Shown here: piece by piece, positions 1 through 64,000 of the stretch | Layout of the letters: each line of letters begins with the position of its first letter | How positions within the stretch are numbered: position 1 is the first letter of the stretch | From: Agarophyton chilense | Lineage: Eukaryota; Rhodophyta; Florideophyceae; Gracilariales; Gracilariaceae | Reading direction: 5' to 3' | Length of the DNA stretch: 64,000 bases | Assembly (NCBI GenBank): GCA_030374765.1 | Contig: JARGXX010000073.1 | Coordinates: 310,001-374,000, forward strand | Made by a program: the position numbers and the translations under genes | Notes under the pieces: model-generated | The model's database searches: none | What the model was told of the DNA's origin: nothing | The model's input: the letters and a program-made list of their open reading frames with translations, nothing else

Positions 1-2946
1 AGAAGTGGGCATCCACGTTCAAGCATTATTATGTGGGGCATTTTAACCAGTTTACCCGAGTTTCATAATTGCGAAAAAGAAGTTTAGATTGTTCTATTAT
101 TCAGCAGACGGGCAATGATCTTGCTTGAAGATATTCCATAAAACCTTCCTTGATCTGGGGGACAATAAGACAAAGATCTTCTATCAGTCACAGGAGAGAG
201 TGCGTAAATGTGTGGAACAGGTTAATGGTGTGTGGTCTCGGGGTTTGGAGCTTCTCTTTATTGCTAGTGATGGCTGGAAAGTTTTTTTAAATGGAGTTGC
301 TGGCACCTGTGTGGGTGTAAATGCAAAATAATTATCGTTGAAGATCGACTGGTTTTCTCTTCGAGTTACGAGTGTTGTAGAATCTGTAGAGTTCATACAT
401 TTTATGAGGACCTTATTAAGATCAAAGAGAAACACTGGGAGCCTGGGTATATACCATCAACATAATTTACGAATGAATGCGTTAGTGATGAAATCAAAGT
501 GAACGGGCTGCACATGGCTCTGACTTCAGCTATTGTAGACCACATATAAGAAGCATATGGTAATGAAGTTTGAGTCAACTTTTCTATTATGAAACAGATA
601 TAATTGGCGTTATTCTCTGTTGACTTGACGCACCTATGTTTTACTGATTAAAGAATACCAAGAGGCTCCCTTAAGGCAAGCTGCTCAGGGAAGATGTAAT
701 TTTAGACGCTTTGATGTTCAGTACTTCATTTTGATTGGATGTAAGAGGTTCATCTCTATTGGACGAAACCCCAATTTCTAAAACTGCTAACGCTTTACAC
801 CAAGGAAGCCTTACGAAACGGTTGTTAAACAAGAGGGTCGGTGTATGGCATTGAGAATGACGATATCAGAGACTGTTGCCACTCAATTATTATTGTATTT
901 TAAGCGACTTTCGTTTGCTTTTGTGAAGTTATTGCTAGTTTTTCAATGCTCTTTGTTCCTTTGTGCAACACCAAAACATGATTTGAATTTTCCAGCAGAC
1001 ACTTGGACCAAAAGTTCGCTCCTTCTTAGACTCAGTATTAGAAGGGCTTAAAGAAGAACCTTCCGCTGGCATAGAATCATTTGAATTAGAACAACTCCTT
1101 TGACAATAGCCTCATGCCACATCTGACAAATGAACATTTTTTAAACGAGTTCCTTAACTCCATGTGTATTTCGCTGAGTCGCATATTTATTCTGCTTTGA
1201 AAGAATGAAGAAATTTCATGAATTCGTGTTTCGGAGTTACGAAACAGCGTTCTGGAATTGAATCTCTGGCCCATGGTCAACAGATCCATGTCAAAGTAGA
1301 GCTTACACATCCTCGATTCGTACATCACCGTGGTGAATCGAATTTAAAGCCCTTCTTATTTCATATTTAGAACGACCCCCTCTTGGTTACATTTCTTTTT
1401 TAGATAAAATAATTCTTTCCATATTTAAGCACTCATATCCTATTTTTCAGTATCGATGAATTAATTTGTGCCCTTTCCGGTCGTCATATGAGACTTATGT
1501 AGTGTGTTTTTTGAATTCATTTATATGTCGCTTGTAACAAGTGAAAACTGAGCTTGCAAAGAGCATTCCTTCTTTCCATTTTCGCTTCGAGGATCCTCAT
1601 AAGGGTATATATCAGCCTTGTAAGCACCCAAATTATCTTCCGAACTCCACCCTTTGCCGCTTCCCATTACGGAACCCGCGTTTTGGTTTTAGGCGATAAG
1701 AACAGAGGCCATTCTATTCCCCACGGAAAGAAACTTCAAAGTATGAGCTCACTCATAATCTGCTTAGATTGTTCATTTCCCCGCGTAGAGCAGACGAAAG
1801 GTATCAAATGGGCAGATCTGAGTCAGAAAACTGCCTCTACTCGTAGAACGGAAACTCCATCCTTTCCAATCATGATAGCTGGGAGACCCTCTGGGTATTT
1901 TCCCTATTCCTAGCCAGCAAATGCACCGCAACTCCCACATCCAGGGAATCAAACCGCAGTGAAATGGCGTTGTATGTTCTTTAAATCTTCTTTCCTAGGG
2001 TTACGTAGGTACTTGATTTCAAAACATTTCACGACTGACCCACAAAATTCTTTCATCGAAAGCAAAGAGTTAGATTGACCAAGACGACGATATTCGTGAA
2101 GGCTGTCCGCGGTTCAACCATTAAAAAGTTGTCACAATACGGCTACTTCTTTATGAAGCCGAGAATTACTATTCTCTCCCACACAATTGGGTGCCAATCC
2201 AACACGCAAATAGGAATGATTAGCTGTTGTTGCTGCAAGCATAGGTTTCAGTATCCTCATTGACCTTCAAAGTTTTTTCTGAAACTATTAGTGTATATAT
2301 ATATATGGGCCCGTATCGATTCAAATTGGTAGGACGGTTTTAGTTTGAACATTAAAAGCAGTTGAGCATGATTCGAAAATTTCCGTGCTCAAAGTCGCGC
2401 TCTATTGTAGCTGATCTATCTGAATGAGACCCTGGTTGCATTATCATTAGAATTATTGTTTCAGCTTACATTTGTCAGAAAATTGCAGCTGCAATGGCGT
2501 CCTCATCATCAGAAGAAGTTTCTTCGAGGAAGTTGTGGAGTGTTGTGGGTATGTCGGCGTTGAGTAGGGTTCGAGGGCTATGTTGCCTCTGTGTTGTGTG
2601 GAGCTGTAAAAAATAATCCTTTTTTCTAAGATGCTACAATATAACGTTTACAACATCTTCGTTTAGTATTTATTGTCCGTCGTCAAGTTTCAGAGAATTG
2701 AATTGCATTTTTTAACTGCTGGGGATGCTCCGAGGTCTAAATTTTTTTTGGTTATTTGATATCTAAAAACTAAACAAGTTGTGCAACCTTTTCAGGAAAT
2801 AATATTTTTCATCAAGCTTTTTGAACCTGAAAGAAAAAGAATAAAGAAACATTATAAAACATTTACGCCACACGTAGGTCTTCGAAAGACTTCTAACAGA
2901 ACATGATCGACGGTGTGAGTAGCTCTATTTCTGTATTTTACATTTC
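1..2946. other. No recognisable gene
   Basis: AT-rich sequence with only short, unconvincing open frames on either strand. I see no protein motif, RNA gene or clear repeat apart from a short TA run near 2293-2304. The last few hundred bases lie just downstream of the decayed YR retroelement read on the minus strand and may hold its unrecognised 3' end. Confidence 0.5.
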
Positions 2947-3655
2947 TCACACCCCAAAGTAGCATTTCCTCTCATTGACTACATGATTGACGGCTCTTCG
3001 GAGACTGGCCCGAAACAGGGCCGGGTGATACGGGAAAAGAGCCTCTGCTTCTGCCAACTTCCTTCTTCGAACCAATTTGTTCACCAAAACCGCCGAAAAA
3101 TACGGCCTTATCGAGACAGATTCGTTACGGCCACGTTTTCTTATCATAATACTGAACATGCCATAATGCGGTCGCTTTTCGACTAGCAGTAGCATGGCGA
3201 CATGCATTACTTTTAACTGAAATAAATTCTCTAGCCTGAGAAACCCATCAAACAGCAGCAACAATCCAATCACAAGAACCGAATCCAGTGTTCAGGATGA
3301 TCTAAGACCACTCTGGATACAACTATTTCCAGATATACGCCAAAATGAAGGTTAGGGCTCGATGCCGTCCAGCCCTGTATACGTTGACTTTCCAGTGCCA
3401 ATTTCCCACTGAGTTGGGGGAGAAAAAATTCCAATGCTGATTCTGCCTCAGCTATACCACCTGCCTTCAATCACTGATTTCCATGAAGCAGATCAATGCA
3501 ATACCTCTTGAACAATTTATCGACTTCTTCTGCGGTTTCTACATTTGACAGCAATCGACTGGTTCTTGCGCCAGCCAATCCGTGAAATAACCAAGGTTCT
3601 TACGATAGTTTTGTGGCGTTGTCGCTTTTACCCGTCGGTGAGCTAGATCAAAAAG
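2947..3655 (-). pseudogene. Tyrosine recombinase remnant of D1
   Basis: Following the RNase H end on the minus strand come three frame-shifted pieces that fit a recombinase in order. The first (about 3655-3541) reads RRVKATTPQNYRKNLGYFTDWL, like the N-terminal core-binding helices. The second (about 3470-3270) has the pattern ALEFFLPQLSGKLALES followed by GW, typical of the middle of these enzymes. The third (3273-2947) has KRGRNESVSIRPYF, matching the GRW-x-S-x-SV-x-R-Y block that carries the tyrosine nucleophile. The family function is strand exchange that integrates the circular cDNA without target duplication. At least two frameshifts and in-frame stops show it is dead. I could not place the HxxR motif with certainty. 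Confidence 0.6.
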
Positions 3656-5341
3656 CCCTTGAAGGTTCATCGGCTGGATTTTGCCCACTAGAGACATAAA
3701 AATAAACCATTTTTAGATCACCAACGAGTACTAAGGCGGCAGCGCGTCTACCAATTCTGTTCAAGCTTCGCTTACTGCTACGTCCTTTTGGCAAAGCTCC
3801 ATGAAGCGACTGGTTATCAAAAAACATAATTACCCGTGTTTGATAATTATTCCGATTCCTAAGAAGCCAACAAAGACCAATAATGACTGCCTCGCCTTAT
3901 AGAAGATGTATCGGGTGTTTTTTTTCCATCGGTGTCGTATCGCAAATTTTTACTTCTGTTCTTCAGTCCATTCAATCTGATCTGATCCCTCGCAGTTTTT
4001 TAAGGGATCTCGACACTCGATATATACAACTCCTTCACCAATTGAAATTGCGTCTGTAGAACTAGTGATTTTTTTGAACGGCGTAGCCATAATTCTCCGG
4101 ATCAACGGCGCTAGTTTTAAAATTAATTCCAGCTCCTTCCGACTAACTCCATTGCCGCCAACATAATCTTTGGTTAAAGACGTAACGGTATATATCCTCT
4201 CGAAGACCGAAAAAAGCGGTCTCTTTAAAAGCATAAACCACGCCCATTTCCCGACTATGCTTTGTACTTCTTGCACCTTCCATATCTTCTTTTTCAGCAG
4301 GTTTTTTGTAATTGTTTTTAGCTTTCTCATTTTCTCTGGCTTTGGCATCAATATGCTCTTTTGTCCGACATTAATTCCCAAGACTTCTGTACTTCCTCCT
4401 TCAGCAGGCTATGATACTTTTGTCGTCTGCGAAAGCAAAGAGCTAAACTCAGACTCTTTTATTACGGCCTGCAAATCTCTTTCCGACATGTCCTTGCTAG
4501 TTTTGAACGAAAAACATTCATCCACATAAGCTCCAAATTTATAGTCGCGAACGGATATTGAATCCGCTACCCAGTAATCCATGGAGAGCTTTGCGCGAGC
4601 TAAGATTTATAAATGGATTTTCTGAGCCACAAAGACAGAGTGTGACCACCCTATGGGTATTGAAAGCATAACAGGGAATATTTTTCCCCTTCCGACTTCG
4701 ATTGGTGGCAAACCAGCATACGTATTCATCCATCTCGGTAATTTCATTCGGTGGTATTGGTTGTCCATATTGGACCTTCCAATGTGAAGCGTTTCTCATT
4801 ACGATATTTGTAAGCTCTGTAGATGTCCTGGATTAGGAAACTATATCTTTGGTGGGTCAATAAACTGAACATTAGAACTTCGAGCGTTGATTATGAGCCT
4901 TTGCTTCCCCTCTCTTTTAAGGACCGCAAAAACATCGTTCACCACTTCCGGTTTTCTCTCCCTCAAATCTATTGGCCCAGTTTCAAACAATTTTCTAATC
5001 ATGGTACGGTTATCATTCGCCTTCACTGCGCAAAATGGCTTCTTAGTTCTCTTAACCTGTTCATCTGTTCAAATGAGTTCCTTTGTCTTATATGCTAGCT
5101 GTATATCTCACGGTAGTAATGAGATAATATCAGCCGAGACTGCCAGATCAAATTCTTGTAATGATACTCGGTCCGGATTCCGCCAGAACCAATGATGTGG
5201 GTCACTTTCTTTGTCGTGCGCTTGCTTTCTTTGTATCCCCATCCTGTATACCGGACGTCCCTGAAATGGGAAGCACGTCTCGCATGTCCATCTAATTAAA
5301 AACTGTCGTTGTTGTTGTCGTTGTTTTATATTAATTTTCAT
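3635..5341 (-). pseudogene. Reverse transcriptase-RNase H remnant of D1
   Basis: The minus strand reads in one frame from about 5341 to 3950. It contains GKQRLIINARSSN followed by PP, then YHRMKLPRWM, IPIGWSHSVFVAQ and YVDE, which stands where RTs have Y-x-D-D. In this stretch I count five in-frame stops but no shift. RNase H follows: TDAISIGEGVVY at about 4070, then after a frameshift near 3900 a block with FFDNQSLHGALPKGRSS and ending in NPADEPSR (about 3840-3640). That ending is typical of RNase H domains that precede a recombinase. The enzyme would copy element RNA into DNA and remove the RNA template. The catalytic YVDD has become YVDE, and the stops rule out activity. Confidence 0.8.
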
Positions 5342-6209
5342 TCCCTTCTCCGTGCTTGCGCCAAACAGACTTATCTTTCTTAAACTGCTTACGAATTTTA
5401 GCCGAATTAAGAAGATTACGCTTCATTGACTCGCTTATCAAATAGTCTTGCTCTTCGTCGAGTTACATAGCTGCTTTCCAGTTGCCAGTCTTATCAACCT
5501 TTTCACTGCCGCCAACCTTCGAATTTCCAACTCCGCCTCCAACTCATTTCTAGCGCGCATAACTCCCAGCAAGCTGATCAGTCAGTCAATAACCCGAGCC
5601 AACGTTGCAGCTTCCCGGCGGTTCCGAATGCCTGTCAAATGACGAGCTTCAACCTACGCAGGGACCGTCAGAAAATTCGTCAGGGCTTCGCGGAGCATAT
5701 CTTCCCCTTTAGGACTGTCAACCGAAACAAATTGTTCAGGAAACTGTTTGCTAGCGAAAGCAAACCAGAACTTTTTATTCGCCTTCTGCCGCATGGAATT
5801 CAAGGCCTCCTCGCGATGCTCGAAATTCTCTCATCATCGTCGGTGGACTCTGAGCCAATGTATTTCCGAAATCGAAAGCAACCACTTCCATCGCCTGTCT
5901 GACGTCGACAAGAATCTTCCTCCTTTGATTTTTTCTTTGAACTCTTCCGCGACTCCTTCAGTTCTTTAGTTTCTTTAGTCATGCGCTTTTGCACATTCTA
6001 AAACCCCTTCATGAAAGAAAGAACTGTCTACATTTCATGAAGCGTTTAGCAACCTCTTCTTCAGGGTCAGCACTCGGAGCGGACTTGGACTTGTTTCCAC
6101 TTGGGGATTCACCCTCTTTGCGCCTCGACACGCGTTTGGAACGCCCTTGAGGTTTTTTATCCGAGACAATTACAACTCGAGTACGCGCTCCTCCATGAAA
6201 AGACTCCAC
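5342..6209 (-). pseudogene. Gag-like N-terminal remnant of D1
   Basis: Upstream of the RT, the minus strand has short, stop-interrupted frames rich in Lys, Arg, Ser and Glu (for example KKSRKSSKKKSKEED and GRSKRVSRRKEG) followed by a more ordinary stretch with LNSMRQKANKKFWF. Position and composition suggest the nucleic-acid-binding ORF1 or Gag of the element. There is no zinc knuckle and no diagnostic motif, so the call rests on context only. Confidence 0.35.
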
Positions 6210-9200
6210 TTTCGGCGCACTCCCTCCAATACTTAGTGGGTGTGCTTTATCTTCGACTCAATGAAATAAGACATCGACCTGACCCTCATTAGCGATCCTC
6301 GGTATCTCATTTATCATTACACGAAGGAGAGCATTTTTTTCTGCAACTTTTCTCCAAGGTAAGCTGAAAGCCTACCCTGAAAAGCTTCTCTTACGATGCC
6401 CAAATCACCCTCCCCCATGCCCTCGGTTTTCTGCCCGAGAGCCCTGCAGTTTGTAATTCTATTAGTAGCAGGTCCATTCCCTCTAAGAACGGTCAAATCA
6501 TTCCGTTTTCGGGACTACTTGAACCCGTAGTACAGGCTTGTGCTTTCAGAAGGGCTGCTCCCGGATGAGCGTGCGACCTAAATAGGTCCAACCGTCACCC
6601 GACCCCCATACAAGTGGAACTAGGTCCGGGCATCGTATCCGCCAGGTCCCTGAGATTTGTGCCTCGACAACACTACACACAGTTACTACTGGACAGACCT
6701 TGGTGCTTTAAGCACCCCGCCCTGCATCATTACACAGGCCGCATGCTACAAAAATTTGAACAATTGTTCTTGAGGAACCCTTCAAAAACCAAACACCGAT
6801 ATCACACAAAACCGTTAAATACGATGTGCGACTTCAAAGAACCTTATAAGACTCGATTAAAAAACACGCAGAACCCTTAGCAAGATAGGACCTTCTCGCA
6901 ACCTCCCGGATTGCACTGACGTTAAACTTGCGAACGTGGGAAAAATCGCCTGGTCACCGAATTAAGGAAAGTGCTTACATAAATCCGTTTCCCGATTCTA
7001 ACACAAGCAACGCCAATAAAGCCCAATAGACAACAACCCATACGAGAACCCACTTGAGCTCTGCTTTTCGTCGAACCTTGTCTTTAAAAAAATTTTTGAC
7101 CAGCATAACGCAACGCCGGCCCTTGAAACACCGATACTTTAATTTTTTCAGAAATTTGAAACAAGTTTAAAGAATTCTGAAAAACACACCAACATAATAG
7201 AAATCATTGTCCAACGAAGGCCTGACCACTTCTCTCTCCAACAAAAACCTCTCCCTGACTTTCTCCGATAGCCAGCCTAAGCTGCCCAGTTGACACCACG
7301 AGGAGGTGGAGTAAAGCTTTAGTCGACCAAACGCATAGCCGTCAATTTCTCGTCAAGTCTCCGGAAATAATAATCTCTAGGTAGGCTCTGGATTAAAACA
7401 TTACCCTCGATGCCATGATTATTAAAAAGAGTAGAAGTGTCTTCACCCCTGAAGCGTTTCACTGCAAAACGAACGTAATATGAAAAGGTTTGATCTCGAA
7501 CTTCAAAAGCATGACACATACTCCAAAAGCGACTCTTAACATTTGTCGGTAAGCTATGTTTTGAAACACCAGCTCATGATTTCAAAACCTGAACTATGCT
7601 GCGATGAACGACATGAATACACTTCCTTCTCTTTACACAGAGGAAAATGACAAAAAACCACGTTTGCCGTTTTCTTCTGGATCTTTATGGTATTGCAATG
7701 TGTTTTACATAAGTTTTACGCAAAACAACCTACTTCTTTGCATCGCAGCCCACCTGATACAAAGAAAACTTTCAAACAGTTCATGATTTCTACATGATAA
7801 ATCGCCTCTGGCCTTTTGATTCCATTAGACCAGTTTTAGAGCCAAATGTCCCACAACAGTCAAAAAAATCATTTTAATGACGATTTAAAATGTATACAGC
7901 TGTTTTTAACAAAATACTAAACTCGGTTTGGGAGAAACTTATTAATTGTGGAAAAATATTCGACTTGATGCAGTCGGAAATCTCGGAAGCTCTCCATTAG
8001 TGAACATAATATACGTATTACGTCAACGATCCCATAATACCATAAGAGATCCAACAGAGAATGTATTGGAGGTTTCTGAATCTACGGCAGCACTGTGTCT
8101 GGAGGAAGTCTGTAAATCTATGGAAATTAGATTCCATTTTTCTTATCTACGCGATTCAACCGTTACAATATTACAAAAATTGAAAGACAATTTGCTCGTG
8201 TAAAATTTTCTGGATGATTTGAAAATCTTCATTGCGGGAGTTGGGAGTGGCAGAATCTGACTGAAGACCTTCAAGATGTAATGGTTGGAAAGGAGGTGGA
8301 ACCAACCTAAATAATTGAGGTTATTTATTTTATTGATAGGTAGATTTGGTAATTTCAATTTGATCTACCAGTTGCTTTCAACGATTTGAATGTTTTCGAT
8401 ATTTAAGACGACTTTAGCAAGGCCTAAACTGGTTCTTTGCTGATAGTGAAACCGTCATAGTTGGTCACTACTGTCACAATTGAATTGTATTACTATCTAT
8501 CTGACAGAATAAAGCCGAAATGGAAAATTTTCATGAAACCTATGTGTCATCATAAAGGGAAAGAGAAAAGCTATTTTGCTCCAGGCATGGGTCTGCTTGC
8601 GAAGAAGTAGAGAAATAGTTTGGAGTATTGTTCAATAGATTCAAAAGCACTTTTTTCAAGACGTAGAGGTTTATATTTGAGAAAATATAAGTTATGGCAA
8701 AAGCTGCAGTTTTCATGCACACTAAGATTGTGGAAGATCGTCGGCACTCTCATAGCAGTGACGGAGTAAGACGTATGCCAAGATTGTACGTAGAAAACGA
8801 CTTTTTATAGAGAAGCCAGTAATGTCGCCCAGGATGACGACTATACTAAATTTGTTATAGAACACCTCAACTGTAATGCAATACAGTCCACGCAACCCCG
8901 CCAGTTGCCTTGATAAAAACCTTAACATACTGGTACTGCCTTAAATCCCATCGCTTGACGCTACAAGCCTCCTAGGGCTACAAAATTATCGACGGGATAC
9001 AAGACGGCAATATTGCGCGCAAAAAAGAGGACCCGGTTGGGATTGAGCTTATGACTAAGAAGTATGGTTCTTTCACTTGCCGCGCGAACTGGAAGCACCC
9101 GCGAAAGGCATGAACGAGGGAAACGTCTTCGCCTCGCTTGAAGGAGTTGACTCGAAATGGTCGTAGGAAGCACAGGAGCGCTTACAAGTGGGGTAATCAC

Positions 9201-9225
9201 CTCGTTGGTATCAAACATATCAGAG
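6210..9225. other. No recognisable gene
   Basis: Only short frames without motifs occur on either strand. Base composition is AT-rich and resembles 1-2946. I see no repeats shared with other parts of the window here. It is probably old intergenic or fully decayed element sequence. Confidence 0.45.
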
Positions 9226-10547
9226 AGTAGTATTTTATTTGGTAGGCCGCACCGATTGGATAATTGATCGTGAAGTGGCGGTTGGCACTAACAAGTGATA
9301 AGTATGGTCAATAAAGTTGTATGACACGACCACTGACCTAGGATGCCAAGAGTCAGGATATATTAGTGGAACACGTGATGGAAAAAGTCGTGTGTCTTGC
9401 CACGACACATAGTCATTTGCGACTCTTTTTAGAGGAATGTTGTACTAAACACGGCACTTTCATTGGCGATCCACGTGTAAGGTTTTACTACCCTGTCTAG
9501 GTAGAACTCTATCAGGGACAATACATGTACAGTTGTCTCGCTCAATCGCTGACCACTGGGTATTATGTACGTCATATTTAGGCACTTACCTTGGAACACA
9601 GTTGTGAGAGTATAGATGGCAAATGAGAGCAAGGTAGGGCATTTGTGAAGGACCCTTTCACATCTACGAACAATACGAGTACGGTATGGTGCATGGTACT
9701 GATTGAAGAAACGAAAACCGAGAGAGGAACAAGGCTAGAGTGAAGAAGGAGGACGGAGAGTGCAATGAGAGTGCAATGAGAGTGCCCCTGAGAATGGTGT
9801 GCTCTGAATGCATCCGAAAGCATTGGAGCACATGATGACCGAATTTCAAAAGCTTCAAAAGCACTACAGAGAAGATATTATGCGGCGGCTGAGGATGCAG
9901 ACATTGTCTGGAATAGACAAAAACTGCATGGCCAGAAAATGGTAATACAAAGAACATGCGAGCGTAGAAGAGACACAGAAGAGCCTCTTTCGTCCGAGAT
10001 GGTGGAGTCTAGTACATAAAGCAAAGAAAGTATGAGTCTAGAAGAGACACGAGAGGAAGAAGGAAGAAGCGGGCGGAAGACACAACTAGAGCAGAATATT
10101 GCTGATTGAAAAATGCTAATCAGAGAAGCTTTTTCTCTTGGCCACTGCCTTCTAACCTCACTGCAGAGATCACAGTATGGCGCTGAATTCTGCGCAAGCG
10201 ATGACAGTATATACAGTATTAGATACGAGTGCCGACTCCAAGAAAAGGAGACAACATGGGTATCATGAGTTTTCTGTCCTTCGCTTAGGACTCCATAACT
10301 GGGGATCCAGACGAGCTATAGTACCGAGTCAGCCTTTAACTACTTCTCGAGCCGACTCGTTTACCACGTCTTACCCGCACTATATAGTGCACTCTTCACC
10401 CTCGCTCGTGATTAGTGACAAGAGACCGCGATTACATCCTGTTGGTTTTGTAGCTCTACCACCCCTTTTCTCATGCCCGCAAGCACCATATCGGCAGTCC
10501 GAACTCTCTTGCAGGTTTCTCTTTTAACTGTAAAAGCGGATTTAACA
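9226..10547 (+). repeat. 5' LTR of G1 (with internal insertion)
   Basis: The segments around 9240-9601 and 10205-10547 align base by base with 19508-20211. Shared landmarks are GTGAAGTGGCGGTTGG, GGAACACGTGATGG, GGAGACAACATGGGTATCAT and CTTAGGACTCC. The extra length compared with the 716-bp 3' copy is due to about 570-600 bp of unrelated sequence between 9602 and about 10170-10205. Confidence 0.75.
9602..10170. mobile_element. Unidentified insertion inside the G1 5' LTR
   Basis: Alignment of the two G1 LTRs breaks after 9601 and resumes at 10171 or about 10205. CACAG occurs at 9597-9601 and again at 10171-10175, which would fit a 5-bp target duplication around a 569-bp insert. The insert is purine-rich on the plus strand with a small tandem repeat (GAGTGCAAT units near 9760-9785). 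I see no terminal inverted repeat and no coding potential, so its class is unknown. Confidence 0.4.
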
Positions 10548-10919
10548 AGTGGTCTACTGAAAAGAATCTCTATTGTCAGTTGCATTGAATCTTTTGCTTC
10601 TAGAACGTGAAACCGATATCGATACTGGAAATAAGTGGAATCACTCATTCGTTATTGGTGATCGAAAAACCACCGGCAATTTCGGAATTTATCGGGGTTG
10701 AACACGTGGTCGGAAATTCGAAGACCACATTTGGTTCGCACCCGGATGCAGGTTTGGTCTAAGATTCCAAAGACTCGAAGCCATTAGAGCACTGGAGGCC
10801 CCGGCTCTGTAAGACCACTCCCAAACCCGAGGCTTGCCACATCGGTTGAAGCCGGTGAGTGGCTGTATCGTCAAGCGATGTCGCAATGGCGCTCGGCGAA
10901 TAATCGGAGAGATATATCA

Positions 10920-12260
10920 GATGCACCAGACTTTATGGCAGCTGCAGTCGAGCCCAGCACAGAACACGTAGTTGAACTTGAGATCTGCGGTCCTCAACGA
11001 AAGGATTATTCTTGCAGAGAAATGCGTCGTCTCAAGTCTTAGTCAAGGGCTTCGCGCACTAGCGTGAACGGTAAAGAATCCCAGATTGCTTCTCTGATTC
11101 GCGAGGTCTAACAATTCCACAATTCGCAAGAGTCACTTTCTAGTCAAGACAATGATGAGCAAATTTCTGCATCAGTACGGGCACTAAGTGAAAATTTAAC
11201 CAGTTTACTGGAAATGTACAAAAATACGTCCGAGGCGATACCTGGCTTAGCTGTGAACGTAGAGGAAGTGCTTACTCTACATAAACATCGTTTAGCGCGC
11301 CTGGAGGCGGCTGTTTGCAACAGAACCACTTAAATACCAATCGCGCTGGAAGAAGAAAGAGCTTCCTTGAAAGAATCTCGTTCGATGAAGTCGAAGTCAT
11401 GACGAAGAGAAAGTCCATAGGCGTTTTGAGTGATAAATTGTCAACTACAGAACATTAGAGCTCCAATACTTACGAAGTTGACCACTTAGTTTCGTCAGAT
11501 GGCGATGACAGTGATGATGTTCATCAAAGATCCCGATCTCGGAATAAGAAAACGTTTTCGTGGTCAGTAGGAAAGGAAGGCTCACATTACCGAGGATGAA
11601 AAGTGCTGACCTGGACAAGCCCAATCTATTGGAAGCTCCTGAACGACAGGTACTGCAGTTTGAGAGTGAAGAGCAAGAAGCACTCAGGAGGCGCAACTGC
11701 GAAGGTGAAAGACATCATTAAGCGAAGGAAGATCGGCCTTAATAATTTGACCTTTAATGGAAATACCCCCCTTTTTGTTATCAAGATTCTGACTCGGTTT
11801 TTTTCTGAAGCTGACACCTTAGAGGTGAGTGAACGACGGGAACAGATGTATTTCCTACACTTACTGAAAGGCTTTGCTTTGGAGCAATATCGTTCCGATC
11901 TGCAATCTCTGACCGCCGATGAAGGTGGCGGGATCTCCTGTACAGGGACGAAGCAGTACTTGCTGCGCAGTGACGCGACTTCAACAGCGATGCGTCGGGC
12001 GATCCTGGAGCTAAAGAACGTAATTCAACAACAGTATGATGAAGAGAAAGATGAGTACAGCTCAAGGCTTACAAAAGCTGTAATCCGCTGTGGAAATGTC
12101 CTCTGGACGGAGGAAAAGATCATCTTGTACATTGTTGGATTGGAACCGAGCATCAAATTGTCGATAGCTCGATACACAGAAAAGAATTGGAAAACCCCAT
12201 TTTTGGAGTTTATGTAGTTAGGTCAGGCTGATGGGGATGCAGTAAGAGCGCAAGGTCAAC
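10920..12260 (+). pseudogene. Gag remnant of G1
   Basis: Two parts are readable. Around 11144-11332 a frame with SVRALSENLTSLLEMY and HRLARLEAAV resembles the helical stretch of G2 Gag. From 11603 to 12217 a 204-codon frame carries the capsid-like region: FNGNTPLFVIKILTRFFSEAD, GFALEQY and RCGNVLWTEE align with FSGEDPILVLDFLARFVAEAD, GLAEDQY and RSGNVHSAGE of G2. The frame ends at a stop at 12215 before any zinc knuckle. Gag would form the particle and bind element RNA. The start is lost in a stop-rich region, and the left limit given is approximate. Confidence 0.75.
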
Positions 12261-13094
12261 AACGCCGCTGAATGGCTTTTTTACCCCTAGTTGTAAAGAG
12301 AAGAGCTCCGCGAAAGTCATTTGGCGCAGAAAACTGCCACATCTGAAATCTCCAGTGGAGTCCCGTGATTCGTCATTGGCCCCAGTACGAATTCGTTTGC
12401 ATAGAGAAACAGTCCATTAAATAGATTTCTCAGACTAATTCGTACCCAAAGTGGACCTACACCACTCGCAGTCACAAGAAGAAGAACACGTTATGGCAAT
12501 GGAGAGCCGTCGCTACATGTACCGTCCCCATATTGTTCCCCCACAGAGAAGATATAATAACAGAAAATTTTTATAAGTGTATACTCGTACCACTCACCGT
12601 TGGAAACGTATGTTTTCCAACCGTCTTCACGGTTTGATATGCTATTCATGATATGGAAAACACCATTTGAGTGCAGAACGCACATATCCTGCAAAGACTC
12701 TGAAACATTTCAAAACTAATTAAGAACCACTTTCGGGAGTTAAAAGAAGCAATGTACCCGCTGGGCTGTATTGGAGAGCCAAGGGTTGAATTTATAAGTT
12801 ACCAATGCCCCAAACAGACCAGCATGTTGTTCAGAGTGCTGAATTGACGCAACCTGGAACCCCGATCGGAATGGTCACCACGAAGGCGAATCAGCCCTTG
12901 CAGCCGGAAAACTAAGTGATGGAGCCCCTAGAGGGTCGGCCATAGTCAATCTAGTAGTGCGCACCAGAGAGAGCTCGTCTACCCGCTCCCAAGCTTGAAA
13001 GCCCAATATTCTACTGAGCCCTCCAAAATTTCCTGTGAGCGGTGGTTATCCGTCTGAATGAAAGTTATTACAGTTTGACTGTGAGCTATAATGT

Positions 13095-14800
13095 CTCTGG
13101 ATATGTTGTACTTGTCCCTCCAAACGGGAAAGCTAATTCGTGGTAATATCAAAATGCTACTATAAGGTCTATGCCAACATCGGCTTTGACAAAAATCTGT
13201 TGATTCGTCGCCGGACTACTCTAGATAGAGGTACTGGTCCAAACTTTATAAGGAACTCGGAACTTGCCCATGGTGACTTGGAACAATGCGATATGGTACC
13301 TTACCGGATATCCCGACTGCCAACGAAAATGCTTTGAAGACACGGGACAGTTCGACTACTAGTGTGACTAGGTCGATTCGTAGTCATAGTCGACTTCATC
13401 GTCTATAAGAAGCTAGCAATAACAGGGGTGCTCGAATATGACTATTTTGAAAAGTTTATTGATGCAATTCTCCCCCGAAGAAGACTAGTGGAACTAAATG
13501 ATGAACCCACGGTCTCAACTGTTCGCAAGGCACCACTTTGATGCCCTGATGCATTTCAACTACCACCACCTTTTGGAGTAGTGGAAGTACCAAGGACGTG
13601 TCCGACCGAAGATTCGAGTTACAAATACAGTAATGCTGAAGGCTCAGACCAAAACCTGGGTTCAATTTAGAACGGAGAGACACATAGACTCGTGGTAATT
13701 CAACCGAATACCCGGATATACGGATCTCGTGGATAGCTGGTCGCTAACGGCGTTGTTCAGGTTCCCCCTGGTAAACTCTTTTGAAGAATGTTGAGTAACT
13801 CTACAAATATCGATGATCAGATACCGAAAAATTAGGTTGTTGCAACAGCTTTAACTCATTCTAAAAACGTGGTTCCAACTCACCTTTTTTACAGGAAGAG
13901 CCCCGTATTTTCATTTCACGACGATCTCTACAGTTAAAGGAGGATATCATTTGCCTTAACGAACGCACAAGCTACTTTCCACCGTACTTTGGACAGCTTC
14001 CTCTCAATATTTAAGTCGAAGACTTGTTCAATCTATTTGCACGATAGGATTCTCTTTTCCTAAGATGTAGGAAGAAATTGAAGCCATGTTGAGGATATTC
14101 TCAAAGCACTACAGACCGCAGGAATCACCTTCGAGTTCAAGAAAAGCGAATGGTTCCCTGGCACCGTCAAGTACTTCAAACAAGTGATTAACCCTGGGAA
14201 GGTTTCCATTCGGGATTCGCAAAGATTGGAACTCCGCTAAGCTCGACATCCGTCTACACACACGTCAATGTGCTCTTTCTTGGGCTTGTTCATCGTTTAC
14301 TGACGATTCGTGCCACAATAATCACATAGAGTGGCACCACTTAGCACAATGTTGCGCAAGGGACAGCCAGTAAAGCTGAAACAGTTCGGACTGCCTAAAT
14401 GATAAGCGCTTGACACGCTGAAAAGACGCATTGTTACAACCCCATTTTCGGCCATACCCGTTCTCAACCTACCATATTCAGGGGATAGCCACTCCAGCGA
14501 GTATCGAGTAGGGTATGCCCTTTTCCAAACAAACCCTGATAGTAAATGAAAACCCATTGACTACTGGTCTAAATATCTGAACACAGCTGAGAAGAAGTAT
14601 TCAGTTTCAGAAAGGGATGCATTGCAATCGCCTGGGCTTTGACCAATTTGACACCGTATCTATAAGGAGAACGTTTTACCTTCAACACGGATACTTCGTC
14701 TCTAAGATGGTCACTGTCAATCGCAGACCCATCCTGTCGTCTCACATGATGGCATTTACTCTTTTCTGAATTCGATTTAAGTGAAATAAAAGAAGACCTT
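13095..14800 (+). pseudogene. Protease-RT-RNase H remnant of G1 pol
   Basis: Near 13155-13260 YYKVYANIGF and LDRGTGPNFI correspond to the G2 protease motif DTGAGPNFI, with the Asp kept and the next Thr changed to Arg. At about 14085-14330 a frame with DILKALQTAGITFEFKKSEWF and VKYFKQVINPGKVSI matches the RT thumb region of G2, and an SFLGL block follows. At 14550-14660 IDYWSKYLNTAEKKYSVSERD matches RNase H (IGYWSRSLNVHERNYSVSEKE). Many stops and shifts lie between the blocks, so this is a relic read only through its sister copy. Confidence 0.75.
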
Positions 14801-15800
14801 GGAAAATGTCCCAGCCGACGCGGTATCGCCACTGAAAGAATTGGGCGAAATCAATGAAGAAATCGAAGAAGGTCTACCTTTTTTTAACATGGAAAAACAT
14901 TCACTATTTTTCGAAGAAGAGGAACAAGAAATAATCCGTGATTATTCGGAGGCAGACCCTATTATTGAGTCGACAGATACAGACCCTTCAGATCAACTCG
15001 AGCAAATCATGTGCACTGAGCTCCTCAATGAACAGCAAACCAATACCTTTTGTGCGTCGATACGCTCTCCTATTAACAGAGGCGAGGATCTCCCTTCTTC
15101 ATTCTATTCACGAGGAATACTGTGAAGACATGTCGAAAAGAATGATCATGTCATGGTTCCACACGTTTTGAAGAGTCGAGTACTACATCTGATGAACTAC
15201 AGCAGACTGTCTAAACATACTCGAAAAACACAGTTCTTTATGACTCTAAGAAGAGATTTCTTGTCGGCCTACCTTAACAATGGGCTGCCAGGCTATAGTG
15301 AAGTTGTTAACGACATGTGCGAAGAATTGCGTAGAGCTTTGAAAGAGGTGAAAACGGATGACATTGTCCCCGGCGAAAGTGCGTTTACAATCTGTCATTA
15401 TTGGCATCCTAGGCGAATTAATTCGCTCAAGGCGAGGCTGTCGCTACCTATTTGTAATCCCAGACCATTTCTCGAAACTAGTACAGAACATGTCGCTGAA
15501 GTGAAGCACTGCAGCCGTAATCAAACAGCTGTTTCTCAAACACTGGATTTTCGTATGTATACTACCAAAAGTCCTGTTATCAGATAGTGAGATCAATTTC
15601 GTTGCAAAGCTCTTTCAGAATGTTTGCAGCATTACTGTAATTCAAATCGTTTTTTCCACGATCTACCATTCGCAACGCAACGGTAAATTGGACTGTTTCA
15701 ACCGCACGCTGATACAGCCATAGGACACTACCTCTCCGACCACCCAAAGGATTGAAACATACGCACATACACCCTATGCTACGTGTGCAATACATAAGTT
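14799..15800 (+). pseudogene. Integrase remnant of G1 pol
   Basis: The frame 14799-15125 ends with LLNEQQTNTFCASIRS, which aligns with the acidic linker before the G2 integrase (MVREQQGDPFCTKIRA). From 15153 the text VPHVLKSRVLHLMNYSRLSKH matches the histidine half of the HHCC zinc finger in G2 (VPHTLQSRVLHLSHYAKLGGH), and NDMCEELRRAL stands where the CxxC half should be. The catalytic core is only weakly visible at 15400-15780. Integrase would insert the cDNA, but stops and a degraded core show that this copy is inactive. Confidence 0.7.
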
Positions 15801-17058
15801 CATACCTCTACGAAATCAGAACTGTTCGATTGCGTTCTTTCCCGTAAACAGCCGGCTTTACCGGCTGTGCAAAACGAAGAGAAAGGAATAAAACTGCAGA
15901 AGCTGGCAAAGTACCATCTTGAATGGAAGAATGACTTGAAGGGCAGAGCGGAAGAAGCCGATAAGGAGTTTTCTAAAACACAGAATCGCTCTAAGCAAAA
16001 ATATTAGGCTAGAATGCGAAAATAAATTCATCAATCCGGGTAAGAGGTCTTGTTTTTGTGCGCATCGAAAGACCTGAAATGTAAGAAAAATTTCGTCATA
16101 TCTTATTATCGATAGTGGCAGACCCATTCACGATAGTCAAACTTAATGATGAAACCGTAATCATCGAGACTAGTTAGGACTTCGAACGTGTATCACGCAA
16201 TCGAGTTGAAGTCACGCCTGAAACGCATGAGAAAGACCAGATATCTGGTGCAACTGACGATGCAAATGCGACGGACCAGCAAGGCAACTTCCCAAGTGAC
16301 TCGGAAGAGAGTGAACTGCCACCAGGGGCTCCAGCGGAGAAGAAACCTTCTGCTCCTTCACCGCCAGCGGTTTTGTATGCCAACCATGAACAGCCTGCGA
16401 CATATGGGGATGAGCCTCGGAGCAGGCGCAGACCTGTAAGAACCGAAATGGAACCTGAAAATAGGAAAGCTGTCTTAGAATTGAGCACCAATGAAAAAAA
16501 GAAGAGTGCATGTGACAAACCGCCGTTTCCGGTTCAGGCTGATCCGTCAAGTAAAGCACCACTCTCTATTCCGCCTATATCGGCTTCCATCCTTAGCAGG
16601 TAAGAGGAAGAAGAAGAGGTATCGCCTCCTGTCGTTGTGCAAGCATTTTCGTTAAAACAGCCTGCGGCCAAAGCTAATTGGGCTACAAAGTACAATAGCG
16701 GAATAAATGACCTTTCTGGTTTGAATCGAAGGGCTGTGGAACTGGTGCTGCAGGCCACAGAATTCGAGACCCATTTGAACGTAGCCATTAGACGCTGGAC
16801 ATAGCCATCCTCTGGCGAACTTATTTCTGGTCGGCATGGCCTTAAACCACCCACAGATGATCAAATGCAACTGTGCAGCAATAGTGGTTCCACCCGAAAG
16901 GGATGATATTGGATAAACAGAAAGAATGGCATTAAGGAATGGATTTTAAAAAAAAGAAGTACACTTCTATGGAATCTGGAATACATGACAGCTTTTTATC
17001 TGAATAGTGTTCTCAAAGATTGAGTACAAGTCCCCGCAGGCAGAACGATAGTTGCTAG

Positions 17059-17564
17059 GTGAGCGAACGCTTAGCGGCGCAAAGACCGCTATCACGAATA
17101 CGCATAAGACAACTTCATGACGTTTTTAACATGTGGACAGTTGTCTCACGCCAACAACGGAATTATTGGAAAGTTTCCAGGAATATCATATGGATCGCAT
17201 ATTTGAATATGGCGAACGTGAAGACACCAAAGAATTGCTGTATCGAATCCGTTGGTACGGGTTTTCTCCGAACGAAGATACATGGGAACCTGTAGCTGGT
17301 GTGCCCTCATTCAAAACTCGTGCGATATCATCTTCTCATGCGATGAGAAATCGCCAAGAAGAACAACTCCTCGTTAGTTGGACTCATAGGCGCACCCCAT
17401 TTCTAAGTGTAGGCTACGAAGGTAGTAAACCTGGAAGCCTAGAAGGAAAGAAGAATAGAAGAGAACTAGGAAAGTTGAACACACAGAGTCAACGAGAAAT
17501 GAAGAAGAACCGAATATCTCAAGAAGCGAAAAGGAGAAAAGACTACAAGAGAAGGGAAACGTGA
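17059..17564 (+). pseudogene. Chromodomain end of G1 pol
   Basis: Near 17170-17310 the plus strand reads FQEYHMDRIFEYGER, then ELLYRIRWYGFSPNEDTWEP, the fold signature of a chromodomain (aromatic cage residues Y, W and the W of DTWEP). It aligns with the end of G2 pol (EFVVDHIVEH, YLVRWYGLGPEWDSDEP). Chromodomains on integrases direct insertion to modified chromatin and place the family among the chromoviruses. The tail after the domain is Lys/Arg/Glu rich, ending at 17562-17564. Confidence 0.8.
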
Positions 17565-17638
17565 AGAAACGTAGTCACCAAAGTTTTACTATTATAAGGA
17601 CATCACTGCAACAGTGTTGAAAAGGCGTCGTTCTAGGA

Positions 17639-19324
17639 TCATCCATGAGACGTACGGTCACGCACGTTTGCCAGATGTTGCGAGGGATCACCTTCGACGT
17701 GTTTGACAATAAGACCCGCGTCTAAGAGGAACTGCCTTCGCAGACCGATACCGGGATCTTCGACCGGCACTGTACTGTGTTGTTCGGAAAAGGAATGAAA
17801 GTTATCTTGAGCACCTCCCACCGCTGCGGACCAATCTACGGAAGCCGCCATACCTCCTAGTAAGGATTCATCATTGAAACCGAGTTCAGATACCACTTTT
17901 AAAGCATCCCCAAATGGATATTATCCACTCTCAAATGGAGTGCTGTCGTACACGTATCTAGTGAGCTGGTTAGGTGGCGTCTCACCCCGATTCTCTCGAA
18001 GAATGTGACCTCACTTGGAGGTCATCAACTGCCGCGTCCAGGGTACGTACCAAACGATGTCCCCAGCACTTGCTGTTCGCCCAAAAAAATGATTTTGGTG
18101 TCTTGCAGAAGTTCGGCGAGCGGATTGTTCAGCTAGGACTCCAGACCAATCGATCTTATCCCCTAAAATCAACAAGATGAAGAAAGACGGCATGGTTCGC
18201 ATTGGATCCCAGGGCGGGAGAAAGATCGAGTTTCATCGCATAACTTAGTGCTGTTGGAAACTTTTCCCAAACTCTAAAGGTATCATAAGCATCATACCGG
18301 AGAAAACTGCCATCTCGACGATATGTTCGGTATAAAACACACTCCAACACCACATTTATGGGTCGTTAGCCGAAGTGGTTCAAATGTAAATCATCGACGG
18401 TGGGAGCTCCACAGAGCAACCGCTAGGACTCTCTATCGCCGCCAAATGCTCCAGAATGCCGATGTAGTGCCCGAAGCGTGGATTCCGCTGGTTGCCATTG
18501 ATATACATCATTTGATACGGCAAAAAATAGCCCAATCGTGATCGATTACGATTTCTCCAACGAGGATTGTCCCAATAGGGGATAACGCACTTACTAAGGA
18601 AGCGGAAGTACTCACTGAGAAGTGGTTTTTGAAAGCAGAAAGTTGCGATACGCACGCCACGTATGCTGCGCCAACTGCATACATCTACATCGATGAGTGA
18701 ATCTATGCACAAGTAACCTTCACCGTTGGTATGGGCTTTGCAGGTAAATAGTTCCCAATCCTGTGGAAGAACTACCGTACTAATGTATTCACGAAGACAC
18801 TGGTTTATCAGCTTGACGAAGCGGGTACAGGCTTTGCATAGTGTTTGAGTTAAATATAGCGCATTCGTGTTGTCTGGCAAAGCGATATAGCTCGTTCGGT
18901 CGTCGCTATATATCGCGTGTTTTGGAATACCGTCGGGAAAGTACCCATCGTGAACATTCTCTGGAATCAACGCTTCATCGCAAATAGCAACTGAATCAAA
19001 CTAGGGGGCTTTAGAGAACAGTTCCAAGTTAAGGAGAGAGTGTCGTTCAAATAAATCTGCACGATTTGGATAGCACCCCTGAGGATGACGAGACGTCGCT
19101 CAGATCACACCATCGGAGAAAACAGAAGCTGCGTTCGGCATTGGAGCCATGGATGGCTGTGATAACGGCATGGACCAGAATCTCGAGTACAATGTGCAAA
19201 AGGGACAGTATGGGCCGTGTTGAGCAGTAGCGCGCGTCGTATAACCGGCAGCTTTGGACGGAGCCCCAGGTGGCACGTTCATGGAGGAGGCTTGGAATGA
19301 GTTAGACCTGGTGTTCGGATTCAT
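17639..19324 (-). pseudogene. Antisense ORF (aORF) of G1, damaged
   Basis: On the minus strand between pol and the 3' LTR, the text aligns with the antisense frame of G2. The N-terminal piece 19324-19100 has YSRFWSMPLSQ and MPNAASVFSDGV. The long 196-codon piece 18970-18380 has RGVRIATF, RSRLGYFLPYQ and GCSVELPP. A shifted piece near 18202-18120 has KIDWSGVLAEQSAR, and the C-terminal piece 17896-17639 has QFLLDAGL. G2 equivalents are FSGFRSSPLLQ, RGIRIAQQ, RSRFGYLVPYQ, GCYIDLPP, QLDWTTVPIEQSGR and QFLRQVGL. The first two pieces share a frame broken by stops; later pieces are shifted. The product is unknown and I recognise no family. Confidence 0.7.
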
Positions 19325-19495
19325 TGCAAGAGGTCAAGTAGAAGAGCGGTACGATAAAGCGTACTGCCGCGAAGCAGAAAAGTGCGATAGAAGGCGAAGG
19401 ATTCGTATTGACGATGAATACCCGAATAGACGCTGTAATTGCGTTTTTTAAGTATTGTTTGCGTCCCCATTGGTTTGCGCTGAATAACGAGGGTG

Positions 19496-20211
19496 TGAAG
19501 TACTCTATTTGGTCGGCCGAACCGATAGTATAAGTTATCGTGAAGTGGCGGTTGGAACTAAGAAGTGAAAAGTATGGTCATTGGAGTTGCATGAAACGAC
19601 CCCCAACATACGATGCCAAAATGCAGGATATATTCGTGGAACACGTGATGGCAAAATTCGTTTGTCTTACCACGACGCTCATACATTTGCAACCCTTTTT
19701 TGGGGAATTTTATAGTGACAACGGCATATTTATTGTCGATCTACGTGTAAGGTTTTACTACTCTTTACGGCCATAAGTACATCAAGGACCATACCCGTGC
19801 AGTGGTTTGGCTGAGTTGATGACCATTGGATATTGTGTACGTCATACTTGTTCACTCAACTTGGTACACAGTATATAAGGTACCAGAGGTGAGGGTCGAC
19901 TCCAAGTAAAGGAGACAACATGGGTATCATGGGTCTTCTATTCCTCGCTTAGGACTCCCTAACTGTAGATTCAGACGAGATTTAATGCTAATTCAGCCCA
20001 CAACTACATCTCCCGGCGCCTCGTTTGCCACATCCCATCCGCATTATACAGTGTACTGTTCACCCTCGCTGGATAGTAGTGGCCTTACAAAGCACTCCCA
20101 GCTCGCTGGTGCTGTAGCTTTACTACCCCATTTACCTTCGTCGCAAGCACTACATCGGCATTCCGAACTATGTCGCAGGTGTATGCTTTTACCGAAAACG
20201 CGAATACTACA
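19496..20211 (+). repeat. 3' LTR of G1
   Basis: This 716-bp copy begins TGAAGTACTC and ends near ACTACA, which gives the usual TG...CA limits and resembles the TGAAGTGCAA...TTGCACTACA ends of G2. It aligns with the 5' copy over its full length, apart from the insertion there. Divergence between the copies is high, consistent with an old insertion. Confidence 0.75.
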
Positions 20212-22427
20212 CGAAGTTCAATAAGAGAGGTGACAACGCAGTTCTGGTGGCCGCCTTGACGACACAACTGGGCTTCATTACGTCAAAGTCTGTGTCGGAG
20301 ATCGAGATTTCGGAACGAATGGACGCCTCCATGAGCCTGGCGCCGCGAGGGCTTCGCCCACTTGGATTCCGCGCCAGGTGTGGCATCGTCATAGGGCACC
20401 GCGACCCTGAAAGCAGCGAGCCAGGAGAGCAAGGAACAGAACCAAGAGCATAATTGTGATGAGCGACAGTCGTTCGTATCGAAGGGGCACCCGTAGAGAG
20501 CTACGGCGTAGAGAGTTGGCCTGAAAAGGTAAAACGGGGCGGTTGCTTGGAGTTTCGAGTCGCTAAGGAAGTTGAGCACGGAAAACGAAAATGCAGCGAC
20601 GACATTGGTCTACTATTGGTCAAGCCCAAGTGAAGGCCTTTTCGGCGGGAAAAACGGTGGGGTGAAAAGCTTAGATCCAGTGAGGTGGCAGCCATCTCTC
20701 TATTGTGGGTACACCATCTCTTTTCTTGGGTATTACTCCAGACGGAACAGCTCCATGTGACGACGCTGGCTTTCTGTAGCTAAGCATTTTGTCTCGCACA
20801 CCGTCAATAGGCTCACTGCGCCTGCTACAAGAGAAATACGCCACCAGCCCTGTAATGACGTGCGCCCCCGACATGAAATGAAGATCGCTGTATGATGGGC
20901 CTGCAACCCATCGCAGAGCTACAAACAGACCGATGAGACGCAATAGGCACCCAGCGATCTGACTCTGTTTTTTCCAAACCTCGATTGTTCGGCATCTCTG
21001 TGAAACCTCTGTCCCCGTTGGCGAGTATGCACTGGTACATAACCTGCTTCGGGAGTAGATGTCAACCATGGGACGTTGCTGAGCCTAAGACGAGGAGTCT
21101 GTAGTGCAATTCATAATTTTACAGTAGGGGGTATATAGTTAGGTATAGTAGACATAAGGTATGAATAGGAAGTCGTATGTGCTTCCCTTACCAGGTGGAC
21201 TACATGTAAGAACCTACACAGCATCCGCGTGCCAGGCCTGTATTGCTCCTTGGCAGGCGGACTATTTACTATTTTTGAAAAGTGGTTGCCGCACCTCCCG
21301 AACGATCAGCTCCACCTGGGTTAACCTCGAGCAGCCCGTAATCTCCTAATCTTTTTTTTGGTTCTATTATATTTTTGAAGGGGCTAGCCTCTGCCGTTTC
21401 CGGAGCTCAACATCTGGCTGATGGTGCGTTTCTACGGTTTCTGTTTGCTTCTTTAATTTTTCTTGAGTGTTTCGGATCTAAAGCTTTCATTGGACAACCC
21501 CCGGTGTACAATGATTTTATGTACTACACTTTCAAGTGTTTAGGAGTTTTTCGTCTTGTTTTCTTGACATATTTGCGCTTCCTCATTACCAAAGCAATAA
21601 GGCGGGCCGACGAACCCCTTGAATCGTTTGTAGCCTCTAGTGCGGGTCACAACCACTTAGTGCTTTGAACGCGTTTACTAGGCACCTCTTTATTATAGCT
21701 TCGATTGTTCCGTTCGTCTTTGAAAGCCCCGCGCCTCAAGAGAGCAGCTTACTCTAAAAAAGAGGTCTGTAGTATATTGACGGGACTACACAGTCTAACT
21801 AGACTGACATACCGACGGAAGGCGTGAAAACATAGACGTTGAGTGCCACTTGCCAACGTGTCGTGTCCACATATCCATACAAAGATGCGAATGCCAGACA
21901 GGTAGACGAAAAGATGGAGGAAGGAACCCCGTTGCCAGACAAGTGGAAAGATAACCGCAGAGATACACGTGGACAAAAAACTACTTATTCTCTAGAAATT
22001 GTTTAGTTTTTCAATCCAAAAAAAAGTAAAATTTATAGTATGATTTATGCTGCCGTCCAAATTTGTGTCCGAACTGGGCCCTCATTATTCAAAAATAATC
22101 GGTAAGCAACTCAAACTTCTCAAATTTGTCTTCTGGGCAAACTAGTGACTATTCAGGTCGGCTTTCAAACTGTTTTTTAACACATCCTTACTCTTTGCAT
22201 GCTTTAAACCATGCCGGGCGATATCATAGGCCAGAGTCGCTTTTAGCTTTTTTTACGCTTTTAAGAACGATCTTATACACGCATACTGAACAAAACAACC
22301 CAAACTTTCAAAAAATGCTATTTGTCCTCATCTTTTTCTTCTATAATCTGCACCACAATATAAAGATGTTAATTGTATTTAATTTTACACATAGAATTGA
22401 TATTTTGCGCAAGAAGAAATGTTATTT
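20212..22427. other. No recognisable gene
   Basis: Short frames on both strands (the longest is a 132-codon minus-strand frame at 20671-21069) show no motif I can name and no similarity to the elements nearby. The stretch changes from GC-richer (20.2-21.0 kb) to AT-rich (21.3-22.4 kb). It could hold old element debris. Confidence 0.4.
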
Positions 22428-22580
22428 TAATGTACACTTGTGTATAGTTGTGAAGACTCACGGGGAATAGAGCGCTGCTGTAATGACTGTCAGCATGCCG
22501 CTCGTCCTGGCCGCGCGGCGCATTTAAGCACGCCGGAGCAGCCGAGACGCGCGTCGCCTTTACCGGTATGTCTTTCTCTC
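22428..22580 (+). repeat. Left 153-bp direct repeat of D2
   Basis: Starts TAATGTACACTTGTG and ends TGTCTTTCTCTC. It matches 26319-26471 over exactly 153 positions with five substitutions and no gaps. It precedes ORF1 by 72 bp and presumably holds the promoter, since a CATTTAAGC box lies near its right part. Confidence 0.9.
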
Positions 22581-22652
22581 TTCGAGAACTACCCCAAACT
22601 CTGGCGGTGACATCTTCTACTGCGCACGAACAAAGTGCCGCAACGCATCAAC

Positions 22653-23366
22653 ATGAGCGATCAACCACGTCCCGGGCTCGCCGGACCGGCAGAGCAGCCA
22701 GCCGACCCGCTAGCCCTGCCCGACCGGGACATCGCCAACGCCACACTTCGCGGTGCTGGTGGCACAACGGCGCAGTTGCGTGCGCTGTGGGCGACGGCGC
22801 TGCCCACGAGGCTGCAACAGGCAGAAGTGGTGCAAGAGCTCAATGCGTTGAATATCGTCGGTGAGGGCAGTCTCTTTGCGCGGGGGCCTCATGTGCCTGT
22901 TAGCCACATGGGCTTCTTCAAGCCGCAGATGGACGCATTCCTCACGACGCTGAAGAACAAGGATCGCCGATCGGCGAAGGAATGGGAGTGTATTAACGCC
23001 GCCGGAGTGTGGGCGGACATGGCCATCAGTGCGATGAACATCGCCCGCACCTTCGACGGCAACGATGAGACGTTTGTCAAGCGGCACGCCTTAGCCGAGG
23101 AGGCTATGAAAGCAGTCCGAGAGGTTCTGATGATGTGCGGGCAGTATTTGAGGGACATCAATGAACACGGAGTCGAAACTACTCGACAGATGTCGTTCTT
23201 GGTGGAGCAGAAGACCGACGCAGTGTTTTCAGATGCTCATCGTCAGGCGCGTGATACGCTCAATGCTAAGATTGAGATCGAGGCTGCCAAGGTCCTCGCC
23301 AAGGCGAGGGTGCAAGGCGCCGGGACTAAGAGGAAAAAAGCGAGGAAGATAGGGCGTACGCCCTAA
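22653..23366 (+). CDS. D2 ORF1, Gag-like protein
   Basis: A 237-residue frame beginning at the first ATG after the left repeat (MSDQPRPGL). An upstream GTG at 22635 is in frame but is an unlikely start. The N-terminus is Pro/Ala rich, the middle is helical (WECINAAGVWADMAISAMNIARTF), and the C-terminus is basic (KRKKARK). I see no zinc knuckle. By position it is the RNA-packaging Gag-like protein of YR retroelements, inferred from context and not from a recognised domain. Its last 37 nt overlap the RT frame in the -1 register. Confidence 0.7.
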   Translation: MSDQPRPGLAGPAEQPADPLALPDRDIANATLRGAGGTTAQLRALWATALPTRLQQAEVVQELNALNIVGEGSLFARGPHVPVSHMGFFKPQMDAFLTTLKNKDRRSAKEWECINAAGVWADMAISAMNIARTFDGNDETFVKRHALAEEAMKAVREVLMMCGQYLRDINEHGVETTRQMSFLVEQKTDAVFSDAHRQARDTLNAKIEIEAAKVLAKARVQGAGTKRKKARKIGRTP

Positions 23367-25306
23367 CCGACCTCGCTGCCGGTCTAAGGACCGTCGTCTA
23401 CGAGCGTTTCACTGAAGGATACGCCAAGGAGTGGGTGGCGGAGGGCAAGATGGTGTCCTCTGCCTTCACGACGTGGACGGGCGATGGAAGCGGACGGAAG
23501 GCGCGGTTCGTTATCAACTTATCGCGTCAGAGCGAACATTGGCCCAAGCAAGGTGTGCGCATGGAAACGTTGACGTCTTTCGCGCTGCAGCTGGAGAAAG
23601 GAGACCATCTCATGTCGTTCGACATCAAAGGCGGCTACCGTCAACTCCGCCTGCATCCCGACATGAAGGACTTCTTCATCTTCCGCTACAACAACAACAA
23701 GTACTACCGCTGCGTGGCGCTCCCCTTCGGTTGGGGGCCGTCCGCGCGCTGGTTCACCAAGCTGATGCGTCCGCTTGTGCGCTACGTCCGCGATCGACTG
23801 CGGTGGCGAATACTACCCTACATCGACGATTTCCTGCTGGCACCGGCGGCACCGGGAGTTGCGTCCACGCCGGCTGATTGCGCGCGGGCGCGGGCGACGT
23901 TGAGCGACGTTCTGGCGTCGCTGGGGCTCTCTCGGCACCCCACAAAGGGCTGCTGGTCGCGCTCGCAGCGGCTCGACCACCTGGGCGTGCACGCCGATAC
24001 GGTCGCGATGCGCATCTACGTTGCGGACCAGAAGGTCGCGCGCGTGCGGCGCCTGGCGGAGAAGCTCCTTGCAGTTGCGCGGAGGAATCGGAGGCTCGTG
24101 CCTCTGCGTCTCCTTCGACACTTTTGCGGCGTTTGCGTCTCTCTCGGCCTCGCTCTGCCTCTCGCTCGCTTCTACAGTCGGTCACTGTATTTCGACATGG
24201 CCGCCGCCGAGCGAGAGGAGCGTGGGCAAAGTCCGCAGCGACGCGAGCAGAAACCGACGTGGGGCGAGCTTGTAAGAGCCGCGGAGGCCGTGGCGAGTGG
24301 AGCGACCAACTTCCGCTGTATGCCGCTAATTTCGGTTGATGGAGCTCCTCGGGGAGGTGCGACTCCCCTTCGGCGGGCCCCTGCCAGGGTGCGACTCTCG
24401 CGCCAGTCGCTGCGCGACTTGCACTTTTGGCGGTCGATGACGCGCGGTGAGAGCCGCGATTTGCGTCCGGCGCGCCCGGCGCTCACGCTTCACAGCGACG
24501 CCGCAGATGTTGGGTACGGCGGCACTCTTGGTACTGACAAGATGGCAGGCTCGCCTGGGCAATGGACAGCGCAAGGCTTCTGGACGGCGGAGGACCGCTT
24601 GCACTCCATCACGTTGCGCGAGTTGCGGGCGGTCCGCCTCCCACTGGAGCGCTCCTTCGCGCGCTACGTCAACAAGCCGAGCGTGCGGCAGCTGCTTCTG
24701 CACGAGGACAACGCGGCCGTCGTCTACGTCATCAACGCCATGGTAAGCTCTTCCAAGCCGATGATGAGCGAGCTCCGGCGGCTGCACCGTCTCATGACTG
24801 CCCTCGGAGTTTTTATCGAAGCGCGCTGGCTCCCTTCGGCTGTCAACCGCTACACCGACGCCCTGTCCCGCACACGGGACCCGGGCGACCTGCGAGCGAC
24901 GGAGCGGGTGGTAGCATCCACCAAGATGGAGCACAAGCTGGATTCCGTCGTCTTCGCCGACCGTCTGCTGGGCGACACCTACCCGGCGCGCCGTCGTTAC
25001 CTGGCTACGCAGATGGCAGAGCCTTGGGACGATGGGCGAGCCAGACTGTGGAACCCGCCGTTCGACCTTTTGCCCCAAGTCCTCCACAAGATCCAAGCGG
25101 AACACGCCAGCGGAGTGTTGCTGGCGCCCTACTGGCCAGCCCAGCCCTGGTTCCGTCAGCTCGAGCAGCTATCCAGCGCGCTCGACGTATTGTTGCCATG
25201 CCCGGACCAGCCCCTGCTACGGGGCGCCCGGCGCGTCAACCCGAATGGGAACCTAGTCGTCGCAAGAATCAACTTCGGGACGCCTTTTCCACAGGCATCC
25301 GCATGA
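23330..25306 (+). CDS. D2 reverse transcriptase-RNase H
   Basis: The open frame starts after a TAA at 23327-23329. The first ATG is at 23450, but the RT-like text already begins upstream (YAKEWVAEGKMVSSAF corresponds to the segment before the first conserved RT block). RT motifs: RFVINLSRQSEHW, SFDIKGGYRQLRLHP, LPFGWGPSARWF and the catalytic YIDD at about 23819-23830. RNase H follows at 24480-24880 with LHSDAADVGYGG, ITLRELRAV, HEDNAAVVYVI and YTDALSR. The product copies element RNA into DNA. The lack of a good upstream ATG suggests it is made as an ORF1 fusion by -1 frameshifting. It ends with TGA overlapping the recombinase start as ATGA. Confidence 0.88.
   Translation, partial: EEKSEEDRAYALTDLAAGLRTVVYERFTEGYAKEWVAEGKMVSSAFTTWTGDGSGRKARFVINLSRQSEHWPKQGVRMETLTSFALQLEKGDHLMSFDIKGGYRQLRLHPDMKDFFIFRYNNNKYYRCVALPFGWGPSARWFTKLMRPLVRYVRDRLRWRILPYIDDFLLAPAAPGVASTPADCARARATLSDVLASLGLSRHPTKGCWSRSQRLDHLGVHADTVAMRIYVADQKVARVRRLAEKLLAVARRNRRLVPLRLLRHFCGVCVSLGLALPLARFYSRSLYFDMAAAEREERGQSPQRREQKPTWGELVRAAEAVASGATNFRCMPLISVDGAPRGGATPLRRAPARVRLSRQSLRDLHFWRSMTRGESRDLRPARPALTLHSDAADVGYGGTLGTDKMAGSPGQWTAQGFWTAEDRLHSITLRELRAVRLPLERSFARYVNKPSVRQLLLHEDNAAVVYVINAMVSSSKPMMSELRRLHRLMTALGVFIEARWLPSAVNRYTDALSRTRDPGDLRATERVVASTKMEHKLDSVVFADRLLGDTYPARRRYLATQMAEPWDDGRARLWNPPFDLLPQVLHKIQAEHASGVLLAPYWPAQPWFRQLEQLSSALDVLLPCPDQPLLRGARRVNPNGNLVVARINFGTPFPQASA
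23334..23340 (+). promoter_or_regulatory. Candidate -1 frameshift site (A6G) between D2 ORF1 and RT
   Basis: AAAAAAG lies inside the 37-nt window (23330-23366) where ORF1 and the RT frame are both open. In the ORF1 frame the codons are AAA AAA GCG, and a slip of one base back at the second AAA enters the RT frame. This is not a perfect X-XXY-YYZ arrangement in the zero frame, so the call is a candidate only. Confidence 0.4.
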
Positions 25307-26289
25307 CCGTCCTCGCGGCGACGGGCGAACACTCGGTGACGGGCGGTGCTGCCGAGGCTGCTAGGCTGTTGTCCGTGGACACCTGGGCGGCCAGCACGTT
25401 GGACAATCGCATTAGCCAGCTGCGTGCGTGGCTGGCCTTCTTCGATGAAGAAGACCGTTGCCCCCTTCCGGCTACCAAAGGGGACGTGCTCGCTTACGTC
25501 GGCTTCTTGTCCTTGTCTGGTCGGATCTCTCCCGCGTCGCTGCCGCAGTACATCACTGCAATATCGCGCTACCACGAGCTGCACCACCTTCGGACTCCAA
25601 CGCAGACCCCGCTCGTGCGCGCACTGGTCCGCGCCTACCGACGGCGGCACGGGGCCAAGTCGGCAACGGAACCTATGCGCATTGGGTGTCTGGCGTCCTT
25701 CGTCCATCGCGTGGTACGTTGCGGCATGGCGTGCGCTTCTGTCGTGGAGGTGGGGCACTGCGCGGCTGTGGTCTTCGCGTTTGTCTTCCAACTTCGCTCC
25801 GTCTCCCTTCGGTTCATCACCGCAGCCGATGTACAGGTCGGCTCAAAGTGTGTCTCCATCACAATCACTAAGCGGAAGGGCCACACGATTCCTCGTCCTC
25901 TCTGCCTCGACTACCCTGGTAACCCTGCGTGGACTACCGACAACCCGACCGCTCTGTTTGAGAAGTGGCGCACATTCCGTCCGGCTACCCCGGGCTTCTT
26001 CGATGTATCCTCGCAGCCTACGCTTGGTGGCGCGAGCTTGCAGTCTAGCTTGGATGTGGCCCTTCGACTGACCCGCACGTCAGCTCCGCCGTGCTGCATC
26101 TACAAGGGCCATAGATTGCGTGTCGGTGGTTATAACGAGCTTCGCAACCTTGGATTGCCTGGCGACTGGGTCATGCGGCGCCTGGACTGGGCTTCGGAAC
26201 TTATTTTCTGCACATACCTGGACACTCGGATTTCTGTCACCCACCATTCGTATTGGTTCTTTGGTCACATGAGACCTTCGTCGACGTGA
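25303..26289 (+). CDS. D2 tyrosine recombinase
   Basis: A 328-residue frame whose ATG overlaps the RT stop as ATGA, suggesting coupled translation. The N-terminal half is the helical core-binding region (TWAASTLDNRISQLRAWLAFFD). The catalytic half has the first Arg in FQLRSVSLRF, a basic beta-strand ITKRKGHTIPR, the HxxR box in GHRLRVGG, and a tyrosine in FCTYLDTR placed like the nucleophile after W-x-S. These are the R...HxxR...Y residues of the family, which joins the circular cDNA to genomic DNA by strand exchange. Length fits the family and there are no breaks, so the enzyme could be active. Confidence 0.88.
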   Translation: MTVLAATGEHSVTGGAAEAARLLSVDTWAASTLDNRISQLRAWLAFFDEEDRCPLPATKGDVLAYVGFLSLSGRISPASLPQYITAISRYHELHHLRTPTQTPLVRALVRAYRRRHGAKSATEPMRIGCLASFVHRVVRCGMACASVVEVGHCAAVVFAFVFQLRSVSLRFITAADVQVGSKCVSITITKRKGHTIPRPLCLDYPGNPAWTTDNPTALFEKWRTFRPATPGFFDVSSQPTLGGASLQSSLDVALRLTRTSAPPCCIYKGHRLRVGGYNELRNLGLPGDWVMRRLDWASELIFCTYLDTRISVTHHSYWFFGHMRPSST

Positions 26290-26318
26290 CCATCTCCACT
26301 CTACTTTGGTCTTCATTC

Positions 26319-26471
26319 TAATGTACACTTGTGTATAGTTGCGAAGACTCACGGGGAATAGAGAGCTGCTGTAATGACTGTCAGCATGCCGCTCGTCCTG
26401 GCCGCGCGGCGCATTTAAGCACGCCTGAGCAGCCGAGACGCGCGTCGCCTATACCGGTATGTCTTTCCCTC
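26319..26471 (+). repeat. Right 153-bp direct repeat of D2
   Basis: Same length and orientation as the left repeat, 29 bp after the recombinase stop. It ends TGTCTTTCCCTC and is followed by a C-rich stretch. There is little room for a separate B1 segment, as found in split-repeat elements, between the last stop codon and this repeat. Confidence 0.9.
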
Positions 26472-26642
26472 CCCCCCACCTCTCCCCTACACAGTGTACC
26501 GAGTCAACATGTCAATTCTCTCTCTGAGAATCTGCGATTCTTCCAGTCAACGAAAATCTTACTTTCGTCGATATCCTTAGTTTTCAGTAAACAGTACATT
26601 TGTCTTCATGCAACTTAAAATAGTTTTAAAGTTGTTGGATAC

Positions 26643-26736
26643 TGTGAGTGAAAAGCACTGATCGTTCTCTTTACTTCGTGTTCGCCGTTTTCGCTGTATC
26701 TTATCTACTGTTCCATTCACTTTAATACTGTTTGAC
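26643..26736 (-). repeat. 3' LTR of C1 (94 bp)
   Basis: On the plus strand it starts TGTGAGTGAA and ends CTGTTTGACA. It aligns with 31138-31231 without gaps over 94 positions, sharing GCACTGATCGTTCTCT and CTTATCTACTGTT. TG...CA limits and the adjacent GATAC support the ends. Confidence 0.85.
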
Positions 26737-27475
26737 ATCAAAAAAATGCGGTGCAGCAAGTGTTCCTGGTGTTGTTTCACAGTCCTTGGTTGGCGCAACA
26801 CATTTCGATGTGGGTCGAGGTGTTACGTTAAGCGCTGTGCGAGGTTGTTGGAAACGACCGCGTTGGAGGGGCTTGGTGAAGATTTCGGCCTTCATGGTGG
26901 CTTTCGGTATGCGGTGCAGTATTATGGTTTCGTTTGCGACGTGGTGTTGTAGATAGTTTTGGTGTATTTGAATATATTTTCTTTGTTTGGTTGGGGCTTG
27001 ATTCTCCACTATTACGATGGCCGAGAAACTATCTATATAATGAGGTGTGCTCGCTGATAGTGGTAATTGTGCCTCGCGAAGAAGATTGGCAAGCCATTTA
27101 GTATCTCTCGTTGCAGCTGTTGCGGTTATGTATTCCGTTTCTGTGGTGAATAGGGCTACCATTTTCTGCTTTATAGAGGGCCAAGTTATCGGCGTCATAC
27201 GCATGCAGTGGACGGTGCCGGATATGGACGTGCGGTTTTTGGAGTTTCCATGGTCTGCATCGCTAAAGACCTGGAGTGAGGGTTTCGATATTGCTGTCTG
27301 CTATTGATACGGAATGAAGAGACCATTTGTCTTTGTTTTCCTTGAGGTATCTAAGCAAGCATTTGAGAGCTTCATGATGGTGGAATTGTGGGCCTGCCAT
27401 GTCTTTGGCGAGGCAGTCGGTAACGTATTTGATATCAGGTCGGGTGCTGTCGGTAACATGAAGGAGTTCGCCCAT
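26737..27475 (-). pseudogene. RNase H and RT end of C1
   Basis: The piece 27475-27263 has STRPDIKYVTDCLAKDM, the copia RT-RNase H linker. The piece 27204-26722 has TTETEYITATAATRDTKWL, a connecting stretch with NQAPTKQRKYIQIHQNY and ending AEIFTKPL, the standard copia RNase H C-terminus. The two pieces are in different frames. The enzyme would degrade the RNA strand during cDNA synthesis. Confidence 0.85.
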
Positions 27476-28580
27476 ATTTCGCCGGTGTCATGTGTTTTCC
27501 GACGTTGTGAGGCGTTTTGATGGGTGTTTGTTAATCAAATATAGCCATGTTGTTCTACGGAGTGTTTTTCGGGGTACCATCCTGCATTTTAGTTTGTTGA
27601 AGTAATATTTCGATGGCTTCTGGTTGCGATATGCGAATGCCTTGCTTGGTTATGGTGATCGTCTAGTTCGAAAAGCGCGTTGGCATGTCCAGGCGTTTGA
27701 CTTTGTATTTCTGTAAGAGTTACTGGTACAGGTCGTTGATGATGACTTATGTGGGCGAGTACGAGAAAGTCTCCTGTTCTAGTGTTGACGATAACGTATC
27801 TGGTTTTCGTCCGTTTTGAGTATATGCAGGGGTATTGTTCTGATGGTTGTATCCCAAGAGAGATGAAATAGCGCTTGAGGCCGCGATTGTAGTAGAAAGA
27901 TGCAGGTTGCGAGCCATAAAAATTGCGTTTGAGGTGACCGTATGTGCTTTGGTGTCGATAGAAGCCTTCGAACTCTGGCATTTGGCTGACGTAAACGGGG
28001 CGTGGGTGCGTAAAGATTTCCTGGAGATATGTCGATTTGATATGGAAGTGCTCTATTTGGAGTTTCTGTTCTACGTGTAGAGCCAGGAGCCTGCACTGGG
28101 TCCTGCGATCTGCCCTCTACATTGGAGTTGGTTTTGGATCAAAGTGAGGGCCTGCATTCATGAGATTGCCTCTCAAATTGCATCTCGCTTTTCGTTAGAC
28201 GATGTTGTCTTTCGCTGATCGTTTGTATCTATACAGCATTAATAAGGGAATGAGTGATTCGAGAGGTGGGTGGAATTCTTTGGGGAGCCAGTCGATACTC
28301 TGATTTGCGTCAAGATTTCGGAGTTCGTCATCGTGTGCAGCTTTTCATTGTTGAGTGTCAGGATATTTTTTGGCTTGCTTGAGGTTGTTGGGTGGCGTTT
28401 TTGTGTGCTCTATTTGGTGTGGGGTCTGTTGTTTGTAGTATAGACGTGCCTTAAAGAGCTGAGTGGAGTTGGAACTGGGGTCTGTTCTCTGTTCGAAAGG
28501 ATGAAAACCTACTGCTCTTACTTGTCGGTATGTGTTGGTACGAAGATTTCGTATGAAGGTGTTCTGGAGAGCTGTTGCAT
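27476..28580 (-). pseudogene. Reverse transcriptase of C1, fragmented
   Basis: The minus-strand piece 27981-27589 contains GHLKRNFYGSQPASFYYNRG and SEQYPCIYSK, matching the copia L-x-KALYGLKQAPRAWY and D-x-C-x-Y region, and TRYVIVNTRTGDFLVL stands in the place of the YVDD strand. Upstream pieces (28096 and 28584 leftwards) carry the linker between integrase and RT. Shifts and stops separate the blocks. Confidence 0.7.
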
Positions 28581-28597
28581 ACATGTCTCATGCGGGT

Positions 28598-29376
28598 TCA
28601 GATCGTGGTTTCACTTTTTTTTGGGGCGTATATGTATACGGCACCCAATTGGCAGAAGGTGAAGATGTGCTTGAGATCGAAGATGGTTTTCATTTGGTAT
28701 GACGATGTATCCGTGGTCAAGTGGTGCAGTAGATTGTATTTGAAGATCGTGTCTCTGGCGGCATCTTCCCAGTATGCTTCTGGCAGTCGTGCTGTGTGTA
28801 GTAGAGCTCGTACGAGGTCCATAATGGTTTTTTTCATCCTTTCCGCGATTCCGTTTTCTTGAGGCTGATAGGGGGTGCGGAGGTGATGTGCAATGTTGGG
28901 AGCTTTGTATATAGCTTTGATTCTGTTTGACTTGCTCTCCCTGGCGTTGTCGCTTCTCAAGTCTGGTAGGGGTGTTGCATTTGGTAACTTATGTGGTCTA
29001 GAGTGGAGTGTATATCTGGCGTTATATCTTTGTTGTATTTGAGAAAGGGCGCCATGGCGAATTTGCTTGTGGTGCAAACGAACATGAGCACGTGGTTGAT
29101 AACATGGAGGGAAGTCGGATTGATGGGGCCGCACGTGTCGGAGCTAGTTTGTGTTCTTGTGGGGTAATTGTGATGCTTTCTTTTTATGTGGTGCTAGTTG
29201 ACACTTTGCGTGAGCACATGCGCTGCACGTGAACTTTGTATTTGTTGGGATGTCTGTTGGCATGGTTTGGAGTAACCTTCGGTTGGATGTGATGGCTGGT
29301 TTGTTGGGTGAGCATGGTTTAGCTTAATATGCCAATCGTGTGCTATGAGCTGGACGTTGGTCCTACTTCGTGCCAT
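28598..29376 (-). pseudogene. Integrase of C1
   Basis: The piece 29376-29194 has DWHIKLNHAHPTN, the GAG-pre-integrase zinc region (WH-x-RLGH). The 178-codon piece 29134-28598 holds the core: LRSDNARE supplies the second catalytic Asp, and RTPYQPQENGIAERM supplies the Glu, followed by YWEDAARDTIFKYN. The first Asp would be in another frame near 29150. The frame is open through the last two catalytic residues, so decay is modest. It would insert the cDNA and create the observed 5-bp duplication. Confidence 0.85.
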
Positions 29377-29492
29377 TTTGGGAGTTGGAAAGGTGCAGCA
29401 GTGATTTCGTAATGGTTTTTCGTTGTGGTGGAGCTGTCCTGGGTGGGTTTTGGTTGCGATGAGGTAGTTGGTTTTTTTATTCGTTGTGAAAT

Positions 29493-30155
29493 CTAAACAA
29501 TTTGGGTTTGTTGTACGTGATGTTTGGGGTTGCGTGCACGATATGGGATTGGAAAGACCCTTTCTTTGTGAGCTTCAGCTGGGTTTAAAACGTTAATTGT
29601 GACAGTGTATAGATAATTTGTCCAGGGTCCCCTAGCTAGGAGTACCGGCGGTTTTCGAGTTGTCTCGTATATATATTCTCGCCTTTTTGTGAAAGGTACT
29701 AATCCGTAGCGTGTTCTCCGATCTTTGCCTGATAAGAGGTTTTGTCGCAGGTGTGGGCTTGCTACGGCGTGAGTGTGGATGGTTTTATTTCTGTTCATGT
29801 TCAGTTGGATTGCTTCACGTTGTTTGCGAAGCGTCTGGTGATCGGCAGTTGAATGTGTTAGAATTGATGTGTGAAGCAGTTTCGTGGATGGGGTCGGTTG
29901 TGACATGTGTGTGGGATGCGCTCCGCTATCAAGCAGAAATGTTCTGGTTGGCTCTGTGTTCTTTTCGGATACTACATCGACTGTGTTGTCGCAGGGTTGC
30001 ATTGGATGCTGAGTCGGGTGATATCTGTGTTGCACTGGGTGATGCTGATGCTGACTTGGGTGTGACGCGGGGGTAGTTTCTGCCAGCATGTAATTAAATA
30101 GTGCTGTGGGTTTGGTTTGTCGATATGTGAGTTGGATTTGATCCTGGCACTGCAA
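29493..30155 (-). pseudogene. Gag end and protease of C1
   Basis: A 220-codon minus-strand frame. LLDSGAHPTHM at about 29895-29925 matches the copia protease signature D-S-G-A-x-x-H, with the catalytic Asp intact. The part before it (CQDQIQLTY onwards) is His/Pro/Thr rich and probably the Gag C-terminus. The part after leads toward the pre-integrase region but is interrupted. Confidence 0.7.
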
Positions 30156-31137
30156 GTCAGTGTGCTTGAATTGTATAACTAGCGCTTTTTGATAAGAGCA
30201 CTATAGATGAGACGAAAGTCGGCAAATGGGCTGTTGCCTCTGTCCGTAAAACGAGCGTGGTGTGTAGTTGCTACTGGGTGGTCCATAGTCTGCGTGAAAT
30301 CTCGGCGAGGGTTGAGTGAGTATACCAGGTGATGAAATTGCTCGATAAAGGTTTTCAAGTGCTCTGAAAACCGTGATGAAGTTCTACACGGTGGTGAGTT
30401 CGTTCAAAAGTATTTCTCCTAAGATCGATGTAAGTGAGTCTTCATTTTTCAATCCATATATCATGAGTTAGATGATGGTGTCTTTTTTCGGCTATGATTG
30501 GGTACCGTGTTGGAACCATCTTCTTGCGCATTGCATTTTCTATTGGAAATAGTCGTCGTATTTTAAAACGTGGGAGCGTTCTATTCTTATGGCTTCGGAC
30601 TTTAAACATTGGCGGTCTTTTTTGGTTGATTCGTTAATGTATGCGATAAACCTCCGAATGAAATCCCACGGGGTGGGTTTTTTTTGAAACAAGCCTTAAT
30701 CCCAATATTTCTGTACATACTCTGCAGCAGACGGCCAAAAAAGCGTTTTTTCTTGGTATCGAATGTTTACCATCCTGTTCGGTTTTGTCAAAAGGCTGGG
30801 TTTCCCAGAATCTGCTAAAGTGCGTCTGTTTTCGCCGCATAAGATTTAATGGCAAGGAACCACATGGCGTATTTCTTGTTATCAAGTGCCAAAATACGAT
30901 GCGTTTTGTCTGAATCCATTATAATTAGGATTTGTAAGATGTGGTGTAGGGTAGTATTGTGCAGTAGGTGGGTGTCGTTATGAGATGTGATAGCGATTAA
31001 GTATAGATTTTGTATTAAAGGGTCCAGGCGTAGCTCTAATCCCTGGCGCGGTGAAAAGCGGGGGTTTGGGGATCCGTGTTGTTTTAGTGGGCGGGGGGTG
31101 GAGTGGGGGTGTTATGGTCTGTGTTAGGCTCATTCCA
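30156..31137 (-). pseudogene. Gag N-terminal region and leader of C1
   Basis: Between the 5' LTR and the protease the minus strand has only broken frames (for example 30885-30634). Text near 30460-30290 such as RLTYIDLRRNTFE and FITWYTHSTLAEISRRLW looks like the helical Gag of copia elements. No start codon can be assigned. A primer-binding-like TGGAATGAGCC begins directly next to the LTR at 31137. Confidence 0.45.
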
Positions 31138-31231
31138 TGTGAGTGAAGGCACTGATCGTTCTCTACACTTCGTGTTAGTCGTCGTCATTGTGTCTTATCT
31201 ACTGTTTCATTCACTGTAATGCTGTTTCCCA
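31138..31231 (-). repeat. 5' LTR of C1 (94 bp)
   Basis: On the plus strand it starts TGTGAGTGAA and ends GCTGTTTCCCA, followed directly by the target duplication GATAC. On the minus strand transcription would run from here toward 26643. Confidence 0.85.
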
Positions 31232-31585
31232 GATACTTTTCGGAACGTGTAGATGTCGCGCAATGTCTTTAGAGACAGAAAACAAAGAAATTCGTAGGCT
31301 CTTCGAATATTCGATTCTTTCATCTTTTTTCTACTATCACTAGACATTTCTTGAACTTTTTATTATGCTATTGCAAAAAAGAATAGAGAGCAGCAGTATT
31401 CTTTTCCCAAGAGAATAAACTTTTGTGGGACTGTGGGTTGTAATGTGGGCTACAAGCGTTAATTGTTTTTTATGCATATGATTAACCACAAAGTTCGTCG
31501 TCATACAAAGTCATCAAGCAGAAAAAAAGTGAAGCGAGAGTGGCATAAACCGGGTAAGAGGAGCGGTGAAAAAATGGGAAGTCTT
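31232..31585. other. Host spacer between C1 and C2
   Basis: About 350 bp of AT-rich sequence starting with the GATAC duplication of C1 and ending with GTCTT next to C2. It continues the sequence at 26472-26642, which was split by C1. No gene is visible. Confidence 0.5.
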
Positions 31586-31690
31586 TGTGACGGACAAAGG
31601 TGGTCCTTCTCTTTCCTCTCTGGTGCTACGCCGGTCGGGACTATGTCTAGTACGGTGTTACACGTGTGTGTCTTGTGCGTGCAGTCTAGC
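31586..31690 (-). repeat. 3' LTR of C2
   Basis: Starts TGTGACGGAC on the plus strand and ends CAGTCTAGC, matching 34750-34855. The last base of the TG...CA pair has changed in this copy. Confidence 0.75.
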
Positions 31691-32320
31691 TGTGCTGAAA
31701 AAATGCCATCAGTGTGGGTTGTTTATACAGTCTAGCATCCCCCTGCACGCTGATGGTGTTTTTGGGTTGCTGGAGGTACGATGTTGAGGGCGTCTCGAAG
31801 TCAAGTAAATATCTGTTTCTTGAGCACTTTCTTCAGAATGTCTGCGAGTATGGAAATGTTAGAGGTATGCTGGATAACGGTGCGCTTGGTTTTGACGAGG
31901 TCATGGAGGTAATGTCTGCGGAGGTTAATATACTTCCAATGCCTGGTGGAGGCCGTTTGGTTTGCTACCAAGATGGCAACCTTTTTTTATGTGTAATGGA
32001 GTTGCGGGCTTCTGGGAGTAGCCAATGTTACGTAGCAGTCGGGGCAGCCACATTGTTGGCTGAGCGGCCGCTGACGCCACGAGATACTCTGCTTCGCCTG
32101 TCGAGAGAGCAGCTGTCTTCTGCTTTGTTTATCACCACATGACTGGGCCTTGTGTTCAGATGTGTACTATCCCAGACTATGACTTCCGATCTGACGCATT
32201 TGCGAAATCGACGTCCGCGTATAAAACTAGAGTGGAAGAGAGGGCCTGCTTGTAGAGAATTCCGTGGTTTATTGTGCCTTTGAGGTATTTGAGACAGTAG
32301 CGCAGCTGACCCCAATTACT
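31691..32320 (-). pseudogene. RNase H of C2, decayed
   Basis: On the minus strand around 32140-31990 the text TKQKTAALSTGEAEYLVASA followed by MWLPRLLRNIGYS matches the copia RNase H block K-x-Q-x-x-VALST-x-EAEY. Stops lie directly upstream, and the rest of the domain is unreadable. Confidence 0.65.
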
Positions 32321-33393
32321 TTGTGTTGGAGCTTTCATGTCCGTAGACAGGCGGCTTATAATGTGGGCTATGTCCGGTCTTGGAGAATCAACTATATAGC
32401 AAAGCTCTCCAATTGTTTGGCGGTATGCGAATGCTTTCTCCGTTGGCGGTATTGCAGATTGGTCGTGTGGATTTGTGGGGTTTGGTTCGATGTTTGGAGT
32501 GGGCTTGGGGTAACAGTGGTGAAGGTTGTGTTTTTCAAGGATTGCACGGATGGTGTGAGGTTGGGAGATGTGAATGGCATCGTTCGGGAGTCTTTCAATG
32601 CTCCAATTGAGAAAGAGTTATGGTGCCCCAAGTCGTCGTATCTTGTAACAGGACCGGAGAGTGGCGTAGAGATCATCTATCATGGACTTGAGTGGGGCAA
32701 CCGCTAAGAAGTCATCGATGGTCACTCTGATTGTGATGGGGTCATTTGATGTGGGGCGGAGTAAGAGGAAGGGATCGCTGTCAGTTCGATTGTAGCCTTT
32801 GCTTTTCAGAAATGATGCTAATGTCTCGAAGTACATGTGGGAGGCAGGAGAGAAACCGTACAGGTTTCCTTTTAGTATCCAATCTTGGCCTTTGTGTTTG
32901 TAGGAACCATCGAAGCGCGGGATTTGTCCCACGAATACATATGTGGAGTGTTCATATCGTTCGTGGAGAAATGCGGATGATATATAAAATTGTTCTAGTT
33001 TAAGGTCGAAAGCGGCAGCTAGACACATAAGGAATCTGGTTGAGGGGCGTTCAGTGGTGTAATTTGTCACACAGTCGGTATCGAAGTGTACATGCTGGAT
33101 CATGCGGTTGCCACGCACGTTGCATCTTGCTTTTTGTATTGTTGTAGAGCCGTCATCTGATCGTTTGTAGCGGTAGGTCAATCTCAGTGGAATGGTCTTG
33201 GTTTGTGGTGGTAGTTTAAAGATTGGATCCATTCAATTGTTCCGTGTTTGTCTGGTGTGTCTAGTTCGTCATCATGCGCTAGGGCCCAGTGGTTTGCGTC
33301 GGGGTATCGCTTTGCTTGGGTGGTGGTTTGGGGAGGTAGCGTAATGGGTGTGATGGTAAGAGGAATCGGTTGAAGGATGGGTGATACTGGCAT
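32321..33393 (-). pseudogene. Reverse transcriptase of C2
   Basis: A 204-codon minus-strand frame (33232-32618) covers the copia RT: YKRSDDGSTTIQKARCNVRG, RFLMCLAAAFDLKLEQFYIS with AFLHERYEH, LKGNLYGFSPASHMYFET and VTIDDFLAV, in which the catalytic block reads TIDD. A shifted piece upstream (33393-33184) has the TPDKHGTIEW linker typical of the region before copia RT. The core is open, but the regions before and after are broken. Confidence 0.8.
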
Positions 33394-33539
33394 GAAGGCC
33401 TGTGCATTCCCTCGTGCTTAGTGGTACATAGAGTCGAGATGGTGGAAGTAGCGGCGGAAGTTGATAGAGCGGAGGTGAGTATAATGGTTGGTGCGGAGGT
33501 TGATAGCCATTATACAGGTCGGTGATATGTTATGCATGT

Positions 33540-34023
33540 ACCGAGCAGGGTCTGTGCGGGCTTCAAATTTGGTTTTCTGTAGATTTTTGTTTGGTATGGT
33601 GTCGAGTTGCCCGAATTCAATTATGCGTGGGAGTTCGGGTTTGCCTTTGTGCCAGATTTGGTAAGGCGACTTTCCTGAGGCGTCCTGGAGGGTAATGTTG
33701 TATTAATAGATAACACCTTTCATCCCATCGTTCCAGAATGTCTCGTTGAGTTGAGAGTAGTGTAGTGCTGCTCTGGTCGCTGTCACGATGGTTTGGAAAA
33801 ATTGCATGGGTGTGTAGAGTGTAGACGACAGGGGGGGCGATACGAGCGTGCTGTACGACCTGAGCTGGTGGAAGTGATTCAGGAAATCTTTCACGGTTGG
33901 AGGGTTGATAGTAAACAGTTGTCGTCCAATATCAACGATGCTGGGGTTGTACCGAAGACCGTCTATGAGGAATTCCACGGAAGTAGTTACGTCCGTTATG
34001 TTGGGGAAGTTTGAGGCGATCAT
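33540..34023 (-). pseudogene. Gag fused to integrase C-terminus in C2
   Basis: One 106-codon frame (34023-33703) begins as Gag (VEFLIDGLRYNPSIVDIGRQ) and continues as the end of an integrase (FQTIVTATRAALHYSQLNETFW). After a stop at 33703 the text goes on with GKSPYQIWHKGKPELPR, again integrase. The protease, the zinc region and the catalytic core that should stand in between are absent, so an internal deletion of roughly 1.3-1.5 kb is inferred from the usual copia layout. Confidence 0.7.
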
Positions 34024-34469
34024 TCGGGCTCTTATAGAGTTGTGTTTGGATACGTACTCATCTATAGAAACGTCCGGAGTAAGGTGCAGAGATTTTGCTT
34101 CTCATGTCAAGTATTTGTGATCTGAGGCAGTGTTTGTCTGCAGATGTTGCGGTATTGCTTCAACGAGGTCGTTTGGAGTGGGATCACTTCCTATGCTCAA
34201 GAGGTTTAGGATGTCAGGTGGAACTGTTGAAAGAATGAGAGCCCTTAGTATCTGCTTTCTTTTGTTATGTGTCTCTAACTGGACAGGGTCAACGGCAGGG
34301 ACTGGATTTTGGCGGATGTGATCAGCAACATCAATAGTTGTTGCAGTAGGTTCGAGCGCCATTTTCCAGTAGAGGGGGTTGTTGCGGTCAATTTTGGGGA
34401 CATGATGTCTTGTTTCCATGGCTTAGTTATGAAAGTTCGTTGTGTAATCTGTTGGGATGTGTCTGTCAC
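34024..34469 (-). pseudogene. Gag of C2
   Basis: A 105-codon frame (34419-34102) has NNPLYWKMALEPTATTIDV, with the conserved Y-x-x-W of copia Gag, and RALILSTVPPDILNLL. It runs into the Gag part of the fusion described above through a frame change near 34030. The stretch 34470-34749 toward the 5' LTR is leader without a clear frame. Confidence 0.65.
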
Positions 34470-34734
34470 TATTGGTGATCAGAGCGTTTTCGTAGTGCTC
34501 AAGTAAATGAACATTGTCTTCTTTTTGGAACTCACGGCGTTTGTGTCTGTTTGATCGAGCGGTTGAGGATTCCGTTTTGAAAGACTGTTGTGTGGCAGCG
34601 TGCAGATGTGGGGAAGAGAGAAACGTGCGTGGTGAAGGTAAATAGTCGCAGGGCGTATTAAGTAAAGGAGGAAGATCGAGAGAAGAAAGGGTGTGATGAA
34701 GAGAAGAGAAAAATTGGAGTTGAGCCACCGTATC

Positions 34735-34749
34735 GTGGGTCCCATAACC
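34735..34749 (-). promoter_or_regulatory. Primer-binding site of C2 (half tRNA-iMet type)
   Basis: Directly after the 5' LTR the minus strand reads GGTTATGGGACCCAC. Eukaryotic initiator Met tRNA has CCCATAACC in its anticodon arm, so this site would pair with the anticodon region rather than the 3' end. That priming mode is known from Drosophila copia. C3 has the related GGTATGGGCACCA in the same place. Confidence 0.6.
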
Positions 34750-34855
34750 TGTGACGGAAAACGGTGGTCCTTCTCTTTAGTCTCGGGTGCGACGCCGGTC
34801 GGGACTATGTTTAGTACGGTTTTGCACGTGTGTGTCGTGTGTGTGCAGTCTAGCA
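34750..34855 (-). repeat. 5' LTR of C2
   Basis: Starts TGTGACGGAA and ends TCTAGCA on the plus strand, with TG...CA limits and about 106 bp. It is followed by GTTTT, the likely target duplication. Confidence 0.75.
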
Positions 34856-35063
34856 GTTTTGTTGGCATTGGCGAGCGGTGGAAGGACAAACTGAAGTGCA
34901 GCGGTCTGTGAAAGCATAGTTTAAAAGCTCTCCAGATGTGTCTGTCTGCGTGGTGAAAGATGCACTTTGCTGTTGCGTGGCATCTCGAGCAAACGGCTCT
35001 AGTAGAGCCTTCTGGTGGAATAGGCTCAATATTTTTGGGACTGAATTTTGAACCGGTTGTTTT

Positions 35064-35162
35064 TGAGAGATGACTAGATCTATGATCGTCCATCCAGGCT
35101 TTGGCTCCTGTCCTGCGACTATTTGTTGGTGGCGCTACGTGGACACGATTTGCGTGACATCG
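35064..35162 (-). repeat. 3' LTR of C3
   Basis: About 99 bp starting TGAGAGATGA on the plus strand and ending near TGACATCG. It aligns with 53508-53611 with small gaps after the first 13 bases. Confidence 0.7.
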
Positions 35163-35238
35163 GCGTGGTAAAGGCACGCGTCGAAAACGAGAACGAACCC
35201 AAACGGTGCGTGATATCACACCCCCCGACGCGTGCATA

Positions 35239-36573
35239 TCATTGCTTTTGTCGTTTGTTTTGCGGTGCCTCTAGCTGGAGCAGGGTCACATTGTGTTGAA
35301 ACGCTTGTGGTTTGAGTTGTTTGGTCATAATGTCGGCTCTCAGTGCCTTGGATAGGACGTGTTCAACAATGATAGTGTCGTTGCCAATGTGATGGCGGAG
35401 AAACTGGTGGTGGAGGTCGATATACTTCCGTGTCTTGGTCGAATCTTGTTGCAAAGCGGCAACAGTAGCGGCTTGATTATCAACTCTCATAACTGACGGT
35501 TGTGCAATGCGAAAGCCAAGGAATGCGAGTATTCTTCGAAAGAGGATAGTATCCCGCGTTGCGACAGCAGAAGCAATATATTCCTCTTCAAACGTATAAA
35601 GCGCTGGAGTTTGTTGCTTGCTTGACGCCAAGTCGATATGTTTGTTTTCGAGGAAGTGGGTGGCCCCCAATGTGGATTTTCTTGTGGATGTGTCTGCTGC
35701 AAAATCTGCATCGCAGTATGATACAAGATCATTGCTTGGTTGGCTGGGTGCGTAGTATAAGCCGTGATTGGAAGTTGCTTTCAGATACAGAGCACAAGAC
35801 TTGATATGTTTCCAGTGCCTTTCTGTTGTTGTAAAAAGTGCGTGGGCTAGCTTGGAAGTGATTAAGGATATATCTGGGCGAGTGCTATCTGCTAACCACC
35901 GTAACGAGCCCACTATCTGTGCATATAGACTTTTTGGACTGGTGGGGATGGTGTCGTCGTGGTCAACAGGGTCATAGCCGAGGCCAGAAGTGTATGGGTC
36001 CTTTTTGCCGTTGGCTTTCTCGAGGCCTATGAGAGTTACTATCTGTAGGATTGTTTGTGGGTGGGATGTGATGAGTGCTCCGTTTGGTTCTTGTGAAATT
36101 TTCCAACCAAGGTATTGGGAGGGTGTGCCGAGTCGCTTTATATTATATTTGCGCTGCAATTGCTCGAATAGTGTGTCGATGCGGATATTGGAAGTTGCTT
36201 CAACCATGAAGTCATCTATGTTTAGACATATGACTGTAAATTCGCGTCCGCCTCTGCATATGAACAATGAGGGGTCGTCTGGTGATTGTTTGTATCCGAG
36301 AGTTTTCAGGTATTTCCAAGCTTTTTCGAAGAATTAGTGTCCTGCTAGGGAGGTTCCATACAGTTTTAGTAGTAACGGGCCACCCGGTTTTCGATGTTTG
36401 AATGTTCCGTCGAATTTTGAGTGTTGTTTTACGAAGACGGGGTTGGGGTGTTGATATTTTTCATGGGTGAAGGCTGAGGTTATGTCGAAGTGTTCTAGAG
36501 ATAGGTTGTGCTGGACTATGAGGTCAAGGAGGAGTCGAACGGTTGCTTTCTGTGACAGATGGGCTGCTTGCAA
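35239..36573 (-). pseudogene. RT-RNase H of C3
   Basis: A single frame runs from 36573 to 35239 with one stop at 36334-36336, the best preserved copia enzyme here. RT blocks are VRLLLDLIVQHNLSLEHFDI with AF, KLYGTSLAGH and ICLNIDDFMVE, followed by LGTPSQYLGWKISQ. RNase H blocks are STRPDISLITSKLAHAL, SYCDADFAADTSTRKS, TFEEEYIASAVATRDT and DIMTKQLKPQ. The start of RT is missing because a gypsy fragment replaces it at about 36555-36790. The stop in the middle and the missing start make it a pseudogene. Confidence 0.85.
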
Positions 36574-36790
36574 TTATTGAAGCGCAGACAGCGGCAGTCC
36601 GCAAATCGCAACCACCGTCCACACTGACTCATTTTCAATCCTTCCTTGGATTATGTAACGTCTACAGACGATTCATACCGCGCTACTCGCACATTGCAGC
36701 TCCATTGAACGCAATGTGGCGTAAAGGACAGCCTGTTAAGCTCGAGGAATTCTAACCCGCCGAACACGAAGCCTTCAAGAGGCCTACGAT
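36555..36790 (+). mobile_element. Stray Ty3/gypsy RT fragment inside C3
   Basis: On the plus strand the text LTHFQSFLGLCNVYRRFIPR, then HIAAPLNAMWRKGQPVKLEEF, aligns with the gypsy pol of G2 (LRSFLGLVNVYRQFIPN, DIAAPLNALLRKGQPPKLDPF). It is only about 235 bp long and stands in opposite orientation to the copia element. On the left the C3 text stops at KATVRLLLDL, and on the right it stops at LTMTYKYI, so roughly 50 codons of copia RT are missing at the junction. The fragment has no LTR sequence. Confidence 0.8.
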
Positions 36791-37105
36791 ATTGCCGTCC
36801 GAATCTCGTATATATTTGTACGTCATGGTAAGGGGTATGAGGCGCTTCGGTAGCTGATTTTTGGGGAGCCATTTGATGCCTGGCAAGGTAACGAGTTTAG
36901 CGAGCTCAGTGTCCTGCGCTTCTTACTTTTTGTTGGAGTCCGGATATGAGTGGGCTTGTTTGAGACTGGCTGGTGTTGGTGTCTTTATCGTGATGTTTTT
37001 GGGTGTAGGGTGCAGTGTATGGGATTTGAATGCTCTTGCTTGTGTGGCGGTTGGGTCATCTTCACGGGTGTAGGGCTGGAAGTTGGACGATGGTATCTGC
37101 ATAAA
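36791..37105 (-). pseudogene. C3 linker between integrase and RT
   Basis: The minus strand near 36870-36795 reads LPGIKWLPKNQLPKRLIPLT, then MTYKYI, the copia stretch just before the first RT block. The remainder toward 37105 is interrupted text without a motif. Confidence 0.55.
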
Positions 37106-38116
37106 TTATTTGCCCGTTGCGAGAACTACTACCACAATGTTGTGCGGGTTTATACCGTACAAATATCGGGATGGGGGGCAATGAATGTCCAGTTTGGTCT
37201 GCTTGTTGGGGTCAAAGGGAAGGTATGCGTATCCGAGCTGTCCGAATACATATAGATGTTCGGGTTTGGCTGGAGACCCACATAGTGCTTCGTATGGGGT
37301 TGTGCCAGTGGTTGTGTGTGGTGTTATATTGGACTTGAACGCGGTATCTATGATGTCGTCCTCCCAGATTTCCTCGCCGAGGCAACAGTGTATTACATCG
37401 GCACGTGCTACAGAGCACAGAGTCTGGTTGATCCTTTCAGCTATGGCATTTTGTTGCGGTGTGTATGCCGTGAATGTGTGGCGCAGTGTGCCCTGGTTTT
37501 GCAGCTGTTGTTTAAAAGCTTTGCTTAGATATTTCTTTGCATAGTCCGAAAGGAATAAGGCGGGTGTTTGGCCTGTGGCGTTCTTGAAGAATCGAATGAT
37601 GAATGGAAAGATTTTGTGCATGCCTTGCCGAGTTGGGGTAAAGTGGAGATGGAGGTATCTGCTAAACAGTTCGATAAATTTTGTGGGATACTTGTTCTTT
37701 TGGGTCGATTGATCGAGCATTGGACCGCAGACGTCAAATTTAATGACTTTGACAAGCTGGTATCTGTGGTGTGTTTTGCGGTGAGGCTTTCGCTTAATGC
37801 GGTCTTGCTTACATCCAATGCATGATAGTAATGTTCGGCTTCTGAATTTAAGTTTCTTGTCGGGGATGACGTTTTGTGAAGTCATTTTCGAAAGTCGCTG
37901 GGGTGGAGCGTGGTTTTGTACGAGGTGCCACTGGTGTAGTGTCGTGTTTCTTTGTGGATTAACTGGTATTGTCTCTGAGGTATTGGTGAATGCTAGGGGT
38001 GTTGGTCGAAATGTTGGTTTGGAGCTTCGCTTCTGTTGTGGTCTCGGTTGAGGTTTCCCGAAATGGGAAACGGCGCGGGGAGCTGGTCTGCTTTTGAGGT
38101 ATGTAGTGGTATGCAT
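37106..38116 (-). pseudogene. Integrase of C3
   Basis: A 336-codon frame with the pre-integrase zinc region (LHQWHLVQNHAPPQRL followed by LLSCIGCKQDR, giving H..H..CxxC) and the catalytic core: KFDVCGPM (first Asp), ALFLSDYAKKY (second Asp) and TPQQNAIAERINQTL (Glu). A downstream GTTPYEALCGSPAKPEHLYVFG block follows. The core is open with all three acidic residues in place. The frame ends at 37106, and upstream it is cut off from the protease by the solo LTR at 38129. Confidence 0.85.
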
Positions 38117-38128
38117 GTAGCTGATGTG

Positions 38129-38957
38129 TGTAGTGCAATCCCAGATGGGGAAATACCTCTCGTGTGTTCGAGTCTCGCTCTCGTGAAGAGGGGTAACTCA
38201 GCGAACGAGCCTTCGTGCCACCGATGCGTGGGTGTAATACCATGGTGGTTCAGGCAATACCTACGAAGGTAATGAACCTAGGAAACGGGGAAGAATCAAA
38301 GGGGGATCCAAGGACAAGGATATTCCGCAGACAATGGCAAAGCGTAGGGCGAAAATGTTGGGCGAAAATGTGGGGCGAAATAGGACGCACGACCAGGCGT
38401 CCAGACCTATGGAAGGGGTATCCACACTGGACAAGCGAAATAAATACGGGTAAAAACAACCCTATACAGAGGCGGTATACTGACCTAAACACAGGAAAAC
38501 CAACAAAAGAAAGAAACACACCAATAACAGTGGTACAGTGATGCCTGAGCTTCCCGAGGGGATAGATTAGCCAAACCAGTCGCGGTTCCTCCCGTTAAGA
38601 GATGGAGACTCGCCTAGGCAACATAATATAGAGCTAAGCACTCGGTTACCACTTACTTGGTGGTAGCGATGGCGGTGAAGCCATCGCTTAAGTCCATTCT
38701 AGACAATGAACCACACGTGTAGACTATAGTAGTGCAAACCAATCCTGGTCCAAAAACGTATCATGCGTGTAACCCCAGCATTTCACGTCCATCCATCCAT
38801 TATGGTGCTACAGTAGAGACTTAACTAACATACCTTCTGAGGTGTCTAAAATACTAAAAACTAATATTACTCATAAAAACACCAACGTGGTCTCCGATAT
38901 ATCGGACGCCATATGAATGGTGCCCCGACCGGCTATATGCGCACGCGTTTCTCTACA
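38129..38957. mobile_element. Solo LTR in C3 (829 bp)
   Basis: The copia coding text is interrupted by a block that starts TGTAGTGCAA and ends TTTCTCTACA, with perfect 5-bp target duplications ATGTG at 38124-38128 and 38958-38962. There is no coding region and only one LTR-like unit. The first hundred bases (TGTAGTGCAAT, then GTTCGAGTCT) resemble the reverse complement of the right end of the G2 LTR (TGTAGTGCAA, then GTTCGAGTCTTCC), so it probably derives from a related gypsy family in the minus orientation. A hairpin AGCGATGG...CCATCGCT lies near 38665-38690. Confidence 0.75.
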
Positions 38958-39415
38958 ATGTGTCCGTTGATTTGGCTTTAGCTGTACTTGGAGAGGTCTG
39001 TAGGTTCAGAGTGTAGCAACTGCGATTAGAGGACGCAGTTCTTAAAATTTTAGTTGGAATTGTTCGGCTGAAGGTGTATGCATGGTGTGGTGTAAACAGA
39101 ACTGGTCCAAACAATTTGGTGATAGAGTGCACGGAGAGAAGATTGCCCTTAATATCGCTGTTGATTAGTGTGGGGATGGATATTATAGTATCGGTGTCAC
39201 GTGTCACTGATCAGCCTGAGCGTTCCTTCCTTCTTGGTCTGTATAGGATGCGGGCCGGAAGTGTAGTTGAAGAGGTGGTAGGTTAGGTCTGTGGCATCTT
39301 CAGTGTCGTGAGCTATGATGGATGGGTGGGCTGCAGAGTCAAGTGTGTACGTACAGTGTGCATGTTCGCGGGGTGTCTGAGAGGGGATCGCTTCCAACGC
39401 TTGCATGGCTTGCAT
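38958..39415 (-). pseudogene. Protease region of C3
   Basis: The piece 39415-39197 contains CTYTLDSAAHPSIIAHDTE, matching the copia protease D-S-G-A-x-x-H with Gly changed to Ala. The next piece (39207 leftwards) has IKGNLLSVHSITKLFG, the conserved NLLSV-x-x-L stretch that follows the protease. The two pieces are in different frames. Confidence 0.75.
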
Positions 39416-39982
39416 AATCTCTTCCGATACAGCTTCCGTATTGGTGAAGGCCTCTTTGGCGGAGGACCTCGACAGTCCGCGACTTCCACGAGTTGATTGG
39501 AGTGTGTCTATTCTCCAATTAAGATCTTGTATCGCGTTGCGAAGGCTGCAGTTGCTGGAATCTCTATATAGTCCTGGCCTGCGTACTCGATCTCTTCCAC
39601 TTCTATAATGAAAGGTTGTTCGAATATGTGGGCGTTATGAGGAATTCGATATCTGTCGGGTTGATGGCGTCTGTTGGCTGATTATGTTTGCATATTGTTC
39701 CAGACGGTTCGGTACGTCTTTCATGGTTGTTGAGGGAGATTACAGCACAATGTATACTGCGCGCTGGCCAAGTCTTTTGTCATTCACCGATCCTTAAAGG
39801 GGTTCATTCACTATGACTCGTTCATCGGCGATGGCCGAAGTATGGGATACGACCTGTTGGCATCGAATAGTCATATGTTGGGATTTTCATTCGGGTAACA
39901 TGCCTGTGCGTCGGTAATTCATCGTTTCTGTTGTAAGTGTGAATTATTCTTTCATGGTGTCACCTTCTAGGGCTTTCGTTGT
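39416..39982 (-). pseudogene. Gag part of C3 left of G2
   Basis: Stop-interrupted minus-strand text that should be Gag by position between protease and the G2 insertion. No motif is clear. GTTGT at 39978-39982 borders G2 as its left target duplication. Confidence 0.4.
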
Positions 39983-40776
39983 TGAAGTGCAACCCTCGTG
40001 AGGGCCGTTTTCCAGGACTTGGTTGTTTTTCCGCCTCGGGCGATACTTGTGAGATCTATGAGTAATACCGCTTCTAGCGGGCTGGCGTAGCCAGGTGTAT
40101 ACGCGTTGTACGAGAAGTTTACCGGCGGCCGTGCGCCGTGGCCCCGATTCGGGTGTGACTTACCCACGTGTACCACGGGTGGCCCAGGACAGGTTGGCAC
40201 AGCATAGCTGGATATTTCTCTATTTATTTAGCTTTATTACACTAGGTTAGGGAGCTCTGTACAGTATTCTACACTATATAGTGCCAGGGCGGTCTCGCCC
40301 TGACACTCAGTAAACCTCCCCAACCAGGGTTCTTGGCTCTAAGTCTTTTTCCGCTTTCGCGAGTCTTCCACACTCTACGGAGGTGAAGCCGCGTTACTAA
40401 CGGTAGACTTATCCGCCCTGCGTCAACAGGAGACTCACCGCTGTTAGCGTGTATATCTTTCATACCCCTGCCGTGTTCTCGCCCCAGTATTGGGTTTGCA
40501 CCATATTTCTTTTGGCTCTCGTGGCCCATGCCCCCGATCGCCCCCACTGGGTGGTCCCCCCTTTATCACTTGCCCACTCCCGTGGAATACAGCTCATACG
40601 TGGTCTGCTCCCTTCTAGCATCCCGCACTCTCCCCGCTTGGCGTGCCGGTTAACCTCGGCCTTACACCCCGACTTAGTCGTGTTTACTCCGGAGAGGCTC
40701 CGTCGCCGTCCTACCCTCCTTGGAGGAAGACTCGAACATCTTCGTGTGTTTCCGCCGCCCTTGGCATTGCACTACA
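39983..40776 (+). repeat. 5' LTR of G2 (794 bp)
   Basis: Matches 52153-52946 at the same length. A TATA-like CTATATAG lies at about 40274, directly followed by a hairpin AGGGCGGTCTCGCCCT. The likely RNA start is just downstream, so the hairpin would stand at the 5' end of the transcript. Inverted termini TG(A/T)AGTGCAA support the limits. Confidence 0.9.
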
Positions 40777-40779
40777 AAC

Positions 40780-40797
40780 TGGTCTTCCGACTTAGAA
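40780..40797 (+). promoter_or_regulatory. Candidate primer-binding site of G2
   Basis: Three bases after the LTR the sequence reads TGGTCTTCCGACTTAG. Starting with TGG it could pair with the CCA end of a tRNA. I cannot name the tRNA from memory. Confidence 0.4.
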
Positions 40798-40936
40798 GGC
40801 TAGGGGAACCTGGTTTGGTTGTTTTTCACATTGCTGTGCTGTCTTCTCTTGTCGAGATCTGCTTTCCAATTTCTTGGTTTGGACCCACTTGGTGGAAGCT
40901 TTTGTTGTCCTATTCTTAGTGGTCAACGCTACAACC

Positions 40937-42835
40937 ATGTCACGACTACCGTCGGAAGCGGAACCCGCGATCACGCGGAGCCGTTCCGTCACTGACGTGG
41001 TGCCTGCGGACCCTGGAAGGGTTCCCCCGCCGTTACCTCAAGCCGCTCCGAAAGGCAAGAGTAAGGGCTCAAACTCCTCCAAGAACAACAAGCTACCGCC
41101 TAAGGCGTCGAAGAATGGACCCAATTCTGGTGCTGGACCGGCCCCTGCCGGGGATGATCCGGCTCCTGCCGACGAAAAGGCCCAGAAAAATGAGTTCCAC
41201 ATCGACACCACCTCAAGTTTGAGGCAGCAGATCCGGGTATTGCGGGAAGCGCACAATGCCTTCGTGGAAGAGTTCGAAGCCCTGCGTTCCAGGTGTGATG
41301 GATCTTCTATGAAGGAAGTGGTTGACGACCTCCGCTTGTTGCGGGCGGACGTCAACACCCTGTTGGAATGTTTTGGTGGTCCCGCCGCTTACGTGGAAGG
41401 TGTCGAGGCCCGATTCAATCGTGTTAGCGCCCGTCTCCAGACGTTAGAGCAAACCATCTTGATGGAAGACGTCCCGGAGAAGCCGGTTGCTGTGTCGCAC
41501 CAAGCAAAACACGAGAGGAAAAGGGACGGTACCCGCCGTCGGCTTGGAAAGCGTGACAGCGATGACTCGGACTCGTCGAACTCCTCACGGTCGTCGCGTG
41601 GCTCTCACCATTCAAATGGGTCGGACTCGTCAGATTCGTCTTCTGACGATGGCCATCGCAGGCGTTCATCCCGTTCTCAACGGTCGTCTGCCACCCAAGG
41701 TGTGATCCGCGCCCGCGAGAAGGGAAGGAAACACTCCGGGTTGAAGGAGCTGAAATGCACCAACCCCCTGTACAAGAAGTTGGTTTCTTACCGATACTAT
41801 CGGCTAGGGAAATCCTCTTTGGATCGCACGCCCCGTGCCACGGGTAGAGTGAAGGATTGCATAAAGCGTATGCAACTGTCCCTCAGGAACCAGAGCTTTT
41901 CTGGAGAAGACCCTATTTTGGTGTTGGATTTCCTTGCGAGGTTCGTCGCCGAAGCGGATTTTCTCGGTATGACCGAAGGACAGGCGTTTATTGCACTCCC
42001 GTACTTTATGAAAGGCCTCGCCGAAGATCAATACAACTCTGTAAGAGGTTCGTCTAGAGCCTCCGAAGGAGGGGTAACCTGCTGGCCAGAAGCAGTACAA
42101 TACCTCTTGAGGTCCTACGCCACTAATCACGCGATTCAGTCGGCCATTCTCGCTCTTCGCGATACGCGCCAGAAGTCTGGAGAAACGGAAACCGAATTCT
42201 CGGTGCGCCTGAACAAGGCTTTCCACCGTAGTGGGAATGTACACTCCGCCGGAGAGCGCTGCACCATGTTCATCGATGGACGGGACCCCGCTATCCGAAC
42301 ACTCGTGGCCCGTTACCGGGAAGACAGAAGGAAGACCACGTATCTGGAGTTGGTCCAACACGCGCAAGCGGAAGGTGACGCTTTAAGAGCTCGTGCCCCC
42401 GGACACAGGTCGCTAACCGCCAAGGCGTTGGTGATGGAAACGAAGTCGCCATCCCTATCGCTGGTTGCGATTGAGCGCCCCGAACAGGAGTACGACAACG
42501 TACACTTCGCCCGAAGCGATATCCATTCCGTCCCGACAACCGAACTACCGTCTACGACGGACGACTCATATGACACGGCCCAGGATGGACCCCTGCTGTA
42601 CGCAGACTCTCCCCGTGTTCACCGACCTCGCATCCCGTATTCAAACGGTGCGCTCCGACAGATTCGCCCTGGATGGAAGGATACCCGCCAAGCGGTGAAG
42701 TTCACGGATGCTCGCTCCGGTTTGCAGCCCTCACGAACGGAACTCATATGCCACATATGCTACGAACACGGTCACATTTCACCGGACTGTATCCTCACCA
42801 TGAGGGAAGTAGCCCGAGTAATCGGTAATTATTAG
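40937..42835 (+). CDS. Gag of G2
   Basis: A 632-residue open frame from the ATG in ACAACCATGTCACG. The N-terminus is Pro/Ser/Lys rich. A helical stretch follows (about 95-180, LRQQIRVLREAHNAFVEEFE), then a Ser/Arg/Asp tract (about 205-290), a capsid-like region (about 310-500, FSGEDPILVLDFLARFVAEAD and GLAEDQYNSV) and a zinc knuckle CHICYEHGHISPDC (CX2CX4HX4C) close to the C-terminus. Gag forms the particle and packages element RNA. It ends at TAG 42833-42835, after which the same frame stays open to 43066 before pol takes over in the -1 frame. It is the only undamaged sense gene of G2. Confidence 0.9.
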   Translation: MSRLPSEAEPAITRSRSVTDVVPADPGRVPPPLPQAAPKGKSKGSNSSKNNKLPPKASKNGPNSGAGPAPAGDDPAPADEKAQKNEFHIDTTSSLRQQIRVLREAHNAFVEEFEALRSRCDGSSMKEVVDDLRLLRADVNTLLECFGGPAAYVEGVEARFNRVSARLQTLEQTILMEDVPEKPVAVSHQAKHERKRDGTRRRLGKRDSDDSDSSNSSRSSRGSHHSNGSDSSDSSSDDGHRRRSSRSQRSSATQGVIRAREKGRKHSGLKELKCTNPLYKKLVSYRYYRLGKSSLDRTPRATGRVKDCIKRMQLSLRNQSFSGEDPILVLDFLARFVAEADFLGMTEGQAFIALPYFMKGLAEDQYNSVRGSSRASEGGVTCWPEAVQYLLRSYATNHAIQSAILALRDTRQKSGETETEFSVRLNKAFHRSGNVHSAGERCTMFIDGRDPAIRTLVARYREDRRKTTYLELVQHAQAEGDALRARAPGHRSLTAKALVMETKSPSLSLVAIERPEQEYDNVHFARSDIHSVPTTELPSTTDDSYDTAQDGPLLYADSPRVHRPRIPYSNGALRQIRPGWKDTRQAVKFTDARSGLQPSRTELICHICYEHGHISPDCILTMREVARVIGNY

Positions 42836-43029
42836 GCGTTGACCCCATTGGAAAAGCGGATTGTTCCGATGACGTCGTATCTTCGAGCGAAGATCGATTT
42901 TCCACGGAGTATTCCGGAGGCGAAACCGCGCAATGCGTTGCTTTACCCTGCCGAGCAGGCTCCCGACCACCGCCCCGTTCTTTCAAACCCCGCCGCTGGC
43001 GCCCCATTGCTAGTGGTTCAGGATTCTGA

Positions 43030-46000
43030 GGCCCCGCCCCAGGCGGATGGGACTCAGGAAAACTGATTTCTGGAGTCTCCCCTTCGGGAGTGGCATCCCC
43101 AACAGTGAGATTGACGACGCCCAAGGCGTCTCCGCCTCGCTCCCCGGTCACAATCCTCACGAGGAAACAGGCCGTCTCAGACGTGGACTCTGAACACTTT
43201 GGTGTTCTACGTCGACCGTGGAAACGTTTTCTTAACCGCCGGTTCCCGGATAGAGTCTTAGTAATGGCCAAGCACAATTACAAGGTGTATGCCGACCCTG
43301 GCCTTTCTACCCAGTTTATGGTTCGAGTCCTTACTGTTTTGGACACAGGTGCTGGTCCGAATTTCATCGTGGAGTCGCTGCTGCCCCCGCCCTTGCGGTC
43401 TCAGATCCGCCTTGGCGTGGCGCCCGACGTCGCAAACGCGAATAACAACCCGTTGTTAACGGTTGGAACCGTCGCTCTCGTCGTTCGCTTGGGCTCCTTC
43501 GTGGTGAAACTCGACTTTATTGTATGCCGGAAATTGGCTGCCCCCATCATCTTGGGATGTGACTTCTGTGACAGATTCGTTGACGCCATAAGGCCCCGCT
43601 TAAAGCGTGTTGAGACGGAAGACGGCTCGTCGGTCCCGATTGTCCGTCGTCCGCTGCGGCGTGCCTCCAAGAAGCTCGTACCGCTCCCTGCCGCGCAGGA
43701 ACCTCCACCCGCTTCTCGGGAGTCTACCAAGCTCCGCGTGGCTGCATCTGTCCAAATCCCGCCAGAGTCCCAAGTATGGGTGCGTGTCACTTCCCGTCAA
43801 CACGGTTTACGAGTCATCCAGCCTCTCTCATCTCTGTACGATGGATATCAACTCGCCGTGGCGAATGGAGTCGCGCAGATTGTCCCAGACAAGCCGTTCA
43901 CCGTGCTCGTTGCCAATCTGGGCTCCACCCCCCAGTCACTGGTGAAAAACCAAGTTATTGGATCGGTAATGCCTCACCCCACCGCGATGGTCCCCACTAG
44001 GCTGACCGCTGCCGAAGTCCTCGGTCTCGTTCACTCTGAGGAGGGGGAGGAAGCTGCCGTCCAATCACCGAATGATTCGGAATCGCAACCTGCCGAAACA
44101 GAAAAGAAGCCCGTTCCGACGAGTTACGACCGGGTAGACCCCGTGAAAGAACTCGAGGAACTCGACCTCGGTCATGTACCGGAGTCACACCGTGAAAGTC
44201 TGCGTGAAATGTTACGGGAGTTTACCACAATGTGGGATGGCTCTCTTGGTGAGATAAATACAACGGAACACCGGATAGATGTATTGCCGAACACCCGACC
44301 GGTGGCTCAACACCCTTACAGGGCAGGCTCCAAGGCTCGAAAAGAGGAACAGTTCCAAGTGGACCAAATGCTCCGAGCTGGAGTGATCGAACCGGCTCAG
44401 TCGCCGTGGGCATCCCCAGTGGTACTGGCTCCGAAACCCGATGGGTCCTGGCGCTTTTGCACCGACTACCGTTGCTTGAATGATGTTACCGTCAAGGACG
44501 TGTATCCGATCCCACGAATGGATGAGTACATCGACTCTCTCGGCACTGCTACCGTGTTCACGGCTTTGGACGCCAATTGGGGATATTGGCAGGTTCCCGT
44601 TAGGGAGGAGGACCAAGATAAGACTGCGTTTGTCTGTCACTCGGGACTCTACCGTTTCAAACGGATGCCTTTTGGTCTAACCAATGCTCCCGCTACCTTT
44701 CAGCGTGCTATCGACATTTTGTTGGCCCGCTTTAAGTGGAGTACTTGCCTCGTCTATTTGGACGATATCATTGTATTCTCAGACAATCTGGATGACCATC
44801 TCCCCCATGTCAGGGACATAATGACCACGCTACTTGATGCTGGAATAACCCTCAAACTGAGGAAATGTGAGTTCTTTACCGATACTGTGAAGTATCTCGG
44901 GCACATTATCCGTCCTGGACGTGTAATGATCGAGGAAGCTCGAGTGAGGTCCCTTCCCAAGGCGAAAGAACCCGCTACCCAGACGGAACTGCGCTCCTTT
45001 CTAGGATTGGTCAATGTATACCGACAGTTTATCCCTAACTTCGCTGACATCGCGGCCCCCTTGAACGCGCTTCTGCGGAAAGGTCAACCACCTAAACTGG
45101 ACCCCTTTACGTCCGCCCAGACGGATGCTTTTAACTCCCTCAGGGAGGCTGTCACATCAGCACCGATTCTATCGTTACCGAAACCCGGACTACCGTTTTC
45201 CGTGGACACAGACTCTAGCGACTACCAGGTAGGCTGTGCGCTCTTTCAAACTACTCCCGAAGGAGAACGCAAACCCATTGGGTACTGGTCACGCTCGCTC
45301 AATGTCCACGAGCGGAACTACTCCGTGTCGGAGAAGGAGTGCCTCGCAGTTGTGTGGGCCCTCTCTACACTACGCCCCTACCTCATGGGTGTGCACTTTA
45401 CCGTTTACACGGATCAATCGTCCCTACGATGGCTCATGACCATCTCAGAGCCGTCAGGCCGCTTAATGCGTTGGAGACTCCGCCTCGCGGAATATGACTT
45501 TGAAGTGATCTACAAGAAAGGCACTCAGAACGCGCAAGCGGACGCGCTCTCGCGTTTACCCACGAATGGGGAAGCTCTAGCCGTCGATGACGAGGATATA
45601 CCTTGCTTCGTCGTAGACGATGGAACACCGGGGGACCCGGACTGGTTACACGATAAATGGAACGAAAGCCCGGAATCGGATGATGATATTGACGCATTGC
45701 TCGTCTCGGACGATTCAGAGAAACCCCCGCCGGGTAATTTTGTGCCGATACCCCCGGAGGAGATGGTCAGAGAACAGCAGGGTGACCCCTTCTGTACGAA
45801 GATTCGCGCCTGGCTTAATTGCGGTGCACAACTCCCTTTCGAGGTGAACGATCTTGGATACCTCGTCAGGACGGTTCAGTCATCTCCACAAGTCGTGGTG
45901 CCGCATACTCTACAGTCTAGAGTTTTGCATCTATCGCACTATGCGAAACTTGGTGGACACGCCGATGGACGGAAGCTCTACCTCACTTTGCGAAGGAATT

Positions 46001-48810
46001 TCTACTAGCCCGCCATGGCGGTGGATTGCTACGCAACGGTGCGGTTTTGTACCGAATGTGCTAAGAATCGGGTGAAACTTCGCAAGTACTCAACGAAGTT
46101 GAAACTATTCCCGGCACGGGCTCCTCTCGAGTTTGTCGCCATTGTCATCCTCGGTAAGCTCCTCACCACACGACGTAGGCATAAGTTTTTACTCGTTATC
46201 ACGGATCGTTCCTCAAAACTGGTTCGGACCGTACCTTTACGGAAGATATCCGCTTTCACGGTTGCACAAGCATTTGTAACCCATTGGGTGTTCGTCTACG
46301 GCCCGCCGGTTAATCTTCTATCCGATAACGGAAAACAGTTCGCATTGCGATTCTTCGAGGACGTGTGCAGGATTCTTGACCTCAAGAACCTGTTCACCAC
46401 GACCTATCACCCCCAGTGTAATGGGCAAGTGGAGCGGTTTAACCGAACGCTATTAGCGTCTCTCCGTTCTTACGTGGCCGACCACCCAAAGACATGGGAT
46501 TTATATACCGACGCCTTGACGTTCGCGTAGAATACGCAGGTACACCGTACTACGGGCTTGACTCCATTCGAACTGGTCTTGTCCCGCCCTCCGCCCGCTG
46601 TCGCGTTAGAACCCCAGCCCACGCTGGATGCGTTCCCTTCCGTGAAGGATTATCACCACAGGTGGAAAGAGTGGCTTACGAAGCTGATCCCGGTCGCCCG
46701 AAGCTCGATGGCTCGTGCCCAAGCCGCTTACAAGCGTGATTTCGACTCTCGCGTACGCGGTAAGGCCCCGCCAATCAAAGCCGGTGACTTTGTCTTCGTC
46801 CGTGAGGAGTACTGGAACCCTGAAAAGGAGAAGAAGCACAAGCTTTCTTCCGTCGCCGACGGTCCTTACAAGGTCATTTCGGTGAAAGACGACACCATCG
46901 TGGTGGAAACTGTCGACGCTCATGAGCGGATCTCCCACGACCGCGTTGTACTCGCCCCGCCACCGACGTTGGAAGTAACCGAAATGGGTCAACAATCCCT
47001 CTCTGAGGATGATGGTGCTCGGCACACAACAGTGGCTCAGCCCACTGCCGTGGTTTCCAGACCTTCTGCGTTACCACACCCTACCCGGGGACTCTCTGAC
47101 TTGCCGATCTTATCGGACCAAGGCCAGAATGGCCTCTCTTCTCTCACGCCATGGCGCGGTGTCTACCCCCGCCCGTTGGGCGTTTCAACCACTCCCCATG
47201 CCGCTCCGTCTCAGGAGGGGGAGGAGGCTCATAACTCTCGTCGAGAGACGGAAACCGCTTCGTCGCGTCATGACAACCGTGGTGCACGGACTCCTGGACA
47301 CACCAGCAAGAACAACGGTGATCCAGACGTCCCGTCTACTGACGTGCCATCTCCGCATATGCGCGCTACAGCCGTTGCTGAACCCTCTCTGGGAAGCGCC
47401 ACCGCATCTGCGTCTGATCGCACTCCCCACGGGGACTCTACTCGACAGGACGCACCACGTAGTGGAAACCCTCTCGCCGAAACGAAACCGAAATCGTCGC
47501 AGGATGCTGTTCGCCCTCGCGATGCTGGACCGGCTATGCCGTCGAGCGTTGACCCGCAGCCCGTGGGTCACGGTTCGTCGACACCAACTACGCTGGGAAA
47601 CTTAGAGCACGCCCTCGCAGTCCCCTCTAGGCCGAATCGATCGGAAGTGGTCCCTCGTACTGTACGGCAGGACACACCGGCTAAGCCGGGCAAGCACACC
47701 GTAGCAGACGGGAAATTCACACCCAGCACGCTTGATGCTGGTTCAGAACCCGCGCGCAGTGGCGGACGCACTCCGAGTGTCTCGGTTGACCCCGACCGCG
47801 TTGTCGAAGGCGCACCGGTCACCCCGGAGAATGTGCCCGTCAAGGACGGAAGCACCTCGTCGCCGAGTGAAGTTGAACCCTCGAAAGGGATAGTTGAGGA
47901 CGAACTCGCTCCCCGCAGGGGTTCCTCGCCGCGCACTTCGCCGCCCGTTGGTGAGGAAGGCACGGTTGACCCGGAGTTGCACGCGCGTCGCGGTACTTTG
48001 TCGCCCAAGCGAGCAGACATACCGGCAGCGCCGTTGCACACGCCCTCACGTGAGGAGGCGGAACGCAGCACGGCGCGGAGTACTCCCAGCCATCAGCCGG
48101 ACGTGTAACGTGACCAGACGACACCCGGCTCGGGAGATACGCCAATCAACGCCCAAGGCGGCTCACCCGGCAATGCACGACGCCCCGTGATGAAACCGCC
48201 TCCCGCGTCAAGTCCAGCACCGTCGCCACGGATTTCACCCCGACGACTCGCGGAACGCGATCGCGAAACCCAGCCTTGGGATGAGACCGCGTTCCATCGA
48301 AGGGTGGCCTCTGCACGAGAACTCTCGGAAAGCATTCCGACCCAAAAACTGGGAGAATTGCCCGACGGGAAGGCCTCCGGCCGAAGCCGTCGAACTGACG
48401 CTCTTCGTCATGACGCCTTGGCGGAAGCAACCCGCCAAGCGGCCAAGGCAACCCGGAACCCGGTTCGTTCCCCTACCTAGGGCATGGAAAGGCAACGCCA
48501 ACCCATGGACCCCTCGGAGGAAGGGCACAGTAGCCCACACGCACCTGCGGACGTACACCGGTATGGTCCGGTGACGCGTACACCGCAAGGGCGGGAAGTC
48601 TACGAGAAGGAGTTCGTGGTCGACCACATAGTGGAGCACTCATACCATCCGGATGGTTATATTCAATACCTCGTCCGTTGGTACGGTTTAGGGCCCGAAT
48701 GGGATTCGGATGAGCCGATGGAACATCTCCCACGTTCGAAGGTGGTGTCATATCACCGTAGAACGCGGACGGGAATCCCGGCATCGGTTGTTAAAGCCCA
48801 GGTGGGATAA
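43030..48810 (+). pseudogene. Pol polyprotein of G2 (protease, RT, RNase H, integrase, chromodomain)
   Basis: One reading frame spans the whole gene, with stops at 46006 (TAG), 46528 (TAG), 48106 (TAA) and 48478 (TAG) but no shift. Domains: protease LDTGAGPNF (about 43340); RT PKPDGSWRFCTDYRCLN, MPFGLTNAPATFQRA and VYLDDIIVF (about 44755); RNase H with VDTDSSDYQVG and SVSEKECLAVVWAL; integrase zinc finger, split by the 46006 stop between HLSHYAKLGGH and CTEC; core with LLSDNGKQF and QVERFNRTL; a long Pro/Ser/Arg-rich spacer; and chromodomain YLVRWYGLGPEWDSDEP. In the integrase, VAIVILGK stands where V-x-I-D-I-x-G-P is normal, so the first catalytic Asp is also lost. Both stops in the integrase replace well-conserved positions. 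Confidence 0.92.
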
Positions 48811-48989
48811 CACCCACCTCGGTGGGAGAGAAAAGAGAAGTAGGTTTGCTTGAGAACAGGCTGGTGAAGGAAGGTTTTGGGTTACACAAGTCACTTGGTT
48901 TTTATTCGAAGCTATCGATGGAATACCGAGCACTCGGGATACTACTCTTAGTCACAAGGGAAAACTCCCCATCGGGATCGCGTGCCCCG

Positions 48990-50063
48990 TCACGGGTTCG
49001 GCTCACCGCCCCCGGGTTGGTTACCTCCCTGGAGGCGGGTGATCAAGGCCTCGCGCATCGCGGCAACATCGCCACTCGCTGCGTTGGTCCCCAGCCCCAC
49101 CTGTCGCAGGAACTGGGAGATCACGGCCGCTTGACCCGCCGGAGCGGAGCTCGCATCGCCTGGGGCGGACGCCCCACCACTTGGGAGATTCACCGGTGGA
49201 ACCGGAGGTGGTCCAGCTACCGCGTACTCCGACCCAGCCCCCGCGGGGTTATCCAAATCCACGTAAGGCGTGGCTGGCGTCCCCGCGTTATAGGGACCTT
49301 CCGCTTCGGATCCCTTTACCTCCGCCTCGGCGTACGCTTCCCCGTCGTCGGGTTCGTTGTCCACCATTGGATCGTCGCCGTCGTAGACGTGGTAATATTC
49401 ATCCGCGTCCACGAAACCGATCGGATACCCCTCAGGGATATGGCGTGGTGCAAACCGGAGTTCGTTCGCTTCCTCGGCGGAGATTTCGTGCCCTTCCCAA
49501 GGGTCAAAGAATACGAAATCACCTCTCAAGGGAGTACGCCTTCCTGGTGAGAGGTCCTGACCCCGGCTACCCACGGTGCGCCCGCTTTGTTCAATCGGAA
49601 CGGTGGTCCAGTCCAACTGGTAGATGTAATCGAGAAGACCCGCCACTTCTTCGGCGTTGGTTACTCCACCAAGTGGGATGCTCAGGTCCAGGCTGCGAAT
49701 CGCGGACCTCAACCGGAACGGGAGGAACCACAGTATGTACTGGTCATACACCTCCCAGAGGATGAACACCGCCGCGCAGACTGCCCATTTGGTAATCACC
49801 ACGGACCACAGTCCGGACTCGGGATCCTCGATGAGGTACGAACCGTAATACGTGATGACTGGTGGCAGGTCGATGTAACAGCCCCGGCAGGCCTCGAGGT
49901 TCGACCACCACGGTGGAATGAGGACATAGCGACCCCGTCGGTCGGCCACGCGAAGGCGTTCGATCTCCACGTTCTGATACGGGACCAAATACCCGAATCG
50001 GGATCGTGCTCGACGCTCGAAGCGGATCAGGGCGAGGAAGTTGGCCCGCGCAAGTCGACGCAT
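48990..50063 (-). CDS. Antisense ORF (aORF) of G2, C-terminal part
   Basis: A 357-codon minus-strand frame downstream of pol, starting at the ATG of the duplicated target CGCAT and ending near the pol stop (tail to tail, 180 bp apart). It begins with a basic stretch (RRARSRFGYLVPYQ). A hydrophobic section follows (VVITKWAVCAAVFILW, possibly membrane-associated), then QLDWTTVPIEQSGR, an acidic region (DADEYYHVYDGDDP) and a Pro/Gly/Ala-rich tail with QFLRQVGLG. Several blocks align with the antisense frame of G1, so it is a protein and not a chance frame. I do not recognise the family. The true N-terminus lies beyond the insertion at 50064-51247. Confidence 0.7.
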   Translation of the reverse strand: MRRLARANFLALIRFERRARSRFGYLVPYQNVEIERLRVADRRGRYVLIPPWWSNLEACRGCYIDLPPVITYYGSYLIEDPESGLWSVVITKWAVCAAVFILWEVYDQYILWFLPFRLRSAIRSLDLSIPLGGVTNAEEVAGLLDYIYQLDWTTVPIEQSGRTVGSRGQDLSPGRRTPLRGDFVFFDPWEGHEISAEEANELRFAPRHIPEGYPIGFVDADEYYHVYDGDDPMVDNEPDDGEAYAEAEVKGSEAEGPYNAGTPATPYVDLDNPAGAGSEYAVAGPPPVPPVNLPSGGASAPGDASSAPAGQAAVISQFLRQVGLGTNAASGDVAAMREALITRLQGGNQPGGGEPNP

Positions 50064-51247
50064 TGTAACGCAACGCGCCGGGCCCTTATTGAGGACAAGT
50101 AGCCACCGTCCTCCGACCTCCTTACACTAAGCAGTGGCGACGCCGTAATAGCTGGCATACTGCCAGGATGGAATACCGTGCATGGCGCTGGGTGTCATAC
50201 GTGTGGCAATGGCCGGCAGCTAGTTCGTGTGGTTGGCACCATACAGTGCTCTGCACTGTTTCCTTGTAATTTTTAATTGTATTTATTAGTTGTAATCTAT
50301 CGTAATGGCTAACTGCTAAGCGGCCGGCGGTACTTGAGCGCCGGGTCGCCGGGGGCTAGACCGAAGTAAAGTCCAGAAGGCGGGGGGGGGGGGGCCTCCG
50401 AACTACTAGTTCGTGTCTTGAGACTATAGGGATATCAGACCTTCATTCCCAGTCGACGCCGACAAGACAGGCGGCAGTCTGATCAACTGCTGCAGAGGTA
50501 CCTCTCGCGTTTTAGCCTATCGAGTATTCCCCGTCCAGTCCTTGCCCTCACGGCCATCGGTCGCCGCGTGGCGCATTGCACTTTCGCTCGGTCTATTGGA
50601 CCGCTGGCAGTTCTACTGCCCGAGCAGATTGTAGACCCGTACCCGTTGGATACCGAGGTGGGGATCGGGAGCCTCGGATAAGTGAGTATCACTTCCAGGT
50701 GCAGCTGGTAAAGCCAGGCAGGCGCATTCGTCTGGGCGCTGGTTCAATCCCAGGGCTTGCCCTGCTTTGCTATCGTCACCCGTTGGGTGTGAGTGATTAC
50801 CACTTTGTGGCGCCAGTCGGCATAGCCAAGCAGACGCTCTCGTCTGAGCGCTGGTACAATCTCAGGGCTTGCCCTGCTTTGCTATCGCCACCCGTTGGGT
50901 GAAGTGGTTGGTGCGTCGTTGCCGACGTTAGGGTCGTGGCGCTCGTCCGGGCTCTGGTACAATCCCGGGGCTCGCCCCGGCTACTCGCCATACGCGGCGT
51001 ATATCCAGGCCGATCACTTCGGTTCGTGTCGGATCGACACCACTCCGAGCACGTCTTCCGGACGCCAAGGGCTCCTGTGGAACGATAGGAGTCTGTGTCT
51101 AGTAGACACTCCTCGACTGTGAGACGACGCCTCTCTTGAGTCGTTGCGGACTCTAGGGCCAGATAGCCGACCCCGGCTTTCCAGGCTCTGCCTGTGCGTA
51201 GCTCTCGCCGCCCGCGGCTGGTCTCCCGAGTAGCGCATTGGGTTACA
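50064..51247. mobile_element. LTR-like insertion splitting the G2 aORF (1184 bp)
   Basis: Starts TGTAACGCAACGCGC and ends GCGCATTGGGTTACA, so the two ends are imperfect inverted copies (13 of 15 bases). Perfect 5-bp duplications CGCAT stand at 50059-50063 and 51248-51252. TG...CA ends and a 5-bp duplication fit a solo LTR, as do the AT-rich box near 50260-50310 and the lack of a convincing gene. A short-TIR DNA element is the alternative. The insert is absent from G1. It contains a G-run (50383-50394) and tandem repeats (50700-51000). Confidence 0.75.
50700..51000. repeat. Tandem repeats of about 112 bp with conserved hairpins
   Basis: Units start near 50731 and 50843, with a more diverged third near 50944. 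Each carries a hairpin: CCAGGGCTTGCCCTG in the first, TCAGGGCTTGCCCTG in the second and CCGGGGCTCGCCCCGG in the third, where both arms changed together. The first two also share CACCCGTTGGGTG. They lie inside the LTR-like insertion. Confidence 0.6.
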
Positions 51248-52117
51248 CGCATGTAGCGGAATTCTGCCCGGATAATCGGTCGCGTCCAGCACATGGCCTC
51301 TTGCTGCGCTATCCGGATGCCCCTCAACGAGAGTGTTTCCAAACCCGCCAGGCGGTCGACGTAACCAATCTCACCTTGAGTGCGGTAAAGCCGAATGTCG
51401 GTGCCGAGACCATCGGGGATGGGATATTCGAAAGGAGCCCGGCGAAGCCGTTGATGGCCAAGAAGGACGAAGGCCGCATGAGCGGAAGCCGAGGTTTCCC
51501 TATCCCGGCGCGCCACAGCGTGGACCGGAACCGCTACGCGGCGTCGCCAATCCAACGAAGTTGTCGCTACGGCCGGAATATCGCCCGGCAGCATCCCGTT
51601 TCCATCGGTGTATATCGCTATGAGCGCTTCGTTTAACACCGCAATCGGGTGGAGCCACGGCGCAAGCAGGAGAACGGACGCATGATGCCCAGGATGGCGC
51701 CCGACAAGCATGTCGTATGGCGGCCACCCTCTCTGGGGGGAACATTCCGTACGGAGCAGCATCCGCGTTCGCGATAGGAATCTGCGGCGCAGCCGATGAC
51801 TCGCTTTGCAGAAGCGGAGAGGACCGGAAGCCGGAGAAGTACCCCGCAGGGAGACGGTTGGGTTGATTGTTTTGGTTGCTCATCGGTGAGCGAAGAGGCC
51901 GGATGACTGGAAGAGGAGACCGGCGAAGCGAAAGACGATGCTGAGGAATCGGAGGACTGGCACGCAAGGATGCGGATTCGGTTGAGATGGAACGTTGAGA
52001 ACGGTTGTTGCCAGGAGACTGGAGTTTTGCCGCACTGCGTTTGTTGGCATCGGATGAAGTGGATCCCAGCGAGCTGGTTGCACTCTTATGCATTCGTCTC
52101 GGCGCATCACCCACCAT
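51248..52117 (-). pseudogene. Antisense ORF (aORF) of G2, N-terminal part
   Basis: On the minus strand a Ser/Pro-rich frame from the ATG at 52117 carries FSGFRSSPLLQ and IPIANADAAPYGMF, matching the N-terminal piece of the G1 copy. Near 51740, at a run of six C, the match moves to another frame that continues with PQRGWPPYDML, AVLNEALI, GYVDRLAGL, RGIRIAQQ and EFRYM. G1 counterparts are PQGCYPNRADL, AICDEALI, GYLCIDSL, RGVRIATF and EYFRFL. The frame meets the insertion at 51247. In G1 both parts are in one frame, so the shift is probably a mutation of G2. With both parts the protein would have about 640 residues. Confidence 0.6.
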
Positions 52118-52140
52118 CGCGGATGTCGTACTCGCGCCTC

Positions 52141-52152
52141 AGGAGGGGGATA
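52141..52152 (+). promoter_or_regulatory. Polypurine tract of G2
   Basis: AGGAGGGGGATA stands directly before the 3' LTR. This is the place and composition expected for the primer of plus-strand DNA synthesis. Confidence 0.75.
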
Positions 52153-52946
52153 TGAAGTGCAACGCTCGTGAGGGCCGTTTTCCAGGACTTGGTTGTTTTT
52201 ACGCCTCGGGCGATACTTGTGAGATCTATGAGTAATACCGCTTCTAGCGGGCTGGCGTAGCCAGGTGTATACGCGTTGTACGCGAAGTGCACCGGCGGCC
52301 GTGCGCCGTGGCCCCGATTTGGGTGTGACCTACCCACGTGTACCACGGGTGGCCCAGGACAGGTTGGCACAGCATAGCTGGATATTTCTCTATTTATTTA
52401 GCTTTATTACACTAGGTTAGGGAGCTCTTTACAGTATTCTACACTATATAGTGCCAGGGCGGTCTCGCCCTGACACTCAGTGAACCTCCCCAACCAGGGT
52501 TCTTGGCTCTAAGTCTTTTTCCGCTTTCGCGAGTCTTCCACACTCTACGGAGGTGAAGCCGCGTTACTAACGGTAGACTTATCCACCCGGCGTCAACAGG
52601 AGACTCACCGCTGTTAGCGTGTATATCTTTCATACCCCTGCCGTGTTCTCGCCCCAGTATTGGGTTTGCTACATATTTCTTTTGGCTCTCGTGGCCCATG
52701 CCCCCGATCGCCCCCACTGGGTGGTCCCCCCTTTATCACTTGCCCACTCCCGTGGAATACAGCTCATACGTGGTCTGCTCCCTTCTAGCATCCCGCACTC
52801 TCCCCGCTTGGCGTGCCGGTGAACCTCGGCCTTACACCCCGACTTAGTCGTGTTCACTCCAGAGAGGCTCCGTCGCCGTCCTAACCTCCTTGGAGGAAGA
52901 CTCGAACATCTTCGTGTGTTTCCGCCGCCCTTGGCGTTGCACTACA
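52153..52946 (+). repeat. 3' LTR of G2 (794 bp)
   Basis: Same length as the 5' copy with about 18 substitutions by eye and no gaps, starting TGAAGTGCAA and ending TTGCACTACA. It is followed by GTTAT, the probable target duplication, and by C3 gag sequence. Confidence 0.9.
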
Positions 52947-53507
52947 GTTATTGTATCGACAATTTCCTGTGGTCTTTTTGTGAATAAAGTGGGGTGTGCG
53001 AGTTTGTTGTTTACGTCCTTTGTGATGCTTTTGGTGATGATGCATGGAAAACTTGCTACAGTCTTGGGCTGTTCTGAGAATTGTAACGCAAATGTTGGTG
53101 TGACCAGTACACTGAACTCATCCTTCTCGAGGATATCTTTGAGATTTTCTAACCACTGGTGGTAGTTTTCTGTAATATGTTCGATAAATTCCTCATTGAA
53201 TCGCCAGCGCAGGTCGGTATGTGTTTTAATGGGTGCCGATGGGTGCTGATTTGGATTTTGAATGAGAATAGGCTGTCATTATTGTTGGTGTCTTGTAGAA
53301 ACCGGATTCAAGTTTGGGTTGTTACCACAACTCTGACCAGATACCTGCGGTGTGACGATATTGTATGCGTTTTTCGCGTGTGGTTTGGTCGGAAAAGTGT
53401 CTGTTAGGCCGGGAGCTTTGCTCGGTGGACGCCAGAGCAATGCTCGTGTAGCGGATCGATATGTGTTTGTCTACTGAGTTGCGCTGGGGCGTAATGGTGC
53501 CCATACC
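52947..53507 (-). pseudogene. Gag part of C3 right of G2
   Basis: Minus-strand text between G2 and the 5' LTR of C3, with short frames and stops. By position it is the Gag N-terminus plus leader. The last bases before the LTR read GGTATGGGCACCATTACG on the minus strand, a primer-binding site like that of C2 but one base shorter. Confidence 0.45.
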
Positions 53508-53611
53508 TGAGAGATGACTACAGTAGATGGATGGTCGTCCATCCAGGCTTGCGTGGCCGTTGTGCTACAATTTATTAGTGGCGCTACGTGGACACGATCT
53601 GCCTGATATCA
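53508..53611 (-). repeat. 5' LTR of C3
   Basis: About 104 bp starting TGAGAGATGA and ending CTGATATCA on the plus strand. It is the partner of 35064-35162. Confidence 0.7.
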
Positions 53612-53851
53612 GATTTCAACCCAAAAGTTCAAAAAGGGGTTCTTTTTTATCAAAGTGAGAGAAATAGCTCAACTCATGCATCGTGCTGAAGGCACCACGA
53701 GCTGGGCAGAGACACCCCTCAACGAAGACATCTCTTGATGCCCGCTGTGAAAACGGTTTTGATTCTGCTCTTCGGTTCCATGCATTCAGTTTTCTGAGAT
53801 TATCATTTCTCTAGCTAAGTGCGAAGGTAAAGGCACGCTTGCCCGTAGTTT

Positions 53852-55095
53852 TTGTGTATTGAGACACTTTTTTCGTTTGACCCTCTCCAAACGTCATCCC
53901 AACGCCTCCTCAAGGAACGTCGCTCTTCTCTAAATGCGCTTTGGCCATTGTTGCAGCACAAAAATTCATACAGTTGTATACTTCATCCAGCAAAAAGGAC
54001 CTTGGTCATCTTAACATTGATAATGACCTTCTTGTCTATTGTTTTCTTTATTCTTCATATCTTTGTGGACTACCTTCCGGCATTTTTGTCTTCCCGCCTT
54101 CAAGCTGCGTTGTTTGTTTTGACAGCAGTGGCTCCAAAGACTGCTCCCTCGAGTATTCATTCAGTCTCCTACTGGATATCTGATTGCAACGCAAAAATTT
54201 ACTCATCACTCCCCCTAAACTAACGTTCCCGAACCATAATTCTCATACATGTCAATACACCTTCCGGAAACAGCGATCCAAGAATGATCGCTTTGGCACG
54301 CGCTATCGCTTCTGCGAATCGGAATAATGTGGTGGTAGCTCCGCACATAACAGGTTTGGCACGCATGAAACTTGAATACGAACCCATCGTTAGGATTATG
54401 CGTGTTATAGCCCAAGACAAGTCTTTGTGTAAATCGGGCACTGTATCATTTGTGGGTCCTTGTATTCCTATTGGGCTCTCCCTCATTGCGTCAACAATCG
54501 AGAAAGTCGCTGATTCTTTCTTGTGCATTGGAGCTCATGCTGATTTTCACAGCGCCAAAGACCATATGGTTGCACACTGTGATGGAGAGGACTCGAGATA
54601 TGCACTGAACGCTATGTTCGCCAACTTCTGGTACCCACACAACGACAAACTTGAGGCAATGTTTCGAGCTTATTGCGATGATGACCACTATCGTAATCTA
54701 GGACGCAAGTCAAACATATTGGATAGACTGATAGAAGAAAATGAAGAAGATGCGAAAGTTTTCAATCGACTTCGAGACGACATAAACTTCCATAGAGAGA
54801 GGATGGACGTCTGCCACGAGCATCACAAAGGCACACTGACCAGATTATCTCCAATCAAATATGTTGATCGTCCATAATCTTGATCCACGCAAAAACGGAT
54901 GATGTCGTTCCCCCGGAGCAAAAAACAGTTCTTAAAGAAGCAATCGACAAAATAGGAAAAGTTTCCACATCAGCAAAAGTAACACATCTTCTTAATCACG
55001 GTGATCAGCAACCTCTCACGTTCTTAGATATTCCAGAAGTTCTTAACCTCATTGAAGTTCTTTCTTTATTTTTTTCTACCAATAGTTACTCATAA
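53852..55095 (+). pseudogene. Membrane-anchored alpha/beta-hydrolase, broken
   Basis: One frame runs from the start at 53852 with a hydrophobic segment (LVILTLIMTFLSIVFFILHI), through a stop at 54221-54223, to IILIHVNTPSGNSDPRMIALA, VVVAPHITGLA and VSFVGPCIPIGLSLIAS, which stands where the nucleophile elbow G-x-S-x-G is expected (here G-P-C). It ends at 54877. One base out of frame the text continues with IILIHAKTDDVVPPEQK and LLNHGDQQP, which fit the catalytic Asp and His. The order of strands and acidic and His residues fits an esterase/lipase-type hydrolase of about 410 residues. One stop and one shift indicate a pseudogene; a short intron at either place is the alternative. It is a host gene, not part of the elements. 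Confidence 0.55.
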
Positions 55096-55172
55096 TGGCA
55101 ACAGAAATACTGTAGAATTCGGTTGCAGAGTAAATTCTTTAGACGGGCACAGAAGAAGATATATCCCTGATA

Positions 55173-56660
55173 TCATAGATGACTAACATTTTGTCCGCAG
55201 GTGCAACAATAACTACCAAGGACGGGCTCAGGTCTCTCGGGATAACTTGGACCCGGAGATATGTTAAGTGTCTCAGTTGCTCTCTCAAACGTTAGCATAT
55301 TTCTTGGCCTCCCAATTCGGACAAATATATATGGTTGGGCCAATTTTTTCAAGGATGGTAGCGCGTTGTATGTTGAGTTCGAAACAGGTAGATTACCCGG
55401 AAAACTCGCCTTTTTCGATGGAGAAGGCACCTGGGCGCCCGAGCACTTCTTGCGCTCCCCTTTCCATCCTGGCATCCAGGAAGCTGCTGTCTTCTGCGGT
55501 GGTCGCTGACTTTCTACCCAATAAGAGTCAATCACCTTAGCATCTTCAACGCTCTTCGAAGAACCCCCAGAAAGGGGGACAGTCGCGCGGCACTCCAAAG
55601 GAACTCCATCACTATCTTCACTGTCTGAACCCGCAAGGAGAGCAATTGTGTCTTTTGGAAACGGTGTGTGGCACTTCGGCTTTGGTGGGTGCACGGAATC
55701 ATTCAAGTCTGAGTTCTCAGGAAGATCGAAAGAAACTCGAGCTCCCGCAGAAGCCCTTTCTGCGTTGCCCTGTGCAGATACAGATAAATTCTGTGTTGCA
55801 CTATCGCGCTTAGCTCTTCGTTCGCGAGGATCAGTGATAGAACGGGATTCCTGAGATTTCGTGTTCCTAAGCGAAGACTTCAAAGATCTCTTCTTTTCAT
55901 GTGTTTCGAAGTGAACAGAAACTGCTTCAAGTAAATCAGCGCCAATTTCATTGTCGCTTCCGTAGTCTGTTATGTTTACAACTGGATAGGCAGGTGCTTG
56001 GCTCCGCTTAGACCTTCCTTTAGATTTCAAAGATGCATGGCCCCGTAATCGGTCCGGGGAAGGAATCTTAAGACTCCGTTCTTTTTGGTTTGTCGGTGTG
56101 CCGAAATGTACATTTGCATTGTCGATGCATGTAGGTGAAGGCCCATCAAGAAACGATAGCGATTTCACCTTTATTGGTTTACCTCGCTCTCCAGTGCCGA
56201 CCCCGTCGGTTACCTCTTTCGGATGTTGGTCCATTGCAGTGTTTGACTCAGAGGATTTTGATTCTTTATCTATAGAAGCGCGACCGTCGGTTTTCTCTTT
56301 CGCGTGTTGGCTCGGATTTTCTGATTCTGCAAATGGCATGAGCTTGGTGTTTTCAGGGATAATCAAATAGGTTCCTGGCCTTCTGTTTTGTTTTTGATGC
56401 GACTGCTGTTCGTTACCAACATTTGCTCTCTTCTTGTTGAACTGGTCTTTGTCACTAAAACGAACAGATTCTTCCGCAGGTATTATTCTGTTCACCACAC
56501 CAATCGTCTTTGTTCCGAGGCTGTGCAGATTCGAATCCTCTTCACTCTTTATGGTCGTGATTATTGGAGTCTGGTCCATGCTATTTGAAGCCTCAGCAGC
56601 TCCGAAATTGAGCACGTTTTTTCTCTCCGATTCAGGATTGGCAGACCCTCCGATTTGCAT
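55173..56660 (-). CDS. Disordered protein of unknown function
   Basis: A 495-codon frame. The ATG at 56660 is the first after an in-frame stop. The protein is mostly polar and low in hydrophobic residues, with Ser/Lys/Glu/Asp-rich stretches, which suggests long disorder. Short motifs: ESVRFSDKD (about 65-72) and ARVSFDLPENSD (about 310), the latter fitting the RVxF motif that docks protein phosphatase 1; acidic LLAGSDSEDSDG; and a C-terminal CCTCG. Basic patches such as KSKGRSKRSQ and RRAKRD could be nuclear localisation signals. No folded domain is recognised. The length of the frame in this AT-rich area supports a real gene. A regulatory nuclear protein is a guess. Confidence 0.6.
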   Translation of the reverse strand: MQIGGSANPESERKNVLNFGAAEASNSMDQTPIITTIKSEEDSNLHSLGTKTIGVVNRIIPAEESVRFSDKDQFNKKRANVGNEQQSHQKQNRRPGTYLIIPENTKLMPFAESENPSQHAKEKTDGRASIDKESKSSESNTAMDQHPKEVTDGVGTGERGKPIKVKSLSFLDGPSPTCIDNANVHFGTPTNQKERSLKIPSPDRLRGHASLKSKGRSKRSQAPAYPVVNITDYGSDNEIGADLLEAVSVHFETHEKKRSLKSSLRNTKSQESRSITDPRERRAKRDSATQNLSVSAQGNAERASAGARVSFDLPENSDLNDSVHPPKPKCHTPFPKDTIALLAGSDSEDSDGVPLECRATVPLSGGSSKSVEDAKVIDSYWVESQRPPQKTAASWMPGWKGERKKCSGAQVPSPSKKASFPGNLPVSNSTYNALPSLKKLAQPYIFVRIGRPRNMLTFERATETLNISPGPSYPERPEPVLGSYCCTCGQNVSHL

Positions 56661-58308
56661 GTCCGCAGGCTCTTCAGGATGGTTTAGAAGGGACCTCTTA
56701 TTTCAGTACGTTGCTTCTGCTTAAAATACAGAGAAAGAAAAACTCTGTACAACAACCCATGAAGAGTGGTGCATTCAGGTGAGACATGCACTAAATGGGG
56801 AATTTGCTGAGAAATAATGGCCGGCGAGGGATTGAGATTAACGAACGCCTCTCGGTCGGAGATGCATTCAGAATTTCAACGCCTCATTGTAAGTTACCAA
56901 AAATTGACTTACCATATCTGCTACGGAGAATTTCTGAACCCAAAGTGCTCAGATTACTTGTCGTCTGTCTATTCACTAAAAAGTCAAGTGTCGAACCTGG
57001 AACCTCGGCATTTTGAAGCTTGTGTACACAGCACTGCATGTCTTATGTTATTTCTCATCCATGGGGCTTCTAGAACTTTTCAGCACCGGTCGTTTCCATC
57101 CTAACGTCTACATCGAAAGCAAAATCAGAAGCTTTATCAAGGCCAGAATTTGTCGCGGTACTTCTAATGACATTCACATTGCTAGCACTCCAAATGACAT
57201 TCGGCGATTCTCTTGCTCACAATGTATTCGCAATTTTTCTTCACTGTCCGTCAGAGTACTTCCACTGGTACGCACAAAGCGCAGATTTGAACAGTGGTGT
57301 GGCCGGGCAGGGCTACGTACTGTATCACAGAGCTCTCTAGCTATTTGACCGATGGCCTCATGTGAGGCCAATTTTTATTCCTTTGTACTTTCGCAATAAA
57401 TAAGATCTACAAGCTCTGCATAACTGTTACATATTTTTGAACACTCTGCTGTTGTTGGCATCTACATTCGAAGTAGGCAACACTAGATGATTGAACGAGA
57501 TATTAACTTTCGAAGTATTTTTCCAGAATCGCATGAGGCCAAAAATGTTTAAATACTGTTACACTTGGGCCTACTTATGTTTGCTACACCAAAAATATAT
57601 CGTTTTAAAGAAGAAGTTTAAAGCTATGTTTACCTGGTTTCTCAGGCTTTTCATCAATGATAAGGATGAGTGGTTTTTATTTCTGTTGAAGACTCAAAAG
57701 CTTCTTTACCGCTCTTATTTTTAAATTTTAAATCCTGAATGAATTTCAGTTATTTTTTAAGAGAAATTTTGGCTTCATATGAGGTCAAGTTGGCCTCATG
57801 TGAGGCCAATTCTTCGGACACAGACACTGCTAACGTTAGGGAACGACCTCGAGAATTGAAACGTAACACCTATGCAGACGTCCGTGCTGCCGCGCTTGCT
57901 TCCAATCACAGAATGCTGAATCTGATCACGACAAAGCCTGCCCTGCTCTCACAAACGCATTTCTGTCCCCGTGCTCTGGTGTTTTTGCAGTCAAGCGTTT
58001 TACCGAATTTGGCGGGAACAAGACTGAAAATTCAGGGCGCACAAATATTGTGTTTTGCTTTATTACTTAGGCTGGTGGAGATGCTCTTACTGTTGGGGTG
58101 CCAAATGGAGTTTTTTTTTCAAAAGTGCCTGTAGTAAGGAGCATTGGTAGACTTGCTCGACATCCATCCCCGCGTTTTGTTGTAATGCACGGAGGTTTTG
58201 AGATGACAAAAGGCTCTTTCTACGCCAGAGGCTGTTGAAATGTTGCTTGGGTCGCCCAGTCTTTGAAAGAGATAGAGAAAGTGTATTGCTACAACGCTTC
58301 TAATCACA
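56661..58308. other. Intergenic stretch with repeated quasi-palindromes
   Basis: No convincing gene. Short frames (for example 57013-57348) have no motif. GGCCTCATGTGAGGCC occurs at 57354-57369 and 57792-57807, a related GGCTTCATATGAGGTC at 57771-57786 and a half copy CATGAGGCC at 57532-57540. These are 7-base inverted arms around TG or TA. Confidence 0.5.
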
Positions 58309-59178
58309 ATGTCTTGTTCCCGTGTTCCTTGCGCACTGACAGTTGCCGGTTCCGATTCTGGAGGCGGTGCCGGAATACAAGCAGATCTAAAAACCTTCAC
58401 AGCTCTTAAGGTATACGGGGCCAGTGTCATAACTGCGATTACAGCTCAGAATACCATGGGTGTGCAGGATGTTTATGTTCCACCTTTACTATTCATTCAG
58501 CGGCAGTTGGAAAGCGTTCTTTTGGACATAAATATTGTGGCCCTGAAGACTGGCATGCTGCCAAGCCCTGAAATAATTACGTGCGTCTCGAAAGCAATTC
58601 GTCGATACAATATTCCAAGAGTTGTTGTTGATCCTGTGCTCGTGGCTACTAGTGGCGATTCTTTGGTGACCAGCGATACGAAAGATGCTTTAGTTAAAGA
58701 GTTGTTCCCAACGGCCACTGTCATCACACCGAACTTGCAGGAAGCAGAGGAGTTAACCGGGATGAGTATTCAATCATCATCTGATTTACGACGTGCCTGT
58801 GAAATGCTCGTGCAAATGGGATGTCACAGTGTGCTGCTTAAAGGTGGGCATGTCAATGAAGTGGAAGCTGATGACAGGATTTCGAACGAGAAAGTGGATA
58901 AGAGCGTAGCATCCGATATATTTTATGACGGGAAAGAGTTTGAAGTGTTCAGCGGACCTCGAATCGATACCAAGAACACTCACGGTACAGGGTGTACTCT
59001 TGCGGCTGCTATAACCTCATTTCTGGCCCGCGGAAAGAATCTTCGCGAATCTGTGCGTGATGCGAAGGAGTTTGTCTTCCGATGCATGCTTGATGGAATT
59101 GAGGTAGGGCATGGAAATGGGCCTCTCAACCACATGCATTCAATACCAAATTACATGGAAGATGAAGAACAAAGATGA
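58309..59178 (+). CDS. thiD: Hydroxymethylpyrimidine phosphate kinase
   Basis: A 289-residue single-exon protein. It phosphorylates hydroxymethylpyrimidine (phosphate) with ATP to the diphosphate used by thiamine phosphate synthase. Family marks are [18 protein letters not shown] (residues about 12-30), [50 protein letters not shown] and the anion-hole motif [12 protein letters not shown] with the catalytic Cys (about 225-236). Length is that of bacterial ThiD. It is not fused to thiamine phosphate synthase as in plants or to a TenA-like domain as in yeast. The N-terminus is short with no clear targeting peptide, so a cytosolic location is likely. It is convergent with the DHHC gene 511 bp away. 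Confidence 0.95.
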
Positions 59179-59689
59179 ACTAATAGGGTTCTCGAGACCA
59201 GTATATTCTAGGATGCTCTGTTCTCACCTCAACTCAGGGTTGAACTCTTTCTCTGCTCAGCTAGTTTTTCTTCTTTTTCTCAAAGTTTGGAAAGTAGACA
59301 AATTGCCACTAAACAGGGTACATCTCGACTGGCCACACTTCTGGCATGACGGCAAGGGTGTGAATGGAAACGGAAGTGTTTACTGTGGCCTCGACACTAA
59401 ATAAGTGCTATCGATTAACACTCGAGCTCTCTCTTATGAACACTAGCTACACATCTGTCGTGCACCACCTGCGCAGAACAGGGCGAATACTGTATCGTAC
59501 CATGGCCCAAGCAGAGCACAGATATACCCAGACAGCGGAACTAGATCGAAGATTACGGTACATCTTGTGATATTGTGGCGCCCCGGTCGTGTTCGGCTTG
59601 AAGTTGTAAGCCTTCGAAGAAACAGGCTGACAACCCCGCGCTTGCACCCGTTGGCGGTAGATAAATTTACAATAACGTAGTGGCGCGCT

Positions 59690-60724
59690 TTAGATGCGAT
59701 TTACCGGTATCGATACGACACGCGGCGGGGCTGTGGGTATGGTTGGTACTTGGAAGTTCATGAGAGCTGTTTCTTCTTCCACTTGTGCGTCAATTAGTCG
59801 AATAAACTCATCTTCTTCGGGATAAGCGGGGCCAAAAAAGCCTTCTGTGACAGCGCTTGCTGGACGACGCGTGCATTGCAAAAAAAAGATAGACTTGATG
59901 CCGCGGTAGTCGTCTTCGACGTGTGCGGAATTTCTAGCACGTTTCTTGAAGCGCTCTGCTGTGGTGATATTGTTGGACATGAGGTACAGATGAAAGCCTG
60001 TTAACCCTCCGGTGAAAAGCAGCCCTAGAAAGCACAAGAGAACGATGATTAAATTGACCCAAGTGGCTCGATGGCCTAGGGAACGGCGTATTGATGCAGC
60101 GTACGATTCGTCGGGAAAGGCGGCTCGGAAGAAGGCGGTTGTCCAGTGAACAGTTAGTACAGAGGTGGTGATTGCAACGGCTGCGGATATAGAACCAAAG
60201 ACGACAAAGGTAAAGTAACTTCGGTAGTTGCGTAGACCGATATCGTTGCCCAGCCACGGGCAGTGATGATCGAAGCGACGTACGCAATTGTTACAAGTAG
60301 CACAATGCGAGGTACGCGGAGGACGCCACACGCGGCATGTGTCGCAAAAACGGAGAACAACGCGGCGACCGCGGTACTCAACGCTTCTCTCGCGCACATT
60401 GGGGAATGCAACAATGGAGGGCGGAAGGGTTGCAGAGCGCGGAACAATTCCTGGATCGGTTGTGGAACAAAGATAGGCGGACCACACGGTGATGGCAAAT
60501 GACACGGCGAGAAGGACGAGCAAGGGAAGGCCGACGACGGCATGATGTGAAAGAAGGTAGGGGAAGGATACGGCGACCTCTGCGGAGAAGATGGCGAGCA
60601 CAAGAAGAAGAGTAAGAAGAGTGCCGCGGTAGTCGGGACCGGTCATGCATAAGCCGCTGCACCAAACGCGGCTGCGACCGGCTTCGGCGGAGTCGGCGGC
60701 ATAGCGGGTGGTGCGCGCTCCCAT
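59690..60724 (-). CDS. DHHC-type protein S-palmitoyltransferase
   Basis: The start is set at the ATG at 60724 in CCACCATGGGAG; an upstream in-frame ATG at 60970 would add 82 Pro/Ser-rich residues that look like translated leader. The product has 344 residues with four hydrophobic segments: two before (LLTLLLVLAIFSAEVAVSF, LPLLVLLAVSFAITVW) and two after the Cys-rich domain. The domain reads RFCDTCRVWRPPRTSHCATC, then CVRRFDHHCPWLGNDIG, with the catalytic DHHC Cys and zinc ligands in place, preceded by TTDPG. A TTxE-like motif is not evident. The enzyme attaches palmitate to cysteines of cytosolic or membrane proteins at Golgi or plasma membrane. It is divergent from the SPOUT gene, 388 bp apart. 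Confidence 0.95.
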   Translation of the reverse strand: MGARTTRYAADSAEAGRSRVWCSGLCMTGPDYRGTLLTLLLVLAIFSAEVAVSFPYLLSHHAVVGLPLLVLLAVSFAITVWSAYLCSTTDPGIVPRSATLPPSIVAFPNVRERSVEYRGRRVVLRFCDTCRVWRPPRTSHCATCNNCVRRFDHHCPWLGNDIGLRNYRSYFTFVVFGSISAAVAITTSVLTVHWTTAFFRAAFPDESYAASIRRSLGHRATWVNLIIVLLCFLGLLFTGGLTGFHLYLMSNNITTAERFKKRARNSAHVEDDYRGIKSIFFLQCTRRPASAVTEGFFGPAYPEEDEFIRLIDAQVEEETALMNFQVPTIPTAPPRVVSIPVNRI

Positions 60725-61112
60725 GGTGGGGAGGAGGCGGCTTGGGAGCGCCGGGAAAGGGGAGTGAGGGAGGAAGCCGCGGAAGAAGGGAGGTGAGATG
60801 GATGAGAAGGAGGAGGAGGAGGAGGGGCTGCTGATGATGACTTGGGGGGGGGGGGGGGGTGGTTGGGGGTGGGAAGTGGTGCGGCGATGGGGCGATTGCG
60901 GACGAGGGCCGTGGACGGGGGATGAAAGCGGGGCGCGAGGCGCCGTTACAACCCGCTGCGTAAAGAGCAACCGTTGCTAGCTTCAGAGTAGGTACAGTAC
61001 TGTGGCGCACAGTGGGTGCGCCTGGGGGCACGCGCCTGCGCTGAACGGTGCGCAACGCGGCCACGCCACAGCGCTGCATGGCGCTGCGACTCTGAGCGCC
61101 AGAGAAACGCCT
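60725..61112. promoter_or_regulatory. Shared upstream region of two divergent genes
   Basis: The 388 bp between the two starts are GC-rich and include an uninterrupted G-run of about fifteen at 60845-60859, with further GGG groups on the plus strand (so C-rich on the DHHC coding strand). Purine-rich GGAGGAGGAGG lies just beside it. It must contain both promoters, but I see no TATA box. Confidence 0.5.
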
Positions 61113-62171
61113 ATGGCTGACTTGAGCCTTTCCCGCGCGGAGCCAATACGCGCGCGACCCGCGTCTTCCCCCGCCATGCACCCGTCGTTGCACACCGTCT
61201 CCATCGCGCTGCCGTCCTCCATTCTGCTTAACGCGCAATCGCCAGAGCTGCGCATCTACCTAGCCGGGCAGGTGGCGCGCGCCGCCGCCATCTTTCAAGT
61301 GCATGAGATAGTCATTTTTGACGAGCATGCTCCAGACAGCTCCCGCCGGGGACACAACGCGCCGGACGATGCCACCGCGCTGTTCGCTCGCATTTTGCGC
61401 TATCTCGACACTCCGCAATATCTACGTAAGCATCTGTTCCCCGTGTGTCCCGAACTGAGATTAGTGGGATTGCTCAATCCGCTGGCTCTTCCGAGCCATG
61501 TAGCGCGTACGGACTGCGTGCCGTTCCGCGAGGGCGTCGCTGTGTCCAGATCGTCACTGAGAGGCGCAGCTGTGAATGCGCCGCCGACTCGGTACGTGGA
61601 CGCAGGATTGTCGCGTCTCGTCGAGGTTGATCGCACCGTCGCGCCGGGCACGCGTGTAACCGTCGACATGAGGCCTTCCGGCGATGAATATCGCGACGTG
61701 CCAGGCAAGTATCTGTTCGGGCGCCTTGTCTCTCGCCACGATGCGTTGGCGGAACGGATCTACTGGGGTTATCAGGTGCGCACAGCGCATTGTCTGTCCG
61801 ATGTTTTCACCAACAGTGTGGTGTGCGACAAGTACGATGTTGTAATCGGTACGTCAGAGCGCGGCACCCCCATCAACGCTTTTGGTCGGGGCGCTGCCTT
61901 CCCTGCCTGCCACAACGTGCTCATTGTGTTTGGCGGTGTACAGGGCTTGGAGCACAGCGTAATCGGCGACAAGCGCCTTGAACAGCTGAACGTGTGCTCG
62001 CAGGCATCTAAATCACCCCAGAGTACCCATCCCGCGCACGAAACAGCGGATCTTTTCGATTTCTACATCAACACTTGCCCGCATCAAGGCTCGCGCACCA
62101 TTCGCACTGAAGAGGCACTGCTCATTTCGCTTGCTGTGCTGCAGCCGTTCATCAACCTAAACAACACGTGA
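61113..62171 (+). CDS. SPOUT-fold RNA methyltransferase (SPOUT1/C9orf114 family)
   Basis: A 352-residue protein starting MADLSLSRAEP. An open frame extends upstream without a suitable ATG. Conserved stretches are HTVSIALPSSILLNAQSPEL followed by AGQVARAAAIFQVHEIVIFDE near the N-terminus, PVCPELRLVGLLNPL in the middle, a small inserted beta domain, and the knot region near the C-terminus: HNVLIVFGGVQGLE and FYINTCPHQGSRTIRTEEA. These are the signatures of the eukaryotic and archaeal SPOUT1 family, which methylates RNA using S-adenosylmethionine and in animals also acts at centromeres (CENP-32). The end is convergent with the nucleoporin gene, only 50 bp away. Confidence 0.93.
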   Translation: MADLSLSRAEPIRARPASSPAMHPSLHTVSIALPSSILLNAQSPELRIYLAGQVARAAAIFQVHEIVIFDEHAPDSSRRGHNAPDDATALFARILRYLDTPQYLRKHLFPVCPELRLVGLLNPLALPSHVARTDCVPFREGVAVSRSSLRGAAVNAPPTRYVDAGLSRLVEVDRTVAPGTRVTVDMRPSGDEYRDVPGKYLFGRLVSRHDALAERIYWGYQVRTAHCLSDVFTNSVVCDKYDVVIGTSERGTPINAFGRGAAFPACHNVLIVFGGVQGLEHSVIGDKRLEQLNVCSQASKSPQSTHPAHETADLFDFYINTCPHQGSRTIRTEEALLISLAVLQPFINLNNT

Positions 62172-62221
62172 TCATCTCACTGTCGCACTGCGTTTCGCCC
62201 TTCTCTCGTGCCCAACGCGCG

Positions 62222-63736
62222 TTATTCTCTTTTACGTCTTGCGGCCCGACCCAGATCACCTCCATCTGCCGTCGACGCTGGCGCGCTATGTGTGCCCCCG
62301 AAGCTAAACCCGCCACCAAAAAGCCCTCCCGACGAACTGCCTGTACTTGGGTTTGATTGCAAAAGCGACGACTGCGTTAACGATATCGCCATTGAACTAG
62401 AGGCACCAAAACCCGAACCCTTAACAACAGCTCCAGGTGCAGAGCTAGATGGTGTCAAAGAATTCATCTCAGTGACAAAATGCAGCGCACCATCTGCCGC
62501 TCGTTTCTCAAACACAACACGTTGCCTATCCTTTTCAACCTTTTCGCGCATGTCTGCTTGTTGGAACGGGTTTGGTGCGTCTGGGTCGCGCTCCTTTAAC
62601 ACTTGCAAGAATTGCTCTCGTACCGAACGCAAGTTCTCATGAACACTGGCAATGTGACTGGCAACGACCATAAAGTATTCATACTGACGGCGGATGATGT
62701 CCTCAATAGTGCCTCTCGGAATACTTGGTGCATTGCCACCAGAAAGCCCGATATCAACGTACCTTTGCGACAAATTATCAAGTAAACTTGCGCCAGCGCC
62801 ATTCCCAAAGCCGCTTGCTCCAGTGCTGAGCACTATGCCTTGTGCTTTCAAGAATGCAGCGATCTCATCAATCTCTGCTTTGTAATCTGTTGCTCTCGCC
62901 TCCAGTTCCTCCACAATGCGTATAAAGTATTCGTCTGGAACATGCGCTGCCTGCATTCTGGCTCCTGTGTCCATGTATGGAAGCCCGTTTTGATCCAGAT
63001 ACCCAGAGTATCCCCTTCGCGAAAGGTTTTCCAACGCCGTCACCACAGGTTGGGCAGAAGCACGCCCTAGTCGAACAGCCGCTTTAAGCGAGGTTGCATT
63101 CGCCTCCAGAGCTTCCAGTTCGGCCTTGAGCTTGACCAATAGCCTGGATATGTCGGCTCCATCTGTTTTCGTTTGAAGAAGCCTGGCATCAACATCTCCC
63201 CGTTTTGACGATAGTAGAGAGACTTTATTCCGCTGCTCACGTAGATGACGCTCTACCGCAAACAAATCGTTCTGAAAGTTTTGCGGCAGCTCGGAAATGC
63301 GTGTGCGAAGAGTGATTTCGATTTGTTGTTGCTGTTGATGAGCGACACCTTGTGGCGCTTGTTGAGCGGCCGCACTCCCAAACAGGGATTTACCGGAAGG
63401 CTGCCCGAAAAGCCCGGACGAAGTCGCGGACCCGCCGAACAGAGATGAAGAACTTGCCTGCGTTCCGAACAACGAGGAGCTGGTGTTCGCACCAAACATA
63501 GAGGAGGAATTAGCGCTTCCCCCAAACAATGAGGAGGAGCTTGCTGGGGCACCACCCCCAAACAAATTACTCGCGCTAGACTGCGGAGGAGCCCCACCAA
63601 ACAAAAATGAAGAAGAGGACTGTTGTGCAGATCCCCCGCCAAAGAGAGATGAAGAATTGGCGGCACCAAACGGAGAGGTGGTCTGCGCCTGAGTGCTAGC
63701 AAACAAAGACGGAGCGGACTGGGCTGCTCCGAACAT
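62222..63736 (-). CDS. NUP58: FG nucleoporin of the Nup62 complex (Nup58/p45-like)
   Basis: A 504-residue single-exon protein. Residues 1-125 are a GLFG/SLFG-type FG domain (SSSLFGG repeated about ten times), which binds transport receptors inside the pore. The middle is a coiled coil: IEITLRTRISELPQNFQNDL, VERHLREQRNKVSLLSS and the characteristic DEYFIRIVEELEARATDYK followed by EIDEIAAFL. A second FG patch with GLFGGGFSFGG lies near the C-terminus, which ends in RRKRE. The pattern of FG domain, PENYF-like helix and second FG tail fits Nup58/p45, partner of Nup62 and Nup54 in the central channel. Nup54 is a less likely alternative. The MFGAAQ start is the first ATG. Confidence 0.88.
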   Translation of the reverse strand: MFGAAQSAPSLFASTQAQTTSPFGAANSSSLFGGGSAQQSSSSFLFGGAPPQSSASNLFGGGAPASSSSLFGGSANSSSMFGANTSSSLFGTQASSSSLFGGSATSSGLFGQPSGKSLFGSAAAQQAPQGVAHQQQQQIEITLRTRISELPQNFQNDLFAVERHLREQRNKVSLLSSKRGDVDARLLQTKTDGADISRLLVKLKAELEALEANATSLKAAVRLGRASAQPVVTALENLSRRGYSGYLDQNGLPYMDTGARMQAAHVPDEYFIRIVEELEARATDYKAEIDEIAAFLKAQGIVLSTGASGFGNGAGASLLDNLSQRYVDIGLSGGNAPSIPRGTIEDIIRRQYEYFMVVASHIASVHENLRSVREQFLQVLKERDPDAPNPFQQADMREKVEKDRQRVVFEKRAADGALHFVTEMNSLTPSSSAPGAVVKGSGFGASSSMAISLTQSSLLQSNPSTGSSSGGLFGGGFSFGGTHSAPASTADGGDLGRAARRKRE

Positions 63737-64000
63737 ACTTGCAAGCAGCTGTGCGAGTGAAGTTCACAAAGAGATTACAAAGAGTGTTGTTACTGCAGTG
63801 TTTAGATGGTGAGATCGATTTTAGCTGTACGGATCCTGTGGCGAAAGATAAGCCTTCGGCAGGCCAAGAGTGCGCGCAAACCTTCGGGTGGTTGATTCGA
63901 ACACGGTAGTGAGCTGTGTGCTGCGACTGACGATGCGATTTTGGCACAACCCCGACTGCAACGGCTGTTGTTGAGTAGCCGTACTTTGCTTTGGCGTTCG
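63737..64000. other. Upstream region of the nucleoporin gene
   Basis: 264 bp beyond the nucleoporin start to the window edge. It must hold the promoter of that gene. No second gene is readable before the sequence ends. Confidence 0.4.

What the first reader, a model, noticed from the sequence alone, without database searches (positions are those of the whole stretch)
48990..52117. Conserved antisense protein in two diverged gypsy chromoviruses
Both G1 and G2 carry a long minus-strand frame between pol and the 3' LTR. Read directly, many blocks match in the same order: YSRFWSMPLSQ/FSGFRSSPLLQ, PQGCYPNRADL/PQRGWPPYDML, DEALI/NEALI, RGVRIA/RGIRIA, RSRLGYFLPYQ/RSRFGYLVPYQ, GCSVELPP/GCYIDLPP, KIDWSGVLAEQSAR/QLDWTTVPIEQSGR and QFLLDAGL/QFLRQVGL. 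G1 is so decayed that its sense proteins survive only in patches, so similarity of the antisense protein points to past selection on it. Antisense accessory ORFs are known from some plant LTR elements (for example Grande and RIRE2), but this protein of about 640 residues matches nothing I know. It has a Ser/Pro-rich start, a hydrophobic middle and an acidic, Pro/Gly-rich end.
Basis: partly seen in the sequence, partly recalled or inferred. Interest (0 to 1): 0.88.

Follow-up and report, generated by a model that had tools for sequence, protein, structure and literature searches.

The report
Antisense gene in red-algal retrotransposons
Families of jumping genes in a red alga carry an extra protein-coding gene on their opposite strand, kept by natural selection while the families drifted far apart, whose protein matched no known family in the libraries searched.

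Summary
The window's own copy is broken by a 1.18 kb LTR-like insert and a frame break, but sister copies carry one uninterrupted 645-codon minus-strand ORF, from just inside the 3' LTR border to just past the chromodomain. G1 carries a decayed homologue (E=1e-30). A third abundant family, G3, carries a 608-aa homologue (37% identity to G2, E=2e-85; 55% to G1). Motif scans make a fourth family likely. The antisense frame is the best conserved of six in each family pair. Between families dN/dS is 0.45 (G1-G3, bootstrap 0.36-0.55), and fourfold sites are near saturation between G2 and G3. Within families substitutions look nearly neutral, but so do those of the neighbouring sense ORF. The host is a red alga. 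No Pfam or PDB relative was found. The class (antisense accessory ORF between pol and 3' LTR) is known from plants and fungal Boty; this protein, in red-algal chromoviruses, looks new. A nuclear regulatory role and an antisense LTR promoter are inferred only.

The parts
39983..40776 (+). G2 5' LTR (794 bp)
   Evidence: 97.7% identical to 52153-52946, 18 mismatches, no gaps
40874..42835 (+). G2 gag-like sense ORF
   Evidence: Pfam Retrotrans_gag E=0.0019, 18.8 bits, below the cut-off of 24.1; 38% identical to G1 11522-12328 over 274 aa
43090..46008 (+). G2 pol: RT and RNase H
   Evidence: Pfam RVT_1 2e-36, RT_RNaseH 3e-36
46015..48108 (+). G2 integrase and long tether (two ORFs, 46015-46530 and 46558-48108)
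   Evidence: int ORF matches G1 15274-15714, 41%, E=1e-32; SH3_Tf2-1 0.019, below cut-off
48484..48810 (+). G2 chromodomain region
   Evidence: Pfam Chromo E=3e-4 in sister copy L003, 20.9 bits, below the cut-off of 25.1; tblastn hits in 29 of 30 loci L039-L068, on the strand opposite the antisense gene in 29 of 29
48990..52117 (-). G2 antisense gene (645 aa in sister copies), disrupted in this copy
48990..50063 (-). antisense gene, C-terminal piece (aa 289-645)
51248..51738 (-). antisense gene, middle piece (about aa 127-290)
51728..52117 (-). antisense gene, N-terminal piece (aa 1-130), other frame
50064..51247 (.). LTR-like insert in the antisense gene, TG...CA ends, CGCAT on both sides (read by eye)
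52153..52946 (+). G2 3' LTR; begins 36 nt beyond the antisense ATG, after a polypurine tract
9229..10526 (+). G1 5' LTR remnants (two blocks)
   Evidence: 78.5% and 74.8% identical to 19499-19872 and 19868-20191
11522..15714 (+). G1 gag and pol remnants
   Evidence: tblastn with G2 proteins, best E=4e-43 (gag) and 9e-74 (pol)
17178..17318 (+). G1 chromodomain remnant
   Evidence: tblastn E=1.6e-4
17648..19444 (-). G1 antisense gene remnant, one frame, 9 in-frame stops in the aligned codons
19499..20191 (+). G1 3' LTR remnant

Best explanation
G1, G2 and G3 are gypsy-type chromovirus families of a red alga. Each has, besides a chromodomain (and in G1 and G2 gag and pol) on the sense strand, an accessory protein-coding gene on the opposite strand between the chromodomain and the 3' LTR. 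Shown: the ORF, its place and orientation, its homology between families, and purifying selection on its protein. Inferred: its ATG lies only 25-36 nt inside the 3' LTR border, so its mRNA should start from an antisense promoter in the 3' LTR; the protein (basic Ser/Pro-rich start, conserved core of about 400 residues, acidic Pro/Gly-rich end with a short conserved C-terminal stretch) most likely acts as a trans-acting accessory factor, probably nuclear, tuning transcription, silencing or integration of the element, working like Grande GENE23 or retroviral HBZ without being related to them. That it is a selected protein-coding gene I hold at about 0.95; the stated confidence is for the whole statement, mechanism included.
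For: Uninterrupted ORF: 16 of 30 fetched G2 copies have 637-659 aa; 25 of 68 scored copies show no in-frame stop over the matched stretch. Placement seen from the sense side: 38 of the 40 scored pol matches (of 1233 candidates) have a listed antisense match within 9 kb downstream and 37 of the 40 scored tether matches (of 103) within 4.5 kb; strand was listed for 30 in each set and was opposite in 30 of 30. Homology: G2-G3 37% over 476 positions, E=2e-85; G1-G3 55% over 605 aa; G1-G2 E=1e-30. Selection: G2-G3 differences by codon position 0.50/0.43/0.69 over 527 codons and 83 of 117 fourfold sites differ; G1-G3 dN 0.30, dS 0.67, ratio 0.45, bootstrap 0.36-0.55, 584 codons, although G1 is long dead. 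Frame: without codon-guided alignment the antisense frame scores 275 bits against at most 100 for the other five (G2-G3) and 122 against at most 30 (G1-G2). Rate not far from the element's other genes: G1-G2 identity 32% (antisense) against 38% gag, 38% RT-RH, 41% INT. Spread: 448 places match a degenerate GY[LF]VPYQ codon pattern, reversed control 0. ATG-LTR distance 36 nt in G2, about 25 nt in G3 (G3 LTR start judged by eye from the polypurine tract).
Against: No transcript data were available, so expression and the antisense promoter are untested; the only TATA-like string of the pattern TATA[AT]A found on the antisense strand of the G2 LTR lies 333 nt from the ATG, with no statistics. No domain or fold points to a function: Pfam and PDB gave nothing of weight, and the structure model is useless (mean pLDDT 37.6). 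Nuclear location rests on analogy and a basic N-terminal composition. Within families substitutions look neutral. For G1-G3 all six frames are still similar (467-661 bits) and the antisense frame leads by a modest margin. Relatives in other species could not be searched. The G2-G3 comparison used copies chosen for open frames, which makes 'no stops' trivial there; the pattern of conservation does not depend on that choice. One of the 30 loci L039-L068 (L053) shows no chromodomain hit.
Confidence: 0.5

Rival explanations
1. The protein counters host silencing (RNA interference or chromatin marks) rather than regulating the element's own transcription.
For: For the sunflower Tekay accessory protein a role in RNA-silencing modulation has been suggested (PMC11728184, passages); sense and antisense transcripts of this layout could pair as dsRNA (inference). 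The families are abundant.
Against: No domain or fold seen; no silencing data.
Confidence: 0.2
2. It is a structural or envelope-like accessory protein of the element's particle.
For: One moderately hydrophobic segment at the same place in G2 (aa 372-390, KD 1.79) and G3 (aa 376-394, KD 1.39).
Against: The N-terminus is basic and Ser/Pro-rich with no hydrophobic signal-like start; being on the opposite strand, it cannot be translated from the sense genomic RNA; no similarity to the G2 gag (hhalign probability 0.3%).
Confidence: 0.15
3. The antisense RNA itself (dsRNA or interference) is what matters; the ORF is incidental.
For: Antisense noncoding transcripts of LTR elements are known (PMC7264820, part 2).
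Against: Codon-level constraint in one frame over about 500-600 codons; a purely RNA function would not spare the protein while fourfold sites approach saturation.
Confidence: 0.06
4. Artefact: shadow of a sense-strand gene or of composition.
For: One sense frame also shows similarity in this region (100 bits), and a sense-strand ORF of about 248 aa is open opposite the gene in many G3 copies.
Against: In the G2-G3 aligned blocks the five other frames contain 11-42 stops and score at most 247 against 881; in G1-G2 they reach at most 30 bits against 122.
Confidence: 0.02

Closest known systems
[quoted passage not shown]
   Same: Same place and orientation, in most copies, conserved like other retrotransposon proteins, function unknown; nuclear for Grande (PMC7264820 parts 1 and 2 of 3; PMC11963269 passages).
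   Different: Retand is a non-chromovirus lineage of flowering plants, and 97% of its recent clusters carry a TRP28 domain (PF04195). Here the elements bear a chromodomain, the host is a red alga, and no Pfam family is found.
Boty brtn (Botrytis cinerea)
   Same: Antisense gene in an LTR element outside plants (PMC7264820 part 1; PMC8365987 passages; the original paper was not read).
   Different: Fungal host; its sequence was not at hand, so homology is untested.
HTLV-1 HBZ and other retroviral antisense genes
   Same: Gene antisense to gag-pol, driven from the 3' LTR; HBZ is nuclear and regulatory (PMC10186651 passages).
   Different: HBZ is a bZIP protein; no bZIP or other family found here. 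Analogy of layout only.
Tekay 5' aORF (sunflower and grasses)
   Same: Extra conserved protein of a chromovirus clade, largely disordered (PMC11728184 passages).
   Different: It lies 5' of gag-pol and is in sense orientation.

Membership tests
Antisense aORF between pol and 3' LTR (aORF-3R class) | lies between pol and 3' LTR | tested here: met
   G2 48990-52117 between the chromodomain and the LTR at 52153; chromodomain hit beside the gene in 29 of 30 loci L039-L068, L053 being the exception
Antisense aORF between pol and 3' LTR (aORF-3R class) | opposite strand to gag-pol | tested here: met
   30 of 30 pol and 30 of 30 tether matches of G2 with a listed strand; 29 of 29 chromodomain-bearing loci of G3 and G1
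Antisense aORF between pol and 3' LTR (aORF-3R class) | in most copies of the family | tested here: met
   G2 only: 38 of 40 scored pol matches and 37 of 40 scored tether matches; 40 of 1233 and 40 of 103 candidates were scored and the antisense lists are incomplete. Not tested for G3, whose loci were found through the antisense gene
Antisense aORF between pol and 3' LTR (aORF-3R class) | protein conserved to a degree like the other retrotransposon proteins | tested here: met
   G1-G2 antisense 32% against 38-41% for gag/RT-RH/INT; G2-G3 antisense 37% against chromodomain 42%: somewhat lower, same range
Antisense aORF between pol and 3' LTR (aORF-3R class) | transcribed from its own or an LTR antisense promoter | not testable with these tools
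   no RNA data held
Retand TRP28 antisense proteins | TRP28 domain PF04195 | tested here: not met
   no such hit at E<=10 for the proteins of L062, L009, L056 (HMMER's filters drop most matches above 0.1)
HBZ-type retroviral antisense protein | bZIP domain | tested here: not met
   no Pfam bZIP hit
Boty brtn | sequence homology to BRTN | not tested
   BRTN sequence not at hand; protein database switched off
Chromovirus (host element) | gypsy pol with C-terminal chromodomain | tested here: met
   RVT_1 and RNase H; Chromo E=3e-4, but 20.9 bits against a cut-off of 25.1; region 42% identical between G2 and G3 over 85 codons. No RT tree was built

The most novel reading that the evidence does not exclude
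A protein family with no relative found in Pfam or PDB, old in red-algal chromoviruses, made in antisense from the 3' LTR: an origin of an HBZ-like element-encoded regulator or anti-silencing factor separate from those of plants, fungi and retroviruses, kept in three and probably four or more diverged families.
Probability: 0.35. Interest if true: 0.75.

Novelty: new variant of a known kind. Interest (0 to 1): 0.58.

Why it matters
Antisense accessory genes of LTR elements are known but unexplained. Finding an apparently unrelated one, in a chromovirus and in a red alga, under clear protein-level selection, would suggest that placing a gene antisense at the 3' LTR has arisen repeatedly for a reason. 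It also gives a large natural data set (448 motif-bearing places in one 80 Mb genome) to test what such genes do.

Tried and rejected
Sense-strand gene: rejected. Chance similarity: rejected. Selection test within families: near neutral and uninformative, as the sense control shows. Homology to the G2 gag: none. Known domain or fold: none. AF2 model of the window's C-terminal 357 aa from a single sequence: unusable, so no fold search was run. Relatives in viral contigs: none. A fragment in L059 (75% DNA identity to G3) is too decayed to use. Motif group 'G5' has no second motif at the expected spacing (0 of 13), so it is only a hint.

Papers: searches (PMC open subset only) showed no title or abstract start reporting an antisense ORF in red-algal elements. 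Of their hits I opened seven, by passages or parts only; PMC5970526 (a red alga) names Gypsy and Copia without such an ORF in the passages seen, and PMC3605345 has no 'antisense'. This does not exclude a report elsewhere, and Repbase was not searched.
Full report
Setting. The window is G000:C73:310001-374000 of a 79.8 Mb, 135-contig genome. Of 15 phycobilisome-family matches, 14 lie on contig C39, 10 of them with E below 1e-34, and the phycocyanin beta there is closest to PDB 2bv8_B (from recall this is Gracilaria chilensis).

The element. G2 has LTRs at 39983-40776 and 52153-52946 (97.7% identity, 18 mismatches), flanked by GTTGT and GTTAT (4 of 5 bases alike), with gag, RT/RNase H, integrase and a chromodomain region on the plus strand (gag and chromodomain score below Pfam's cut-offs). 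G1 is an older, decayed element of the same layout: LTR remnants 75-78% alike, gag and pol at 11522-15714, chromodomain at 17178-17318.

The antisense gene. In G2 it runs from 52117 (ATG) to 48990 (stop), starting 36 nt inside the LTR border. This copy is broken by an LTR-like insert at about 50064-51247 with CGCAT on both sides (read by eye; the insert has 39 other places at 96-97% identity among 40 scored of 90 candidates) and by a frame change near 51.73 kb. None of the 7 other copies compared has the insert. Sister copies hold one ORF of 645 codons: 13 of 30 exactly, 3 more at 637, 644 and 659; 25 of 68 scored copies have no in-frame stop over the matched stretch (counted by hand). Those copies were found through the antisense gene, so I also looked from the sense side: 38 of 40 scored pol matches (of 1233 candidates) have a listed antisense match within 9 kb downstream, and 37 of 40 scored tether matches (of 103) within 4.5 kb; strand was listed for 30 in each set and was opposite in all 60 (the window's own copy is in both sets). 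The five without one may be missing from the antisense lists, which are incomplete.

Homologues. The G1 open piece found a third family, G3 (150 scored of 1201 candidates, the non-self matches at 58-65% identity), whose copy L062 has a 608-aa ORF. Of the 30 loci brought in (29 G3 and G1 itself), 29 have a chromodomain hit beside the gene, on the opposite strand in 29 of 29; L053 has none. G2-G3: 37% identity over 476 positions, E=2e-85. G1-G3: 55% over 605 aa in one frame, 9 stops in the aligned codons. G1-G2: E=1e-30. A codon-degenerate GY[LF]VPYQ pattern occurs 448 times in the genome, reversed control 0; a GD[FI/L]V...DPW-type pattern occurs 267 times, control 0. Among the 100 listed places of the first pattern, four codon groups appear: G3-like 41, G2-like 20, GYFVPYQ (G4) 26, and a last group 13. 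Against the part of the second list on contigs C1-C25, the second motif follows at 468 nt in 25 of 41 G3-like (one more at 467, one at 1161), at 471 nt in 16 of 20 G2-like and at 471 nt in 5 of 26 GYFVPYQ places, but in 0 of 13 of the last group. So a fourth family is likely and a fifth is only hinted.

Selection. G2-G3 over 527 codons: differences at codon positions 1, 2, 3 are 0.50, 0.43, 0.69; 83 of 117 fourfold sites differ; summed BLOSUM in the antisense frame is 881 with no stops, in the other five frames -217 to 247 with 11-42 stops. That alignment was made on the antisense protein; a six-frame search without that guidance gives 275 bits for the antisense frame and at most 100 for the others (G2-G3), and 122 against at most 30 (G1-G2). 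For G1-G3 the DNA is still alike in all frames (467-661 bits), the antisense frame being best; on a 196-codon open piece it scores 637 against 440-483. G1-G3: dN 0.30, dS 0.67, ratio 0.45 (bootstrap 0.36-0.55, 584 codons); the 196-codon piece gives 0.36. G1's long neutral decay pushes this ratio towards 1, so the true constraint was probably stronger (inference). For G2-G3 and G2-G1 dS is too near saturation for the ratio to be trusted (3.7 and 2.3).

Within families the ratio for two pairs is 0.88 (0.55-1.44) and 0.83 (0.46-1.73), and single-copy variants fit the neutral expectation (G2 195 synonymous, 415 non-synonymous, 17 stop; G3 253, 636, 37); variants shared by three or more copies are 14 of 36 (G2) and 26 of 80 (G3) synonymous, against 0.29 expected. 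The sense chromodomain/tether ORF of the same G2 copies looks the same (142, 290, 15). The reading is that copies decay freely after insertion and selection acts between active lineages.

What it may be. No Pfam match of weight, none in PDB by sequence or by profile (the profile's three hits, E 0.8-1.1, lie in the low-complexity tail), none to the G2 gag. The protein has a basic Ser/Pro-rich first 120 residues in G2 (less basic in G3), a conserved core (about 95-500), an acidic stretch (net -16 over 481-540 in G2, -12 in G3) and a short conserved C-terminal stretch. A hydrophobic segment near 372-394 is moderate only. AF2 on the window's own piece failed. The most likely role, by layout and by analogy with Grande GENE23 and retroviral HBZ, is a trans-acting accessory factor made from an antisense promoter in the 3' LTR, probably nuclear; this is inference.

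Known kind. Antisense aORFs between pol and the 3' LTR are described for Grande, RIRE2, Retand, PvRetro13 and the fungal Boty (PMC7264820, parts 1 and 2 of 3 read; PMC11963269 and PMC8365987, passages). The present gene belongs to that positional class. Its protein family, its chromovirus carrier and its red-algal host are, as far as the searches listed go, new.

Noticed in passing
window 50064-51247: LTR-like insert (about 1.18 kb, TG...CA, 5-bp flanking repeat) inside the antisense gene; 39 other places at 96-97% identity among 40 scored of 90 candidates, six of them 9,734 bp apart in a row on contig C5, as if a whole LTR element were arrayed in tandem.
   Followed up: partly
window 9603-10203: G1's 5' LTR is split: about 600 bp lie between two blocks that are contiguous in its 3' LTR.
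   Followed up: no
L040-L068, strand opposite the G3 antisense ORF: A sense-strand ORF of about 248 aa stays open opposite the antisense gene in many G3 copies; probably a shadow ORF, since sense frames have stops in the G2-G3 blocks.
   Followed up: partly
G000, 156 places of GGNTAYTTYGTNCCNTAYCAR: A likely further family (GYFVPYQ, G4) with the second motif at exactly the G2 spacing in 5 of 26 listed places; some of the 156 lie inside known G2 or G3 copies.
   Followed up: partly
window 22424-26471: Another LTR-like pair (157 bp, 96%) around an RT ORF at 23435-25306.
   Followed up: no
window 34479-38116: Minus-strand copia-type remnants (RVT_2 and rve hits), with a short G2-like pol fragment at 36561-36779 on the plus strand.
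   Followed up: no
L062 1-760: Beyond the G3 antisense stop several copies of a CTTCTCGCTTCTCGAGTT-like unit are seen by eye, recalling the tandem repeats in this part of Retand elements.
   Followed up: no
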